NCBI GenBank assembly: GCA_963931925.1
Contig: OZ007581.1
Span: forward strand, 16,610,450 to 16,674,449
Length of the DNA: 64,000 nucleotides
Reading direction: 5' to 3'
From: Onchidella celtica
Taxonomy: Eukaryota > Mollusca > Gastropoda > Systellommatophora > Onchidiidae
Part shown: in pieces, positions 1-64,000 of the stretch
Layout: each line of letters begins with the position of its first letter
Numbering within the stretch: the first letter of the stretch is position 1
The notes under the pieces: model-generated
The model's input: only the letters and a program-made list of their open reading frames with translations
Told to the model about the DNA's origin: nothing
Database searches by the model: none
Program-made: the position numbers and the translations under genes

Positions 1-1638
1 ATGCATCTGATCTCTTCATTACAAATACAACAGAGTCCAATTACATCTGTCAGTGTGTCAAAAGAACAGACAATGCGCAGCACCTACAAGGATGCCATAA
101 CATGACACCTGATGCATAGACGATGCATCCATACACCTAGCATAGGCCTTTCTCTTCATCCTATCAACAAATATAAATTCAAGGTCCGACCCTCAAAAGT
201 TTCTAAGTCCGACCTAACCAGTACAAATTGAAGAAATTCAACTTAACACCTATGTAGAGAACATACTAATTCAATAATAAACATATAATAAATTAAGAAA
301 TTAAAGTAAATAATCATCATCCTTTAGTATAATGCCGATATCTGAGATCCCAAATGCTGTTTAAGTGTGGTAGCCACTGTAAACAGTCAGCCAGGTTTGT
401 TATTGTTGTTTGGGTCAAGCTTCCGTTTCCGGAAGCTATTAGCTAACCAATCCCGGTCTTGATTTGACCCGCTTGACCAAAAGTCATGTGATCATGCCTG
501 CTAGCGTCTGCTGTGACCTACTCACGGCTCACGCGCGTGCTCTGCAAATCCAACACCTCTCTCTTCATCTTAACTGGTCTACTCATTATCATAAAGTCCA
601 TAATGAATACGGTATCAATGAAATGTAACGAAAAGGCACACAAGACAAATCTACACATTGATCATAGTCGCAATGCTGAATTAAAGGAACCTAGAAATAA
701 TAATCATCCAACAATAACCTTACAACCCACGGAAGAACAAGTTAAAGTAAAGAAATAACTTGGTTATAATTCTTGCCCGTTACTCTCTCTCTCTCTCTCT
801 CTGCAGGATACTGATAGATCTAAGATAGACACTTAGTAAGATAAACTTTACCATAGATTGTTAGCTGCTAGCCTGATTGCCTAACCAAGCTGAACAAAGT
901 TCATCAAACCTCCAAGTATAATCCAAACATTATGATTTCACATCATCTAAATATTATTAAATACCAGAACTAAAATTATGGGTACAACTTACGTGAATTA
1001 ACCAAATGAATTCACACTTGATAGTCTACATCATCAGAGCTGGCACTTCACAAATTTTGAAATATTAATTACAATTCTTTTACTTTTATGTTAGTCTGGA
1101 CACAATGACACGTCCTGCTGTCTTGAAGACGTGGGTGGAACTGACTGACCCACGCTATCATCTAAGCGTCACCCAAACACGCGCAACCCATTTACTCCTT
1201 ACAGTTCACCAAGTGCAAATTCTAATAAAACATTAAAACAAATAAAAACATTTTCAAAGACCACCATCTTGCTCGTGTATGTTCCAAATACACTATCTTA
1301 AGGAAATATTACTTAACAAGATAAAAACTAAACAAAACCTATAATGTAGTGATACATAACAAGGTTCTACTTCTGGCACCAGGGATGGTCACTTAAACTG
1401 ACCAATCCTGGACAATACAGACAACGCTAAGACTATGGTTTAAAATTGGCGCATTGAGTACATCAGTTGGCAATGTTACTCAACACTTGCATGACTCATC
1501 TCAGTGCGTGATAAACAATAAGGGGAGATTATCTATGATTTCTGTGTGGTTACTTCCCCTTGACCACATCTAGTGGTCCAGCTGGTCAAAATAACGGGTT
1601 TATCTCCCTTCCACTGCAGCAAGCTCTGTTCTCAGCCC
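1..1638. other. No gene recognised; AT-rich intergenic DNA
   Basis: I see no coding exon, RNA gene or mobile-element signature here. A short (CT)n tract lies near 782-802. The 81-codon open frame near 513-758 has no recognisable motif and no second copy in the window to support it. Confidence 0.5.
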
Positions 1639-1660
1639 TGTAATGGTTCACCCCATTACA
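1639..1660. repeat. Perfect 8-bp hairpin at the edge of duplicated copy 1
   Basis: TGTAATGG and CCATTACA form a perfect stem with a 6-base loop. The right arm ends exactly where homology to the other two ubiquitin-like loci begins (a GA-rich microsatellite). TG...CA symmetry could be the right end of an LTR whose left end is outside the window, but nothing else supports that. Confidence 0.45.
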
Positions 1661-1869
1661 TATGTATAAGAGAGAGAGATTTTGTGTTGTAAGTTCAATT
1701 GAACAAAATCAATATAAATGTGCTCCACAGATGTGAGGGTCCTGAAAGTAATTTTCATCTCAGTTATGTTGAAATTTTTATCAAATTATACTTTATCTTG
1801 ATTACTGTGAATATTTCATATTCATATACTGTATTCGTTTTTCTGAAGTTGTTATCTGTCAAATTTCAG

Positions 1870-1961
1870 AGGCAAAGACTTTCATCACGTTGAAAATTTT
1901 GCATGAACTGCCGAGTGGTTCAGAAGTCGAAAGGGAAATGACTGTTGACCCCCATAATTCT
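1870..1961 (+). CDS. Exon for the N-terminal half of a ubiquitin-like domain (copy 1)
   Basis: The exon lies between a consensus acceptor (TTTCAG, ending 1869) and donor (GTAAGT at 1962). With a phase of two leading bases it reads through to ...EREMTVDPHNS. The pattern is two beta strands (TLKILHELPSG, then SEVEREMTVDP) followed by D-P-x-x-S, as in the first half of ubiquitin (strand, turn, strand, then the start of the helix). It ends in phase 0 and joins in frame to the exon at 3886. The small preceding exon is uncertain: the 17-base candidate ending before the GTAATT near 1750 would put this exon out of frame, so copy 1 may be defective. The assignment rests on pattern and fold length read by eye, not on a database match. 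Confidence 0.55.
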
Positions 1962-2546
1962 GTAAGTGTATTTATATATATATATACATTATAGTGCTAG
2001 CATCGCATCAGACTTGATCATACGAAAAATATAATACATGTACTGTAGTCTGATTCAAGGTCCATGAACCAAAATATGTCTTGAAAGTGAACGTACCCAT
2101 AGGGCCCAAATTCTGCATGGACTCCCATCTCACACAACACGCAAAATCATCTCACTCTCCTTGCCAGTGGAATGGTCGATTGCAGTTTCAAGCCACTGTT
2201 CTGTCTTTTGACACCCCCCTCCACCGACCTGTATTCGACCCCGGTAAGTTCTATTGGGTTTAGATCACTGTGATATGGTGGCAGTCAGAGGACATCATGT
2301 CCATGCTGAAGGACGGTGGTACTGGTAGCATAATATACGTTAACTGACTTATTCTTTTTTGACATACCTCTCATTATTCTCCTTCAGCCTTTCTGGCAGT
2401 CATTTCTTTGCAACATACACATTTCTTCAAATGGCCCTCTGACGAAGTTTTTTATAATGTCTTGGTCAAAAGTCATCCAGAAGCCCCCCCCCCCCCCCAC
2501 CGTTCCCCCTCCCCGCCTCTCTCTCTCACAAACACCTACACACTCT

Positions 2547-2586
<40 letters not shown>

Positions 2587-3885
2587 GTTGCACCATCGTT
2601 GTTATTACCTACTTTCTTCCATCGACGGATCATTTTCAGTGGGATTTCAATATAATTACATGTACAGTGGAACTTGGTTATAACGAGATGCAGTGTTAAA
2701 AAAAAAAATGCTTCGTTATACCCAAGGTCTCGCTATTCGAGTAAAAAGGCCCACAAAGGGCAAATAACAAGACAAGGGGTAAACCGACTTTTTTTTTTTA
2801 ATTAACGTGATCTCCTACCTTGTTAAAGTTATGAAATATGGTACTGAGCTAAATGCGATGAGCATTTATATAATTATATAGTAAAAAGTGTGCTGCATCA
2901 TATGACATTTCAAAGTTATTATTATTAGATTATAATATATAACGGAAGACAGTAAACAGCTCTTTTGTAGGAAATACATACATTTCATGCAGCTTCGAGA
3001 AGGAAGTTTTATCAATTCTTTTCAACACTGCCGAAAAATACATCTTCCTGTAGACAGCACTGAGATTTGAGACCTTGCAAAATTTGGGCCCAGTGGGTCC
3101 AAAGGGCAAAAATCTTGGTCCCCGAATTCTGAGGGGGATTTTATTAATCAAACTACGTGTAATAATTTTTCTGTGTAATAAAGCTATGAAGCATCACAGT
3201 GAGCAGCAGTATAAACAAAATTTGCTTTCCACTACTCTTTTGAACAATTTCCTTTCTAATGCAAACATTGCCAATTAGAGGATAATTAATCTTCACGTGA
3301 AGAACCCTTAACTGATCTAAGTTTTACGAAACGAATGAATGTCATTCACTCTTTACTCACTACACTTACTGCCCTGCGCATATGCTGCTGCAAACTTTTC
3401 TTTTCTCCGCTACGCTCTGCCCCCTCCCCCCCCCCCCTTTTATTTCCTTCCACACCTTTAAAATAAAAATGTTGCTTATTAGGTAGTAGGGATGAGCTAA
3501 GGTGGACTTTTTACTATCTATAGTGAGATGAGCTTGGAAAGCTGATCGGTCGGTTGGTTCAGAGACTGGAAGATACTCTTGTGAGTCTTGGCTGGTATAG
3601 AAAACTAGGCAGTATTTATTTTTCATGAAACAAAATAGAGAAATTTCAAATAATGGATTTCTTTTTTTTATTTTTTTTATTGTGCCTTCCATCAATACTG
3701 CTAACTTTTCAACTCCAATGTTTCGATATCTTTAAATCAATTAAAGTGATACTTTGTCGTGAAGGAGTTTCATCCACAGTTCTTGAAAAGCAGACCTGGT
3801 ATAATTTAACCAGGGTTAAAATAAAAGCAAAGGAACAAGTTTGGTCGAAGGTGTGATTAGATTTATGTGTAATTAATATTTTCAG

Positions 3886-4071
3886 GTGAGTTCATTCAAG
3901 AAAGATTTGGAGGAAGTCTTCAACATCCCAGCCAGCAGCATAAAGATCTACTGGCATCACGATTTCAATCATGGGGCTGAAATGCCCAACAGTGGAACTC
4001 TGGAGAGTTTGTGTGTGAAGGGCGGAAACATATTAAAGATTAGAGATGGCAGAAAAACATACTGTCATTGA
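3886..4071 (+). CDS. Terminal exon for the C-terminal half of a ubiquitin-like domain (copy 1)
   Basis: The acceptor TTTTCAG ends at 3885 and the exon runs in phase 0 to a TGA at 4069-4071. It encodes about 61 residues: a helix (SFKKDLEEVFNIPASSI), a strand (KIYW), a loop, GTLESL, and a last strand (NILKIRDG). This order matches ubiquitin's helix (KAKIQDKEGIPPDQ), strand 3, the short helix and strand 5. There is no terminal Gly-Gly, so conjugation in the manner of ubiquitin is not indicated. Copy 2 has the same exon with about a dozen amino-acid differences and no stop, which suggests the frame has been under constraint. I do not recognise a named gene. Confidence 0.6.
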   Translation: MSSFKKDLEEVFNIPASSIKIYWHHDFNHGAEMPNSGTLESLCVKGGNILKIRDGRKTYCH

Positions 4072-4892
4072 TATGTTATATAATCAAAAGGTAAACTACC
4101 AGTTAATTTTTCTGATGTAGATTTTTTTGTTGTTGCTGTTTTTGACTTGGATCTGTGGTAAGTCAGGTGTAAGAAATAAACTACCTAATACTAAAATTAA
4201 AAATCTCATAATTATTGTTATTGTTCTTTTTAATTGAAATGAGTTAAATTTTATTCTGTATATGTGTAAAAATATCTTTCTCTGGAACACAATGGAAGTT
4301 CCCCCCCCCCCCAAATTTATTCTAATCAAACCTTTCCCTCTTTCTGTCATTTAATCAGATTTTTCTCCCTTCTGTAAAATTAATCTTCCTAAGCCTGTGT
4401 GAGTTGTGCCATAGATCATCAATTTTCCTTTGAAGATTTCAATATAACATTACATGTATTGATGTCAAATACATTCATTCGGTATCAATGCTGAAAAGTG
4501 CTTGGGGTGAAAAATACAATAACCTAGCTGGATACCTGAGTCAAAAATCGCCAAAAAGAAAAAGTTGTATGTATACATGGAGCCAAGCCTCTCGTTAGAA
4601 ATGATACCCAAACGATACAATGAAATGTAAACTTAAAAAAAGGGAAGACAGAAGGGGAAAAAAAAAGAAAAAAAGAAAAATATATCAAAGTGAAAGTTAA
4701 AGAACTTAAAGAACAGAAAAGAACATTATAGCACAAGGAGGTATGCGACCAGTGGTTGTATTGTGCTGTGTTCTTCTTTCCTGTTATTTTAATCAATCCT
4801 TAGTACATTGTATGTCCTGCCTTCTAGCGTGATTGAAATAGTGAAACTGATTTTTTAAAAAGGTCATCCTCAGTCCAATAAATTCTACTTCA

Positions 4893-5380
4893 TCTATTAT
4901 TATAAAAGTGAACTTTGGAGGCTTTGTTAGCATACTCTTCCGTTAATACTTAGCCCACAAGCTTCAAATTTTACAGTCGTCGACAGTATCTACATACCCA
5001 GGTTTTCGTCACATGAAACATACGAAAACTCCTGTCCCCGAATTTATCAAAATAGATTTTTTCGGTCATTCACCATTTTGAGTGTGCCGGAAGAATGATA
5101 CCATTGTCAATGAACCGGAAGAGCGATCTGATTTTAAAAACGAGCACGGTTTGACGCGCCGACTGAACGCGGGAGTTTGGTTCCGCACCAAGAAACGAAA
5201 CCGTTCTTAGAACGGGGTAATTAAATAAAATAATTCTGTGTGAAATTGTGGTGTAACAGTAAGTTCTATTAGTCATAGCATGGAATACAAATGCCGTTTT
5301 AATGTAGCCTAGATCTAGATATACGGTTGCGCTTAGGGCATGGAAAATTTTGCAAGATATATCTTGCGCGGGTCGGCTAG
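4893..5380 (+). mobile_element. Non-autonomous Helitron (488 bp)
   Basis: The element begins TCTATTATTATAAAAG and ends GCGGGTCGGCTAG. A perfect 16-base palindrome (GCAAGATATATCTTGC, 5352-5367) sits 13 bases before the CTAG end. It lies between host A (4892) and T (5381) with no target duplication. Copy 2 of the same locus has the uninterrupted site at 26691/26692. TC start, CTRR end with upstream hairpin and A/T insertion are the Helitron hallmarks. No Rep-helicase is encoded, so it must have been moved in trans. Confidence 0.9.
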
Positions 5381-8014
5381 TTAAATACATGCGTTTTTAG
5401 TTGTTGTTTTTTCTACTCCTATAGCCAAAACAACTCAGAATTTTAGGCTCAACTTTTATCTGTTGTATATGTATAAACTGTATGCATACATATATTATAT
5501 ATTTATATACAGTATGGGATGAAGAAAGAGCCCATTTACGGAGGGCCGCATGGTAAACTGTTGTAATGAAATGGGAAAAAAATATATTTCTCATGTTTGT
5601 AGCCCTTGAGACTAATGACAGCCGGCATATTGTGCTAACAGCCGGGGGGGGGGGGGGGGGGGGGAGGGGTAAATTCTGAAAATGAAGGGCTAAAGTTAAT
5701 TAACGTGGGTTTTTTTCGTTGTTTTTTTTCAAATATCATTACTCTTAAGTCTTACAAAAAAAGTTATTCAGGTTTTTGCTTCTCCTGAAAAATGTGTAAA
5801 ATCTGAGATATGACAGTTTACTATACAGGTCTGGATATTATCTATCTCAATTTGTTCGTAATTTTGATATTGTTTTGTGTACTGGTAGAGCTATATGCAA
5901 TGAGTTTATTTCTTTTATTTGTATGTATCTTGACACACAATTTATTTTGGGTTGAATTTGAAGAACTTGGAGTGCTTGATCTTTTTCTTTATTCACTGAA
6001 TTTTGAAGCTCAAACAGATCTTAAAAAATACATCTACAAAAAGGAAAAAAAGCTAAATAAAAAGACATAAGTCACATTATTTTTGTTTTTTGTTCATTTT
6101 TCATTTTTATTATTGCTGGCCATTGCACACATGAAATGAATACGTTCATAACACCAGTGACATCAAAAATTCAAAATACATGATGTTCATTGTTTTGTAC
6201 CTGTCAATTCGCTTACAGAAAAATTCACAATACATGATGCATTGGGAAACAAACAAACATAGGAATATGAGAATTCAGTAATCACATGCAAATAGCTGTT
6301 TCTCTATATTGATAGTAATGATAGTCTGAAAAGAATTGTCAGATGGTAACTCTTTCTGTACCATTTGTCCATATATCAATCACAATTTCGACTCTATTGG
6401 ACCATACAATGATCTTTCAGCATTGTGGGGGTCCCCCAAAACGCAGACCTCTGATAACTTTTCACTGTCTTTAAATACATGATGCACACTTCATTTAGTT
6501 AAAATATAAATGTTAATAAAAATAATGTTATGATAGAATAACTTCAGGCCTGCCGTCCATGTTCTGATTGTGTAAATTCCACAGCAATATGCTGTTAATC
6601 ATTGCATCATAAGAAATTTACTGCTGAGGAATGAAGTAAATTAAATACATGTAAATCAATGGTTTACCAATAGTAAGAAGAAATGAATAATGGTCCAGAA
6701 GGGGAATTGATTGTGGTATGGAAATTGTTTTAAGTACGTGAACTTCAGTATTGGAATTTGCACTCGGGCTGTTGCTAGGGAACCACAGTTTGATTACAAA
6801 GCAGAATAGAGACATTGAGCTGTATTAACTGTTCAACTCAAGCTTACTATGTAACATATCACAGCCCCCCCCCTCCCCCCTTACAATTGGCTACGTTCGC
6901 TGTTCAACTCAGGCTTACTATGTAACATACCACGCCCCACCCCCCTCAACAATAGCCTTCGATGAATTATCAAAGCAATTCTAAAACATGCCTATCTTCA
7001 CACTCAAGACAGAAATTATCAACTCATAAAAATACAAAAAATGCAAGCTGTAATTTCATTATTTACCAAAACATTATCCCAGTCCACTGGATAAAAAAAA
7101 TAATATACACATTACTGACCGACATTAGAAATATTACAACTGTGATTACTGCGTAATACATGTATATAAACATGTTAAACCTCAAAATTCCACGTTCGTT
7201 CATACATAATACATATAAACATCAAATATTTGTTTTGATTTTAATGGATTGAATGTGTATACAGTTGTGTTTTCCTGTATACTGTATTCCTGTCATTTGA
7301 GATGCACGAAGTGACTTGATCTGGTTCATTCCATGAGCTATCTGAAGTCCGAAGTGGAATTCCATCAGCAAGTTATTTGTTAACCTTCTTTTGCCCAGAC
7401 ACAGATGCCTTTTCAACAGAAAAAAAACAACGAAAAACGAAAACAAAGGAACATAAAATGCCTGCTTTTTAATTATAGAGATATACAGTTTGTATTACAA
7501 CACTTAGTTTTATGTATTTTTTTTTTCAGTAAACTTACATTGTTAGATTATATGGGGTGATAAAAAAAATAAAAAAACTGCCCCAACATTGACACCAAAT
7601 ATCTCACAATCCTTTTGATGAATCCGTGAGAAATTTTGGTAGAATTATGTCCATTATATGTGTAATGCTATGTTAAAATTTCATTAAGATGTAATTATTC
7701 CTTTTAAAAATACTTTAGATTAAGATAGTGTCTGTCAAAAATCAATAAAACAAGCCAGCTGATCAAGAACGATGAAGATTTTAACGCAAATTCAGCTGTC
7801 CAGTGCACAACAGTTGAATATTTTTTCTCCTATTTTTTTTATCAAATCATCCGATATGATAAGAATTATATAAAAAAAATGTCTCTTAGACCATGATAAC
7901 ATAGGACGACACGAGATGCGCATGATAAAAAAGTTGTAACAGTGGTTACAGTATTGATGGGTAGAAGTAGTGTGTTGTGTCTAACGCAGTTCAGCCAAAA
8001 AATGGAGATTGAGC
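5381..8014. other. 3' flank of ubiquitin-like copy 1 and unannotated DNA
   Basis: Up to about 6960 this matches the 3' flank of copy 2, including noncoding stretches. The hydrophobic open frame at 5810-6070 is broken by an extra T in copy 2, so I do not call it a gene. A short direct repeat (TTCAACTCAAGCTTACTATGT-like) occurs near 6833 and 6901. Nothing is recognised at 6960-8014. Confidence 0.5.
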
Positions 8015-8018
8015 CTTG

Positions 8019-8920
8019 TGTCACGATTAAGGTTGATGACCTTGTACGCCACGAGTATAGAGGGGGTAAACTTAGTAGAGGAGAAGCTCGACACACGTGG
8101 TTCCCAAGTTATTCATTCCTAAAGGAAGACGCAGAATTTATCGGTCCGGGCGACAAGTGGAAGGTCGTGCCAGTGGGGACCAGAAGTGTTAGGTGTGTGA
8201 GGGATCCATGATGTTCACATTTATTTCCCAATAAGAAGAATTAATCGGTCCGGGCGACCAGTGGAAGGTCGTGCCATGGGGACCAGAAGTTGAGGAGTTC
8301 TGATGATAGGATGGGAACCCATCAGAAGCTCGTGAATCTACGATGGCGGGTGTGAACCGTCGGTGTGCTGTGTGTTTGCAAGTTGAAGAGTCTTGAGGAC
8401 GGGATGTCGAGAACCCCTCAAGGAACAAGTAATCTACGATGGCGGGTGTGAACTGTGTGTTCTTATTTGTGTGAAGCCAGGGGCGTCTGTTTCCCCTTTT
8501 ATCGTCGAAATTAAAGATCTAGAAAGGATTGTGTGAACTCTGGAAAAGTGGAAAAGTGAAACTGCATCAACGAGGAGGGCAGCTGTTGACAGAGACTATT
8601 AAGTATACGTAGTTAAGTTTATAGACAGAGGGATTAGATCTAGATGTGAAACGGGGAATAGATAATAGCCATGATCCCCAAGAGTAAATTTGAAGTATCT
8701 CTGTTTTTGTGATTATGTATGTGATTATCATGAGTTGAAGGTTTTGACATAAGTTTTGTCATGCATTTATAATTAAATATCGTTTAATTTAAATCTCACT
8801 CCATGTGTCCGTTGATCGCTGGTCTGCTTGCTTGGCTTGTTAGCTGGGTTTGAAAGGTAAATAAGTTAGGTACTCATCACACACGTGGTCGTGACCATCT
8901 TCACGCACGTGATCGTGACA
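8019..8920 (+). mobile_element. Solo LTR (902 bp) with CTTG target duplication
   Basis: The element starts TGTCACGAT and ends ATCGTGACA, a perfect 9-bp terminal inverted repeat with canonical TG...CA ends. It is flanked by CTTG at 8015-8018 and 8921-8924. Inside are two imperfect direct repeats (TCGGTCCGGGCGAC... near 8140 and 8244; TCTACGATGGCGGGTGTGAAC near 8337 and 8430) and an ATTAAA near the 3' side. No internal retroelement genes adjoin it, so this is an LTR left by LTR-LTR recombination. It differs from the other solo LTRs in the window. Orientation is assumed from the AT-rich 3' side. Confidence 0.8.
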
Positions 8921-8924
8921 CTTG

Positions 8925-9792
8925 TCATTCTAAAAGGACGAAATATGAATAGATCTGTGACTTGAGCGGTCTTCTAAATCAAGCCAGATACGCCAACGCC
9001 AATAAGCAGAAGTCAAACAAAAGTACTGCAATATGAAAAGCCAGGTGAGTGCGCATGCACTTTATGAGCTGTCATTAAAGTTCATGAGAGACGCGCAGTC
9101 AGCAACTCCTTCAGGTTCAGCTGATATGGATAAAGGAATGATAGATAATTGTGAGTACCTAGGGCAATTTGTCCGCTGATAAATCGTGACTTATGATTTT
9201 GTGCAACAGATTTGAGACAGAAAGAGCAAGTAATAACCAAAATAAGTTGTGAAAAAAGTCGCAACTAAGTCTGAAGAACATAATTATCTTAAAGAGTGAA
9301 TAATTGGTCTCACCTTAACCCTGCTACTGTCATAAGAGAGTTTTTTTGTTGTTTTGTTTTTTTCATTCCCGAGTTATCAGAGCCAATTAAATCAGCTTTC
9401 CAGAAAGGTATAATCTGTTGGCATTCTAAATCAAAAACATCCTCAATTCTAAATATGTAAGTGAAGACTGGCAGTTCCAACACCCCTGGAAGGATTTATT
9501 AATTCCTTTATGACAGCAGGGTTAAACAGGATGTTCGTCTCTCCCACTTAAGCGGACAACAAAAAAGGGGGTTAACAATATAATATTCTACTTTGTTAAA
9601 TAAATGTTCACTGATCAGAGTTGTCGAAACTGCTTTCTTTTCCCTCTAGGGACCAATAAAAAAATTATTTTTTGATAAGGAAACATGCAAATTAATGTGT
9701 TCCGCAGGTTAAATTATTAGAAACAAAATTCACCGGGTATTACACCCACGTCTCCAATATAATGGGCGGACTAAAGGTGCCAGAAAGTATGT
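8925..9792. other. Intergenic, nothing recognised
   Basis: I see no coding exon, RNA gene or repeat end in this stretch. Confidence 0.4.
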
Positions 9793-10239
9793 CAGGGGTG
9801 GCCAAACTGAGGCTCGCGAGCCACATGCTGCTCTTTGACCATCAATATGTGGCTCCTGGAAATATGTTGGCTGAGTTCATTTTTCATCACAGTTAGTACA
9901 TGTATAATATTTTTAATATTTCTTTTTCTGAGCTGTTCCCGTAATTCATACCCGTATTTATTACGTTCAGAATAGTTACAACAGTCATCAGTCAAGATTT
10001 TGAAAACATTTATCATACATAATATGTGTACTTTGTGATTACTGAAACTAGTGCAAATTAACGGTTACAAAACTGCACACATGAGTCAATATTGTTGCTT
10101 ACATGTATTTCTTAATAACATTATGTATACTCTTTGCAACAATAAAAACGTGTGTGATTTGGGGATATCTTGTGGCTCTCGAATATCTGAAGTTTATCGT
10201 GTATATGGCTCTTACGTTAAGCAAGTTTGACCGTCCCTG
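9793..10239. mobile_element. hAT-type MITE (447 bp)
   Basis: The ends are CAGGGGTGGCCAAACT and, on the other strand, CAGGGACGGTCAAACT (13 of 16 identical). CAGGGGT(G/C)GxCAA is the classic hAT terminal motif. The flanking octamers (aagtatgt and atacatgt) match at only five positions, so an 8-bp duplication is possible but decayed. There is no transposase. Confidence 0.7.
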
Positions 10240-11589
10240 ATACATGTTCATGTCCTGGTGCATTCTAAAGTATGTACGTGCAACGATACGTCACTCAGCT
10301 GTTGTAACTGTAAGTCTATGATCACCAAATATAATGAAAAACAAGAGAACACCACCCCTTCTCTCATGACTTCCAAAGGGTTAAGTTTACTAAGACTGAA
10401 TGGCCGAGGTCATAGTTGTGTACTAGAGATTTCAAATCAAATGTGAAGGACGGCGGTACTGTAAGTGACCACAAAATGTGGTGACGACACCAGTTCAGAG
10501 AAACAATTTTTGCGTCCGAACCGAGGTGCTTTTTTTTAAAAAATCTTTTAATCTCCTTACCAAAGGTTGAAAAATTGTAATGTAGCACTGAGCAGGAGAT
10601 AAACTATAGGTTATCTTTACCTTGACACAGTTATAAAGTTATTCAGACGCATTATTTCAAATAGTGGTGGCAAACTTGTTGGAGCCAAGCGGGCCTTTGT
10701 TTTTCCTGTTAAGCCGTGTTTTCATGCCTACGGAAAGGGAAGTGGCAACGGAAACGTTAAATATCCATCAAGAACAGTAGTAAAAAAAAAAAAAGTGTGC
10801 ATGACAACATTCTTTCTATATCACTATTTCAGGGCTTTTTGACGTTTCCATTTTTTGCTTTTTATTTGTCAGGTAATCGAGGCCAAGCATAGAAAAGAAA
10901 ATGCGATCTCGCCTTTTACCCCATGCTGTGTTAGGCTTGCTTTAAGATGTTATTTTAATTTTTTTTTTTTTTTTATCCAACCCTTTATCAATATAGCTCT
11001 TTCGAAAATTTTAGTTTGGTTTTTCAAGTGCAGAGCTAAGAAGTATAGAACTGTTGTGGAGCCAGTCTGGCATAGACGAACGCCGCAGGTCTTAGACCAA
11101 CTTCTAATATGTGGCTCCTGGAAATATGTTGGCTGAGTTCTTTTTCATCACAGTTAATACATGTATAATATTTTTAATATTTCTTTTTCTGAGCTGTTCC
11201 CGTAATTCATACCCGTATTTATTACGTTCAGAATAGAGAGTGATTTTGTAAACTATTCAAGCATTTTTAAGCTTGATATTTAGACTCAGCACGGCCAAAT
11301 TAGAGGAAGGAAATCGTAGAAATTATTTTTTTTATTTGGTTGCCATGGAAACGCCGCCATATTGAATTTTGCACCCCGAAAAATGCGTATTTTCAAAAGC
11401 CTAAGGCTTCTGTGTTTTTCAATGAAATCGTTTCAAATTTTATACACATGTACTATGGCCTAATGTGCATACCCGTAAGTATCAGTTCTTCAGAATATAT
11501 AATAGTTTTTTTTTTTCACAAATTTTTGAATGTTGCATTCAGCAAAATTGATATTTTTCACATTTTTCTATCACTCTCATATCATTTTC
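10240..11589. other. Intergenic with a second partial hAT-MITE-like block
   Basis: 11106-11236 repeats 9844-9975 almost base for base, with some gaps, and is a fragment of the same MITE family. A hAT-like end (GTGGTGGCAAACTTG) occurs near 10665. No gene is seen. Confidence 0.55.
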
Positions 11590-11603
11590 TCAAAAAGTAT
11601 GTA

Positions 11604-13778
11604 TATATATATGGCCTTTAGCGTCTTTACAGACGGTCTTAGCAGCTAGAATATTCACTTTCACTTTGACTGACAGCTTCTCTCGTGGCTTATTCTACCA
11701 ATGTTTGACCCGAGAGTGCGATGGCAGTGATTGCAGGTCAGTCTTTTGGGTTCACTTTGGCGAGTGTTTTCATTCCGCCTCTGTCGTTTTGTCAGGTATG
11801 TTTCTTTTGCCTTGAAGTCTATTGCGAGCGTGCCACTGCGCAATTTTTGTCTCCATCTGCTTCGATCACTTGCAAGGTTCTCCCATTCATTGGGGTCGAT
11901 GTTGAATGCTTTCATCGTGACCTTGCAAGTGTCTTTGAATCGCAGATGTGGCCTACCTCTGGGTCGGTTGCCAGTAGCAAGTTCCCCGTAGAGAATTTGT
12001 CTGGGGATGCGATCATTTTCCATACGGTGGAGATGTCCAAGCCACCGCAGTCTTTTTTTGCCTAGGAGAGCCTGAGTTGATGGAATGTTGGCTCGGCTCA
12101 GAACTTCGATATTTGAGATCCTGTCTTGCCACTTGATCTTGAGAATTTTGCGTAGGCAGCGCAGGTGGAAGGAGTTGAGGGATCTTTCATGTTTGGAGTA
12201 GGTGGTCCATGTCTCTGAGCCATACAGCAGGGTGCTTAGGACGCAAGTTTGGTACACGAGTACCTTTGTTTTGATGGTCAGCTTGCTATTGTTCCACACC
12301 CTTTTTGAGAGTTTGCCAAAAGCTGTGGCCGCCTTTCCTATTCTGGCATTTATTTCAGTTGTTATGTCTGTGCTACCACTGATGGTTGAGCCTAGGTAGC
12401 AGAATTTTCCCACTTGCTCCAGAGGAGAGCCATTCAGCATGATTGGGTTGGGGTTTCTCAAGCCTTGTGTCAAAACTACAGTTTTTGAGACACTGATCTT
12501 TAGCATGAATTTGTCACAGGCTTTGGCAAGGCTATTGATGAGAGCCTGGAGCGTGGTTTCATCGTGGGCCACGATTGCAGCATCATCTGCGAAGAGGAGC
12601 TCTTGTAACATAATATGCTCTGTACGAGATTTTGCTTTTAGTCTGGCAACATTAAAAATGGAGCCGTCCACTCTGGTGTTAATAAGTACTCCACCTGAAC
12701 ATTGACCAAAGGCATTCTTGAGTAGGGCTGCAAAATATATACCAAATAAGGTAGGAGCAAGAACACATCCCTGCTTCACACCGCTGTTTACAGCAAATGA
12801 ATTGGATGTGCAGCCCTCAAAGTTGACACATGCCCTCATGTCAGTGTGGAAGGATGCAATAAGTTTCAGCAATGTTGGTGGACAGCCTATGGATTTAAGG
12901 ACTGCATACAGGCCAGATTGGCTTAAGGTGTCGAAAGCCTTTGTTAGGTCCACAAAGCATGTTATAAGCGGCCTGTTTTGTTCTTTACATTTTTCTTGGA
13001 TTTGCCGAAGTGCAAATATCATGTCAATAGTTGATCGTTTGCTTCGAAAGCCACATTGTGTTTCTGGTAAGACTTTTTCCGCCAGTTGTTGAAGGCGGCA
13101 GAGGATGACGCGAGCAAAAGCCTTTCCAGTAATGCTGAGGAAGGATATGCCTCGATAGTTGTTGCAGTCGCCTTTGTCTCCTTTGTTCTTGTAAAGTGTG
13201 ACAATTTTGGCGTCTCTCATATCATGTGGTATCACGCCTTCTTTCCAACACTGCAGTAACAGATTATACAGGTGTGGTAATAGTGGGCCTTTTAGGTCTT
13301 TTAATACCTCTGCAGGAATGTTGTCACTTCCTGTGGCTTTTCCAGCAGACAGGTGGTCGATTGCATTGGAAAGCTCGACTAAGGAAGGTTCAGCGTCAAG
13401 TTCGGCCATTATTGGCAGTTTTTGGAGGTGTTCCTCAAAATCTGGTGGAATATTTTTCTCAGTTGAATACAACAGAGAGTAATGCTCTACCCACCTATTC
13501 AGTTGTTCATTTTTATCTGTGATGGGTTCACCATTTACAGACTTAAGTGGGGCGCTTTTGGTGATGATTGGCCCAAGAGCTACTTTCATCTGACTAAAGG
13601 CGGTTTTCATATCTCCCTTTTCATTTGCCTCTTGTATGCTGTTACACAAGTCTGTCCAGTATTTGTTGGCGCAACGTCTTACCTCCAGCTGAAGTTTAGC
13701 TTTTGCATTTTTCAAACAAGTTTTTGTACTCTGATTGCAATTTTTGTTATACTCATTGAAAGCAAAAGAAATCTGCTT
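11604..13778 (-). mobile_element. LINE A, 5'-truncated non-LTR retrotransposon
   Basis: Both sides carry TCAAAAAGTATGTA (11590-11603 and 13779-13792), a 14-bp target duplication. The 3' end, at the low coordinate because the element is on the minus strand, finishes in a TA-repeat tail. The 5' end lacks the apurinic-type endonuclease, consistent with incomplete reverse transcription. The element contains the intact C-terminal two thirds of ORF2 (see 11661-13715). Confidence 0.88.
11661..13715 (-). CDS. LINE reverse transcriptase (ORF2 C-terminal part)
   Basis: This is an uninterrupted 684-codon frame for a non-LTR retrotransposon polymerase, which primes cDNA synthesis at nicked chromosomal DNA. 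It shows a linker region (residues 1-110), then RT palm motifs: KIVTLYKNKGDKGDCNNYRG, FVDLTKAFDT, GVKQGCVLAPTLF and the catalytic LLFADD (Asp pair at 12592-12597). A thumb/connector region (LGSTISGS..., WLGHLHRM, RGRP) follows. The protein ends in a C-x2-C-x12-H-x3-C zinc finger. The frame stays open upstream to about 13784 with no Met at the edge, so the listed start is a track artefact and the true protein began outside the truncated copy. Absence of stops suggests a young copy. The clade (jockey/CR1-like or another) cannot be fixed by eye. Confidence 0.9.
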   Translation of the reverse strand: MKNAKAKLQLEVRRCANKYWTDLCNSIQEANEKGDMKTAFSQMKVALGPIITKSAPLKSVNGEPITDKNEQLNRWVEHYSLLYSTEKNIPPDFEEHLQKLPIMAELDAEPSLVELSNAIDHLSAGKATGSDNIPAEVLKDLKGPLLPHLYNLLLQCWKEGVIPHDMRDAKIVTLYKNKGDKGDCNNYRGISFLSITGKAFARVILCRLQQLAEKVLPETQCGFRSKRSTIDMIFALRQIQEKCKEQNRPLITCFVDLTKAFDTLSQSGLYAVLKSIGCPPTLLKLIASFHTDMRACVNFEGCTSNSFAVNSGVKQGCVLAPTLFGIYFAALLKNAFGQCSGGVLINTRVDGSIFNVARLKAKSRTEHIMLQELLFADDAAIVAHDETTLQALINSLAKACDKFMLKISVSKTVVLTQGLRNPNPIMLNGSPLEQVGKFCYLGSTISGSTDITTEINARIGKAATAFGKLSKRVWNNSKLTIKTKVLVYQTCVLSTLLYGSETWTTYSKHERSLNSFHLRCLRKILKIKWQDRISNIEVLSRANIPSTQALLGKKRLRWLGHLHRMENDRIPRQILYGELATGNRPRGRPHLRFKDTCKVTMKAFNIDPNEWENLASDRSRWRQKLRSGTLAIDFKAKETYLTKRQRRNENTRQSEPKRLTCNHCHRTLGSNIGRISHERSCQSK

Positions 13779-13792
13779 TCAAAAAGTATGTA

Positions 13793-16700
13793 AGATAAAG
13801 AAAAAATGATACTTTGCGTTATTTCACATACATTGAAAAAGATTCATGCCAAATTTCAAGTAAATCTGTCCATAAATAAGAAAAAAGCCTTAGGGAAAAA
13901 TGTTCTCAAAAAGTATATTTCGAGAAAATCGCATCTAAAGTTCTGCAGTGATTTTTGGCCAGTTTCTATAGATACAATGTGCTGTTACCTCCTCAAAACA
14001 TTCCTGGTTGATAGGCTTGACTGGCGTCTTGGAATAATTAGCCACACGTTCGTATAACATATCCAAAAAAAAAACTCCCGAAGAGGCGTAATTGTTCGGC
14101 AAATCGCACTCACCAATTAATTTGTTATTGTCTATCAGCTTGTTTACAATTATTGAGCGTAACGTAGTTTCCCCTGCCCTAGGACAGCAACCAATGAAAA
14201 CGCTTCCTACCGCTGGATAACTTCCGCCGACCAATCACAGAGCTCAAAAAACACAAGCACGAGGTCGCGGTCACAGCGCGACCCCAAAGGTCAGATAAGT
14301 GGGTTGGGAAGCCACCGTTATCATAGGACATTAGGAGTGTGTTGGTCTATTTCCAGACAGTAGCAAGGAGAAAACGAAACGCAAGAGAGCTGTCATGCGT
14401 ACTGGCGGTGGGCGACATGTTGAGGAAGGTCTCGATACCCAAGAAATACCTTCTAGGTTACTGTAAAGACCTCAAAACTTCAGGTCAACTTGACTGTTTG
14501 GGGGACCAGTTTGGGTGATGTTTTAGGCACCCCCCATGTAGAAAAAGCTTAGCTTACATCAAATATATTGCAGTTTGGACCACATGAGCGATAAAGTCAT
14601 AGGCAGAAATGGTTGAGCTTGCCGAAAAGCAAATAATCGCAAATTCGATATTTTGACCCGAATTTTCTATTTCAGGACCCGCCCCCCCCCCCCCTTAAAG
14701 CACGTACATGTGAGACCGTATATAACACACCTTCAGTTTGTGAGGCTATGGCTTCTGAAAATCATAACAACTTCATCGAGCCATCTAGGTGTTTAGTGTA
14801 AACATGGGCAGATCTGGATTTGTAGAATTATTATCTTACAGAGAGAGTGAAAGAGAGAGAGAGATGGGGGAGGGGGTGGGTTGGAGGCAGATTTTTCCCC
14901 CCAGACAACGCTGGTTGACTCGGCCGTTATTATACTAATCTTGTGTTGTCTTTCCACTGTCGCCTCGGTACATATGAGCTCAGCCTATCTTTCTAGTACT
15001 GTGAGAGGACACAAAAAGCAAGTAAAACTGTCGACTTTATTGTTGCGCAGACATTACTGAGGTGTCGGGATTTCCTCAGTCAACAGCCATCTCAGGGTTA
15101 ACGCAAAAGATGGTTGGATTAACGCAAGTACGTTAAGTTAAAGTTTGGTTTATGAATACCATTTTTTCAATTTCTTGCGCTAACACCGGTTACCGAATTT
15201 TCTTAAGTTTACGCATTGATTAAGAATACGGTCACATGTCAGAAGTGAACATTTTTATTTTCGTGGGGCAAATTGTTTTTCAAGTACCGTTATCTGACTA
15301 TGTTGTGTTGGCTCAGCTTTGTGGCACGAACTTCAGCACCAACTTACTGATTATGATTGTTGTGGCGTTGATGGCGTTAATAACGATGATACTGATGGTG
15401 TTCATGATGTTATTAATGATGATATTGATGACAACAGTGGTGGTAAAGTCAAAATGTGGTAAATATAAAATGTTGTGTGTAGGAAAGCGACCCCACAGAT
15501 TTTTGGTAGTTTTTAATCAATTATAATAGTGATGGCAGTGGTGATGTATTGAGTTTGCTGCTGATGATATTGATAATTGAAGATATGTTCGTGGTTGACA
15601 TTGATGGAGCTAGTTTTGATGTCGAAGTGTAATTTATTGTATTTCATTAAGTGGCGGTAAGGAACAATGGAACGATCCAAACTTTGAAAAATGGTCAACT
15701 TTGAATTTTTTGGGTCATTCATCATGTCACATGTATGATTATGTTATCTACTTTTTGTTTCTCGATCTGCGACTCGTCGTGACGCGAAATGTGACTGGAT
15801 GTGAAAAGGTCAGAATATTTACTGATTACAAAACAGTCAAGTGGGAAATTTTCAAATATTTTTTATTGCTAATGTGATTTAGTCACGTCTTTGGGAAAGA
15901 TAATTTTATGAAATTTGTACTTTTAAATTGTTCTCATCTCTACTATGGTACACTTTATTACACAATTTAGTGCTATTATTATAACATAGTTTTAATTGCT
16001 GGTATTCAGGACTGCAGTCACAAACATTTCAAACATACACGCACACGCCTATCCATCGATATAAATACATAATATACATACAGACTTACCCACCCGATAC
16101 ACACACAGACTCACACACATACACACCCATACGTGCACGGGCTCCACCCACACAAACGGACCGTAAGGAATTGTAGACTATTTTTACACATAGACGACGA
16201 ATGCGTTTGATTTTTCGCCATCAGTGTTTAGCATCAATACACGTACTGTTCTTTCAGATACTGTTCCTAATATCCTAGTGTCTAGTGTTCTATGGCTGTA
16301 AATTGTCTCTTGGGGCCAGTTCTCGGTTATTGAACACTTTCGAATGTATCAATGCTTCATGACAGATATTCGTGGGTTTTTTTTGTTTTTTTTTCACTCT
16401 TCCACCATTTTAAATCTTGTTTTGCATGTGCATGTATCAGAAAATTGAATAAGCAAGGTAATATCTTGGCACGAGAAGTTTAAAGTGAATTAGATAGCAA
16501 ACATCTAGTTTGAAAAAAAGAAAAAAACATTTTCATGAAAAAAATTGTCCTTCAGAGAAATGACAATGAAAGCAATTTAGGTTTACTATTCCATTGAGAA
16601 CTAAAAGAGAGAGAGAGAGAAAAAAAAAACGAGAGGGGAAGAGAAAGGGAGAGAGGGAGAGAAGAATATTATGGGGTCTGGGATACAAAGATATCAATTT

Positions 16701-18779
16701 AGAGGACATTTGAAATGTGTTGTGTTTTTTTTCCTAGTTTGCTTTAGTCACCTTCCATCCTGTTTTTGCACAGGCAGGGTTATCCCAGGTAATGTCGGGT
16801 ATCTCCCCTAGTAGATCTAGTAACTAAAAATTGAGCCATCCGTGCATCCTGAAGTTGAGAGTATGACTTCACAGTTTAGGTGAACAATTCACTGATTGAA
16901 AGAATTTTCACGAAACGACCCAATTTACGCAGTTTTTTGGAGTTCAAAATGTAAGAACACGCGAGAAATAATAGCGAATTAAACATCAATCATCCTATTC
17001 CATCAGATAATGAATGACTCCAGAGACCCCCGCAGTCTGTGTATAGATGACGATACTGACTTTACACGCCCTCCTCAGACCTATAGCTGTATTATGACAG
17101 TGTTTTGAAGCTATCAGTTTCATTTGATTTTTCATCTTTGCCGACTGGTCACTGCTCTCCTGTTCTAGATTTCTCCTGAAGTGCATGTCATTGTTATCAT
17201 TTGTTAGGAATCGTGCTACAGATGTTTTTCTCCGCTTTTACTCTTCCCGCTTCATTTCCCGAAAGGGAGAATTTGATCATTTCTGTCTAAGAATAGTTTA
17301 GGAATCTTACTGTGTGTTGTGTGCGCTGGCATTTGTCCAGATACGTTGGTTGAAGGTCTTAATTCAATATCATACTTAAGTGAAAAATCTAAAATTAATT
17401 TATTGGGTAAAACATGTTCTTTGTTCACAGTTTGATTCTGAAAACTTCAATCCTTTCAATGTGCTTCACCCTAAACTAACAGTCCCGGGTTAGTGTGGTT
17501 TCCATAGAAGACAGAATACTGGTTAAGACTAGATGGATTTTGTCACAGCAAAGTAACCAACCCTTTCAGTTTTAAATTGCAAAAATGGTGTTCTTTAGCC
17601 ATTTCGCCACCACATTTAAACCTGAACATGCGGTTGAATTTTTACTAAGAATACATCTGAACCACTTTCATTTGGTTGTCATTAGAATCGACTGAACTTT
17701 CCGAGTATGAAACTTTTTTTTTCAGTCACATGAGATCTAATTATGGGAAATCAGACTCACGAAAAATGCAAGGATCAGCTGTGGTTGTTGCAAGGGGAAA
17801 ATCAGACTGTGGCTCGATTCCCGGGCAAATGAGACACACGTAGAATCCTTGCCCAAAACTGGAATCATCTATTGGATTTGAAGTGATTAAATGTAAGCAA
17901 GAAGAAATCTCTCTTTCAAAGGTGGGGGGGGGGGGGAGAGAGAAAGAGAGGGTGGAGAGAGTGTGAGGAGGAAAGACAGAGACAGAGAGAGAGAGACAGA
18001 GACACAGAGAGAGAGCTAGAGAGAGAGAGCAATGGTATCTGGGATACAAAGATATTAGAGAGCACAAAGGGAGGGAGTAAGAGACGGGGACGAAATAGTA
18101 AGCTCACTACTAAATCAGTAAACGTCACGGCCAGAACAGCCGTATCTTTTAATTAACTTATTTTCACCCTACGGGTCCTTACTAAATACATGGGTGTGAC
18201 GTTTAAAGCTGATTTTCGACCAGCACTGTGTGAAGAAAGTTTTAGGAAAGGCGAAGAACGAAGGCTGGGTGAAGTAGGCACCACAGACTAGGGATATTAT
18301 TATTTATCTATGGTAGGCACCGAGTGAAAGTTTCGATCACACTTTTTGATTCTACCGGTACTTGTCGAAAATGCGTCTCTGTTTTTTTTGCGGCTCAAAA
18401 TTTTTTAGTATAAATAATAGTCAAGACTGATTTTTGTTCAAAATGAATGTGTCCACGTGACTCTCCGTTAAAAACTGATGCAGTACACCAAGTTTCAAAA
18501 ATTTTTTATGGCGTAGTCGCGAAGTTTTAGCTGCTTACAGGTCCACCCTCTAGCTCAATTATAGTAAGATATATATTTCAAACCAATCAAAAATTTTTTT
18601 TTCTTTACGTCAACTTCTCTCTACTCCACGCTATGACTTAACCGTATGCAATTACCAACGGCGTGTGGCTAAGATTAATTATTGGCCCTGTGGTGTGGCC
18701 TGGCTGCTAAGATTTTGGCCCTGTCGTGTGACCAAGATGGTCCTCTCGTGGCACTTACCGTTATCTTGTGCATTAGGCT
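13793..18779. other. Gene-poor stretch with microsatellites
   Basis: Apart from a possible exon at 14357-14456 I see no gene. There are (GA)n or GA-rich tracts near 14840-14870, 16605-16665 and 17935-18035, CA-rich DNA near 16035-16155, and a degenerate GATGAT tract near 15340-15560. The open frames here follow those tracts. Confidence 0.5.
14357..14456 (+). CDS. Possible short exon, Myb/SANT-like remnant
   Basis: A TTCCAG acceptor ends at 14356 and an AG/GTTACT donor follows 14456. Between them one phase is open and basic, with KTKRKRAVMRTGGGRHVEE. A basic run followed by TGGG recalls the end of the Myb/SANT-like DNA-binding domains that accompany PIF/Harbinger transposons. No partner exon was found, so it is at best an orphan remnant. 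Confidence 0.2.
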
Positions 18780-18938
18780 CAGCCTACTAGAAAATTCCCG
18801 CGTGAGATAACTCCAATCCCATTCTCCGCCTGTCCAGGAGTACACCAGGTGAAGAAGACATTAAAAATTTTCAGTTGTGTATGAGATATTAAACCCCAGT
18901 TCATGCTTGCCGGGAGACTGAGATAGACGGATACACAG

Positions 18939-20308
18939 TGTTACGAATCTGGACTGGTATTATGACTGCATTTAAATCGAGAGGTATTTAGTATTCAATC
19001 TTTCGTACCATGCCACACACTAAGAACAATCTGAATAAGTTTCATAAACAGACCTGCAGGGCCACAAATTTAATTACGTTAATTACCCTAACAATTTTGT
19101 CTAGATCTATTATATAGTAAATACAACATCAGCAGCATCAAATCTAAATTCAATAATATGTCACTCGAAGTCTTCTCTAGATTCCTCTAATATTATGATA
19201 ATTCTGACTCACTAACAATTTAAGTACTAATTATATATCTCTCAGATCTGGTCTGCCTACTATATATCAATCAATATACTAATATGGGCTCTGGCGACGA
19301 TGTCACCTCAGCTATTTGTGCCTACCGCTTATAATGGATCGAGCTCGTCAATCCAAACTGACGTAGCTAAGTCTAGATATCTACTCTAGGATGGGCTGGC
19401 AATTCCCAGCCTCATCCAGACAAATCAATCCCAATTCACAGATGCGTATGCCATACATTCATACTAATTGCAAGTCAATATAAATCTTTGTCTTGCAGTC
19501 TTGGGTAGCATTCCTAATATATGCGGCAATCCTGTCCTAGTGGATAACTTATATTCAGCTCCTCGTTCATTGTTGAGTCATCAATGGACAAACACTTACA
19601 CTTGGTCCCTGGTGTTAGAAAACCAGGGAGCGATGGACAATAGCAGTGGACATATCTCATTCAAGCATATGGCTTCATCTCAAATGTCTATAGTGGACTA
19701 GACATGACATCGAACAGACTTAGGATTCTTCAGGCAGAATCGTGCCGACGCCTGCACAGATTGGAGTTTTCTGTATGGAGTAATGGACATAGGTATGGCT
19801 ACACTTTTATACTGTGTAGCCACCTGCAAATTACCGTCCAAATCCCTAGATTTGATTGGTGCATCCATGCGAGCTCATCTCGCAGTATTAATATATTCTA
19901 CGTGGGAGTTGGTCACGGCCTTGTATTAAAAACAGACAAGGTCAATTTAAAATGTCAAAGCAATTACTGAAATCTTTAAACCCTCGTGCTTTCTACATTT
20001 TATGTACGAATTTCTGAACGCGACTAAGCGTCTTAAACTTATCTATCCTTATTCACCCCTTCTCTTCCCTTCTAAGTGTTCATAAAAATCACGGGGTCGA
20101 GAATTGTACTGTCACTCCTAACTTATCCATTTATTCTATCTCGCCCCACTTTCTTTCCATCTCTAAGAAAAAGTGTTTCAAAAACAAACTGTTCACGAGA
20201 ACAATTCAAGGACAAATTACGCTGGTTATAATCAACGAGACCGTGAAAAATCAACTCCTTGCAAGTCGTGACCCAGCACGGCAATTATAGTACACCCAAA
20301 CCATGACA
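18939..20308 (-). mobile_element. Solo LTR (1370 bp), Gmr1-like family
   Basis: On the minus strand it runs TGTCATGG...TTCGTAACA. It is flanked by CACAG (18934-18938 and 20309-20313), and the R unit near 47700 shows the uninterrupted site. Its minus strand aligns with the LTR of the element at 53312-60927, including AGAGATGGAAAGAAAGTGG, CTCGACCCCGTG, GGATGCACCAATCAAAT, and two hairpins: CCCTGG/CCAGGG at 19607-19628 and GGCTGG...CCAGCC near 19400. A TATAAAAG is visible on the minus strand near 19805. Confidence 0.88.
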
Positions 20309-20897
20309 CACAGCGAGCTTGAGTTTATGGGTTGGCATACTTCATTCAAACAGGTAAGATCCCAAATTTCATGATGATCTGGATTTAGTCTACCATCCAT
20401 TAGGCTTTGGAAAATAAGGATGTTCAGCTACGAATGATAACGCGCTTTTTGTGTGCGATGAAGGAAAGACAGTATCATTAAGTACAGTGTAGACCTAGGA
20501 ACTAATATGCACTAGTTTTGCAATTCACACTTATGGTTGAACAAGCATAAAAGCTCGCTCTGCGCAGACCCCCGACCACTGCCATGCCCCGTCACTTGCT
20601 ACCCTCTTTAGCAGGTATTCCTTTGTTGTAATGAACCCGGGAGCGTGCCGAGTGGTTTACAACAGCTGGCACGAAGTGTTCGCGCCACAGGGCATGTGCT
20701 CGTGAAAAAAGAAAATCGGAGAGCAGCAGACAACTACAGAAAGCAAACACACAAAAAAAATTGAAAAACAAAAGCAACGAAAAAAATCCTAGTTTCGATG
20801 CACCCTCCATGGTTTTGGAAACCTACAAGCAATACATATTTGGTTTCTGTAGATGGCCTAATAAAAAAAGCCTTCTGCCTGGAGAATGTGTGAATTA

Positions 20898-20970
20898 GAC
20901 AGACAGACAGACAGAAAAACAGACTGACAGACAGACGGACGGACGGACGGACGGACGGACAGACAGACAG

Positions 20971-21001
<31 letters not shown>

Positions 21002-21055
21002 GACCGACAGACAGACAGACAGACAGACAGACATATAGATAGATAGACAAACAGA
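20898..21055. repeat. Compound tetranucleotide and CA microsatellite
   Basis: The tract runs (GACA)n, (GACG)n, (GACA)n, (CA)n, then (GACA)n and (GATA)n. It is an internal part of repeat R and creates several spurious Ser/Val/Cys-rich open frames. Confidence 0.95.
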
Positions 21056-21112
21056 CAAAAGTTTCATTCTCTGTCTGGGAGATGGGGGGAAACAACAACA
21101 ATATCTTTATCC

Positions 21113-21290
21113 GAGAAGACTAGATACTCGATTCTACACCCCCCCCCCTCCCCACAGGATCAGGAACACGAAAATATGAGAAAAATCCCAAATTTCCAAC
21201 TTGCCCGCACCGGCCGGGTTTTGAACCCGGTACCCTTGGCATGAGAGGCAAACATCTTGCCTCTAGACCACCTTGTCCCCGTTTTCTACC
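21113..21290 (-). mobile_element. tRNA-derived SINE, partial (S1)
   Basis: On the minus strand a tRNA-like head (about 21209-21282) contains GTGGTCTAGAGGC as A box and GGTTCAAAACCC as B box. The shared body (TCCTGTGGGGAGG..., CGAGTATCTAGTC) follows. The head resembles tRNA-Glu, and the copy is truncated in the body. Confidence 0.75.
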
Positions 21291-21699
21291 CGCCGTGTCA
21301 ATGCCTGTCCACCTGTCTGTACAATACCATCTCCCCATCGTCTCCCAATTTCCCAGTTACAAATTATGTGTCATTCTGTTTATTTTTTAATACTAATTTT
21401 ACAGAACAAATTTTGCCCAGCTGGGTTCTCGTTTGATGAACTTTTTGTCTCCGTGGGGTTTCGTGTCCCCTTCAAGGCTTTTGTCTGTATCCTGAGAAAC
21501 ATTGCCTCAAGACAGTAGATATTGCATATGATCCATAATTTCATTCACGTTTCTGGTCAACTCAAAAAGCAGCAACAAATTAAAGTCACTAGAATATTGT
21601 GAATAATATTAATAATAAGGTGCTCATTAGAGAGACTGCACAGCTGTGTGAAAGAAATGGAGTTGTTCCTCAACCGCCTGCTGCAAGGATGGAATGGAA

Positions 21700-22190
21700 C
21701 ACCGTGGTCTGTGATCTATAGGCAAGGGGCTCGCCTCTCATGGCGATGGCATTGGGTTCAAATCCCGGTCGGTGTAGGCATGTTGGAATTTTAGGATTTT
21801 TCTCATATTTTACTGTCCCTGATCCTATAGGAGGTAGGATCGAGTACCTAGTCTTCTCAGATAAGGACGAAAATCTCGGAGTGCCCATGTGCACGTTGCG
21901 CACGTTAATGATACCTTGGCAGTTGGAAATCGAAAAGAGCAGGTCGAACAGGCCGCTGCCAGGAAGAAATTAAATAAAATTCATCTCTACCATTCCCCTC
22001 CCTCCTCCCTCATCTCTCCTCCCACCCCCACCCCCCATCCCTCCGCAAAAAAACACCCAACCCGCCGACCGGCCCCTACACTGTGGCAACGACGAGCCTG
22101 CTCCGGTTGTAACTGGGCTGCAATGACACAAAGGCAAATTTCCCAATTGGGATTAAAGAATTATATAAAATACAAAATACAAAATTCTGT
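21700..22190 (+). mobile_element. tRNA-derived SINE (S2)
   Basis: The head contains GTGGTCTGTGATCTATAGGCAAGG and a GGTTCAAATCCC B box. The body (GATCCTATAGGAGGTAGGATC, CCTTGGCAGTTGGAAATCG), a pyrimidine-rich stretch and a conserved tail (GTTGTAACTGGGCTGCAATGAC, CAATTGGGATTAAAG) follow. The same insertion stands at the equivalent place in copy 3 (41379-41815), so it predates that duplication. Confidence 0.8.
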
Positions 22191-22227
22191 CATTTGTCAA
22201 CACAAAGCATTTCCTTTTCTAAAACAG

Positions 22228-24126
22228 GTACATCTGTGCATTAGAATAGCAACCGCAGGTAACGGTATGGAAAATTGGAAGGCATTTTGTCCAGATCCGG
22301 TCGCTGGTAAGTTGTTGATGTTAGTGCTTGAGTGGCTTACATGACCAGGCAGAGTTTATGCCACTAAATAATTTTTAAAAACTAACATCTGTGATACCAA
22401 TGTTTGTCTTGTTTCCTAAAAAAATCATACTATTAATCTTTGCTTTGCATATTGAACATACCAAAACAAAACAAAATGAAATTCATCTTTCAAGAGATAG
22501 TTTATACAGCTAACCTTCAAAGCAAAATGAAGTTAGAATCTTATACATGTATGTAAAGTGGGGAAAACTCAAGTATTTGAATTTAATTGTATAGGCAATA
22601 TGATGGGAGGGTAGATACAGGCTGCTACTCTTTCAGACATTCTGTCATGGAAAGTTCTTAAGGATCCTGCATGCAGTTGAAGCTGAGTGACCACCGAGTA
22701 AAACACTGTTTAGCAACAGAATTGAGGTTACTTAATTGAAAAAAAAGCCCTTCACACAATAATATGTTACTTTATTAGGGGATTGCTGTAAAACTCAATG
22801 TGTACCCTTTTTTCTTTTCTTTTACAGTTTCTCAGGAGCCAGAGTCGGGTTTGTATCTCGATTTGCTTGTATCTTCTACAGTTCACGGAGGTAACTTTTA
22901 GATCAGTTCCTGTGTAAAACGATGGTTAGCTAAAGTTTTACAGAAAAAAAGCAGTGACTTCCGTATCCTTTACATCCTTTCCTTTTCAGTGCTAGTTTGG
23001 CGGCCAGCAGATGTTTTTGATGTAAAACTAATGGTTTTCTAAGCTTTTTGGTTGGAATGACAGTCACTTTTTGGATATTTTGTTCTACATTTGGCTAATA
23101 ATTCTTATGATTCTTCTTTTATGATTTGGATAGGTTGGATATATATATATATACTAGAGAGAGAGAGAGAGACTGATTTTGTATTATAAGTTCAATTGAA
23201 CAAAATCAATACAAATGTGCTCCACAGATATGAATGAAGGTCCTGAAAGTGATTTTCATCTCAGTTATGTTGAAATTTTTATCAAATTATACTTTATTTT
23301 ATGTTCTGTGAATATTTCATGTTCATTATACTGTATTCGTTTTTCTGAAGTAGTTCTTTGTCAAATTTCAGTGGCGTGCGGAAGGAGTTTCATCAAGTTG
23401 AAAATTTTGCATGAACTGTCGAGTGGTTCAGTAGTCGAAAGGCAAATGACTGTTGACCCCTCTGATTCTGTAAGACGATTTTTTCTGAGTTCATCATGTT
23501 TTTCTTGTAATGCTCAGTTTTTTCTTACATTTTCGCTGAAGCACAGCTCTACAAATACAATTTCTCTTGTTTGATATTGTTCTTGTTTTCGCATCTCTAT
23601 AATTTCTATAAGTAATTATGTATTATAGTACCGGTACTAACATCGCATCAGACTTGATCATACCAAAAATATAATACATGTACTATAGTCAGATTCAAGT
23701 TTCATGAACCAAAATTTCTGCTGATGTCTTGAAAATGAACGTACCCTTAGAGCCCATCTCAAATGATATGCAAAATCATCTCACTCTCCATGCCAGTGGA
23801 ATGGGTGATTGTAGTTTTAAGCCACTGTTGTCTAGTGACACCCCTCTCCCCCAATCTTGATTCGACCCTCCGTAAGTTCTATTGGGTTTAGAGCACAGTG
23901 ATATGGTGGCAGTTTGAGGACATCATGTCCATGCTGAAGGACTGTAGTCTTGATAGCATAATGTATGCTATCCGACTGATTCTTTTTTAATATACCTCTA
24001 ATCTTCTTCCTCCGGCCTTTCTGGCAGTCATTTCTTTGCCATATATACAGTTATTTGTAAGAGGCCTTCGAGGGAGCTTTTTATAATATCTTGGTCAAAA
24101 GTCATCCAGAAGCCCCCCCCCTCCCC

Positions 24127-24207
<81 letters not shown>

Positions 24208-26042
24208 GAACCTTCATGTTGCACCAACGTTGTTATTACCTACCTTCTCTCATCGACCGGTCATTTTCAATGGGGTTTCAATATAATTACTGTAGTACAC
24301 TGGAACTTGGTTATAACGAGATGCAGTGTTCTACAAAAAAATGTTTCGTTGTACCCAAGATCTCTCTATTCGAGCAAATACATGTACATGTCTGACTCCC
24401 TACACGGCTGTACTGTGGCGGCCACCCCCACAATTTACTGTACGCAATCAGAATTAATTCTCTCGCTGTAGGGAGTGTTTTGATTATCAATTGTCGTTAT
24501 TCAAGTAATTTATAATGCAGCTTAAAATACCATTTTCTCGAGGTTGCCAAGGTTTGTTTTTAACACCACCAGTGTCGTTATACATGACGAGCCACTGCAG
24601 ATAGATCTATTTGTTTGTTTCAAAGGCTTGTTGGTGGAGATGCAGTTAATTTTCCCTTACTTGTCACCTTCAGGTGGCAGTTTGAAGTTTCATGGTAAAC
24701 AACTTCAGTTAACTGAACATATTGCAACACTGTCAAACGGAAATCGCTGCACACAACTTTGAATAATCTGGTCTTAAAAGCTATCAAATATGGTACTAAA
24801 ACAACTTAACTAAATGCGATGAGCATTTATATAATTATGTAGTAAATAAGAGTGCTGCATCATATGACACTTCAAAGTTATTATTATTATTATAAGTTTA
24901 TAATATATAATGCAAGGCAGTAAGCAGCTCTTTTGTAGGAACACATTCATTTCATGCAGCTTCGAGAAGGAAGTTTTATCAGTTCTTTTCAAACACTGCC
25001 AAAAAGTACATCTGCATGTAGACCGCACTGAGATTTGAGTCCTTGCAAAATTTGGGCCCAGTGGGTCCAATGGGCAAAAATCTTGGTCCACGAATTCTGA
25101 AGGGGATTGTATTAATCATAATAATAATTTTTCTATAAAGCAATGATGCCAGTGATGTAAAGCATCACAGTGAACAGCAGTATGAACAAAATTTGCTTTC
25201 CACTACTCTTTTTAACAATTTCCATTCTAGTCCAAATACATATTTTGCAAATTTACGGGATAATTAATCTTTATGTGAAGAACCCTTCGCTGATCTATGT
25301 TTTACGAAACGAACGAATGTCATTCACTCTTTACTCACAGTACTGTGTGTTCACTAAACTTACTGCCCTGTGCACATGCTGCTGTAGACCTTTCTTTTCT
25401 CCGCTACCCTCTGCCCCCCTCCCCCCTTTTCCTTCCACATTTTTTTAAAAAAAATATTGCTGAGGTAGTAGGGATGAGCTAAGGTGGAATGTTCACTATG
25501 TACATGTATAGTGGCATGAGCTTGGAAAGCTGATTGGTCGGTTGGTTCAGAGACTGGAAGATACTCTTGTGACTGTTGGCTGGTATAGAAAACTAGGCAG
25601 TATTTATTTTTCACGAAGCAAAACAGCCAATGCAATGGATTTCTTTTTTTTTTTAATGTGCCTTCCATCAATACTGCTAATTTTTCAAGTGGTTCGATAT
25701 CTTTAAATCAATTAAAGTGATATTTTGTCGTGAGGGAGTTTCATCCAAAGTTCTTGAAAAGCAGACCTGGTATAATTTAACCAGGGTTAAAATAAAAGCA
25801 AAGGAACAAGTTTTGTTGAAGGTGTGATTAGATCTATGTGTAATGAATATTTCCAGGCGAGTTCATTCAGGAAAGACTTGGAGGTCGTCTTCAACATCCC
25901 GGCCAGCAGTATAAAGATCTACTGGCATAACGATTTCAATCACCAGGCTGACATGCCCAACAGTGGAACTTTGGAGAGTTTGTATGTGAGGGATGGAAGC
26001 ATATTAAAGATTAGAGATGACAGAAAAACATACAATCATTGA
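22228..26042 (+). CDS. Candidate split gene for a small ubiquitin-like protein (copy 2)
   Basis: This is the most complete of three related loci. Exons with good splice signals and matching phases are 22228-22306 (reads VHLCIRIATAG..., ends phase 1) and 22828-22890 (SQEPESGLYLDLLVSSTVHG, ends phase 1). A very small exon starts at 23228 after CCACAG, with its end uncertain. Then come 23372-23469 (ubiquitin-like first half) and 25857-26042 (ubiquitin-like second half with stop TGA). The last two join in phase 0. The first two exons are not recognisable by family. No start codon exon is visible upstream, where a SINE lies, so the 5' end is missing or further away. No C-terminal Gly-Gly is present. 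Conservation of frame between copies 1 and 2 is the best sign that it is or was a real gene. Confidence 0.5.
23372..23469 (+). CDS. Exon, ubiquitin-like first half (copy 2)
   Basis: Acceptor TTTCAG ends at 23371 and donor GTAAGA starts at 23470. With two leading bases it reads FIKLKILHELSSG, then a second strand ending MTVDPSDS. It ends in phase 0, matching the exon at 25857. Relative to copies 1 and 3 it has P-to-S and E-to-V/Q changes, so it is the more diverged one in this half. Confidence 0.55.
24118..24206. repeat. (CT)n microsatellite
   Basis: This is a long CT run preceded by poly-C. It is the same tract as the shorter one at 2508-2586 in copy 1. Confidence 0.95.
25857..26042 (+). CDS. 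Terminal exon, ubiquitin-like second half (copy 2)
   Basis: Acceptor TTCCAG ends at 25856. The exon reads SSFRKDLEVVFNIPASSI, then KIYWHNDF..., GTLESLYV, ILKIRDDRKTYNH and a stop. Compared with copy 1 the differences are mostly substitutions without stops or indels, and the helix and the IPASSIKIYW core are unchanged. Confidence 0.6.
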   Translation, partial: ASSFRKDLEVVFNIPASSIKIYWHNDFNHQADMPNSGTLESLYVRDGSILKIRDDRKTYNH

Positions 26043-28390
26043 TATGTTATATAATGAAAAGATAAACTACCAGTTCATTTTTCGTATGTCAGGTGGAAGA
26101 CATAAACTAATTCTAAAATAAAAAATCTGATAATTGTTGTTATTGTTCTTTTCACGTGAAATGAGTTAAACGTTATTCTGTATATGTGTAAAAATATCTT
26201 TCTCTGGAACACAATGGAAGCCCTCCCCCCCCCCCCAACCCCCACCTCCCCCCCCCCCCCCCCCCCAAATGTATTGTGATCAAACCTTTCCCTCTTTCTA
26301 TCATTTAATCAGATTTTACTCCCATCTGTAAAATTAGTCTTCCTAAGCCTGAGTTAGTTGTGCCACAGATCATCAATTTCCTTTTGAAGATTTCAGTAAA
26401 ACAATACATGTACTGATGTCAAATACATTCATTCGGTATCAATGCTGAAAAGTGCCTGGAGTGAAAAATATAATAAACCAGCTGGATATCTGAGTCAAAA
26501 GTTGCCAACAAGAAAAAAGAACAAAAACATATCAAAATGAAAGTAAAGAACAGAAAATAACAACACAGCTCAAGTGGGTATGCGACCAGTCGTAGTACAT
26601 GTATTGTGATTTTCTGTTGATTGAAATAGTGAAAGTGATTTTTAAAAAAAGGTCATCCTCAGTCCAGTAAATTCTACTTCATTAAATATAATAATTTGAC
26701 ACTTATGCTTTTTTAGTTGTTGTTTTTTTCTAATCCTATAGCCAAAACAACTCAGAATTTTGGGCTTAACTTTTATCTGTGGTATATAAACTGTATGCAT
26801 ACATATATTATATATTTATATACAGTATGGGATGAAGAAAAAGCCCATTTACCGAGGGCAGCATGGTGAACTGTTGTAATGAAATGGGAAAAAATTACAT
26901 TTCTCATGCTTGTACTTGTAGCCCTTGGCACTAATGACAGCCTGCATTTTGTGCTAACAGTCGGGGGGTAAATTCTGAAAATGAAGGGCTAAAGTGAAAT
27001 AATGTTGTTTTTTTTTTTGTTTTTTTAAATATCATTACTCTTAAGTCTTACAAAGAAAGTTATTCAGGCTTTTGTTTCTCCTGAAAAATGTGTAAAATCT
27101 GAGTTATGACAGTTTTACTATGCAGTCCTGGATATTATCTATCTCAATTTGCTTGTAAGTTTGATATTGTTTTGTGTGCTGGTAGAGCTAGATGCAATGA
27201 GTTTATTTCCTTTATTTGTATGTATCTTGACACTCAATTTATTTTGGGTTGAATTTTAAGAACTTGGAGTGTTTGATCTTTTTCTTTGTTACTGAATTTT
27301 GAAGCTCAAACAGCTTTTAAAAAATAAATCTACAAAAAGGATTTGGATGAAAAAAAAGCTAAATAAAAAGACAAGTCACATTTTGTTTTCTGTTCATTTT
27401 TCATTTTTATTATTGCTGGCCATTGCACACATGAAATAAATACGTTCATACATCAGTGACATCAAAAATTTAAAATACATCATGTACACTGTTTAGTACC
27501 TGTCAATTCACTTACAGAAAAATTCACAATACAAGATGCATTGGGAAACAAACAAACATAGGAATATGAGAATTCAGTAATCACATGCAAATAGCTGTTT
27601 CTCTATATTGATACTAATGATAGTCTAAAGAGAATTGTCAGATGGTAACTCTTTCTGTACCATTTGTCGATATATCAATCATAATTTGGTCTCAACTGGA
27701 CCATACACTGATGTATCCGCATTGTGAGGATACCTCAACAGCAGTCCTCTAATAACTTATCATTGTCTTTAAATACACGATGCGCACTTCATTTTGTTAA
27801 AATACCGTATAAATGTTAATGAAAATAATGTTATGATAGAATAACTTCAGGCCTGCCCTCCATGTTCTGATTATGTATCTTCCACAGCAATATGCTGTTA
27901 ACCCTCTAGCGCCCAGTGTACTACATTTGAAATAGGTCACCTGGAGCCAAAATGCTCCATCTTTGATACACTTACTCTTCCAATTTTATTGTCAAGTAAT
28001 ATTTCCAAAAAATAATTTTTATTTTTATTTTTTTTTACAATAATCAGTCTATTTAAAATAAGCTCAGCATATTATTTCAGAAGTTCTGGAATTGGATATT
28101 TTTGTCTGGGCACTACAGGATTAATCATTGCATCATAATAAATTTACCACTGTGGAATGAAGTAAATTAAATACATGTAAATCAATAGTTTACTCAAAGT
28201 TAGAAGAAATGAATATTGGACCAGAAGGGGAATTGATTGTGGTATGGAAATTGTTTTAACTACGTGAACTTCAGTATTGGAATTTACACTCTGACTGTTG
28301 CTATGGAACCACAGTTTGATTACAAAGCAGAATAGAGAGAACAATAAGCTGTGTTCGCTGTTCAACTCAAGCTTACTATGTAACATAGAC
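26043..28390. other. 3' flank of ubiquitin-like copy 2
   Basis: This is noncoding similarity to 4072-6960, minus the Helitron and plus a TTAA-flanked insertion at 27902-28120. Long poly-C tracts lie at about 26224-26266. Confidence 0.7.
27902..28120. mobile_element. TTAA-flanked MITE, piggyBac-like (219 bp)
   Basis: TTAA flanks both sides (27898-27901 and 28121-28124), and copy 1 has a single TTAA at 6595-6598. The ends are CCCTCTAGCGCCCAG and, on the other strand, TCCTGTAGTGCCCAG. TTAA duplication and a CCCT-type end fit a non-autonomous piggyBac-like element. It encodes nothing. Confidence 0.82.
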
Positions 28391-28439
28391 ACCCAAATAT
28401 TTGTAATATTCAACTGGCTCAACCTCTTCATTATCAATG

Positions 28440-29437
28440 CTTAATGGTGGTAAAGATAAAAGGCAGAGAGAGAGTGTGAGACTGAGAGACGGAGAAAGAG
28501 AAAGACACCCAGACACGTACACATACACACACACACACACACACAAATAACGCATACAGCCTACTGTTTTAAATGCCTCCTTTTCATCCATCAGAATTGC
28601 AAGTTTTTATTAGGGTTAGTGTTAAGATAAATATTAATTACGCGCAACTGGTCAGTAAATGCAAATCCTCAATTCATGACCTTTTCACTGGATGAACTAG
28701 ACCTAAAATCAGGACACAAACGCGCACACACACACACACACACAAACAAACAACATAAACACATTTATTTCCTCAATAAATAAGAAAAAAAAAACATTCA
28801 TAGACATTCACAGTATGAAAAAGATGGCTCTTTAGATCATGGGGGAAAATTACAACAACAACACACAATAATTGGCCACAGTAAGCGACATTGTTTCCAG
28901 AAAATCCCCAGTTCAATAAGATGTTAGAAAAGTAACACACGTAGATCATATTATATAATACTATAGAGCTAGAGGGTGAACATGCTAACGTCTAAAACTC
29001 CGTAGAAATGCTCAGAGGCATTTATGATGGATTGGTGTGGATGGACAACATAACATGCAGCTCATGGCTCTGACTAAAAACAACAACAGCCATCTCAGTT
29101 TCCTGGAAAAAGCACACTTCTTTAATGTCTGAAACAAAAGGTTACACAATGCCAAGGGACATAACACAGTATAAGAATTACCTACCAAAACCAGTAAGAG
29201 TTAGTTCCCATTACTAGTATAGTTTATTACAGTATTGGGCACACTGTACGATTATTTTGTGTCTAAGCATAGTCCTGTACAACCTACATTCATTATGTCC
29301 ACACTTGGTTGTAGCTAGCAATAACGCCAAAGTGGATCTGTAGGCAAGTGTTTAAACATTCTGTTAAATTCTGTCTTATTTTCATAGGATGAGGTAAATG
29401 CTGATATTCATTTGTATTCTATACTAATTTATATAAA
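28440..29437. repeat. Microsatellites and an R-family fragment
   Basis: GA-rich and CA tracts (28465-28545, 28722-28746) precede a block matching 46780-47150 and the R units (CATTCATAGACATTCACAGTATG, GTAAGCGACATTGTTTCC, TATAGAGCTAGAGGGTGAACATG). It ends at a Helitron border at 29438. Confidence 0.7.
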
Positions 29438-29830
29438 CTAGCAGAGTTACCCGGCCCTGCTCGGGAGAAATGTCTTCTTTACTTATAACGATCTAGATCT
29501 AGGACACAAAGTAAAGTTCCTTCCACGGACAAAGAAATACGATGACAGAATCAGTATCGAATCTGGTTCCGCGCAAACTCTGGGAATGTGTTTACCCTTT
29601 TTCACTAAAGTTTACAGGCGATCCATGTTTTTGTTAATCGACAATTTGCTTCCTTCAGAGATATCATAAAAACCACAGAAAAACTGTGGGGTCGCAGCAG
29701 GGCTATAAGCAAAGTCAAAATTGGGCAAAAAGAAAAGGTTGTATGTTGCGAAGCCCCGCGTGAGAAATAAAACCCAAACAGTTCAAAACTCACAACAGTT
29801 CACAACTCATATTCTAAAGTATTATATTAA
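29438..29830 (-). mobile_element. Helitron 3' end on the minus strand; 5' limit unresolved
   Basis: On the minus strand the sequence ends CCGAGCAGGGCCGGGTAACT then CTGCTAG, with a GC hairpin before the CTAG. It interrupts the R-family block ATTTATATAAATTACATTTC after ATAAA. The TC start was not found. The inner part shares a block with 4553-4620 (GTTGTATGT...GAGAAAT...CCCAAAC). Confidence 0.55.
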
Positions 29831-29869
29831 TAATTAAATCTATATATTAATATTTATTTAAATAATGAA

Positions 29870-30196
29870 TTATAAATTTCTGTTGGTGATATGGGGGGAG
29901 ATAGGGGTGAATTTTAATCTATTAATTTTTAATTTCAATTTTGCCCGGGCAGCGGCCTGTTCGGCCTGCTCTTTGCGATTTCCAACTGCCAAGGTATTTT
30001 TAACGTGCGCAAAGTGCACACGGGCCCTCCGAATTTTTTCGTCCTTATCCGAGAAGACTAGGTACTCGATCCTACCCCCCAATAGGATCAGGGACACGAA
30101 AATATGGGGGAAATTCCAATTGCCAACATGCCTGCACAGCCCGGGGTTTGAGCCCGGGACCCTTGGTGAGTACCTTGCCTCTAGACCACCTTGTCC
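29870..30196 (-). mobile_element. tRNA-derived SINE (S3)
   Basis: On the minus strand it has the tRNA-like head (GGTGGTCTAGAGGCAAGGTA, B box GGGCTCAAACCCC) and the family body. It is inserted in an R fragment (AAATTTCATGATGATCTGG resumes at 30197). Confidence 0.78.
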
Positions 30197-31270
30197 CCAA
30201 ATTTCATGATGATCTGGATTTAGTCTACTATCCATTAGGCTTTGGAAAATAAGGATGTTCAACAATGAATGATAAAGCGCTTTTTGTGTGCGATAAAGGA
30301 AAGACGGTATATATTCATTATGTACAGTGTAGATCTAGGAACTAACATGCACTAGTTTTGCAATTCACACTTTATGGCTGAACAAGCATAAAAGCCCGCT
30401 CTGCGCAGACCCCAATCACTGCCATGCCCTGTCGACACGTCATTGCTACCAGAGATATCTTACACTAGTGTAACTCTGCTTGCTACCCTCTGCAGCAGGT
30501 ATTCCTTTTGTTGTAACTTAGCCGCGAGCATGCCGAGTGGTTTGCAACGGTTGGGCGCGCCCAAACCTGCTTGAGTGGCAATTTAACATCTTGATCTTGT
30601 GGTAAGAAAACCCAGAAAGGGGCAACTTGTCTGTAATTTTAGTTACCCGTTAACTTGTCTTATCTAATTTATGGACAGAATTGCCTGGAGCCACCAAACT
30701 TACGGTCGGCTGTGTAAACATTGTAAAATACAAATTATCTTTTGTACGTCACTTTTTTTTCTTTGTCTGAAGCCTAGATTAATTTATTATAGATCAGCGA
30801 TGGTTTTGCTGATAATTTGTTTCTTTACTGCATGAGCAGACATGGTCGTTTTTTAAAATTGGAATGTCAGTGAGATCAGAAATTGCCGGTGCGGTATCTC
30901 CATAGAGATAGTATTAGACACTAGAGTCCGCACGGTGCCATACGGCTTGGAACCACTAGAATCGCGTGGAGGCCATTTTGAGTTGGGGTGGATACTAAAT
31001 AGGATAGGATACTAAATGCTCTGGGCTAATAGTGTCTAGATTTACGTGTCATCTAATACTGCATCATGCCTCTCCCACCCCCACCCCCTTGTGTTTTGGA
31101 GTGTCTCAGTTAAAACAGGCAGCTATGATGGGACTGGATGGTAAGGTTATCTCCATATGCCTAATTCTTCTTTGATATGAATAAAACATACTTCCAAACA
31201 ACTTGATCGTTTAGTGCACTGGATTGACAATGGGGAAGGGCTAGAGATCAAAACCTATTGTAATATATTT
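30197..31270. repeat. R-family fragment, then unannotated DNA
   Basis: 30197-30545 matches R (GATGATCTGGATTTAGTCTAC..., ATTCCTTTTGTTGTAACTTAGCCGCGAGCA). From 30560 to 31270 I see no gene. 30900-30990 is inverted-repeat-related to 39976-40080. Confidence 0.6.
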
Positions 31271-31283
31271 ATCAATATGAGTA

Positions 31284-33614
31284 ATAATAATAATAATAAT
31301 AGTTCGTCCATCAGGTATGATGATGACCTTAACAACACCAGAGGAATAAAGAACAGAAATTGTTGAGAATTTCAACACATGGACAATAAAGAGAACTAAA
31401 GGACACAGAGGACAGAATGGAAAGACTGTTCTTTCATGACTTATGGCTTCTCATGTGACTGATAAGTCCTATTTTTGCCCTGCAGACCCTTCCGCATAAA
31501 TGACAAGAGTGCTCCGTTGGTTCAGTACCACTGGGCCTTTTCTTGCGCCGTTCTCTTTTTTTGATAGCCTGCTGGACTCTGTCAGCTTCCCATGCTTTGC
31601 TGCCTCTGGTAAGGGCCGCCCTCCAATTTGCACGATCAAGCGAGAGCTTTTCCCACTCACTCACATCAATGGCAAAGGCCTTCAGTGATTGCTTGAGAGT
31701 GTCTTTGTAACGTCTCTTTGGGGCCCCAACATTCCTCGTTCCATTGGAGAGCTCAGAGAAGAAGATTTGCTTAGGGAGTCTGGAGTCGGGCATTCTGACA
31801 ACATGTCCTGCCCAACGTAGCTGAATTTTTTTCAGGTGGCAGAAGATGCTCAATTCCTTGGCACGATTGAGGACCTCAGTGTCTGGAATTTTATCCTGCC
31901 ATTTGATCCTTAGGATCTTTCTAAGGCAGGCCAGATGAAAGTGATTTAGCTTTCTGGCATGCGATTGGTACACTGTCCAGGTTTCAGCCCCATAGAGTAG
32001 GGTGGGAAGGACCACAGCATTGTACACTTTCAGCTTAGTGTCTGTGCGAATGCCGGCGACATCCCATACTCTCTTTCGAAGCCTGCCAAATGCAGAGCTG
32101 GCTTTGCTGATTCTTGAGAGAATTTCAGTATCAGCACGAGCTGCGGAAGACAGTGTACTGCCAAGATAGGTGAAGTTCTCCGACACCTTCAGAAGACTGT
32201 CATGGACTTTGATATTTGGGGTCACAGGATACTTGTCGTCTGGAGTAGGCTGATGGAGCACTTCCGTCTTCTTTGTGCTTATTGTGAGGCCAAAGTTGTC
32301 ACAGGCACTAGAGAACTTATCAACACAGTTTTGCATGCTATCCTCATCGTGTGCCAGAAGTGCACAATCATCAGCAAATAGTAGGTCACAGACTTGAGTA
32401 CTTTTGGTTTTGGTTTTTGCCTGAAGTCTCCTGAGGTTGAATAGACTGCCATCAGTTCGGTACTTGATGCTTACCCCTTGAGGAGGAGAGCTAAAGGCTT
32501 CTTGTAGCATTGCAGAGAACATGATGCTGAACAGAGTTGGGGCTAAGACACAACCCCATTTGTGACAGCAAAGGGCTCTGAAACACTGCCGTTGCTTTTG
32601 ACTGCAGCTTGCATGCCATCATGAAACTGGCGCACTATTGTGATGAATTCGGGTGGACACCCAAACTTCGCCAAGATTTTCCAGAGGCCTTCACGACACA
32701 CTGTGTCAAATGCTTTTGTGAGGTCAACAAATGTGATATACAGCGCTTTATTTTGTTCCATGCATTTTTCCTGAATCTGTCTGGCAGCAAAAATCATATC
32801 CGCCGTTCCCCTCTCTTTACGAAAGCCACATTGGCTCTCGGGAAGCAAGTCATTTGACGAGAGGTGATCAAGAAGGCGATTCAGAAGCATTCTTGCCAAT
32901 ATTTTGCCAGCAATTGAAAGTAGAGAGATTCCCCGATGGTTGTCACAGACTTGGCTGTCCCCTTTGTTTTTGTACAGATGGATGATTGAAGCATCTTTGA
33001 AGTCCTGTGGCAGCTTCCCTGCTTTCAACATATGATTGAACAACTCGGTCAACCTTTCAATAAGCTTTTCTCCACCGAAGGCATACACCTCAGCAGGAAT
33101 TGAATCCACGCCTGGTGATTTGTTAAAGGACATCTGATTTGTGGCAGTTCGGGTCTCATTTGCTGTGAATGGCTTGGCAAGAGCTGCATTAATAGGAGTC
33201 TGAGGGAGGCGGTCAATGGACTCAGTATTTATATTTGATGGCCGATTTAGCACACCTCCGAAATGTTCTGCCCAACGCTGAATTATGGCATTCAATTCAA
33301 CAATGCGTGTTGAACCATCTGACGCAAGAAGTGGCGTAGTGCCAGAGCGGGATGGTCCAAACACAGCTCGGAGGCTCTCAAAGAACTTTCTAGTGTTGTT
33401 TGTGTCGGCATATTTCTGAGTTTCTCTTACTCGCTCTTCAAGCCAGTCATTTTTCATTTTCCTCAGCTTCTTCTGGAGTACACCCTTACATGCACGCAGT
33501 GCATCAGCTTTTGCTGTGGAAGAGGGGTCACTGCAGTGAGCTTGGATGAGACTATTTTTTTCTTTGATGAGCACTTTATCAAAGTGAAATCAAAGTGAAA
33601 TCAAAGTGCTCATC
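31284..33614 (-). mobile_element. LINE B, 5'-truncated and frameshifted
   Basis: ATCAATATGAGTA stands at 31271-31283 and 33615-33627, a 13-bp target duplication. The 3' tail (low coordinate) is a TAA/ATT trinucleotide run. The endonuclease is missing. At the 5' junction 33566-33577 and 33603-33614 form a perfect 12-bp inverted repeat around two copies of TCAAAGTGAAA. Confidence 0.88.
31434..33574 (-). pseudogene. LINE B reverse transcriptase, broken by a small deletion
   Basis: The N-terminal frame (33574 to 32543) covers the linker and RT motifs up to FVDLTKAFDT and EPFAVTNGV. The C-terminal frame (32522 to 31434) has CDLLFADD (Asp pair at 32367-32372), the connector and a C-x2-C-x12-H-x3-H zinc finger near the end. 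Between them, at about 32551-32557, the residues KQG expected from LINE A are missing and the frame shifts. The loss is about 10 bases and could have happened between short GGGTT repeats. It is related to LINE A in overall plan but clearly diverged. The product would be an inactive polymerase truncated before the catalytic Asp pair. Confidence 0.88.
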
Positions 33615-33627
33615 ATCAATATGAGTA

Positions 33628-34279
33628 TATCGTGGGGTATTGCCATATTGTTGTTTGCGACACTGTGCTGATTTTTTTAGCCTTTGTCATGAAAGTGGTT
33701 CTCTCACTCCTAATTTCATTATGTAAGTATCATTCCAATCTTTAAGTTTCAATTTTGAAAGTTCTGGAACAAACTCCAGATGTTACACAACTCTTCGAAT
33801 TTTCAATCCTCGTTTTCCCACCAAGATACTGCTATGAGTATGACCTGTATCTCCGAGAGAAGAGATAGTGGAGGGGTTGCTTTATGCAAGCAAAGACGTT
33901 TGCTATTATCAAAAAGGTGGACCAAGTTATACGGCATCTGCTTACGACTAAGCACCCCATACGGTCGGTGTCAGCGGTTACAACACTGAAAGTGACATTG
34001 GCTCCAAAGTATTTGATGGCCTCGGAAGTCATATTTTTATGATTGCCATCTCCAAAGCCAAGACAGTCACCCAACCCAGATCATTAACAATGCCCGTGAA
34101 CTATTTTACAAGACAATGCTGCACCACCACGGCAAAGTCTTCACCCAAAGATTATGTTCGCGGGGATGTAGGGTCAGTTAGACACAAGCTAAACAAAACG
34201 ATTCTTTTTTCTACATCAGTAGATCATGTGCTGACTATCAAGATCAAATGTGGTCAAAGGGAAATAACTTAATTAATAC
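33628..34279. other. Intergenic, nothing recognised
   Basis: No exon or element end could be supported. The left limit of the LTR described next may lie in here. Confidence 0.35.
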
Positions 34280-36019
34280 AACCTAGAGGGTGAATAAGTA
34301 TAACAGGTGGATTACGTCATTTGTACCGTGTTTGATGACGTCAATAGAGGGAAAAACATGTAGTGACAGGATAGAGTAGATAGAAATAGTAAATAGGATA
34401 TCACTGGTGTTTTTGTGAATGGGATAGAGAGAATCAGCGGGAATATATACTAGGGGAGATGGTGGATATTGAGATGGAAAGATAATGGGCCATTGATGAA
34501 GATTAACACCACGTGTTCGACTTGGGGGTGAGAACTTATTTGTCTAAGTCACCTAGCCGTTAATTTGACAACCAATCAAGGCAGGCGTATTGATAGCATT
34601 TGGGGAGCTGGGAAAGCAGCTGACGGGGGGACTGCATTCCGTGCAGACTATCCAACTGCGAAGGAGTCAGGGGGATTCCACTTGAGCGAATCATTACCTA
34701 CAAAGTACAACATGTCTAGATGTGGATCGTCATTTAGATATCCATATGGCTGCTTTGAAATTAAACAACGCTATCGTTGACTGTTCCCTGGCTTAATAAG
34801 CCAGGGCAAGGGTGAGTGATCGAATCTCTTGATGACATTGACAATGGATAAGAAGACGAAGAGCGTGGCATTTATCCGTTAGGAGAGTTTTAATGAATCT
34901 ACCAGGAGTGATTGCCGAACAATGCAAGATTCAAAGTTAAACTGTCATCTAGAGCTGCAAATAGAGTTAATGTATGAAATACATAACTGTGATTGAATTG
35001 TCTGGGTGAGGCTGGGAGTTGCCAGCCCATCCTAGAGTTATATTTAACTGTGCCGACGTCTCCATGGCCAGCTAGACCTATAAGTTTAAATATCTGAGAT
35101 AGCCTGATGTCTCCAGAGACTATATTAATTGTCATACAGTAAGCAGTCCAGATCTTGGAAATAGAAATAATTAGTTAGATAATTAGCTAGAATTGAAGTT
35201 AAATGATATTATGGGAAACCTAGATCTAGACTTATAATGAATTACTATTGATTTGGGATTTGATGCTGCTGATATTCATCCTTACTACATGAATAGATCT
35301 AGTCGAAATCGTTAGGGAACTAACGTAATTAAAGTGTGGCGCTGCAGGCCTGATTGTTGAAATTTATTCAGTTTTTTTTTAAAGTATTTGGCGTGGTCTG
35401 GAAGTGAAGGGTCTGGCGACCAGTCAAAATGAGACGTAAGTTGCTGGTCTGGAACGGAGGAATCGGGAGATAAACATAATGGAGGAGTCAGATATCGAAT
35501 TTTTTTTAATTCTCGAAATGAAAAGTACAATCATTTCTGAACAAGAAAATGTTAATCTTGTTGGAGAATTATGACTATAAATTGGTTAAATTAAGGTTTT
35601 CCTGAGGTAAGTATGACTCAGAGTGTTGCCAAACTGTTCAGTTTTGCCGTCATTTTGACTTATTTGAATCAACTGTATTCGATATTCATATATCCGCTAC
35701 CCAAACACAACGGGTATCGTTGGAAAGCTTATTTACTGTACTTTCATCTCATTGGCTTTGTTAAAGAGCCAAGTTCAAATCCAGCCAATGGAAAACGATT
35801 TTATAGCGTAAACAAAAAGCAGGGGTCTGGGTCTTTGCCCTAGCAACGCGATCTTTGATTGGCTAGATCGTGTCACATGACCAAAAAGAGTTCCAATCTT
35901 TTTCGTTTTGACCACTTCCGCTCCACTGTTTCGGGTTCGTTTTCACCCACATTCAGTCATTTCATTCATTGCGACACGACTTATTTTATACGCTCTTACT
36001 CATTTTATTGGATTTGATC

Positions 36020-36260
36020 ATGGCCTCACGCGAGGAGACAATAGCCAAACTGTTGACTTCATCAGTCAGCGCCAACATTGGGAATGAGGACAATATTCAG
36101 AGTCTTATTGAAGACTATTTCATCAGTGAGGACGATGTTGTCTTATCTGATCCAGAGCCAGACAGCGACGGTGAATGTGATTGTGACGATGATGAAGTTC
36201 TAGACCCCAAGAACCGGCCAAAATGTGAAGATGTCGGTCCACTTTCATGTTCATGGTTGT
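36020..36260 (+). CDS. DUF7869-like gene, exon 1 (acidic N-terminus)
   Basis: The start is the ATG at 36020; an open frame extends upstream only with non-ATG starts. The exon encodes MASREETIAKLLTSSVSAN followed by a strongly acidic stretch (EDDVVLSDPEPDSDGE, CDCDDDE) and a Cys-containing end (CEDVGPLSCSW). A strong donor, GT/GTAAGT, follows 36260. The exon ends in phase 1 but the next visible exon needs a phase 2 partner, so at least one exon between them is missing, undetected or lost. Confidence 0.55.
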
Positions 36261-36907
36261 GTAAGTACATGATTGTATTCTTTATCAGTTTTGTTTCTTC
36301 CAAGCAGTACATGTATTATTATTAGATCTCAAAGACATTAGCCTGATTATCTCAATAAATTGATACTCATCAACATGTATGAGGGGGTATTATAGCAAGG
36401 AGATTCACATTATCATGAGTGAAGAAAAGAAGTGTTTTCTAGTTTCTCTTGATCATGTCTCTAGTAATGGATTGAAATCCATTATGATTTATTTAATGTA
36501 CAGTGTGTCAGGACAGATGTCATCAATACTATTTTAAACTATTTATTTTTAATCTCAAAATGGCCGAAAGAAAAAAAAATGCAAAAAAAAATAAATTTTT
36601 AGCGAATAGCTTTTTATTTGTAAAAAGAGCAAAGCAACCTGAACAAGTTTCATAAAAGAAACAGAAGAAATAAATTCAGTGCAGAGAAAGGTAATACATT
36701 TTAAAACTGGCGTATTGCCTTGTCATTAATTGAGGGAAGGAAAAGATGCAGACAAGTAAGAAAAGATAAAGTCAACAAATGAGGGCAGCTAGCACATCAT
36801 TGAATTTAACATGAAACCTGAGAATGTTAGTAGCTATGAGTGCCATATTGCCATGCAAATTGCATCTTTCCCTGTTGTAACTGTTGTAGATTTTGATACC
36901 TCCTCAG

Positions 36908-37181
36908 GATATCGACAAACAAACTGGATGCAATTAAAAAGCACATACTGGAATTTGGAGCAGTACCCAGACAATTGAAAAGTGGAGGTCGAAACAAACG
37001 TGCATTCACTCATATTGATGTGGACCGTATTGTGACATTCCTGCACTCTTATGCAGAGACACATGCTCTTGTCATGCCTGGTAGGATCCGCTCCATCAGC
37101 AGGACAGACTTGAAACTCCTGCCTTCAGTCACACAAAGGATTTTGTGCACAAACAGTACAAAGAAGCCCAGACACAATCAG
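36908..37181 (+). pseudogene. DUF7869-like gene, exon 2 with a 2-base frameshift
   Basis: Acceptor CCTCAG ends at 36907 and donor GTAATA starts at 37182. The first part reads STNKLDAIKKHILEFGAVPR and continues to HALVMPGR and LKLLPSVT. The reading that fits the family and the splice phase after that is in another frame (KDFVHKQYKEAQTQS). The switch is at CACACA (37129-37136), as if one CA had been duplicated. The second frame joins exon 3 in phase. Unless this is a sequencing or assembly error, the copy is inactive. Confidence 0.65.
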
Positions 37182-37647
37182 GTAATAGTTGTAATGTCTT
37201 TGATTGTAATTGAATAGACATTGTTTATAATCTCGGAAATAATGAAATGAACTGTATGAATGATCAGTGAATCAGAAGACGCTTTTCAATTTTCTATCTT
37301 TAAAACATCTTTAAAAATTAAAGTCAGAATTAAAACATGAACACAGCGTCCTTTTCTTTATTCCATCCTTCAACCCAAACCCTATTCCCCCAGAAAGAAG
37401 AAAGATATATAATTATAAAATTATTTTAAAAAAAAGAAAACTCGAGAGCAGACTTTTTATTGGTTCAAATTTTCTCCCCCCCCCCCCCCCCCCAACATTC
37501 ATGATCTTATAGAACTTAAACTGTTAAATTCATCCACTGAACTGGGATGATAATGACGTATCAGAAGAGTTAGGTATATTATGTATGATCTTAAATTCTT
37601 TTGTCTTCTCTTCCCTCCCCCCCCCCCTTCTAATTTTCCAATGACAG

Positions 37648-38774
37648 GACATTATGCAGTAAGCTTGAGTTCCTTCAAGCGAGAGTGGAGGAGATATTGC
37701 CCTGAAATTTACGTGACAAGGCCGATGACAGACCTCTGCTGGGTATGCCAGAACAACAATAATAAAATTCAGAGGTCAACAGGCATGTCGACAGAAGTTA
37801 AGGGCGCCCTTGTGGAACGACAGCAGCAGCACCTTTTTGAGGTCACACGAGAGAGGTCGTATTACAATTCTCTTGTGGAGGATGCCAAGCGTGTTGCTGG
37901 GGAATCTAGGATGAGTGCATTGGAGGCATCCACACCAAACAGCAGAGCGATAGAAATGCACTATAGTTTCGACTATGCTCAACAGGTGCACCTCCCCAGC
38001 AACCCACTCCAGCCAGGGCCTCTCTACTTTTTGATACCACGAAAGTGTGGTATTTTTGGTGTCTGCTGTGAGGCCATCCCACAGCAAGTAAACTTTTTAA
38101 TAGATGAGGGGATGTGCTCCAGCAAGGGCAGCAATGCTGTCATCTCCTATCTAGATTTTTTTTTCAATAACTATGGCCTCGGGGAACAGATCGTCCACCT
38201 CCACTGTGATAACTGTGCGGGGCAGAACAAAAACCAGCATGTTCTGCACTACCTTGCTTGGAGGGTGATGACTGGCCAACACAGGGAAATCAATTTGCAT
38301 TTTATGCTGCCTGGTCACACCAAGTTTGCACCTGACTGGTGTTTTGGGCTGTTAAAAAAGAAGTTTCGAATCAGCCACGTCTCCAGCCTGCAAGAGATGA
38401 GCGAAGTTGTCAACAGCAGCACACACAGGGGCATCAATTATGCACAGCTTGTTGGAGACGAGGCTGGCAACGTCCTTGTGCCAAGCTACAATTGGCACAC
38501 CTTTTTCTCCAAATCGGGCAGACCACTTCCTGGGATTAAAAGTCTACAGCATTTCCGATTTGTTCGGACAAAGCCGGGAGTGGTTGTAGCCAAAGAAGCT
38601 TTGGATGGAGTTGAGGTGGAGAGAGTGGTGCTCACTCGCCAGCCCGAGCAACCCAGACCAGATGCCATCCCACCTCCTGGACTGCCAAGGGTGAGACAGG
38701 AATATCTATTCCATCATATAAGACAATTCGTCAAGGAGGAGTGGCAGGACGTGGTGTGCCCTCGGCCGCAATAA
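37648..38774 (+). CDS. DUF7869-like gene, exon 3 (conserved domain)
   Basis: This is the terminal exon, from acceptor ATGACAG (ends 37647) to TAA at 38772-38774; a polyadenylation hexamer AATAAA overlaps the stop. About 375 residues, read without interruption. Visible motifs in order are RPMTDLCWVCQNNNN (Cys pair), a helical segment rich in Glu/Arg, SFDYAQQVHLPS, GPLYFLIPRKCGIFGVCCEA, LHCDNCAGQNKNQ (Asp at 38208-38210), FMLPGHTKFAPDWCFGLLKK and a Pro-rich tail. Asp in FDYAQ, CDNCAGQ and APDWCFG could form an RNase H-like acidic triad, as in many transposases; this is inference. Recognition of the family is from memory of its motifs. Open frames upstream of 37648 lie in the poly-C intron. Confidence 0.75.
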
Positions 38775-39815
38775 ATTTTTGTCTGTATTACCTTTAAATT
38801 GCAGTGGTAGTGATACCATGAAAACGGTTCCTGATTGTTGTTCATTGTAAATAATATTATATTTAACTTGCACTGGTGGTAAAACTACTGTGGTGTGTAA
38901 TTTTAATAATCATTAACTTGAAACTACTGTCTTATTTCAATGATCTTTAACTGACGCTGGTGGTGAGAATGTGAATTCTTGGATTTTGGAGTTTGTAATT
39001 ACTGCTGTGTACTTCCTGAGGTGTTTTTCATTGAGGGGTAAGTTGGATCTACTTTTATTACTTAAGTTCTGCAAGTAGTACTTTGTTTCCTACATCTGCA
39101 TCTTTTAGTTTTAGGGTTTCATTGTTCCCCCTTCCCTTTTCCCTTGCACTAATCTTCCACCTTTCTTCCTCTTCCTGCATTATTTGCATTGTGTGTTGAC
39201 AAAACTGCTATCCCTTTTAGCATTTTTTGTTTTTTAAATCTACTCTATATTGGATCATTGTTTTATCATGCTTTGCTAACTACTATAGTTCACTACTACC
39301 AAGGTGGTCTGTATCCTCAATTTTTTTCCTCAATTTTACCATTAGAAAATGGATGGACAGGGGGAAGGGGTACTCTAAATTCTGCATTGCTTTTTAAGAT
39401 ATAAATGATGATTTCTACTGCCAATGCTGAAAATCAGTTAGTAAATATATTACTTTAGCAGTTCAACTTCAAATTTCACACTTTTATGCATGGTTGCTAA
39501 GGAAAAACCTGGTCTGAACATGCCCGACCTTTAATCGCGATTTTCTCGGAATTTCCGCCATTGCATGGAGGCCACCCCCCGTCTCTTTAAACTGCTATAT
39601 CTCGGGCTACAATTAAGCTAGCTCAAAAATTTTTTCATCACTTGAAAGTACAATAAATAAGCTTTCCTATGACACCAAAAGCTCAGTTACAGTAAAAATC
39701 GACAAACGTCTCATTTTGACTGGTCGCGAGACAAGGTTAAATTTTAATATTAAGAATATGCAGTCGAACATACACACCAAAACAACATTAAAATACCAAC
39801 ACTTCCATCCATAAC

Positions 39816-40324
39816 ATCTGGGTTGGGACCATACACTATGTCTCCGCAATAACAGCCTGTGCTGCATCGTATTCGTAGTATATCTATTATGACTTTGACA
39901 TAATTATAGGCGGGGATGGGGTTACTATTCCGTGAGATGTCGAATAGCAAGAGATTGCTCGCCAGCGAATCCAACCCAAGTCAACATGGCGCGCATGGCC
40001 ATGTAGGCCAATCGGGGCCACGTCGATGCGTTGCACTTGTGCATGCTTGCGGACTCTAGTGTATTATAGTATCTCTATGGGCATCTCACATTATCTCCCC
40101 TCCCAAAATCTATCCTCCCTGATGATTCAGAATATCCCCCGCATAATCCAGGATATCCTAGAATAACCCCCGGATATTCTGGAATCTTCTGGTTTATCCC
40201 CCTCTATAACAGTTTATCCCCCGGGGTTAAAATAGGATGGGGGATACTTGCCAATGGGTAAGCGGCATCTTATTTTATCCACCATTACAAATTATCCCCC
40301 ACCTTTTTTTGTTTGGGGGTAGCC
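39816..40324. repeat. Degenerate TTATCCCCC minisatellite and flanks
   Basis: About 40090-40310 is built from variants of TTATCCCCC / GGATATCC-type words spaced 12-25 bases apart. 39976-40080 is the partner of the inverted pair at 30900-30990. No gene is seen. Confidence 0.5.
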
Positions 40325-41376
40325 TCCACGGTATTTGAAACCTACATGCAAAATTTAGTTTCTGAAGGTGGCCTAATAAAAAAAGCCTTCTGCGAGGAGA
40401 ATTTGTGAATTAGACAGACAGACAGACAGACAGAGTCTGCAAGATGGGGGGGGGGGGTGAACAACAACAAAACACAGTAATTCGCCACGCTTGCTGATAA
40501 TATTATAATACTATAGAGCTAGAGGGTGAACTTGGAAACATCTAAACCTCCGTAGAATTGCTCAGAGGCATTGGGCATAATGACTGTACGCTTATATTAT
40601 AAGATAAGATATATCTTTACTATCCTGTTGTCAGGAATTTGTTGACACATCATCAGTTTTACAGTACAACAATAAATACCTATCTTACTCACACCATGTA
40701 CCGCACACACACACACACACACACACACACTGTCAGAACAGTCCATCAGGAAAAGTAACAACAGCATAAATTACCACGTCAAGAAACACTTCTACTTTGA
40801 AAGGAGAATGGCAAAAGAGATCGTCTATAAGGCATAATCCTGTACAACCTACATTTAGTGTGTCCATACGTCGTTGTAGCAAGGAATAACGTTAAAGTGG
40901 TTTCGTAGGCAAGGGATGAAAAACCCTGAACAACTTTGTTTTATTTTGATAATATGAAGAAAATTATGATGTTTCTTATCATAATATAATATTCTATATT
41001 AAATGATATAAATTACATTTCACAATGTTTAACACTACAAATTATGTGTAATTTTGTTTATTTTTTAATACGAATTTTACAGTTGTAAATTCTGCCCAGT
41101 TGCGTTTTCGTTCACTGAGGTTTTTGTCTCGGTGGGATTTCGTGTCCCCCTCAGGGCTTTTGTCTGTATCCTGAGAAACATTGCCTGAAGACAGTAGAAA
41201 TTGCACATGATCCATAATTTCATTCACGTTTCCAGTCAACTAGCAGCAACAAATTAAAGACACTAGAATAAGATAATTATTGTAAATGATATTAATAATA
41301 AGGTGCTCAGTAGAGAGACTGCACAACTGTGTGAAAGAAATGGAGTTGTTCCTCAACCGCCTGCTGCAATGATATA
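40325..41376 (+). repeat. Dispersed repeat R, 3' part
   Basis: It matches the R units from GGCCTAATAAAAAAAGCCTTCTGC through a short (GACA)n, GTCTGCAAGATGGGG, the CA run near 40709-40731 and TATATAAATTACATTTCA. It then continues into a block also found at 21360-21690 and 63640-63845 (TTGTCTGTATCCTGAGAAACATTGCCT). Confidence 0.75.
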
Positions 41377-41378
41377 AT

Positions 41379-41815
41379 GGGGCACGTGGTCTAGAGGCAA
41401 GGTACTCGCCTCTCATGCCGATAGCACTGGGTTCAAATTCCGGTCGGTGCAAGCATGTTCGAATTTTTCCCTGATCCTATAGGAGGTAGGATCGAGCACC
41501 TAGTCTTCTCGGATAAGGACAAAAATCTCTGAGGGCCCCTGTGCACCTTGCGCACCTTAACGATACCTTGGCAGTTGGAAATCGAAAAGAGCAGGCCGAA
41601 CAGGTCGCTGTCCGGGGAAAATTAAATAAAATTCATCCCTACCATTCTCTCCTCTCTTCCCTCATCTCCCCCACCCCCCTCCCCCCCCCCCAAAAAAACC
41701 ACCCGCTGACCGGCCCCTACACTGTGGCAACGACGAGCCTGCTCAGGTTGTAACTGGGCTGCAATGACACAAAGGCAAATTTCCCAATTGGGATTCAAGA
41801 ACTATATAAAAATAC
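41379..41815 (+). mobile_element. tRNA-derived SINE (S4)
   Basis: The tRNA-like head is at 41379-41452 (A box GTGGTCTAGAGGC, anticodon-like CTC, B box GGTTCAAATTCC). Body and tail follow as in S2. It sits at the same place as S2 relative to the downstream ubiquitin-like locus. Confidence 0.82.
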
Positions 41816-41869
41816 AAAATACAAAATTCTGTCATTTGTCAACACAAAGGATTTCTTTTTCTAAAACAG

Positions 41870-43294
41870 GTACATCTGTGCATTAGAATAGCAACCGCGT
41901 ACATATACATATAACAGTGTGGCAAATTGGCAGACATCTGAAGATCCAGACACTAGTAAGTTGTTGATGTTAGTGCTTGATTGGCCTACATGACCAGGCA
42001 GAGTTTATGCAACTAAATAATTAAAAAACTAACACATGTGATACTAATGTTTGTCCTGTTTCCTAACAAATCATACAATTAATCTTTACTTTGCATATTG
42101 AAAATACCAACAAAAAAAAATTTATTTCATCTTTCAAGAGATAGTTTATACAGCTAACCTTCAAAGCAAAATGAAGTTAGAATCTTATATGTAAAGTGGA
42201 GAAAACTCAAGCATTTGGATTTAGTTGTATAGAGAATGTCAGAGGGGAGGGTAAATACAGGCTGCTGAAGTAAAACTCTTTTAGCCATGCTTTAATGGAG
42301 AGTTCTTAAAGATCCTGCATGCAGTTGAAGCTGAGTGACCACCGAGTAAAGCATTGTTTAGCAACAGAACTCAAGTTACTTAATTGAAAAAAAAAAGCCC
42401 TTCACACAATAATATGTTACTTTATTAGGGGGATGCTGTAAAACTCAATGTGTACCCTTTTTTCTTTTCTTTTACAGTTTCTCAGGAGCCAGAGTCGGGT
42501 TTGTATCTCGATTTGCTTGGTATCTTCTACAGTTCACGGAGTTAACTTTTAGATCAGTTTCTGTTTAAAACGATGGTTAGCTAAAGTTTTACAGAAAAAA
42601 AGCAGTGACTTCCGTATCCTTTACATCCTTTCCTTTTCAGTGCTAGTTTGGCGGCCAGCAGATGTTTTTGATGTAAAACTAATGGTTTTCTAAGCTTTTG
42701 GTTGGAATGACAGTCACTTTTTTGGATATTTTGTTCTACATTTTCTTATAATTCTTATGATTCTTCTTTCATTATATGGATGGGTTGGATATATATATAT
42801 ATAGAGAGAGAGATTTTATATTGTAAGTTCAATTGAACAAAATCAATACAAATGTGCTCCACAGATGTGAGTGCCCTGAAAGTGATTTTCATCTCAGACA
42901 TGTTGAAATTTTTATCAAATTATACTTTATTTTAATTACTGTGAATATTTCATGTTCATTATACTGTATTCGTTTTTCTGAAGTTGTTCTTTGTCAAATT
43001 TCAGTAGAGCTGGCACTGACTTTCATCAAGTTGAAAATTTTGCGTGAACTTCCGAGTGGTTTGGAAATCGAAAGGGGAATGTCTGTTGACCCCTATGATT
43101 CTGTAAGAGGAGTTTTTCTGAGTCCACTACGTGAAACTCGTAATGCAAGGACCTTCATCAAGTTGAAAATTTTGCATGAACTGCCGAGTGGTTCGGAAGT
43201 CGAAAGGGAAATGACTGTTGACCCCCATCATTCTGTAAGTGGAGTTTTTCTGAATCTATCATGCTTTACTCGTAATGCCCAGTTTTGTCTTTAA
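41870..43294 (+). pseudogene. Ubiquitin-like locus copy 3, degenerate
   Basis: The first exon (from 41870) gains an insertion and a TAA at 41912-41914. The second (42478-42541) has an extra G near 42519 and has lost its GT donor (GGAG/TTAAC instead of GGAG/GTAAC). The ubiquitin-like first-half exon is present twice in tandem: 43019 and 43151 start the same unit, a 132-bp in-frame duplication with the donor kept only as GTAAGA/GTAAGT. The second-half exon is absent because homology to the locus ends near 43875. It cannot encode the full domain. Confidence 0.75.
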
Positions 43295-43373
43295 TATCCA
43301 CTGAAGCAGGGCTCTACAATTACAATTACTGTTGTTGTTGTTGTTTTCGCCACTCTATAATCTCTGTGAGTAA

Positions 43374-43405
<32 letters not shown>

Positions 43406-43887
43406 GTGCTAACATGGCATCGGACTTGATCATAGGAAAAATATAATACATGTACTATAGTTTGATTCAAGGTAAATGAACCAAAATTTCTGATCATGTC
43501 TTGAAAGTGAACGTACCCATAGAGCCCAAATTCTGCATGGACTCCCATCTCACACGATATGCAAAATCATCTCACTCTCCATGCCAGTGGAATGGGTGTT
43601 TGCAGTTTCAAGCCACTGTTGTGCAGGTGACACCCCTCTCCCCCAACCTTGGTTCGTAAGTTCTATTGGGTTTAGATCGCAGTGATTTATGGTGGCAATC
43701 TGAGGACATCATGTACATGCTGAAGGACGGTGATATTACTGGCATAATATACGTTATCTGACAGATTCTTTTTTAATCTACCTCTCATATTTTTCCTCCA
43801 TAGTAAACAACTTAAGCTCCATGAACATATTGCAACACCATCAAACGGAAATCGCTGCACACAATTTGAATAATGTGTGTCCATAAG

Positions 43888-44179
43888 GCTGAAAGATGAA
43901 ATTCTCAGAGAACTGGAAAATGTGTACGGAATAGACACTGTTCCCGAGCCAACAGCAGCCATTTCTCAGTTCTGGACGACGTATCCTTTTGGAGGTGGAT
44001 GGACCTCATGGAGGGCAGGGTACCACTTCGATGACGTGTGGGCGACGCTTCGACGCCCGTCAACAAATTTAATGATAACGTATTCATTGTTGGAGCCGAC
44101 CTTTCGTTTTGGTCACAGGACACCTTGGATAGAGGGCGCTCTAGAAACGGTGGAATCCGTGATTACAAGCTTTTTCTAA
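43888..44179 (+). pseudogene. Flavin amine oxidase (L-amino-acid-oxidase-like) terminal exon, broken
   Basis: The acceptor-like ATAAG ends at 43887. The frame reads ELENVYG, VPEPTAAISQFW, YPFGGGW, GYHFDDVWATLRRP and, near the end, WIEGALETVESV before TAA (44177-44179). These are the C-terminal motifs of FAD-dependent monoamine and L-amino-acid oxidases, where the GW(I/V)EGA-type segment helps bind FAD. Between about 44057 and 44125 the expected sequence (NVFIVGADLSF) is in another frame, so two compensating indels have occurred. No upstream exons are present and the fragment abuts the truncated ubiquitin-like copy 3. It is a relic; in gastropods this family includes secreted defence oxidases. 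Confidence 0.78.
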
Positions 44180-44329
44180 TCCACAGCGAAGAAAACTAGA
44201 AAGAGATCGAAACAGATCATCAAGATAACTTGTTTAGATAACACATAGCTCTATAGGGCATTGTATTGATTTTAATTTTTTGAAAGATTTTTGTTTTTGT
44301 ATTAAATTTTTTTGTATTTTGTAAACTTC

Positions 44330-44740
44330 TTTAATCCCATTTGGGAAATCTGCCTTATTGTCATTGCAGCCCAGTTACAACTGGAGCAGATACGTCGTCG
44401 CCACAGTGCAGCACCGGTCGGCTTTTTTTTTTAAGGGGAGGCAGGAGGAGGAGGGAGTGGTAGGGGTAAATTTTATTAAATTTTGCCCGGGCAGCGGCCT
44501 ATTCAGCGTGCTCTACTCGATTTCCAACTGCCAAGGTATCTTTAACGTGCGCAACGTGCACACGGGCCCTCCGAGTTTTTCATCCCTTTTCCGTGAAGAC
44601 TAGGTGCTCGATCCTACCTACCATAGGATCAGGGGCAGGAAAATATGAGAAAAATCCCGCATTCCAACATGCCTGCACCGACCGGGATTTGAACCCGGCA
44701 CCCTCGGCATGAGAGGTAAGCACCTTGCCTCTAGGCACGT
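44330..44740 (-). mobile_element. tRNA-derived SINE (S5)
   Basis: This is a near full-length minus-strand copy: tRNA-like head about 44678-44740 (B box GGTTCAAATCCC), body, and the conserved tail (CAGTTGTAACTGGGCTGCAATGAC-type block, read here in parts) near 44360-44400. Confidence 0.8.
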
Positions 44741-44984
44741 GTTATCTACAGATTTAATACATTAAAACTAGTCTTCAAAAAAGAGATTTCTATGTGATTT
44801 TTATTATTATTATCTTTTTTTGTTTTTTTTTGCTTCGTTTTGTCCTGAACTTATATACTTTACCACACATAGAGTGAATATTTTGAAAAATAATTTTAGG
44901 AAAACGAAGTGTTTAACCGTCGATAACTGGTTTACGGTCTTTATTTTGGAAAAATTCCTACACATTTATACAGGGCCCACAATA

Positions 44985-45046
44985 ACGTGCTAGTTAGTAT
45001 CTTCGCCTGTCAATCGGGTGACCGTGGTTCGATTCTCAGCCGAGTT
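44985..45046 (+). tRNA. tRNA-Asp-like relic (pseudo-tRNA)
   Basis: TAGTTAGTAT, TCGCCTGTCA and GTGGTTCGATTC follow in the order of a tRNA-Asp(GTC), with anticodon GTC inside CCTGTCA. The D arm is shortened by about ten bases, and the anticodon and acceptor stems do not pair fully. Not expected to be functional; it may be the head of a different SINE. Confidence 0.4.
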
Positions 45047-46314
45047 GTTTTGTTGTTGCTGTTATTTTTATAAGTCTTTTTCATTAGGAATCAATCTGTT
45101 CAGTTTATTTTTTTAATCGAACAAGGACAATAGGGAATAAAGCCAGATTTTTTGTTGTTGTTTTTTTATTTGGTATGTAGTTAACACCAATACTGGTGGA
45201 TAAACCCGGATCGATGTTGTTGTTGGCGGATAAATCCTGCAACCTTTAGAAAAAGTATTTTACAAATGGAGGCCCGCGTGTTAAACTATCGAGACTCAAA
45301 TTAAAAAAAAAAAACTACTGAAGTATTTGGCATGCTAGTACGGTAGTCGTAGCCCTTGATAACATGTAGCTTGTGTTGTCAGCTGGGGGTAAAATTCTGA
45401 AAACTACCTACCTACCTACCTATTTACCTACCTGCCTACCTACCTGCCTGCCTACCTTCTTGTCTGTCAGTCTGTCTATGTTTGTCTATCTGTCTGTCTC
45501 TGTCAATCTATCTGTCTGACTGTCTCCACGTTGAATTTCAAAATAATGAAAAATGAAAAAAAAATTGAACTAGCTTTCAGATACTCGAAATCCCCTGTCA
45601 GCTGAAGCCAAAAACAAAATGTGACAATATGTGAATATAAATACAAAAATGTAGAGGAAATCAAACCAATTCATGAAAATATAACAGAAAAGCGGTATAG
45701 AACAATACGACGCAAGGTGGTCAGCGACCAGCTGTTTGGCCACCCCTGACAAAGACACTCAAACAAAGGAACAGATACGCCAGCAGACAGATAGACAGAC
45801 AGAGGGACAGACAGACAGGCAGACCACAGACACACAGACAGATGGATCAACGTTGCGAACAACCATTCTAGCGAACATTACTCGGCCCGCTTTCAGAGAC
45901 TTAACTCAACACTGAGAAATCGCCTTTCGATTTCTGAACCCTCGATCCCCTCAACTATAAAGTTTTGTTGTTGTTTTTTCACTTCCCCTACATGACGACT
46001 TTTTTCCGATAGCTGAATTAATGTCCAGTCTGAGTGAGGCCACTCGCCAGCACTCGCCCTGATCAGACACACGACGAAATTCTGAAACGACCACTTTCAG
46101 CATCATAATGTACCTTATGAATTTATTCAACCAAATCTGGACCTCAGGAACTTTCCCTTCCTCCTGGAGGAAAGCTAGCATTGTCTACACACTCCAAAAA
46201 CCCGACAAAGACCATTCAGATCCCATAAGTCTCCGCACACAGAAGCCTGTTTAGACTAACAAAATTCTGTTCAAATATTCTGAACCCATACAAAATGGGA
46301 TGAAATTTAAAGCA

Positions 46315-46370
<56 letters not shown>

Positions 46371-46728
46371 TTCTCTCTCTTTATCCTCTCTCTCTCTCTC
46401 TCTCTCCGTGCCTCTTTGTCTCTCTGTCTCTCTCTGTCAAACACACACAGAAATAAACACACACACACTTACACACACAGAGAGGGGTGGTGTAAGAGAG
46501 AAAGGAGGAAAGACGGGGACTGGATAAGGAAACAGAGGAGGGAGGCAGTAAGAGCGGGGCGGTGGGGGGGGGGGGGAGAAGGATAAAGACACACACACAC
46601 ACAATACAGACATAATGAGAGGCAGAGATTAGAGAGAGACAGAGACAGAGAGAAAGAGAGATAAGAGGCACAGAGAGAGTGTGAGACAGAGAGAAGGAGA
46701 AGGAGACAGACACCCAGACAGACGACAG

Positions 46729-46761
<33 letters not shown>

Positions 46762-47152
46762 TAACGCATACAGCCTACTGTTTTAAACGCCTCCTTTTCA
46801 CCCATCAGAATTGCAAGTTTTTATTCGGGTCAGTGTTAGGATAAATATTAATTACTTGCAACTGGTCAGAGATACCGAAAAGCAAATCCTCAATTCATGA
46901 CCTTTTCACTGGATGAACTAGATCTAAAATCAGGACACACACACACACACACACCTACACACATACATCACAGACATGTACGTATTTCCTCAATGAAAAA
47001 AAAGAAAACAAAACATTCATAGACATTCACAGTATGAAAAAGATGGCTCTTCAGCTGACGGGGGAAAACTACAACAACAACACAATAATTCGCCATGGTA
47101 AGCGACATTGTGTCCAGAACTCCCAGTTTAGTAAGATGTTAGAAATGTAACA
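45047..47152. repeat. Microsatellite-rich stretch
   Basis: CCTA/CTGT-type tracts lie at 45405-45530, GACA-like at 45785-45845, a long (CT)n at 46317-46430, GA-rich and CA runs at 46480-46760, and CA at 46936-46955. 46780-47150 is an R-family fragment. No gene is seen; the open frames are read from the simple repeats. Confidence 0.7.
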
Positions 47153-47254
47153 AACCACGTATTGCATTGCAATGTTATCAACCACGCATTGCATTGCAAT
47201 GTTATCAACCACGTATTGCATTGCAATGTTATCAACCACGTATTGCATTGCAAT
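47153..47254 (+). repeat. 27-bp tandem repeat, 3.8 copies
   Basis: The unit is AACCACGTATTGCATTGCAA followed by TGTTATC. Each unit contains ATTGCA-T-TGCAAT, an odd-centred palindrome. Single units stand at the matching place before R units 2 and 3 (near 49170 and 51710). Confidence 0.9.
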
Positions 47255-47399
47255 CTCCCCATTCCCCCTTTCGCTCTTTCTCTCTCTCCTTCTCTCTCTT
47301 TCTCTCTCTCCTTCTCTCTCTCCCCCTCTCTCTCTCACACACACGCAAATACATACATACGCACACAAACACACACGTACGCAAACACACACACACACA

Positions 47400-49309
47400 C
47401 TATTGATCAATTAAAAAAGAAGGAAAAAAATTCGTAGACATTCACAGTATGAAAAGATACCTGAAACCCACAGAGGAAATCCCATGACGTGGCTTAGCAG
47501 CGGGGAAACCCGAAGACGTGACATGGCACTTTCCGCTATCTTGGGTATTACACGTAACGCCCTCCTATTAAATTCCCGCATGAGATGTTCCAGTCCCATT
47601 TTCCGCGTCTCCAGCAGTAGACCAGGTCAAGAAGTCATTTTTCAGTTGTGTACGAGATAACCCCACTTCATGCTTGCCGGGAGACTCAGATAGGCAGATA
47701 CACAGCGAGCGTGAATTTACGGGTTGGTATTTTTCATTCACACCGGTAAGATCCCTTTTTTTTTTTTAATTTCCTGATGATCTGGATTTAGTCTGCCATC
47801 CATTAGGCTTTGGAAAATAAGGATATTCAGCAATGAACGCTAAAGCGTTTTAGTGGGCGATGAAGGAAAGTCAATAATATATAATTCATTTACTGTGTAG
47901 ATCTAGGATACAATATGTTTGCAATTCACATTATTTATGGTTGAAAAAGCAAAAAAGCTGCTATCCGCGCATAGCTCTGACCACTGCCATGCCCCGTCAC
48001 TTTCTACCCCATGTAGCACGTACACGTATTCCTTTTTTGTTACTTAGCCGCGAGCACGCCGAAAGGTTTACAACAGCCGGCACAAAGTATTCGCGCCACA
48101 GGCCACGTGCTCATGAAAAAAAGGATCGGAGGGCAGCAGTCAACGAGACAAAGCAAACTTTTGAAAAATGAAAAACAAACGCAATAAAAAAAAAATCCAA
48201 ACTTTTGTACACCCTCCACGGTATTTGGAACCTACATGTAAAATTTGCTTACTATCGGTGGCCTAATAAAAAAAAAAAGCCTTCTGCGTTTAAAGATGGA
48301 GAATTTATTAATTAGATAGATGGATAGATAGATAGACAGATAGACAGACAGACAGATAGATAGATAGATAAAAGTTTCCTTTTTCTGTCTGGGAGATGGA
48401 GGGGGGGGGGGGGAAACAACAACAAAACACAGTAAGCGACATTGTTTCCAAAACCCCAGTTCAGTAAGATGTTAGAAATGTAACAAACGTAGATCATGCT
48501 ATAATACTGTAGAGCTAGAGGGTGAACATGAAAACATCTAAACCTCTATAGATTTGCTCAAAGGCATTGGGCATAATGATTTTAAGCTTATAAGATGAGA
48601 TATAATTTTATTATCCTGTTGTCAGGAAATTTGTGGCCACAGCTTCAGTACAACAGTAAATACAATATCTCACTCACACAGGTCTTTAACCCTGTACCGT
48701 GCACATGCATATTGCTCACATAACTATACCAGCAAATAAGAACATTACTCACACACATACTGTCAGAACAGCACATCAGGAAAAGTATCAACAGCACACT
48801 ACATCAGGAACTTCGAATGGTGGATGGCAAAAAAAGATCGTCTATAAGGCATAATCCTGTACAACCTACATTTAGTGTGTCCATATTTCGTTGTAGCAAG
48901 GAATAACACCAAAGTGGACTTGTAGGCAAGTGTTTAAATATTCCGTTACGTTTTGTCTTATTTTCATAGCATGAGGTAAATGCTGATAGTCATTATTATA
49001 GTATATATTCTATATTAATTTATATAAATTACATTTCATGTTTACTTCATAAATAATTATATTTAATTCTGATTCTATTTCTTACTACGAAGTTTCCCTC
49101 ATCTGCTTATTTCAAACTTTTATTCATTATCAAACTTACAAGAGATGAACAGCAACATCTGGGCGTTAACAACCACGTATTGCATTGCAATCCCCCCCCC
49201 CCCAATCCTCTCTCTTTCTCTCTCCCCTCTCCTCTCTCTCTCTCTCACACACACACACATCCACACGCAAACAAACACACACGCACGCAAACACACATAC
49301 ACACACACT
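47400..49309 (+). repeat. R tandem array, unit 1
   Basis: This is the reference copy of R, about 1.9 kb. It runs through the CT/CA microsatellite junction, CCCATGACGTGGC, AAATTCCCGC, GATCTGGATTTAGTC, GTTACTTAGCCGCGAGCACG (empty site at 48044-48046), a GATA/GACA microsatellite (48313-48380), a GTCTGGGAGATGG block and TATAAATTACATTTCATG. No coding frame is conserved between units. Confidence 0.85.
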
Positions 49310-51797
49310 ATTGATCAATTAAAAAAGAAAGAAAAAACATTCGTAGACATTCGCAGTATGAAAAGATCCCCGAAACCCACAGAGAAAATCCCATGACGTG
49401 GCGTAGCAGCGGGGAAACCCGAAGACGTGACGTGGCACTTACTGCTATCTTGGGTATTACACGTAACGCCCTCCTAGAAAATTCCCGCATGAGATAATAT
49501 GTTCCAGTCCCATTCTCCGCGTGTCCAGCAGTAGACCAGGTCAAGAACTCATTTTTCGGTTGTGTATGAGATAACCCCATTTCATGCTTGTCGGGAGACT
49601 GAGATAGGCAGATACACAGCGAGCTTGAGTTTACGGGTTGGCATTCTTCATTCACACAGATAACATCCCAATTTTTTTTAATTTCATGGTGATCTGGATT
49701 TAGTCTACCATCCATTAAGCTTTGGAAAATAAGGATGTTCAGCAATGAACGCTAAAGCGTTTTAGTGTGCGATGAAGGAAAGTCAATAATAATTATATTC
49801 ATTTACAGTGTAGATCTAGGATGCAGTATGTATTCACATTATTTATGGTTGAAAAAGCAAAAAAGCTGCTATCCGCGCATAGCTCTGACCACTGCCATGC
49901 CCCGTCACTTTCTACCTCATGTAGCATGTACACGTATTCCTTTTTTGTTACTTATGCCGCAGTCTCACCAAGAAAACTCGTGTGCGAACGTGTCAAATTA
50001 AGTCGTGTACGTACGTTTCCACACGCACACGAGCAAAATTCGCACAAGAGCTGACACGTTCGTGCACGAGCCCACGCGTGCCCACACGACTCGCACACGA
50101 ATAACCTTCGCCCCCTCCCGCCAGGACTGATTTGAGGCCCAAATTGCACAATTCGCACACGAGTTGTGCTATACTCGCACGAATTGTGGAGGAGGAGGAC
50201 AAGTATAAAAGCGGGAGCCAAGCGAAATAACACAAGCAGGCCCTATATATAGGGTAGTCTCACTGTACTCGTGCGCGAGTCGACCCGAACGTGTGGGCTT
50301 GTGTCAACACGCACGAGTAGGCTGCCACGTACGCGTGAGCTCGTGTGCGAATTTTTCACATTCCTGAGTGGATGCGCGCGCATCAGTTTGGTGCGTGCTG
50401 ACACGAACCCAGGCGAACGCCTCCGCTCGCATGTCAACAAATCGCACACGACTTGCCGAAAAAATAAGGCTGGAGCTATTTTTCTGCAGCTAGGCACGAG
50501 TTTGACACGAGTTGGTGTGTGAGGGCCAAAAACACGTGCACGCCTCAGCACGCACGAGCTTCGACAGCGGCATTAGCCGCGAGCACGCCGAGAGGTTTAC
50601 AACAGCTGGCACAAAGTGTTCGAGCCACAGGTCACGTGCTCATGAAAAAAAGGGATCGGAGGGCAGTAGTCAACGAGACAAAGCAAACTTTTGAAAAATG
50701 AAAAACAAACGCAATAAAAAAAAAATCCAAACTTTGGTACACCCTCCACGGTATTTGGAACCTACATGTAAAATTTGCTTACTATCGGTGGCCTAATAAA
50801 AAAAAAAAGCCTTCTGCGTTTAAAGATGGAGAATTTATTAATTAGATAGATGGATAGATAGATAGACAGATAGACAGACAGACAGATAGATAGATAGATA
50901 AAAGTTTCCTTTTTCTGTCTGGGAGATGGGGGAGGGGGGGGGGGGGGACAACAACAAAACACAGTAAGCGACATTGTTTCCAAAACCCCAGTTCAGTAAG
51001 ATGTTAGAAATGTAACAAACGTAGATCATGCTATAATACTGTAGAGCTAGAGGGTGAACATGAAAACATCTAAACCTCTATAGATTTGCTCAAAGGCATT
51101 GGGCATAATGATTTTAAGCTTATAAGATGAGATATATTTTATTATCCCGTTGTCAGGAAATTTGTTGTCACAGTTTCAGTCCTACAGTACAACAGTAAAT
51201 ACAATATCTCACTCACACAGGTCTTTAACCCTGTACCGTCTACACGTACATTGCTCACATAACTTTACCAGCAAATAAGAACATTATTCACACACACACT
51301 GTCAGAACAGCACATCAGGAAAAGTATCAACAGCGCACTACATCAGGAACTTCGAATGGTGGATGGCAAAAAAAGATCGTCTATAAGGCATAATCCTGTA
51401 CAACCTACATTTAGTGTGTCCATATTTCGTTGTAGCAAGGAATAACACCAAAGTGGACTTGTAGGCAAGTGTTTAAATATTCCGTTACGTTTTGTCTTAT
51501 TTTCATAGCATGAGGTAAATGCTGATAGTCATTATTATAGTATATATTCTATATTAATTTATATAAATTACATTTCATGTTTACTTTATAAATTATATGT
51601 AATTCTGATTTTATTTTTTACTACGAAGTTTCCCTCCTCTGCTAGTTTCAGAGTTTTATTCAATAATTATCAAACTTACAAGAGATGAACAGCAACATCT
51701 GGGCGTTAACAACCACGTATTGCATTGCAATCCCCCCCCCCCCACCCACCCATCATCTCTCTCTCTCTCTTTCTTTCTCTCTTCCCTCTCTCTCTCT

Positions 51798-51854
<57 letters not shown>

Positions 51855-51885
51855 GCCCACATACATACACAAGCACACAAATACA
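49310..51885 (+). repeat. R tandem array, unit 2
   Basis: It is almost identical to unit 1 over its whole length, apart from the 618-bp insertion at 49955-50572 and microsatellite length differences. Its microsatellite is at 50845-50902. Confidence 0.85.
49955..50572. mobile_element. CGTG-rich MITE-like insertion (618 bp) with TTA duplication
   Basis: TTA at 49952-49954 and 50573-50575 flanks the insertion, and unit 1 has one TTA at 48044-48046. The ends are TGCCGCAGTC and, inverted, TGCCGCTGTC. The interior is crowded with CGTGTGCGA / CACACGAG words on both strands. A TATAAAAG stands at about 50201-50208 and a perfect palindrome CCCTATATATAGGG near 50241-50254. AGTCTCAC near each half (49961 and 50255) suggests a dimer. 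A 3-bp TTA duplication fits PIF/Harbinger-like elements. No protein is encoded. Confidence 0.85.
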
Positions 51886-52974
51886 CACAATAAAAAAAGA
51901 AAGAAAAAACATTCATAGACATTCACAGTATGAAAATATCCCCGAAACCCACAGAGAAAATCCCATGACGTGGCGTAGCAGCGGGGAAACCCGAAGACGT
52001 GACGTGGCACTTACCGCTATCTTGGGCATTACACGTAACGCCTTCCTAGAAAATTCCCGCATGAGATACACGTAATATGATCCAATCTCATTCTCCGCGT
52101 GTCCAGGAGTAGACTAGGTCAAGAAGTCATTTTTCGGTTGTGTATGAGATAACCCCACTTCATGCTTGTCGGGAGACTGAGATAGACAGATACACAGCGA
52201 GCTTGAGTTTACGGGTTGGCATTCTTCATTCACACCGGTAAGATCCAAATTTTTTTTAATTTCATGATGATCTGGATTTAGTCTACCATCCATTAGGCTT
52301 TGGAAAATAGGGATGTTCAGCAATGAACGCTAAAGCGTTTTAGTGTGCGATGAAGGAAAGTCAGTATATTCATATAGTCTACAGTGTAGATCTAGGAAGC
52401 AGTATGTTTGCAATTCACATTATTTATGGTTGAACAAGCATAAAAGCCGCGATCCGCGCAGACCCCTTATCACTTTCTACCCTCTGTAGCAGATAAGCCT
52501 ACATGTATTCCTTTTTTGTTACTTAGAGGCAGGCACGCCGAGTGGTTTACAGCAGCCGGCACGAAGTGTTCACGCCACAGATCATGTGCTCGTGAAACAA
52601 GGGATCGGAGGGCAGCAGTCAACGAGACAAAGCAAACTTTTAAAAGGAAGCGCATATCCGTACAACATGCTGTGCACACAATTCGATGACGTAGAACACA
52701 CAATGTGAATGAATCTTCTTCATTCATAGAAGAGCGCTTACATTTTAGACCAATCAGGTAGAGCTACCCCAGCCCACGTCATTGAATTGTGTGCAAACAT
52801 GTACGGATATGCACTTCCCTTTTAAAAAATGAAAAACAAAAGCAACAAAAAAAAAATCCAAACTTTGGTGCACCCTCCACGGTATTTGGAACCTACATGT
52901 AAAATTTGCTTACTATCGGTGGCCTAATAAAAAAGGCCTTCTGTGTTTAAAGATGGAAAATTTGATAAAAATTC
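51886..52974 (+). repeat. R tandem array, unit 3, left part
   Basis: It matches units 1 and 2 up to AAAGATGGAAAATTTGAT, where an R2-like LINE interrupts it. The unit resumes at about 61626 in its GATA microsatellite. It contains the MITE at 52644-52821. Confidence 0.82.
52644..52821. mobile_element. TTAA-flanked MITE with long inverted ends (178 bp)
   Basis: TTAA at 52640-52643 and 52822-52825 flanks the element. The ends AAGGAAGCGCATATCCGTAC and, inverted, AAGGGAAGTGCATATCCGTA stay similar for about 50 bp. Units 1 and 2 lack it. TTAA targets and no coding capacity fit a piggyBac-like MITE. Confidence 0.82.
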
Positions 52975-53120
52975 TTTATTTCCATGTGAATACAATACAG
53001 ATTGTACAGATATAATATCGAAACATTACATCTAAGTGGAAATTGTTCCATGGTGGATGGCTTTACTTTATCTCTTCTATGGAAGGGATGGACAAAACTG
53101 GAACATGTTTTTAAATAGAC

Positions 53121-53311
53121 TTAATAATTCCTATTATACGACCTGCATCTTTTATTCCAGATTTTGAATGATCCAATAACTGAACTGATACTACAGTACT
53201 TAGATATGAACGTACTTTCTGAATTGTTAATGTTTAGTTTCTTCAGCCCAGTAATAAGTCTTCTGTGAACATTTCCCAAACTTCCAATTATTAAAACTAT
53301 TATATCACATT
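53121..53311 (-). pseudogene. R2-like LINE, C-terminal end of the protein
   Basis: The minus strand reads CDIIVLIIGSLGNVHRRLITG and onward to a TAA at 53121-53123. A hydrophobic run ending in GSLG/GALG plus a basic helix is typical of the last part of proteins with an R2-type restriction-like endonuclease. It is cut from its upstream half by the retrotransposon. Confidence 0.65.
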
Positions 53312-53915
53312 TGTCAGGGTTAGGATTTGAATTGCCGTGCTAGGTCACGCATTGTTTATTACATGGCATCATTGATTTTAGCCAGTGCAAACGTCCTTGA
53401 ACTATTCCCGTGGACAGTTTGTTTTTGTAACGCTTTTCTTAGAGATGGAAAGAAAGTGGGTCAGGATAGAACGAATGGATAAATTAACAGTGACGATGCA
53501 GTTTTCGACCCCGTGGTTTGGGTGTACCTTAACAGGGAAAGACGGGGCGAATAAGGAGTGAATAAATTCGTACAAAGAACGTTTAGGGTGTAGAGACTTT
53601 GCGAACGGTTTTGATAGACTTGAATAACTTTGTCTGTTACTATTAATAGAATCTATTGGCGCTGCGAGCGGAGCTCGAAGTGGATGCACCAATCAAATTT
53701 GAGCAGTCACGTGGACTTGCAGAAGATTTGGCCGAAGCCATCTTGAGATTTAATCACTTCCATGTAGATCTTCCAGCTACGAGGGTTGTCGGCTAATACG
53801 GTTCAGCCAGAGAGAACCAACAGACTGTTAAGTCATGTCTATGTCCTGGATAGACAATGAAAATAATCCACAGCTATTTTCTCCAGTTCCCTGAAATCGT
53901 TTCAGGGAACCAATC
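53312..53915 (+). repeat. 5' LTR, first 604 bp only
   Basis: It matches 59639-60242 without a difference I could see, then diverges after CCAATC. The break lies six bases beyond a perfect 10-bp-stem hairpin (53887-53909). About 685 bp of the LTR are missing. The 96-codon minus-strand frame inside is duplicated only because the LTR is. Confidence 0.85.
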
Positions 53916-55209
53916 ATGGTGAACATCCCAACATCCCATTGACCCGTGGATACCGGCGAGGGAACCCTTTCATCATCCAGTTTTACCTCAGACAGAAATA
54001 CAAGTTTGGGCTTGGAGCTATGGATTGAGGATATTAACATCTGAATTCCTCAAAAACGAAGTTAAGTGATCCATCTATCTAACAGTCTTGGGGAGGGCGA
54101 CGTACTTTCCGCTCTGTGTGTGTGTTCCAGGCCATTTTACTATTTATTATATGTTTAGTTTAAGTGCGGGAGGTTGGTTGGGATCATAGGTTAGCATATC
54201 TTCTTTGCCATTACGAAGGATATTGGAGGCCTTGGTGGCTATGTAAAATAACTCGGGGGGATTTGCTTCTCTGTGAATAGTTCTATTAGGGATCCATTAT
54301 TCGTATAGATTGTGGCGTTCTTTTCCTTCCTCACATTTCTTTAGGAAGATGTCTCTCCTGTTTTCTTCTTAAACTATCTGTAATATAAGTTAGGACTTGT
54401 AGGGCCTGTTATCGTTCGTTTTACTTGTCAGTATAGCGTCCTGTTTTTTGTATTTCTTTTTGCTTATAAACTTTAAACTACTATACTAACATTGATATGT
54501 TTGCAATATATGCCTGAGGTGTTTCACGTGCTAAAACCACGTTGAATTGTAATCTGGTATTGACATATGAGAGAGAGAGATATAATAATTTTTGGTTCAC
54601 GTGACAATTTCACGTTGAAGATAGATCTAGAGAGAATAATTTTGCAGTGGTAACAGAAGACACTGCGTGTGCACATTTTGAGAAGAGAGAGAATTTTGAG
54701 AATGTTTTGAGAACACAGAGATATTTCAAATTTGTCGTGTTGAGAGAGAAATATATTGTTGATTCATCGCATTGAGAGAGCGATTCGTTTTTCACAGTGA
54801 TAACAGAGGACACTGGTTCGTTGCGTTGAGAGAGACGTAAATTTTGAGAGTGATCACTCAAGACATTAATTTATCGCAGTAAAGGCGATATATAGTATTT
54901 TATTGCAGTGGGAGCAACGGATAGACGGCACTGCCTTACTAGATTTCATAGAGAGAGAGAGAGATAAAGTTTTTGCAGTTTAAGTGATACTGCCTGTAAT
55001 TTTCAGAGAGAGATAAAGTGTTTGCAGTTTAAGTGATACTGCCTATAATTTTGAGAGAGAGAGATAGAACGTTCTTTTCGCGAAGCAGTGCTAACGTAAG
55101 ACACTGAGTTAATATTAACAGTCAATAACTGTTCATATAATATAATTGATACCGCGATATACCGTAACATTGGGTAAATATTTACTAACTTTACAGACTT
55201 TAACATATC
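53916..55209 (+). other. Leader region of the Gmr1-like element
   Basis: No open frame is recognised. A TGG two bases after the break could recall a primer-binding site, but the LTR end is lost here so this is doubtful. The distal part is GAGA-rich, with a 49-bp direct repeat (TTTGCAGTTTAAGTGATACT at about 54972 and 55021). Confidence 0.6.
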
Positions 55210-58200
55210 ATGGCCGAGTTTTTTAAATACCTGGCATATGCCAAAGTTCTCGGCATACCAGAGGAAGAAAGCGCCTCGTGGTGCGAACAACAAGTAGAAC
55301 AAGACCGAGATCTTGAGCATTGGCTAGCAGCAAGAGAGAGAGAAAAAGAAAGAGAGAAACAGAAGGAGAGGAAGCGTGAGCTAACGTTAAAGAAATCAGA
55401 GCCGCCTTTTGTTAAACAGAGGGATTTTCCGAATGAAGGTAATGTATCCCCGCGTCGAGGATATCAGACTTATTCTTTTTACGAGCCTCGCCCATATTAT
55501 CGTGGCAACTACACAGGCCAACAATATAACCGGCCTCAGAGACCGCCTCGACGAGTGTATTTTGATGATAATCATAATTATAATAGACCGCAGAATCGGC
55601 CTTATCGTGGACACGACTCACACCGTATTATGTGCTTCAAGTGTAATCAGTTCGGCCACATGCGAAGATTTTGTACCGTAAAAATGGGAGCGGCAAATGC
55701 CTGCTCTGTACAATCTACACCCTATACAGATGTTGGTTATACTAATAAATCTTCATCGCAATCAAAGACTATTCCAGTCATGTCCGCCCTACATGAACTG
55801 GGTGAATTAACATTCTACCAGGGCCGCGTGAACGCGATTCGCGCTTCTGTTCTACGTGACTCCGGATGCACGACTATCGGCGTTCGACAGTCACTAGTCC
55901 GTCCAACACAATTTTTGGACAAGGAGGTAACTTGTATTACTTTTGGCGGATCTGTAGAGCGATTCCGTCTTGCAGAAGTTTATATTGATACACCTTTTCT
56001 CACAGGTATTGTTACTGCATGTGTACTACCTAATCCGGTGGCTGATATAATCATAGGGAATGTACCGCAAGTAAATAAGTGTCCTATCGGTAACTTGGAA
56101 ATTTGGACTGAGGATGAGAGTGTTGCTTGTGCGACAACACGCCTACAATCGAGTCGACGAGCAGACAGTCTATTGAGTAATCCTACTATTGAAGTGAACA
56201 TAACGTCTAGTGCATTTCATGATGAGCAACATTCAGATCCCACATTGAAACATTTCTTTGCTAAGGTTGATCCTACCGCACCGGATACCTCTAAGTTTGT
56301 TATTAAAGATGACTTATTATATCGTAATTTTCAGAATAAGCGAGAAACCGTTATGCAACTTGTAGTACCGAGATCATTTCGTCGCGACATTATTCGTCTC
56401 GCGCATGACACTTCCTTGGCGGGTCACCAGGGAAAGGCCAGAACTAAGTCTCGAATATTAACGCAATTTTTTTGGCCCAGTATTTACGCAGATGTAAACC
56501 GGTTTGTATCAACATGTGACGTATGTCAGAGACGTACTCCTAAAGGAAGAGCATCGCGAGCTCCTCTGCAGGAGATGCCAATGGTTTCCAGACCATTTGA
56601 GCGCGTTGCCGTAGATATAGTTGGTCCCCTACACAAGTCAGACAGAGGACATCGTTTTATACTTTCTGTCATTGACTACGCAACCCGTTGGCCAGAGGCC
56701 ATTCCGCTAAAAGACATTTCAGCTGATCATGTCGCTGAAGCTCTTATTACTGTTTTTTCGCGTCTTGGGTTTCCGGTTGAAATTTTATCGGACAGAGGTC
56801 CACAGTTTACCTCTGAGCTTTTTAAGAAAGTCTTGGAGTTGGTCGGGATTAAACAAAGATTGACATCTCCATATCACCCACAGTCTAATGGCTGCTGTGA
56901 ACGGTGGAATGCTACCATGAAAAGTATGCTTGCGCGAGTTTCCGCCGACAAACCGAGTGATTGGGATCGACAACTCCCCGCTATTCTTTTTGCATACCGA
57001 GAACTACCGAACGCATCGACGGGTTTTTCTCCCTTCGAATTATTGTATGGTCGTAAGCCGCGTGGTCCAATGGCCATACTCCATGATTTATTCGCCGGAT
57101 CAGACACCGACGACAGTGATACGCAGTCTGCATATCAATACGTTGTAGACTTGCGCCAGCGAATACTTAACGCATGTCAGCTCGCACAAAAATCTTCAGC
57201 TGCGCATGCGAGTCTTTATAAACAATATCGTGATCAAGGTAGCCGATTGCGAACCTTGACCGTCGGAGACCAAACTCTTGTTCTCCTTCCGGAAACGAAA
57301 AATAAACTCCTTCTTACATGGAAGGGACCTTTTAAAGTTCTAAAGAGACTTTCTCGAGTAAATTATCTTATCAAGATTCGAGGACAGGACAAAGTCTTCC
57401 ATATAAATATGTTAAAGCAGTACCTGTCCGACGATGATAATCGACAGAATAATCGCCGAAATGTGGTTGCTCAGGCCAATGCGGCCTTAGTTTCAGTTGA
57501 CGATGATGATCCTATTAAGATTGAGAATTCAATCCCCGCACTTCGATCTTCTGAAAACACTTCGGATGTGAATATAAATCCAGATTTATCTGAATCGCAA
57601 AGACAAGATTTAAGAGATTTGCTTAACGAGTTTACTACAGTCTTTACTGATCTACCAGGTAATACTTCTTTGGTACAGCATGTTATAAGATTGAAGACGG
57701 ATATACCCGTCTTTGTTAAACCATATCCGCGTCCGCTGCACGCACAAGAGACTATAATAACCGAGGTACGTAACATGTTTCACCTAGGAGTGATAGAGCG
57801 ATCGACGAGCCCATATAACTCACCCATCGTCTTAGTGAAGAAAAAAGATGATACCGTGCGTTTTTGTATTGATTATCGTAAACTTAATGAGGTTACGATA
57901 TATGACGCTGAACCGATTCCCAACCAGGAGAATCTTTTTGCTCAGTTAGCGAGGGCAACGATTTTTTCTAAAATTGATCTTTCCAAAGGTTATTGGCAAA
58001 TTCCGCTTGATGAGAATAGCAAGCAATATACCGCTTTTCAGACTCCGTTGGGTCTTATGCAGTGGCGCTATATGCCTTTCGGGTTAGTTACAGCCCCTGC
58101 TACTTTTGCCCGTATGATGACAATATTGCTCCAGGGTATGAATTCCGTATTGTCGTATTTTGACGACATTTGTATTTATGAAACCGATTGGTCGGGCCAC

Positions 58201-58959
58201 ATCGCAGCCCTACGACAAGTTTTTATTGCTCTTCGTCGAGCTGGCCTTACGGCGAAACCCAGTAAGGTATTTTTAGGATATAATGAAATTAATTTTCTGG
58301 GCCATACAATTGCCCACGGCGTTCAGACTCCTGATGACAAGAAGATAACTACCATCTTAAAGCTCCAACCACCTCGAACTAAGAAAGAAGTTCGTAGTTT
58401 ATTGGGCTTTCTTAACTATTATAGGAAATTCATTCCAAATTTTTCTTCGCTTACAGCTCCGTTGTCAGACCTCACAAGAAAGAATTTTCCTAATAAAGTG
58501 AAATGGACAACCGAATGTGCTGATACACTTCGTACCGTTCAACAATTGTTTTCCACTTCCCCCATTCTCATACTACCAGACATAAACCAAACATTTATTG
58601 TCCGCACTGATGCGTCGGACAAGGGATTGGGAGCTGTGTTATTACAGGAACGAGACGATACTTTGCGGCCATGTCTATACGCCAGCCGCAAGTTGCTGGA
58701 TAGGGAATGCCGCTATGCAATTATCGAGCGAGAGTGCCTCGCTATCATTTTTGCTGTAAACGCATTTTCGAGATATCTACTTATGTCCGAGTTTATAATT
58801 GAAACGGACCATCGTCCGTTGTTATTCTTAAAGACTAACAGGGCTAAAAATGCTCGATTAACGAGGTGGAGTCTTGCACTCCAGGAATACCGGTTTGTAA
58901 TCCGTGCTATCCCTGGCGGTGACAATTCCCAAGCTGATATTTTGTCACGTCTCATTTAA
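55210..58959 (+). CDS. Gag-Pol-like polyprotein of the Gmr1-like element (1249 aa)
   Basis: The start ATG is at 55210 and the stop TAA at 58957-58959, with no interruption. Residues 1-65 form a charged helix (EREKEREKQKERKRE). The expected capsid is not visible; a Tyr/Pro/Arg-rich linker leads to a CCHC zinc knuckle (C142, C145, H150, C155). Aspartic protease: D217-S-G. Integrase: H399, H406, C436, C439 zinc site, then D469, D528 and E564 (35 residues between the last two). Reverse transcriptase: D923 and the YFDD pair D985-D986. RNase H: DAS at D1134, ERECLA, TDHRPL and a final GGDNSQAD. Thus integrase precedes RT. All catalytic residues are present, so enzymatic functions may be intact. Without a capsid, particle formation would need another copy. 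Confidence 0.92.
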   Translation: MAEFFKYLAYAKVLGIPEEESASWCEQQVEQDRDLEHWLAAREREKEREKQKERKRELTLKKSEPPFVKQRDFPNEGNVSPRRGYQTYSFYEPRPYYRGNYTGQQYNRPQRPPRRVYFDDNHNYNRPQNRPYRGHDSHRIMCFKCNQFGHMRRFCTVKMGAANACSVQSTPYTDVGYTNKSSSQSKTIPVMSALHELGELTFYQGRVNAIRASVLRDSGCTTIGVRQSLVRPTQFLDKEVTCITFGGSVERFRLAEVYIDTPFLTGIVTACVLPNPVADIIIGNVPQVNKCPIGNLEIWTEDESVACATTRLQSSRRADSLLSNPTIEVNITSSAFHDEQHSDPTLKHFFAKVDPTAPDTSKFVIKDDLLYRNFQNKRETVMQLVVPRSFRRDIIRLAHDTSLAGHQGKARTKSRILTQFFWPSIYADVNRFVSTCDVCQRRTPKGRASRAPLQEMPMVSRPFERVAVDIVGPLHKSDRGHRFILSVIDYATRWPEAIPLKDISADHVAEALITVFSRLGFPVEILSDRGPQFTSELFKKVLELVGIKQRLTSPYHPQSNGCCERWNATMKSMLARVSADKPSDWDRQLPAILFAYRELPNASTGFSPFELLYGRKPRGPMAILHDLFAGSDTDDSDTQSAYQYVVDLRQRILNACQLAQKSSAAHASLYKQYRDQGSRLRTLTVGDQTLVLLPETKNKLLLTWKGPFKVLKRLSRVNYLIKIRGQDKVFHINMLKQYLSDDDNRQNNRRNVVAQANAALVSVDDDDPIKIENSIPALRSSENTSDVNINPDLSESQRQDLRDLLNEFTTVFTDLPGNTSLVQHVIRLKTDIPVFVKPYPRPLHAQETIITEVRNMFHLGVIERSTSPYNSPIVLVKKKDDTVRFCIDYRKLNEVTIYDAEPIPNQENLFAQLARATIFSKIDLSKGYWQIPLDENSKQYTAFQTPLGLMQWRYMPFGLVTAPATFARMMTILLQGMNSVLSYFDDICIYETDWSGHIAALRQVFIALRRAGLTAKPSKVFLGYNEINFLGHTIAHGVQTPDDKKITTILKLQPPRTKKEVRSLLGFLNYYRKFIPNFSSLTAPLSDLTRKNFPNKVKWTTECADTLRTVQQLFSTSPILILPDINQTFIVRTDASDKGLGAVLLQERDDTLRPCLYASRKLLDRECRYAIIERECLAIIFAVNAFSRYLLMSEFIIETDHRPLLFLKTNRAKNARLTRWSLALQEYRFVIRAIPGGDNSQADILSRLI

Positions 58960-59638
58960 TTTCCTATTAAAGAGTGTTGTGTCTTGTATTGGGGTTGGAT
59001 AGTGCTTGTCCCCCTCAATTCTAGACGGTGGATGGATTCACATTTATCTTGTTCATTACTTTATGAACCAGTTTTACAATCCTTTTTTTTGTGAATATCC
59101 TCTTTCCACCAGCGTCATTCCTGACTGTGACCTGAACTTCTGGCAAACCTGACGCCCTTGTCAGCGGGTCAATGAGATGGACACATGGCAAACCAAGCTA
59201 CCAGAGCTACTGCTGCCATTGGATACCACAGTATTTTAATTAACAATATATTGTGTGTGAATGTGTATATAAGCAGCAATTGTGTGTGTTGACTATATAG
59301 TTATAAGCCTATTCCTTCAGTAAGGCTTCATTATTTGATAATAGTTATACTTTAATCCACCAGTATAAAGTGATATACTCATTATTATTAGAGATGTTTC
59401 TAAGAATTTTGATTGTATGCAGTAAGAATGTTTAAATAGAATAAATTGTATAGAACGTGGCATCAATAATTGTATGCTTTTTGTCCATCCAATATGCACG
59501 TTCTTAGTTAGATTTTTCTTCTCAAGCTTAAGACTCATTTTTCTACAGTACTACTTAAGCCCCTACCACAATAACTTTGAGATTTCTTGGATCTTATCGT
59601 GTAAATTTTATTTAAAATTTTCACTGTGGTGGGGGATA
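58960..59638 (+). other. 3' noncoding region and polypurine tract of the Gmr1-like element
   Basis: No open frame of note. GGTGGGGGATA immediately before the 3' LTR (59628-59638) is the likely plus-strand primer site. Confidence 0.65.
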
Positions 59639-60927
59639 TGTCAGGGTTAGGATTTGAATTGCCGTGCTAGGTCACGCATTGTTTATTACATGGCATCATT
59701 GATTTTAGCCAGTGCAAACGTCCTTGAACTATTCCCGTGGACAGTTTGTTTTTGTAACGCTTTTCTTAGAGATGGAAAGAAAGTGGGTCAGGATAGAACG
59801 AATGGATAAATTAACAGTGACGATGCAGTTTTCGACCCCGTGGTTTGGGTGTACCTTAACAGGGAAAGACGGGGCGAATAAGGAGTGAATAAATTCGTAC
59901 AAAGAACGTTTAGGGTGTAGAGACTTTGCGAACGGTTTTGATAGACTTGAATAACTTTGTCTGTTACTATTAATAGAATCTATTGGCGCTGCGAGCGGAG
60001 CTCGAAGTGGATGCACCAATCAAATTTGAGCAGTCACGTGGACTTGCAGAAGATTTGGCCGAAGCCATCTTGAGATTTAATCACTTCCATGTAGATCTTC
60101 CAGCTACGAGGGTTGTCGGCTAATACGGTTCAGCCAGAGAGAACCAACAGACTGTTAAGTCATGTCTATGTCCTGGATAGACAATGAAAATAATCCACAG
60201 CTATTTTCTCCAGTTCCCTGAAATCGTTTCAGGGAACCAATCGTAAGTTTCATCAAAATGATTCGAGATGATGTGAATCTGACCCTAACTTTCCAGTAGA
60301 AGTGCGATCAAAGGAATGCAAGACCATAAAGTTTTACTTGCAATTAAGATCTAGAAAGAGTGACTGATATACACATTTGTAAATTGTAATTGATGTGTCT
60401 GGATGAGGCTGGGGATTGCCAGCCCATCCTAGAACAGATCTAGATCTATCTTAACTACGTCAGTGTGTCTTGACGGTTTGATCCTTTATAAGCAGTTAAC
60501 TGAGTTAATATTGTCGTCTGAGACCTAAGTATATCATTTGTGAGATAGTAGGCAGTCTATATTTCTGAAGATAAATAATTACTAAGTAAACTGTGTATGA
60601 ATCAGAATGATATAGAGTTTCAAATCTCTTAAGAATCTAGAGGAGATTTATAGTTATGTATTTTAGTATTTTCATTTGATGCTGCAATGTTGTCTTTTAA
60701 TATGTAAACGATAGACGAAATTGTTAGGAATTTAAGTAATAAATTTGTGGCCCTACAAGGTCCTTGATATAACTTACTCGAAATTGTTATTAGTGTATGT
60801 GGCATGGTATGGCAGAGTAATTTCTAAAACCTCTCGATAATTATTAAAAATGCAGTCGAACACCTAAATTTATAATTTAGTATACCCTTCCTTGAACTCG
60901 TAACACTCGAGGACCCACCTCGTAACA
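59639..60927 (+). repeat. 3' LTR, full length (1289 bp)
   Basis: It starts TGTCAGGG and ends CTCGTAACA, followed by ACATT. The first 604 bp equal the 5' LTR. The second part carries the GAGGCTGGGGATTGCCAGCC hairpin region (about 60404) shared with the solo LTRs at 18939-20308 and 34280-39815. A small internal repeat (GTAACACTCGAGG..., GTAACA) occurs at its end. Confidence 0.85.
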
Positions 60928-61521
60928 ACATTGGTATCCCATAGCACTGATTTCAATGGCTAATGGGAAATATTTGTCAAATTTGCCTTGATAACATCTA
61001 TCAATGTAACAGTCGTATGGTACTGCTACTTCAACGATCTGGACTTTCTTATTAGTATTGTCTATAACTGTGATGTCAGGACGTGTTGCTCTGGTGGTTA
61101 AGGATGTTGCATCTGATCCAAACATTGATGGGTTGATGAGTGTGTCCTTTAGTACTTCTTTGTTACGATTGTAATAAGTGATACTGTCCTTGACCTTGTT
61201 GTAGAACACACTTGATAGAATAGACAGTATTTTCCACCACATGCCAGGATCTGGATGAGCATAGCGGGGTTTAAAGATGGTAGGCTTCGTGCTGATAGCA
61301 ATACGAACAACCTTTTCATATATAATGAATTCGTCCCAAAGCTGGGCGTTGTTAAAGCGATTCCAACTCACCGGATTCAACAGTGTGTTATGGTCGACAT
61401 TTTGGTAGTTCCGGTCGAAATCTTGAGTTCCAGATGAAATAAGTTTTATCCTACCACTTCTCATGACACTTTTATAACACACTCTGAGCCTAGGGACTAG
61501 GCCCACAGTTTTGTTCACCAT
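60928..61521 (-). pseudogene. R2-like LINE, restriction-like endonuclease region
   Basis: From an ATG at 61521 the minus strand reads 198 residues before entering the LTR. TRPDITVIDN (P148-D149), QIVEVAVPYD (E164) and KFDKY (K180, K183) match the PD...(D/E)...K arrangement of the restriction-like endonuclease at the C-terminus of R2-type LINEs. This endonuclease nicks the target for reverse transcription. The 16 residues that follow in the open frame come from the inserted LTR. It could alternatively be a host PD-(D/E)XK gene captured in the repeat; the truncated context makes a LINE more likely. Confidence 0.65.
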
Positions 61522-61625
61522 GGCTACGTTATCGGCGGCAGTTACGACGGATCACGGCCCCAAAACAGCAGGAAGAACAGCACTACACAAAAGCGCAGCT
61601 AGTTCAGCCGCCATCTTGATGACGT

Positions 61626-61627
61626 AT

Positions 61628-61666
<39 letters not shown>

Positions 61667-61738
61667 GGATGGATGGATGGATGGATGGATGGATGGATGG
61701 ATGGATGGATGGATGGACGGACGGACGGACGGACGGAC

Positions 61739-61801
<63 letters not shown>

Positions 61802-62145
61802 TAGATAGATAGATAGATAAAAGTTTCATTCTCTGTCTGGGAGATGGAAGAAAACAACAACAAAACACAGTAATTCGCCACAGTGAACATGTAAACATGT
61901 AAAACTCCGTAGAACTGCTCAGAGGCATTGGGCATAATGACTGTACGCTTATAAGATAAGATAAGATATAACTTTACTATCCTGTTGTCGGGAAATTTGT
62001 TGACACAGCATCCGTTTTACAGTACAACAGTAAATACAATATCTAACTTACACTATGTACCGCATACACGCACATTGCTCTCACTCACAGAACTTTACCA
62101 GCAAATAAGAACATTACTCTCTCACGCACACACCGTCTGAACAAT
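61626..62145 (+). repeat. R unit 3 resumes: compound microsatellite and 3' part
   Basis: The tract is (GATA)n, (GATG)n, (GACG)n, (GGCA)n, (GACA)n, (GATA)n at 61626-61820. R blocks follow (GTCTGGGAGATGG, AACAACAACAAAACACAG, TATCCTGTTGTCGGGAAATTTG). It is the longest microsatellite of the window. Confidence 0.9.
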
Positions 62146-62150
62146 CCATC

Positions 62151-63328
62151 TGTCACGAGTGGAGTGAGCGGAATTCAGAGATTACGGGGGCATGGAAGTG
62201 GGGGAACGACTCACGGGATAGTGAGGCTGCTCACCTATATTGACTTCTGTTAGTTAACGTTAAAGCGTGCATGTTGTGAGTGGTGGGGGGTCTGAATGAG
62301 GCGAGAGCGCTGTATTACTATCACTGCACACTAAGACGTCCAAGGAAGCGGACGCGGGAGAAAGCCCCAGAGGGCGAACATAAGGAGAGCAGTCGGAAGG
62401 CTTGGGAGTAGTGTTTTTTCCAGTGATGACTGGTAGGTGGAACGATGATTGATAATTATGATTGATGTATTATATTCGTCTATTACCATGATGTAAATAA
62501 GTATATGTGAGGAATGTGGAAGTCCTTGATACTGTATATAGCAATGTGCTCCATGAGCGATAGATGTAAGTTGAGTTCATGGATTTGTAGCGAGAGTGAG
62601 TATTGTGTACTACGGTGGAGGTGTGTTACCGTAAGATGTTTGGTGAGTGAAATGTGAACTAGTGTGTGTAGGCTTCATGAGTTGTAAGGAGGGGTGAAGT
62701 GAATAGAAGTGGTATGGTGTTATACCAATGTAATGTTATTCTTGTAGGTGCCGGGGTCGGCCGCCTACGGTGAGCACAGGGGATAGGCCAGCATAGGGCC
62801 GAAGGCCACACATAGGCCAGGAGGACGCTGTCGTGTAGGACAGTCGCAGCACATGAGTCGTGGCAGTCAGGCCACCGACAGGGACGTATATATGATCGTG
62901 AATGTGTTGTTGAAATGCTAATGTGCTATTGCCATGTTGATGTGCTATTGAAATGCTAATGTGCTATTGTCATGTTGATGTGCTATTGGAATGCTAATGT
63001 GTTATGGCAATAGGGAGGGGCTATTGAGAGACTGCGGTGCCATTGAAATATTAATGTGCTATTAAGACATGGAGAGGAGAAGCTGAGACCGAAGTGTCTT
63101 TAGGAAGTAACTACCGGGTTGTGGACCCGAGGAAGTGTGCGTACGGGAGAGGCCGTTGTACGGCAGTTGAATTGAATAATATAATCTCTGTATTTGCGCT
63201 ATTATCTTTATGTTTATGTATAATAAATGTGTGAGTCTGATGGGTTGTTCTGTTAAGTGTTAAACTTGTTCGTTCGTGATTGTTGTCTTGTTATAACCAT
63301 CGCATCTCCCAGTCTGGGATTTGTGACA
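62151..63328 (+). mobile_element. Solo LTR (1178 bp) with CCATC duplication
   Basis: The element starts TGTCACGAG and ends TTTGTGACA, with a short inverted TGTCAC/GTGACA. CCATC flanks both sides (62146-62150, 63329-63333). The R copy at 40738 shows the intact site (AGTCCATCAGG). It contains AATAAA near 63221 and a tandem repeat at about 62901-63065 built of AATGCTAATGTGCTATTG / CATGTTGATGTGCTATTG subunits. It shares the TGTCACGA start with the solo LTR at 8019 but little else. Confidence 0.88.
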
Positions 63329-63333
63329 CCATC

Positions 63334-63845
63334 AACAGTATAACACAACAGGAAACGCTGCTACATAATACTTCGAAAGGCAGATACCAACAAAAAAAAA
63401 AATCGTCTATAACGCATACAACCTACATTTTAATGAATCCATACATCGTTGTAGGGAAGGAATAACGTCAAAGTGGTTTTGTAGCCAGGTGATGCAAAAT
63501 CCTGTTAAGCTTTGTTTTAATTTGGTAACAAGAGATAAATGCTAATGTTTGTTATCGTAATATGTATTCTATATATCAAGCTATATAAATTACATTTCAT
63601 AATGTTTATGATTATAAATTATGTTTATTTCTGTTTGTTTTTTACTACGGGTTTACAGTTGTGAATTTTGCCAAGTTGGATTTTCGTTCACTGAAGTTTT
63701 TTGTCCCGGTACGGTGGGGCTTCGTGTCCCTCTCAAGGCTTTTGTCTGTATCCTGAGAAACATTGCCTTAAGACAGTAGAAATTGCACATAATCCATAAT
63801 TTCATTCACGTTTCTGGTCAACTCATAAAGCAGCAACAAATTATA
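63334..63845 (+). repeat. R unit 3, last part
   Basis: It matches 40750-41250: AATCGTCTATAA, CATCGTTGTAG, TATATAAATTACATTTCATAATG, then TTGTCTGTATCCTGAGAAACATTGCCTTAAGACAGTAGAAATTGCAC. Confidence 0.8.
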
Positions 63846-63847
63846 AT

Positions 63848-64000
63848 AATTGGCTCTTTTCGTCTTGGCAGGCGGTCAGCAGCTAAATAGTTTTTGTGCT
63901 GCATGCCTGGGCTGTGGGTATGGAGAAAGTGCTTAGCCCATGGTGCACTTTCCCCCTCTCGACAGTTTTGATTTGATCCATTGGAACGACATGGTAAATA
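63848..64000 (-). mobile_element. Probable 3' end of a LINE A relative, runs off the window
   Basis: GGCTCTTTTCGTCTTGGCAG followed by GCGGTCAGCAGCTA resembles the 3' end of LINE A at 11612-11646 (GGCCTTTAGCGTCTTTACAG, ACGGTCTTAGCAGCTAG). No coding sequence is in view. Confidence 0.35.

Follow-up and report, generated by a model that had tools for sequence, protein, structure and literature searches.

The Sola2 transposons, which belong to the Sola superfamily, were reportedly described by Bao et al. in 2009. In the passage on Sola in PMC10741241, the superfamily is characterized by 4-bp target-site duplications, a DDD transposase, and terminal inverted repeats (TIRs) of 11–1124 bp. The Sola2 elements of dictyostelids, as treated in the Sola2 passage of Bao and Jurka (2013; PMC3627910), have AWWT duplications (ATAT, AAAT, and ATTT in P. 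pallidum), TIRs that are either 12–13 bp or an imperfect 21 bp, and an 888-aa transposase, and they carry Fanzor1. The window, by which we mean the whole 64-kb stretch of DNA analyzed here, contains a damaged copy of a multi-copy transposon whose DUF7869 gene very probably specifies the transposase responsible for its movement. The element resembles Sola2, and if it belongs there, as seems likely, its kind has been described before.

The features of the window copy are listed in Table 1. Its two 27-nt TIRs are complementary at 26 of 27 positions, the one mismatch and the AAGG on either side having already been recognized in a first-pass annotation of this DNA. In the eight copies examined, the left arm of a pair of subterminal inverted repeats starts at element position 303 or 304 (303 in the window copy) and the right arm begins 57 nt from the 3' end; these repeats are a possible transposase-binding site. 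The window holds no further copy of the element ends, even with as many as 7 mismatches per 24 nt tolerated. With 150 nt from the 5' end as the query, 40 scored matches were obtained in the genome, the window copy counted (of the 39 others, C33:2927 was left out of the retrieved copies). A perfect 4-bp duplication is present at the TIR boundary in 29 of the 33 two-ended copies, a count that excludes six of 39 (L022, L030, L031, L034, L050, and L052), in which the second end is absent from the retrieved span. Among the same 33, a 5-bp duplication was found once and 3- and 6-bp duplications never. The duplication is AWWT in 28 of 33, and the AAGG of the window copy is atypical of its family. The first-pass annotation had proposed a discrete DNA transposon and had named the lack of a second copy with the same ends as the finding that would count against it; many copies were found, and the proposal survives.

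Table 1. Features of the DUF7869 element (positions in the window)
Feature	Position	Strand	Remarks
Left target-site duplication	35407..35410	.	AAGG
5' terminal inverted repeat	35411..35437	+	27 nt
Subterminal inverted repeat, left arm	35713..35746	+	34 nt, 88%
First coding exon remnant	36020..36232	+	MASREETIAKLL...; truncated by internal deletion; limits by eye
Internal deletion scar	36232..36233	.	~1.44 kb vs copy L024
Middle coding exon	36908..37181	+	ISTNKLDAIKK...LLPS; splice sites by eye
Last exon, encoding the predicted RNase H-like DDD core of the transposase (DUF7869)	37648..38774	+	open over 374 residues; 5' boundary by eye
Proposed catalytic Asp 1, D108	37971..37973	+	FDYAQQ; predicted beta-1
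Proposed catalytic Asp 2, D187	38208..38210	+	CDNCAGQNKN; just past predicted beta-4
Proposed catalytic Asp 3, D229	38334..38336	+	GHTKFAPDWCFG; predicted helix 227-240
Subterminal inverted repeat, right arm	39643..39676	-	
3' terminal inverted repeat	39706..39732	-	27 nt
Right target-site duplication	39733..39736	.	AAGG

An undamaged gene is found in none of the three long two-ended copies (the window copy, L023, and L024), which are 98–99% identical, suggesting recent mobility. L023 carries a deletion identical to that of the window copy, so that a deletion derivative has spread. The coding stretches missing from the window copy are present in L024 (a CxC stretch identified by eye and a KRTRISYY stretch by tblastn match), and the N-terminus of a homolog, P0043, resembles the first-exon remnant by eye. 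The middle exon of the window copy is frameshifted near 37127; the frame of L024 continues to ...HTKDFVHKQYKEAQTQSG. A TGA near 36894 was considered as a nonsense codon and dropped, being more likely intronic when compared by eye with L024.

The last-exon frame matches Pfam PF25273 (DUF7869) with an E-value of 9.3e-18 and 64.9 bits against a gathering cut-off of 26, confirming the earlier family assignment; of three ORFs of the element compared with Pfam, it is the only one that scored above cut-off. Its product is predicted to adopt an RNase H fold, with three Asp residues forming the active site. In the predicted fold, the motifs that the first-pass annotation had put forward as an acidic triad (FDYAQ, CDNCAGQ, and APDWCFG) fall on beta-1, past beta-4, and on the next helix, which agrees with the transposase role it had suggested. 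The resulting spacing is D-78-D-41-D, the 41 being kept in 288 and the 78 in 266 of 298 homologs. A fourth conserved Asp, D152, lies on predicted beta-3; since D152, like D187, is invariant in a 37-row alignment and D108 and D229 are only >90% conserved, the choice of triad depends on the fold. The predicted RNase H fold supports the assignment. A PDB profile search returned a single match that is not credible (E = 0.53). Plain Foldseek gave weak matches, the best of them NurA at E = 8e-4 and TM 0.15; NurA and Argonaute ranked first and Tn5 and Hermes lower. Absence of a family from these fold listings does not exclude it.

Named members of PF25273 come from fish, molluscs (gastropods including Littorina, Patella, and Aplysia), echinoderms, annelids, a nemertean, a priapulid, and a coral, and are labelled "uncharacterized" or "hypothetical." Scans of viral contigs yielded no relative, whether the query was the window protein, the alignment, or a protein of bacterial origin, and a first scan of genome contigs with the single window protein gave nothing useful.

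DUF7869 also occurs in bacteria. Seven bacterial elements with inverted repeats (L001, L002, L004, L007, L008, L009, and L012) measure 2.0–2.7 kb, and in six a single DUF7869 ORF fills most of the space between the repeats. These insertion sequences have the protein family, inverted repeats, and A-x-x-T flanks in common with the window element; they differ from it in having mostly one open frame (six of seven), TIRs that mostly start with G runs, and identical 4-bp flanks in only three of seven (AAAT in L002, AATT in L008, and ATTT in L012, boundaries set by eye). Convincing ends were not found for L005, L006, L010, L011, L013, or the divergent bacterial L078 and L079, and L003 begins within the gene. 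In surveys for PF25273, all 12 genomes of our own bacterial loci were positive (that of L005 left out), as were 7 of 389 genomes in the order of G003, 2 of 42 in that of G004, and 1 of 25 in that of G012, known holders counted; the three order surveys yielded only two new holders, and the control genomes of each survey none (0/14). A second search for TIRs covered five bacterial genomes and recovered only the two ends of the known Desulfocicer copy, and tblastn with the Desulfocicer protein found no match in plasmids and phages. No IS family name was found for the bacterial elements, ISDol1 having been considered.

Several well-known groups are set apart by their target sites. Duplications are TTAA in piggyBac and Kolobok, 8 bp in hAT and P elements, and 3 bp in PIF/Harbinger; retroviral integrases have Glu as the third catalytic residue and a shorter spacing. 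The MULE passage of PMC10741241 gives 7–12 bp. With 4 bp in 29 of 33 copies, hAT, MULE, PIF/Harbinger, and P are ruled out by length, and so is Tc1/mariner (Mos1, Sleeping Beauty), which duplicates the 2-bp TA and for which there was no Pfam match. TTAA is found in none of the 29 duplications, which rules out piggyBac and Kolobok, and the retroviral integrases differ both in lacking a credible match in the PDB profile search and in their active site, as against the predicted D-78-D-41-D.

The window copy by itself gives one 4-bp duplication, and ends and duplication might be coincidental, with DUF7869 an ordinary host gene within a repeat; we give this practically no credence in view of the 40 scored copies and the 29 matched flanks, since re-dealing the right flanks among copies in 2000 rounds produced a mean of 7.6 and a maximum of 16. 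The catalytic role of DUF7869 is a prediction, and the gene could be a passenger in an element moved by another enzyme. Against this very improbable alternative stand the predicted transposase fold and triad, the lone above-cut-off Pfam match among the scanned ORFs, and the lone DUF7869 ORF that dominates six bacterial elements. That DUF7869 is a DDD transposase, whether of Sola2 or of a separate superfamily, is in our judgment almost certain.

We regard the element as likely a Sola2-type DNA transposon that moves by cut and paste, with DUF7869 as its DDD transposase. The likeness, drawn from published descriptions of Sola2 and the Sola superfamily, lies in the 4-bp duplication, the AWWT target (AAGG in the window copy), TIRs whose 27 bp fall within the Sola range, and a predicted DDD enzyme; the Sola superfamily also spans bacteria to metazoans, as DUF7869 is found in bacteria and animals. 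Points against this reading are the AAGG of the window copy, the weak Foldseek matches, the identical 4-bp flanks in no more than three of seven bacterial elements, and the damaged gene in all three long copies. The first-pass annotation had placed the transposase outside the usual 4-bp-duplication groups, a view that these descriptions do not support; the window copy's AAGG would have been misleading here. The window element differs from the dictyostelid Sola2 described in PMC3627910 in its longer TIRs and its subterminal repeats. A rather unlikely alternative is that DUF7869 is a cut-and-paste DDD transposase of a superfamily separate from Sola2, the AWWT 4-bp target being shared by chance. 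In its favor, DUF7869 is still listed by Pfam among domains of unknown function, a literature search on that name had no match, and the window copy has AAGG. A protein search aimed at dictyostelid Sola2 found none so named among the 120 of 354 matches listed, mostly nameless entries. The agreement of target, enzyme, TIRs, and host range with the Sola and Sola2 descriptions speaks against it, as does a literature search for AWWT with "transposon," which returned only PMC3627910 with its Sola2 passage. A survey of 39 genomes with HMMs for 17 superfamilies including Sola2 (PMC10294476) reports mollusc Sola only in bivalves, in a sample that included five gastropods, and several gastropods have DUF7869; it was the only paper returned for Sola2 with gastropod. 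Its main text was searched for Aplysia, Patella, and Gigantopelta, and Littorina, Patella, and Aplysia are not named there; because these DUF7869-bearing gastropods are absent from it, the survey is a weak point against Sola2, which mildly lowers our confidence in the Sola2 name and raises that in a separate superfamily.

On the Sola2 interpretation, the transposase would bind the terminal and probably also the subterminal inverted repeats, excise the element, and join it to target DNA cut with a 4-bp stagger, with AWWT as the preferred site; repair of the gaps would then leave the 4-bp duplication. It could also mobilize internally deleted copies in trans, among them the one in the window, which has lost ~1.44 kb with coding sequence and is frameshifted.

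PF25273, filed as of unknown function, thereby gains a very probable role as the transposase of a transposon that appears to have been recently active, with a predicted active site that is testable, and the "uncharacterized" animal DUF7869 genes could be reclassified. Relatives lying between inverted repeats link this animal transposon to the bacterial stock of insertion sequences. Were the superfamily separate, it would span bacterial insertion sequences and many animal phyla and be marked by a D-78-D-41-D signature of its own and a 4-bp AWWT target, and hundreds of "uncharacterized" animal proteins would be transposases without a superfamily placement.

One related empty site was found for the element family. 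For the window copy itself, BLAST with the joined flanks gave no match spanning the junction. The left-flank repeat (34956-35397) has relatives within the window at 19472-19007 (minus strand) and 60369-60838, and when the joined flanks were aligned to these two relatives in MAFFT, a short common stretch, ATGCAGTC..., reappeared about 30 nt beyond the insertion point.

The element's 27-nt ends, with a single mismatch between the inverted repeats, and its AAGG flanks are present as the first-pass annotation had recorded them, and the genome search with the element ends that it had suggested as a check returned further copies: at least 40 scored places, the window included, match the first 150 nt at 95–100% identity (1.14-Gb assembly, among 120 candidates). 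Thirty-eight of the 39 other places were retrieved, giving, with the window, 39 copies for analysis; a matching second end lies inside the retrieved span in 33, and none was found within the span in six. Identical 4-bp flanks border 29 of the 33 two-ended copies (ATTT, nine; ATAT, nine; AAAT, eight; AATT, two; and AAGG, the window copy alone), the exceptions being the loci L025, L046, L047, and L038, the last with a 5-bp ATATT repeat instead. Random re-dealing of the right flanks (2000 shuffles) gave a mean of 7.6 and a maximum of 16 matches, versus the 29 observed; shifting the boundary by one base reduced the 4-bp matches to 10 and 11, and other flush match sizes were rare among the 33 copies (2-bp, nine; 3-bp, none; 5-bp, one; 6-bp, none). 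Because their left flanks share no mutual similarity (megablast, E 1e-5), the 33 copies look like separate insertions. When their joined flanks were compared with the retrieved sequence and the window, one alignment crossed the junction: the flanks of L045 match a stretch of L037 (69% identical) carrying a single ATTT, a related empty site.

In the window copy, both AAGG flanks deviate from the pattern AWWT (W = A or T) at two of the four bases; the explanation is either occasional use of other targets by the enzyme or a change at the site. The left flank of the window copy is part of a dispersed repeat whose relatives lie at 19472–19007 (minus strand) and 60369–60838. BLAST of the joined window flanks gave no alignment crossing the junction; in a MAFFT alignment with the repeat relatives, a short common stretch resumes about 30 nt beyond the insertion point.

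The copy that looks nearest to full length is L024 (5766 bp). The window copy is 98.4–99.3% identical to it and lacks approximately 1.44 kb after element position 822. The missing segment encodes a CxC...C motif (recognized by eye against homologs) and includes the greater part of the KRTRISYYRGKQICRSTFMF stretch, which has a tblastn match. L023 (4288 bp) has the same deletion, at 98.5% identity, but a different target, ATTT. One deletion at two targets indicates that the defective form was mobilized, presumably by transposase produced elsewhere. The window copy has a frameshift near 37127, where L022, L023, and L024 keep the reading frame; the last exon of L023 and that of L024 each carry a frameshift close to the third aspartate of the proposed catalytic triad. 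Internal-deletion derivatives of 1.4–1.6 kb make up 29 of the 33 two-ended copies and constitute a large non-autonomous subfamily. The short derivatives among L025–L059 mostly carry a slightly altered 5' terminal repeat, GTCTTGCGACCAGTGACTATGAGACGT. All eight copies inspected share a 34-nt subterminal inverted repeat, whose left arm lies at element position 303 or 304 and whose right arm lies at position 57 counted from the 3' end.

With an alignment as query, bacterial genomes yielded 13 DUF7869 loci, including one in cultured Desulfocicer vacuolatum DSM 3385. Inverted repeats surround the gene in seven (L001, L002, L004, L007, L008, L009, and L012); the other six are without them or cut off. 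In six of the seven, a single open reading frame of 635–668 codons, stop to stop, fills most of 2.0–2.7 kb; the frame listed for L012 has 310 codons. With the boundary placed by eye at the repeat's first G, the flanks read A-x-x-T in 14 of 14 cases and AWWT in 13. Three loci have identical 4-bp flanks (L002, AAAT; L008, AATT; L012, ATTT), weak proof of duplication taken alone, since both flanks share the A-x-x-T pattern. Bacterial DUF7869 genes are sporadic (7/389, 2/42, and 1/25 genomes in three orders, known holders counted). Two divergent bacterial genes (L078 and L079), one with DNGPTNKN replacing DNCxGQNKN, have no recognizable inverted repeats. Many relatives of the bacterial protein, among the matches listed, lie on contigs of at most about 2.05–2.3 kb, near bacterial element size, which are possibly collapsed repeats.

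Sola transposons are described as encoding DDD enzymes, with 4-bp duplications and terminal inverted repeats of 11–1124 bp, from bacteria to metazoans (PMC10741241). PMC3627910, the only one of the open-licence PMC papers searched to have AWWT together with "transposon", gives AWWT duplications for Sola2 of Dictyostelium fasciculatum and ATAT, AAAT, and ATTT for that of Polysphondylium pallidum, the set seen here. Against Sola2, a survey that screened 39 genomes (36 mollusc, three annelid) with HMMs of 17 superfamilies, Sola2 included, reports Sola within molluscs from bivalves only, with five gastropods sampled (PMC10294476), whereas DUF7869 is named from several gastropods. The point is a mild one, because these gastropods are not among the species found named there and an intron-split gene may be missed in an ORF-based screen. 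We file the DUF7869 domain as the element's transposase and the element as Sola2-like, without proven membership. The open-licence PMC papers searched do not mention DUF7869; the link may still be published.

In a tree of 49 rows of our choosing, nine of them bacterial loci, with midpoint rooting only, a large set divides into 12 rows including seven of the bacterial loci and 26 comprising the window and 25 others, the named ones animals, each group with a starred branch. The remaining 11 rows form a second set; a protein from a freshwater sponge and the other two bacterial loci are among them. Among the matches listed, four DUF7869 proteins of 875–928 aa (P0236, P0287, P0288, and P0295), one named Ephydatia muelleri, also carry PF13912 zinc-finger domains, pointing to domain fusions in a sponge and perhaps in other organisms.

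The element and other repeats in the window
Feature	Position	Strand	Description
DUF7869 element	35411–39732		27-nt inverted repeats; AAGG on each side
607-bp direct copies	53309–53915; 59636–60242		99.8% identical, 5.7 kb apart; look like LTRs of a young retrotransposon
5-kb segment, direct copies	1669–6858; 23164–28387		several pieces, 75–91% identity; probable dispersed or duplicated repeat
Portion of 5-kb segment	42790–43877		recurrence
Cluster of similar direct repeats	47228–52963		about 82–93% identity; probable nested or tandemly duplicated repeat
Open frame, 348 codons	32543–33589	minus	on visual inspection resembles a portion of a non-LTR reverse transcriptase
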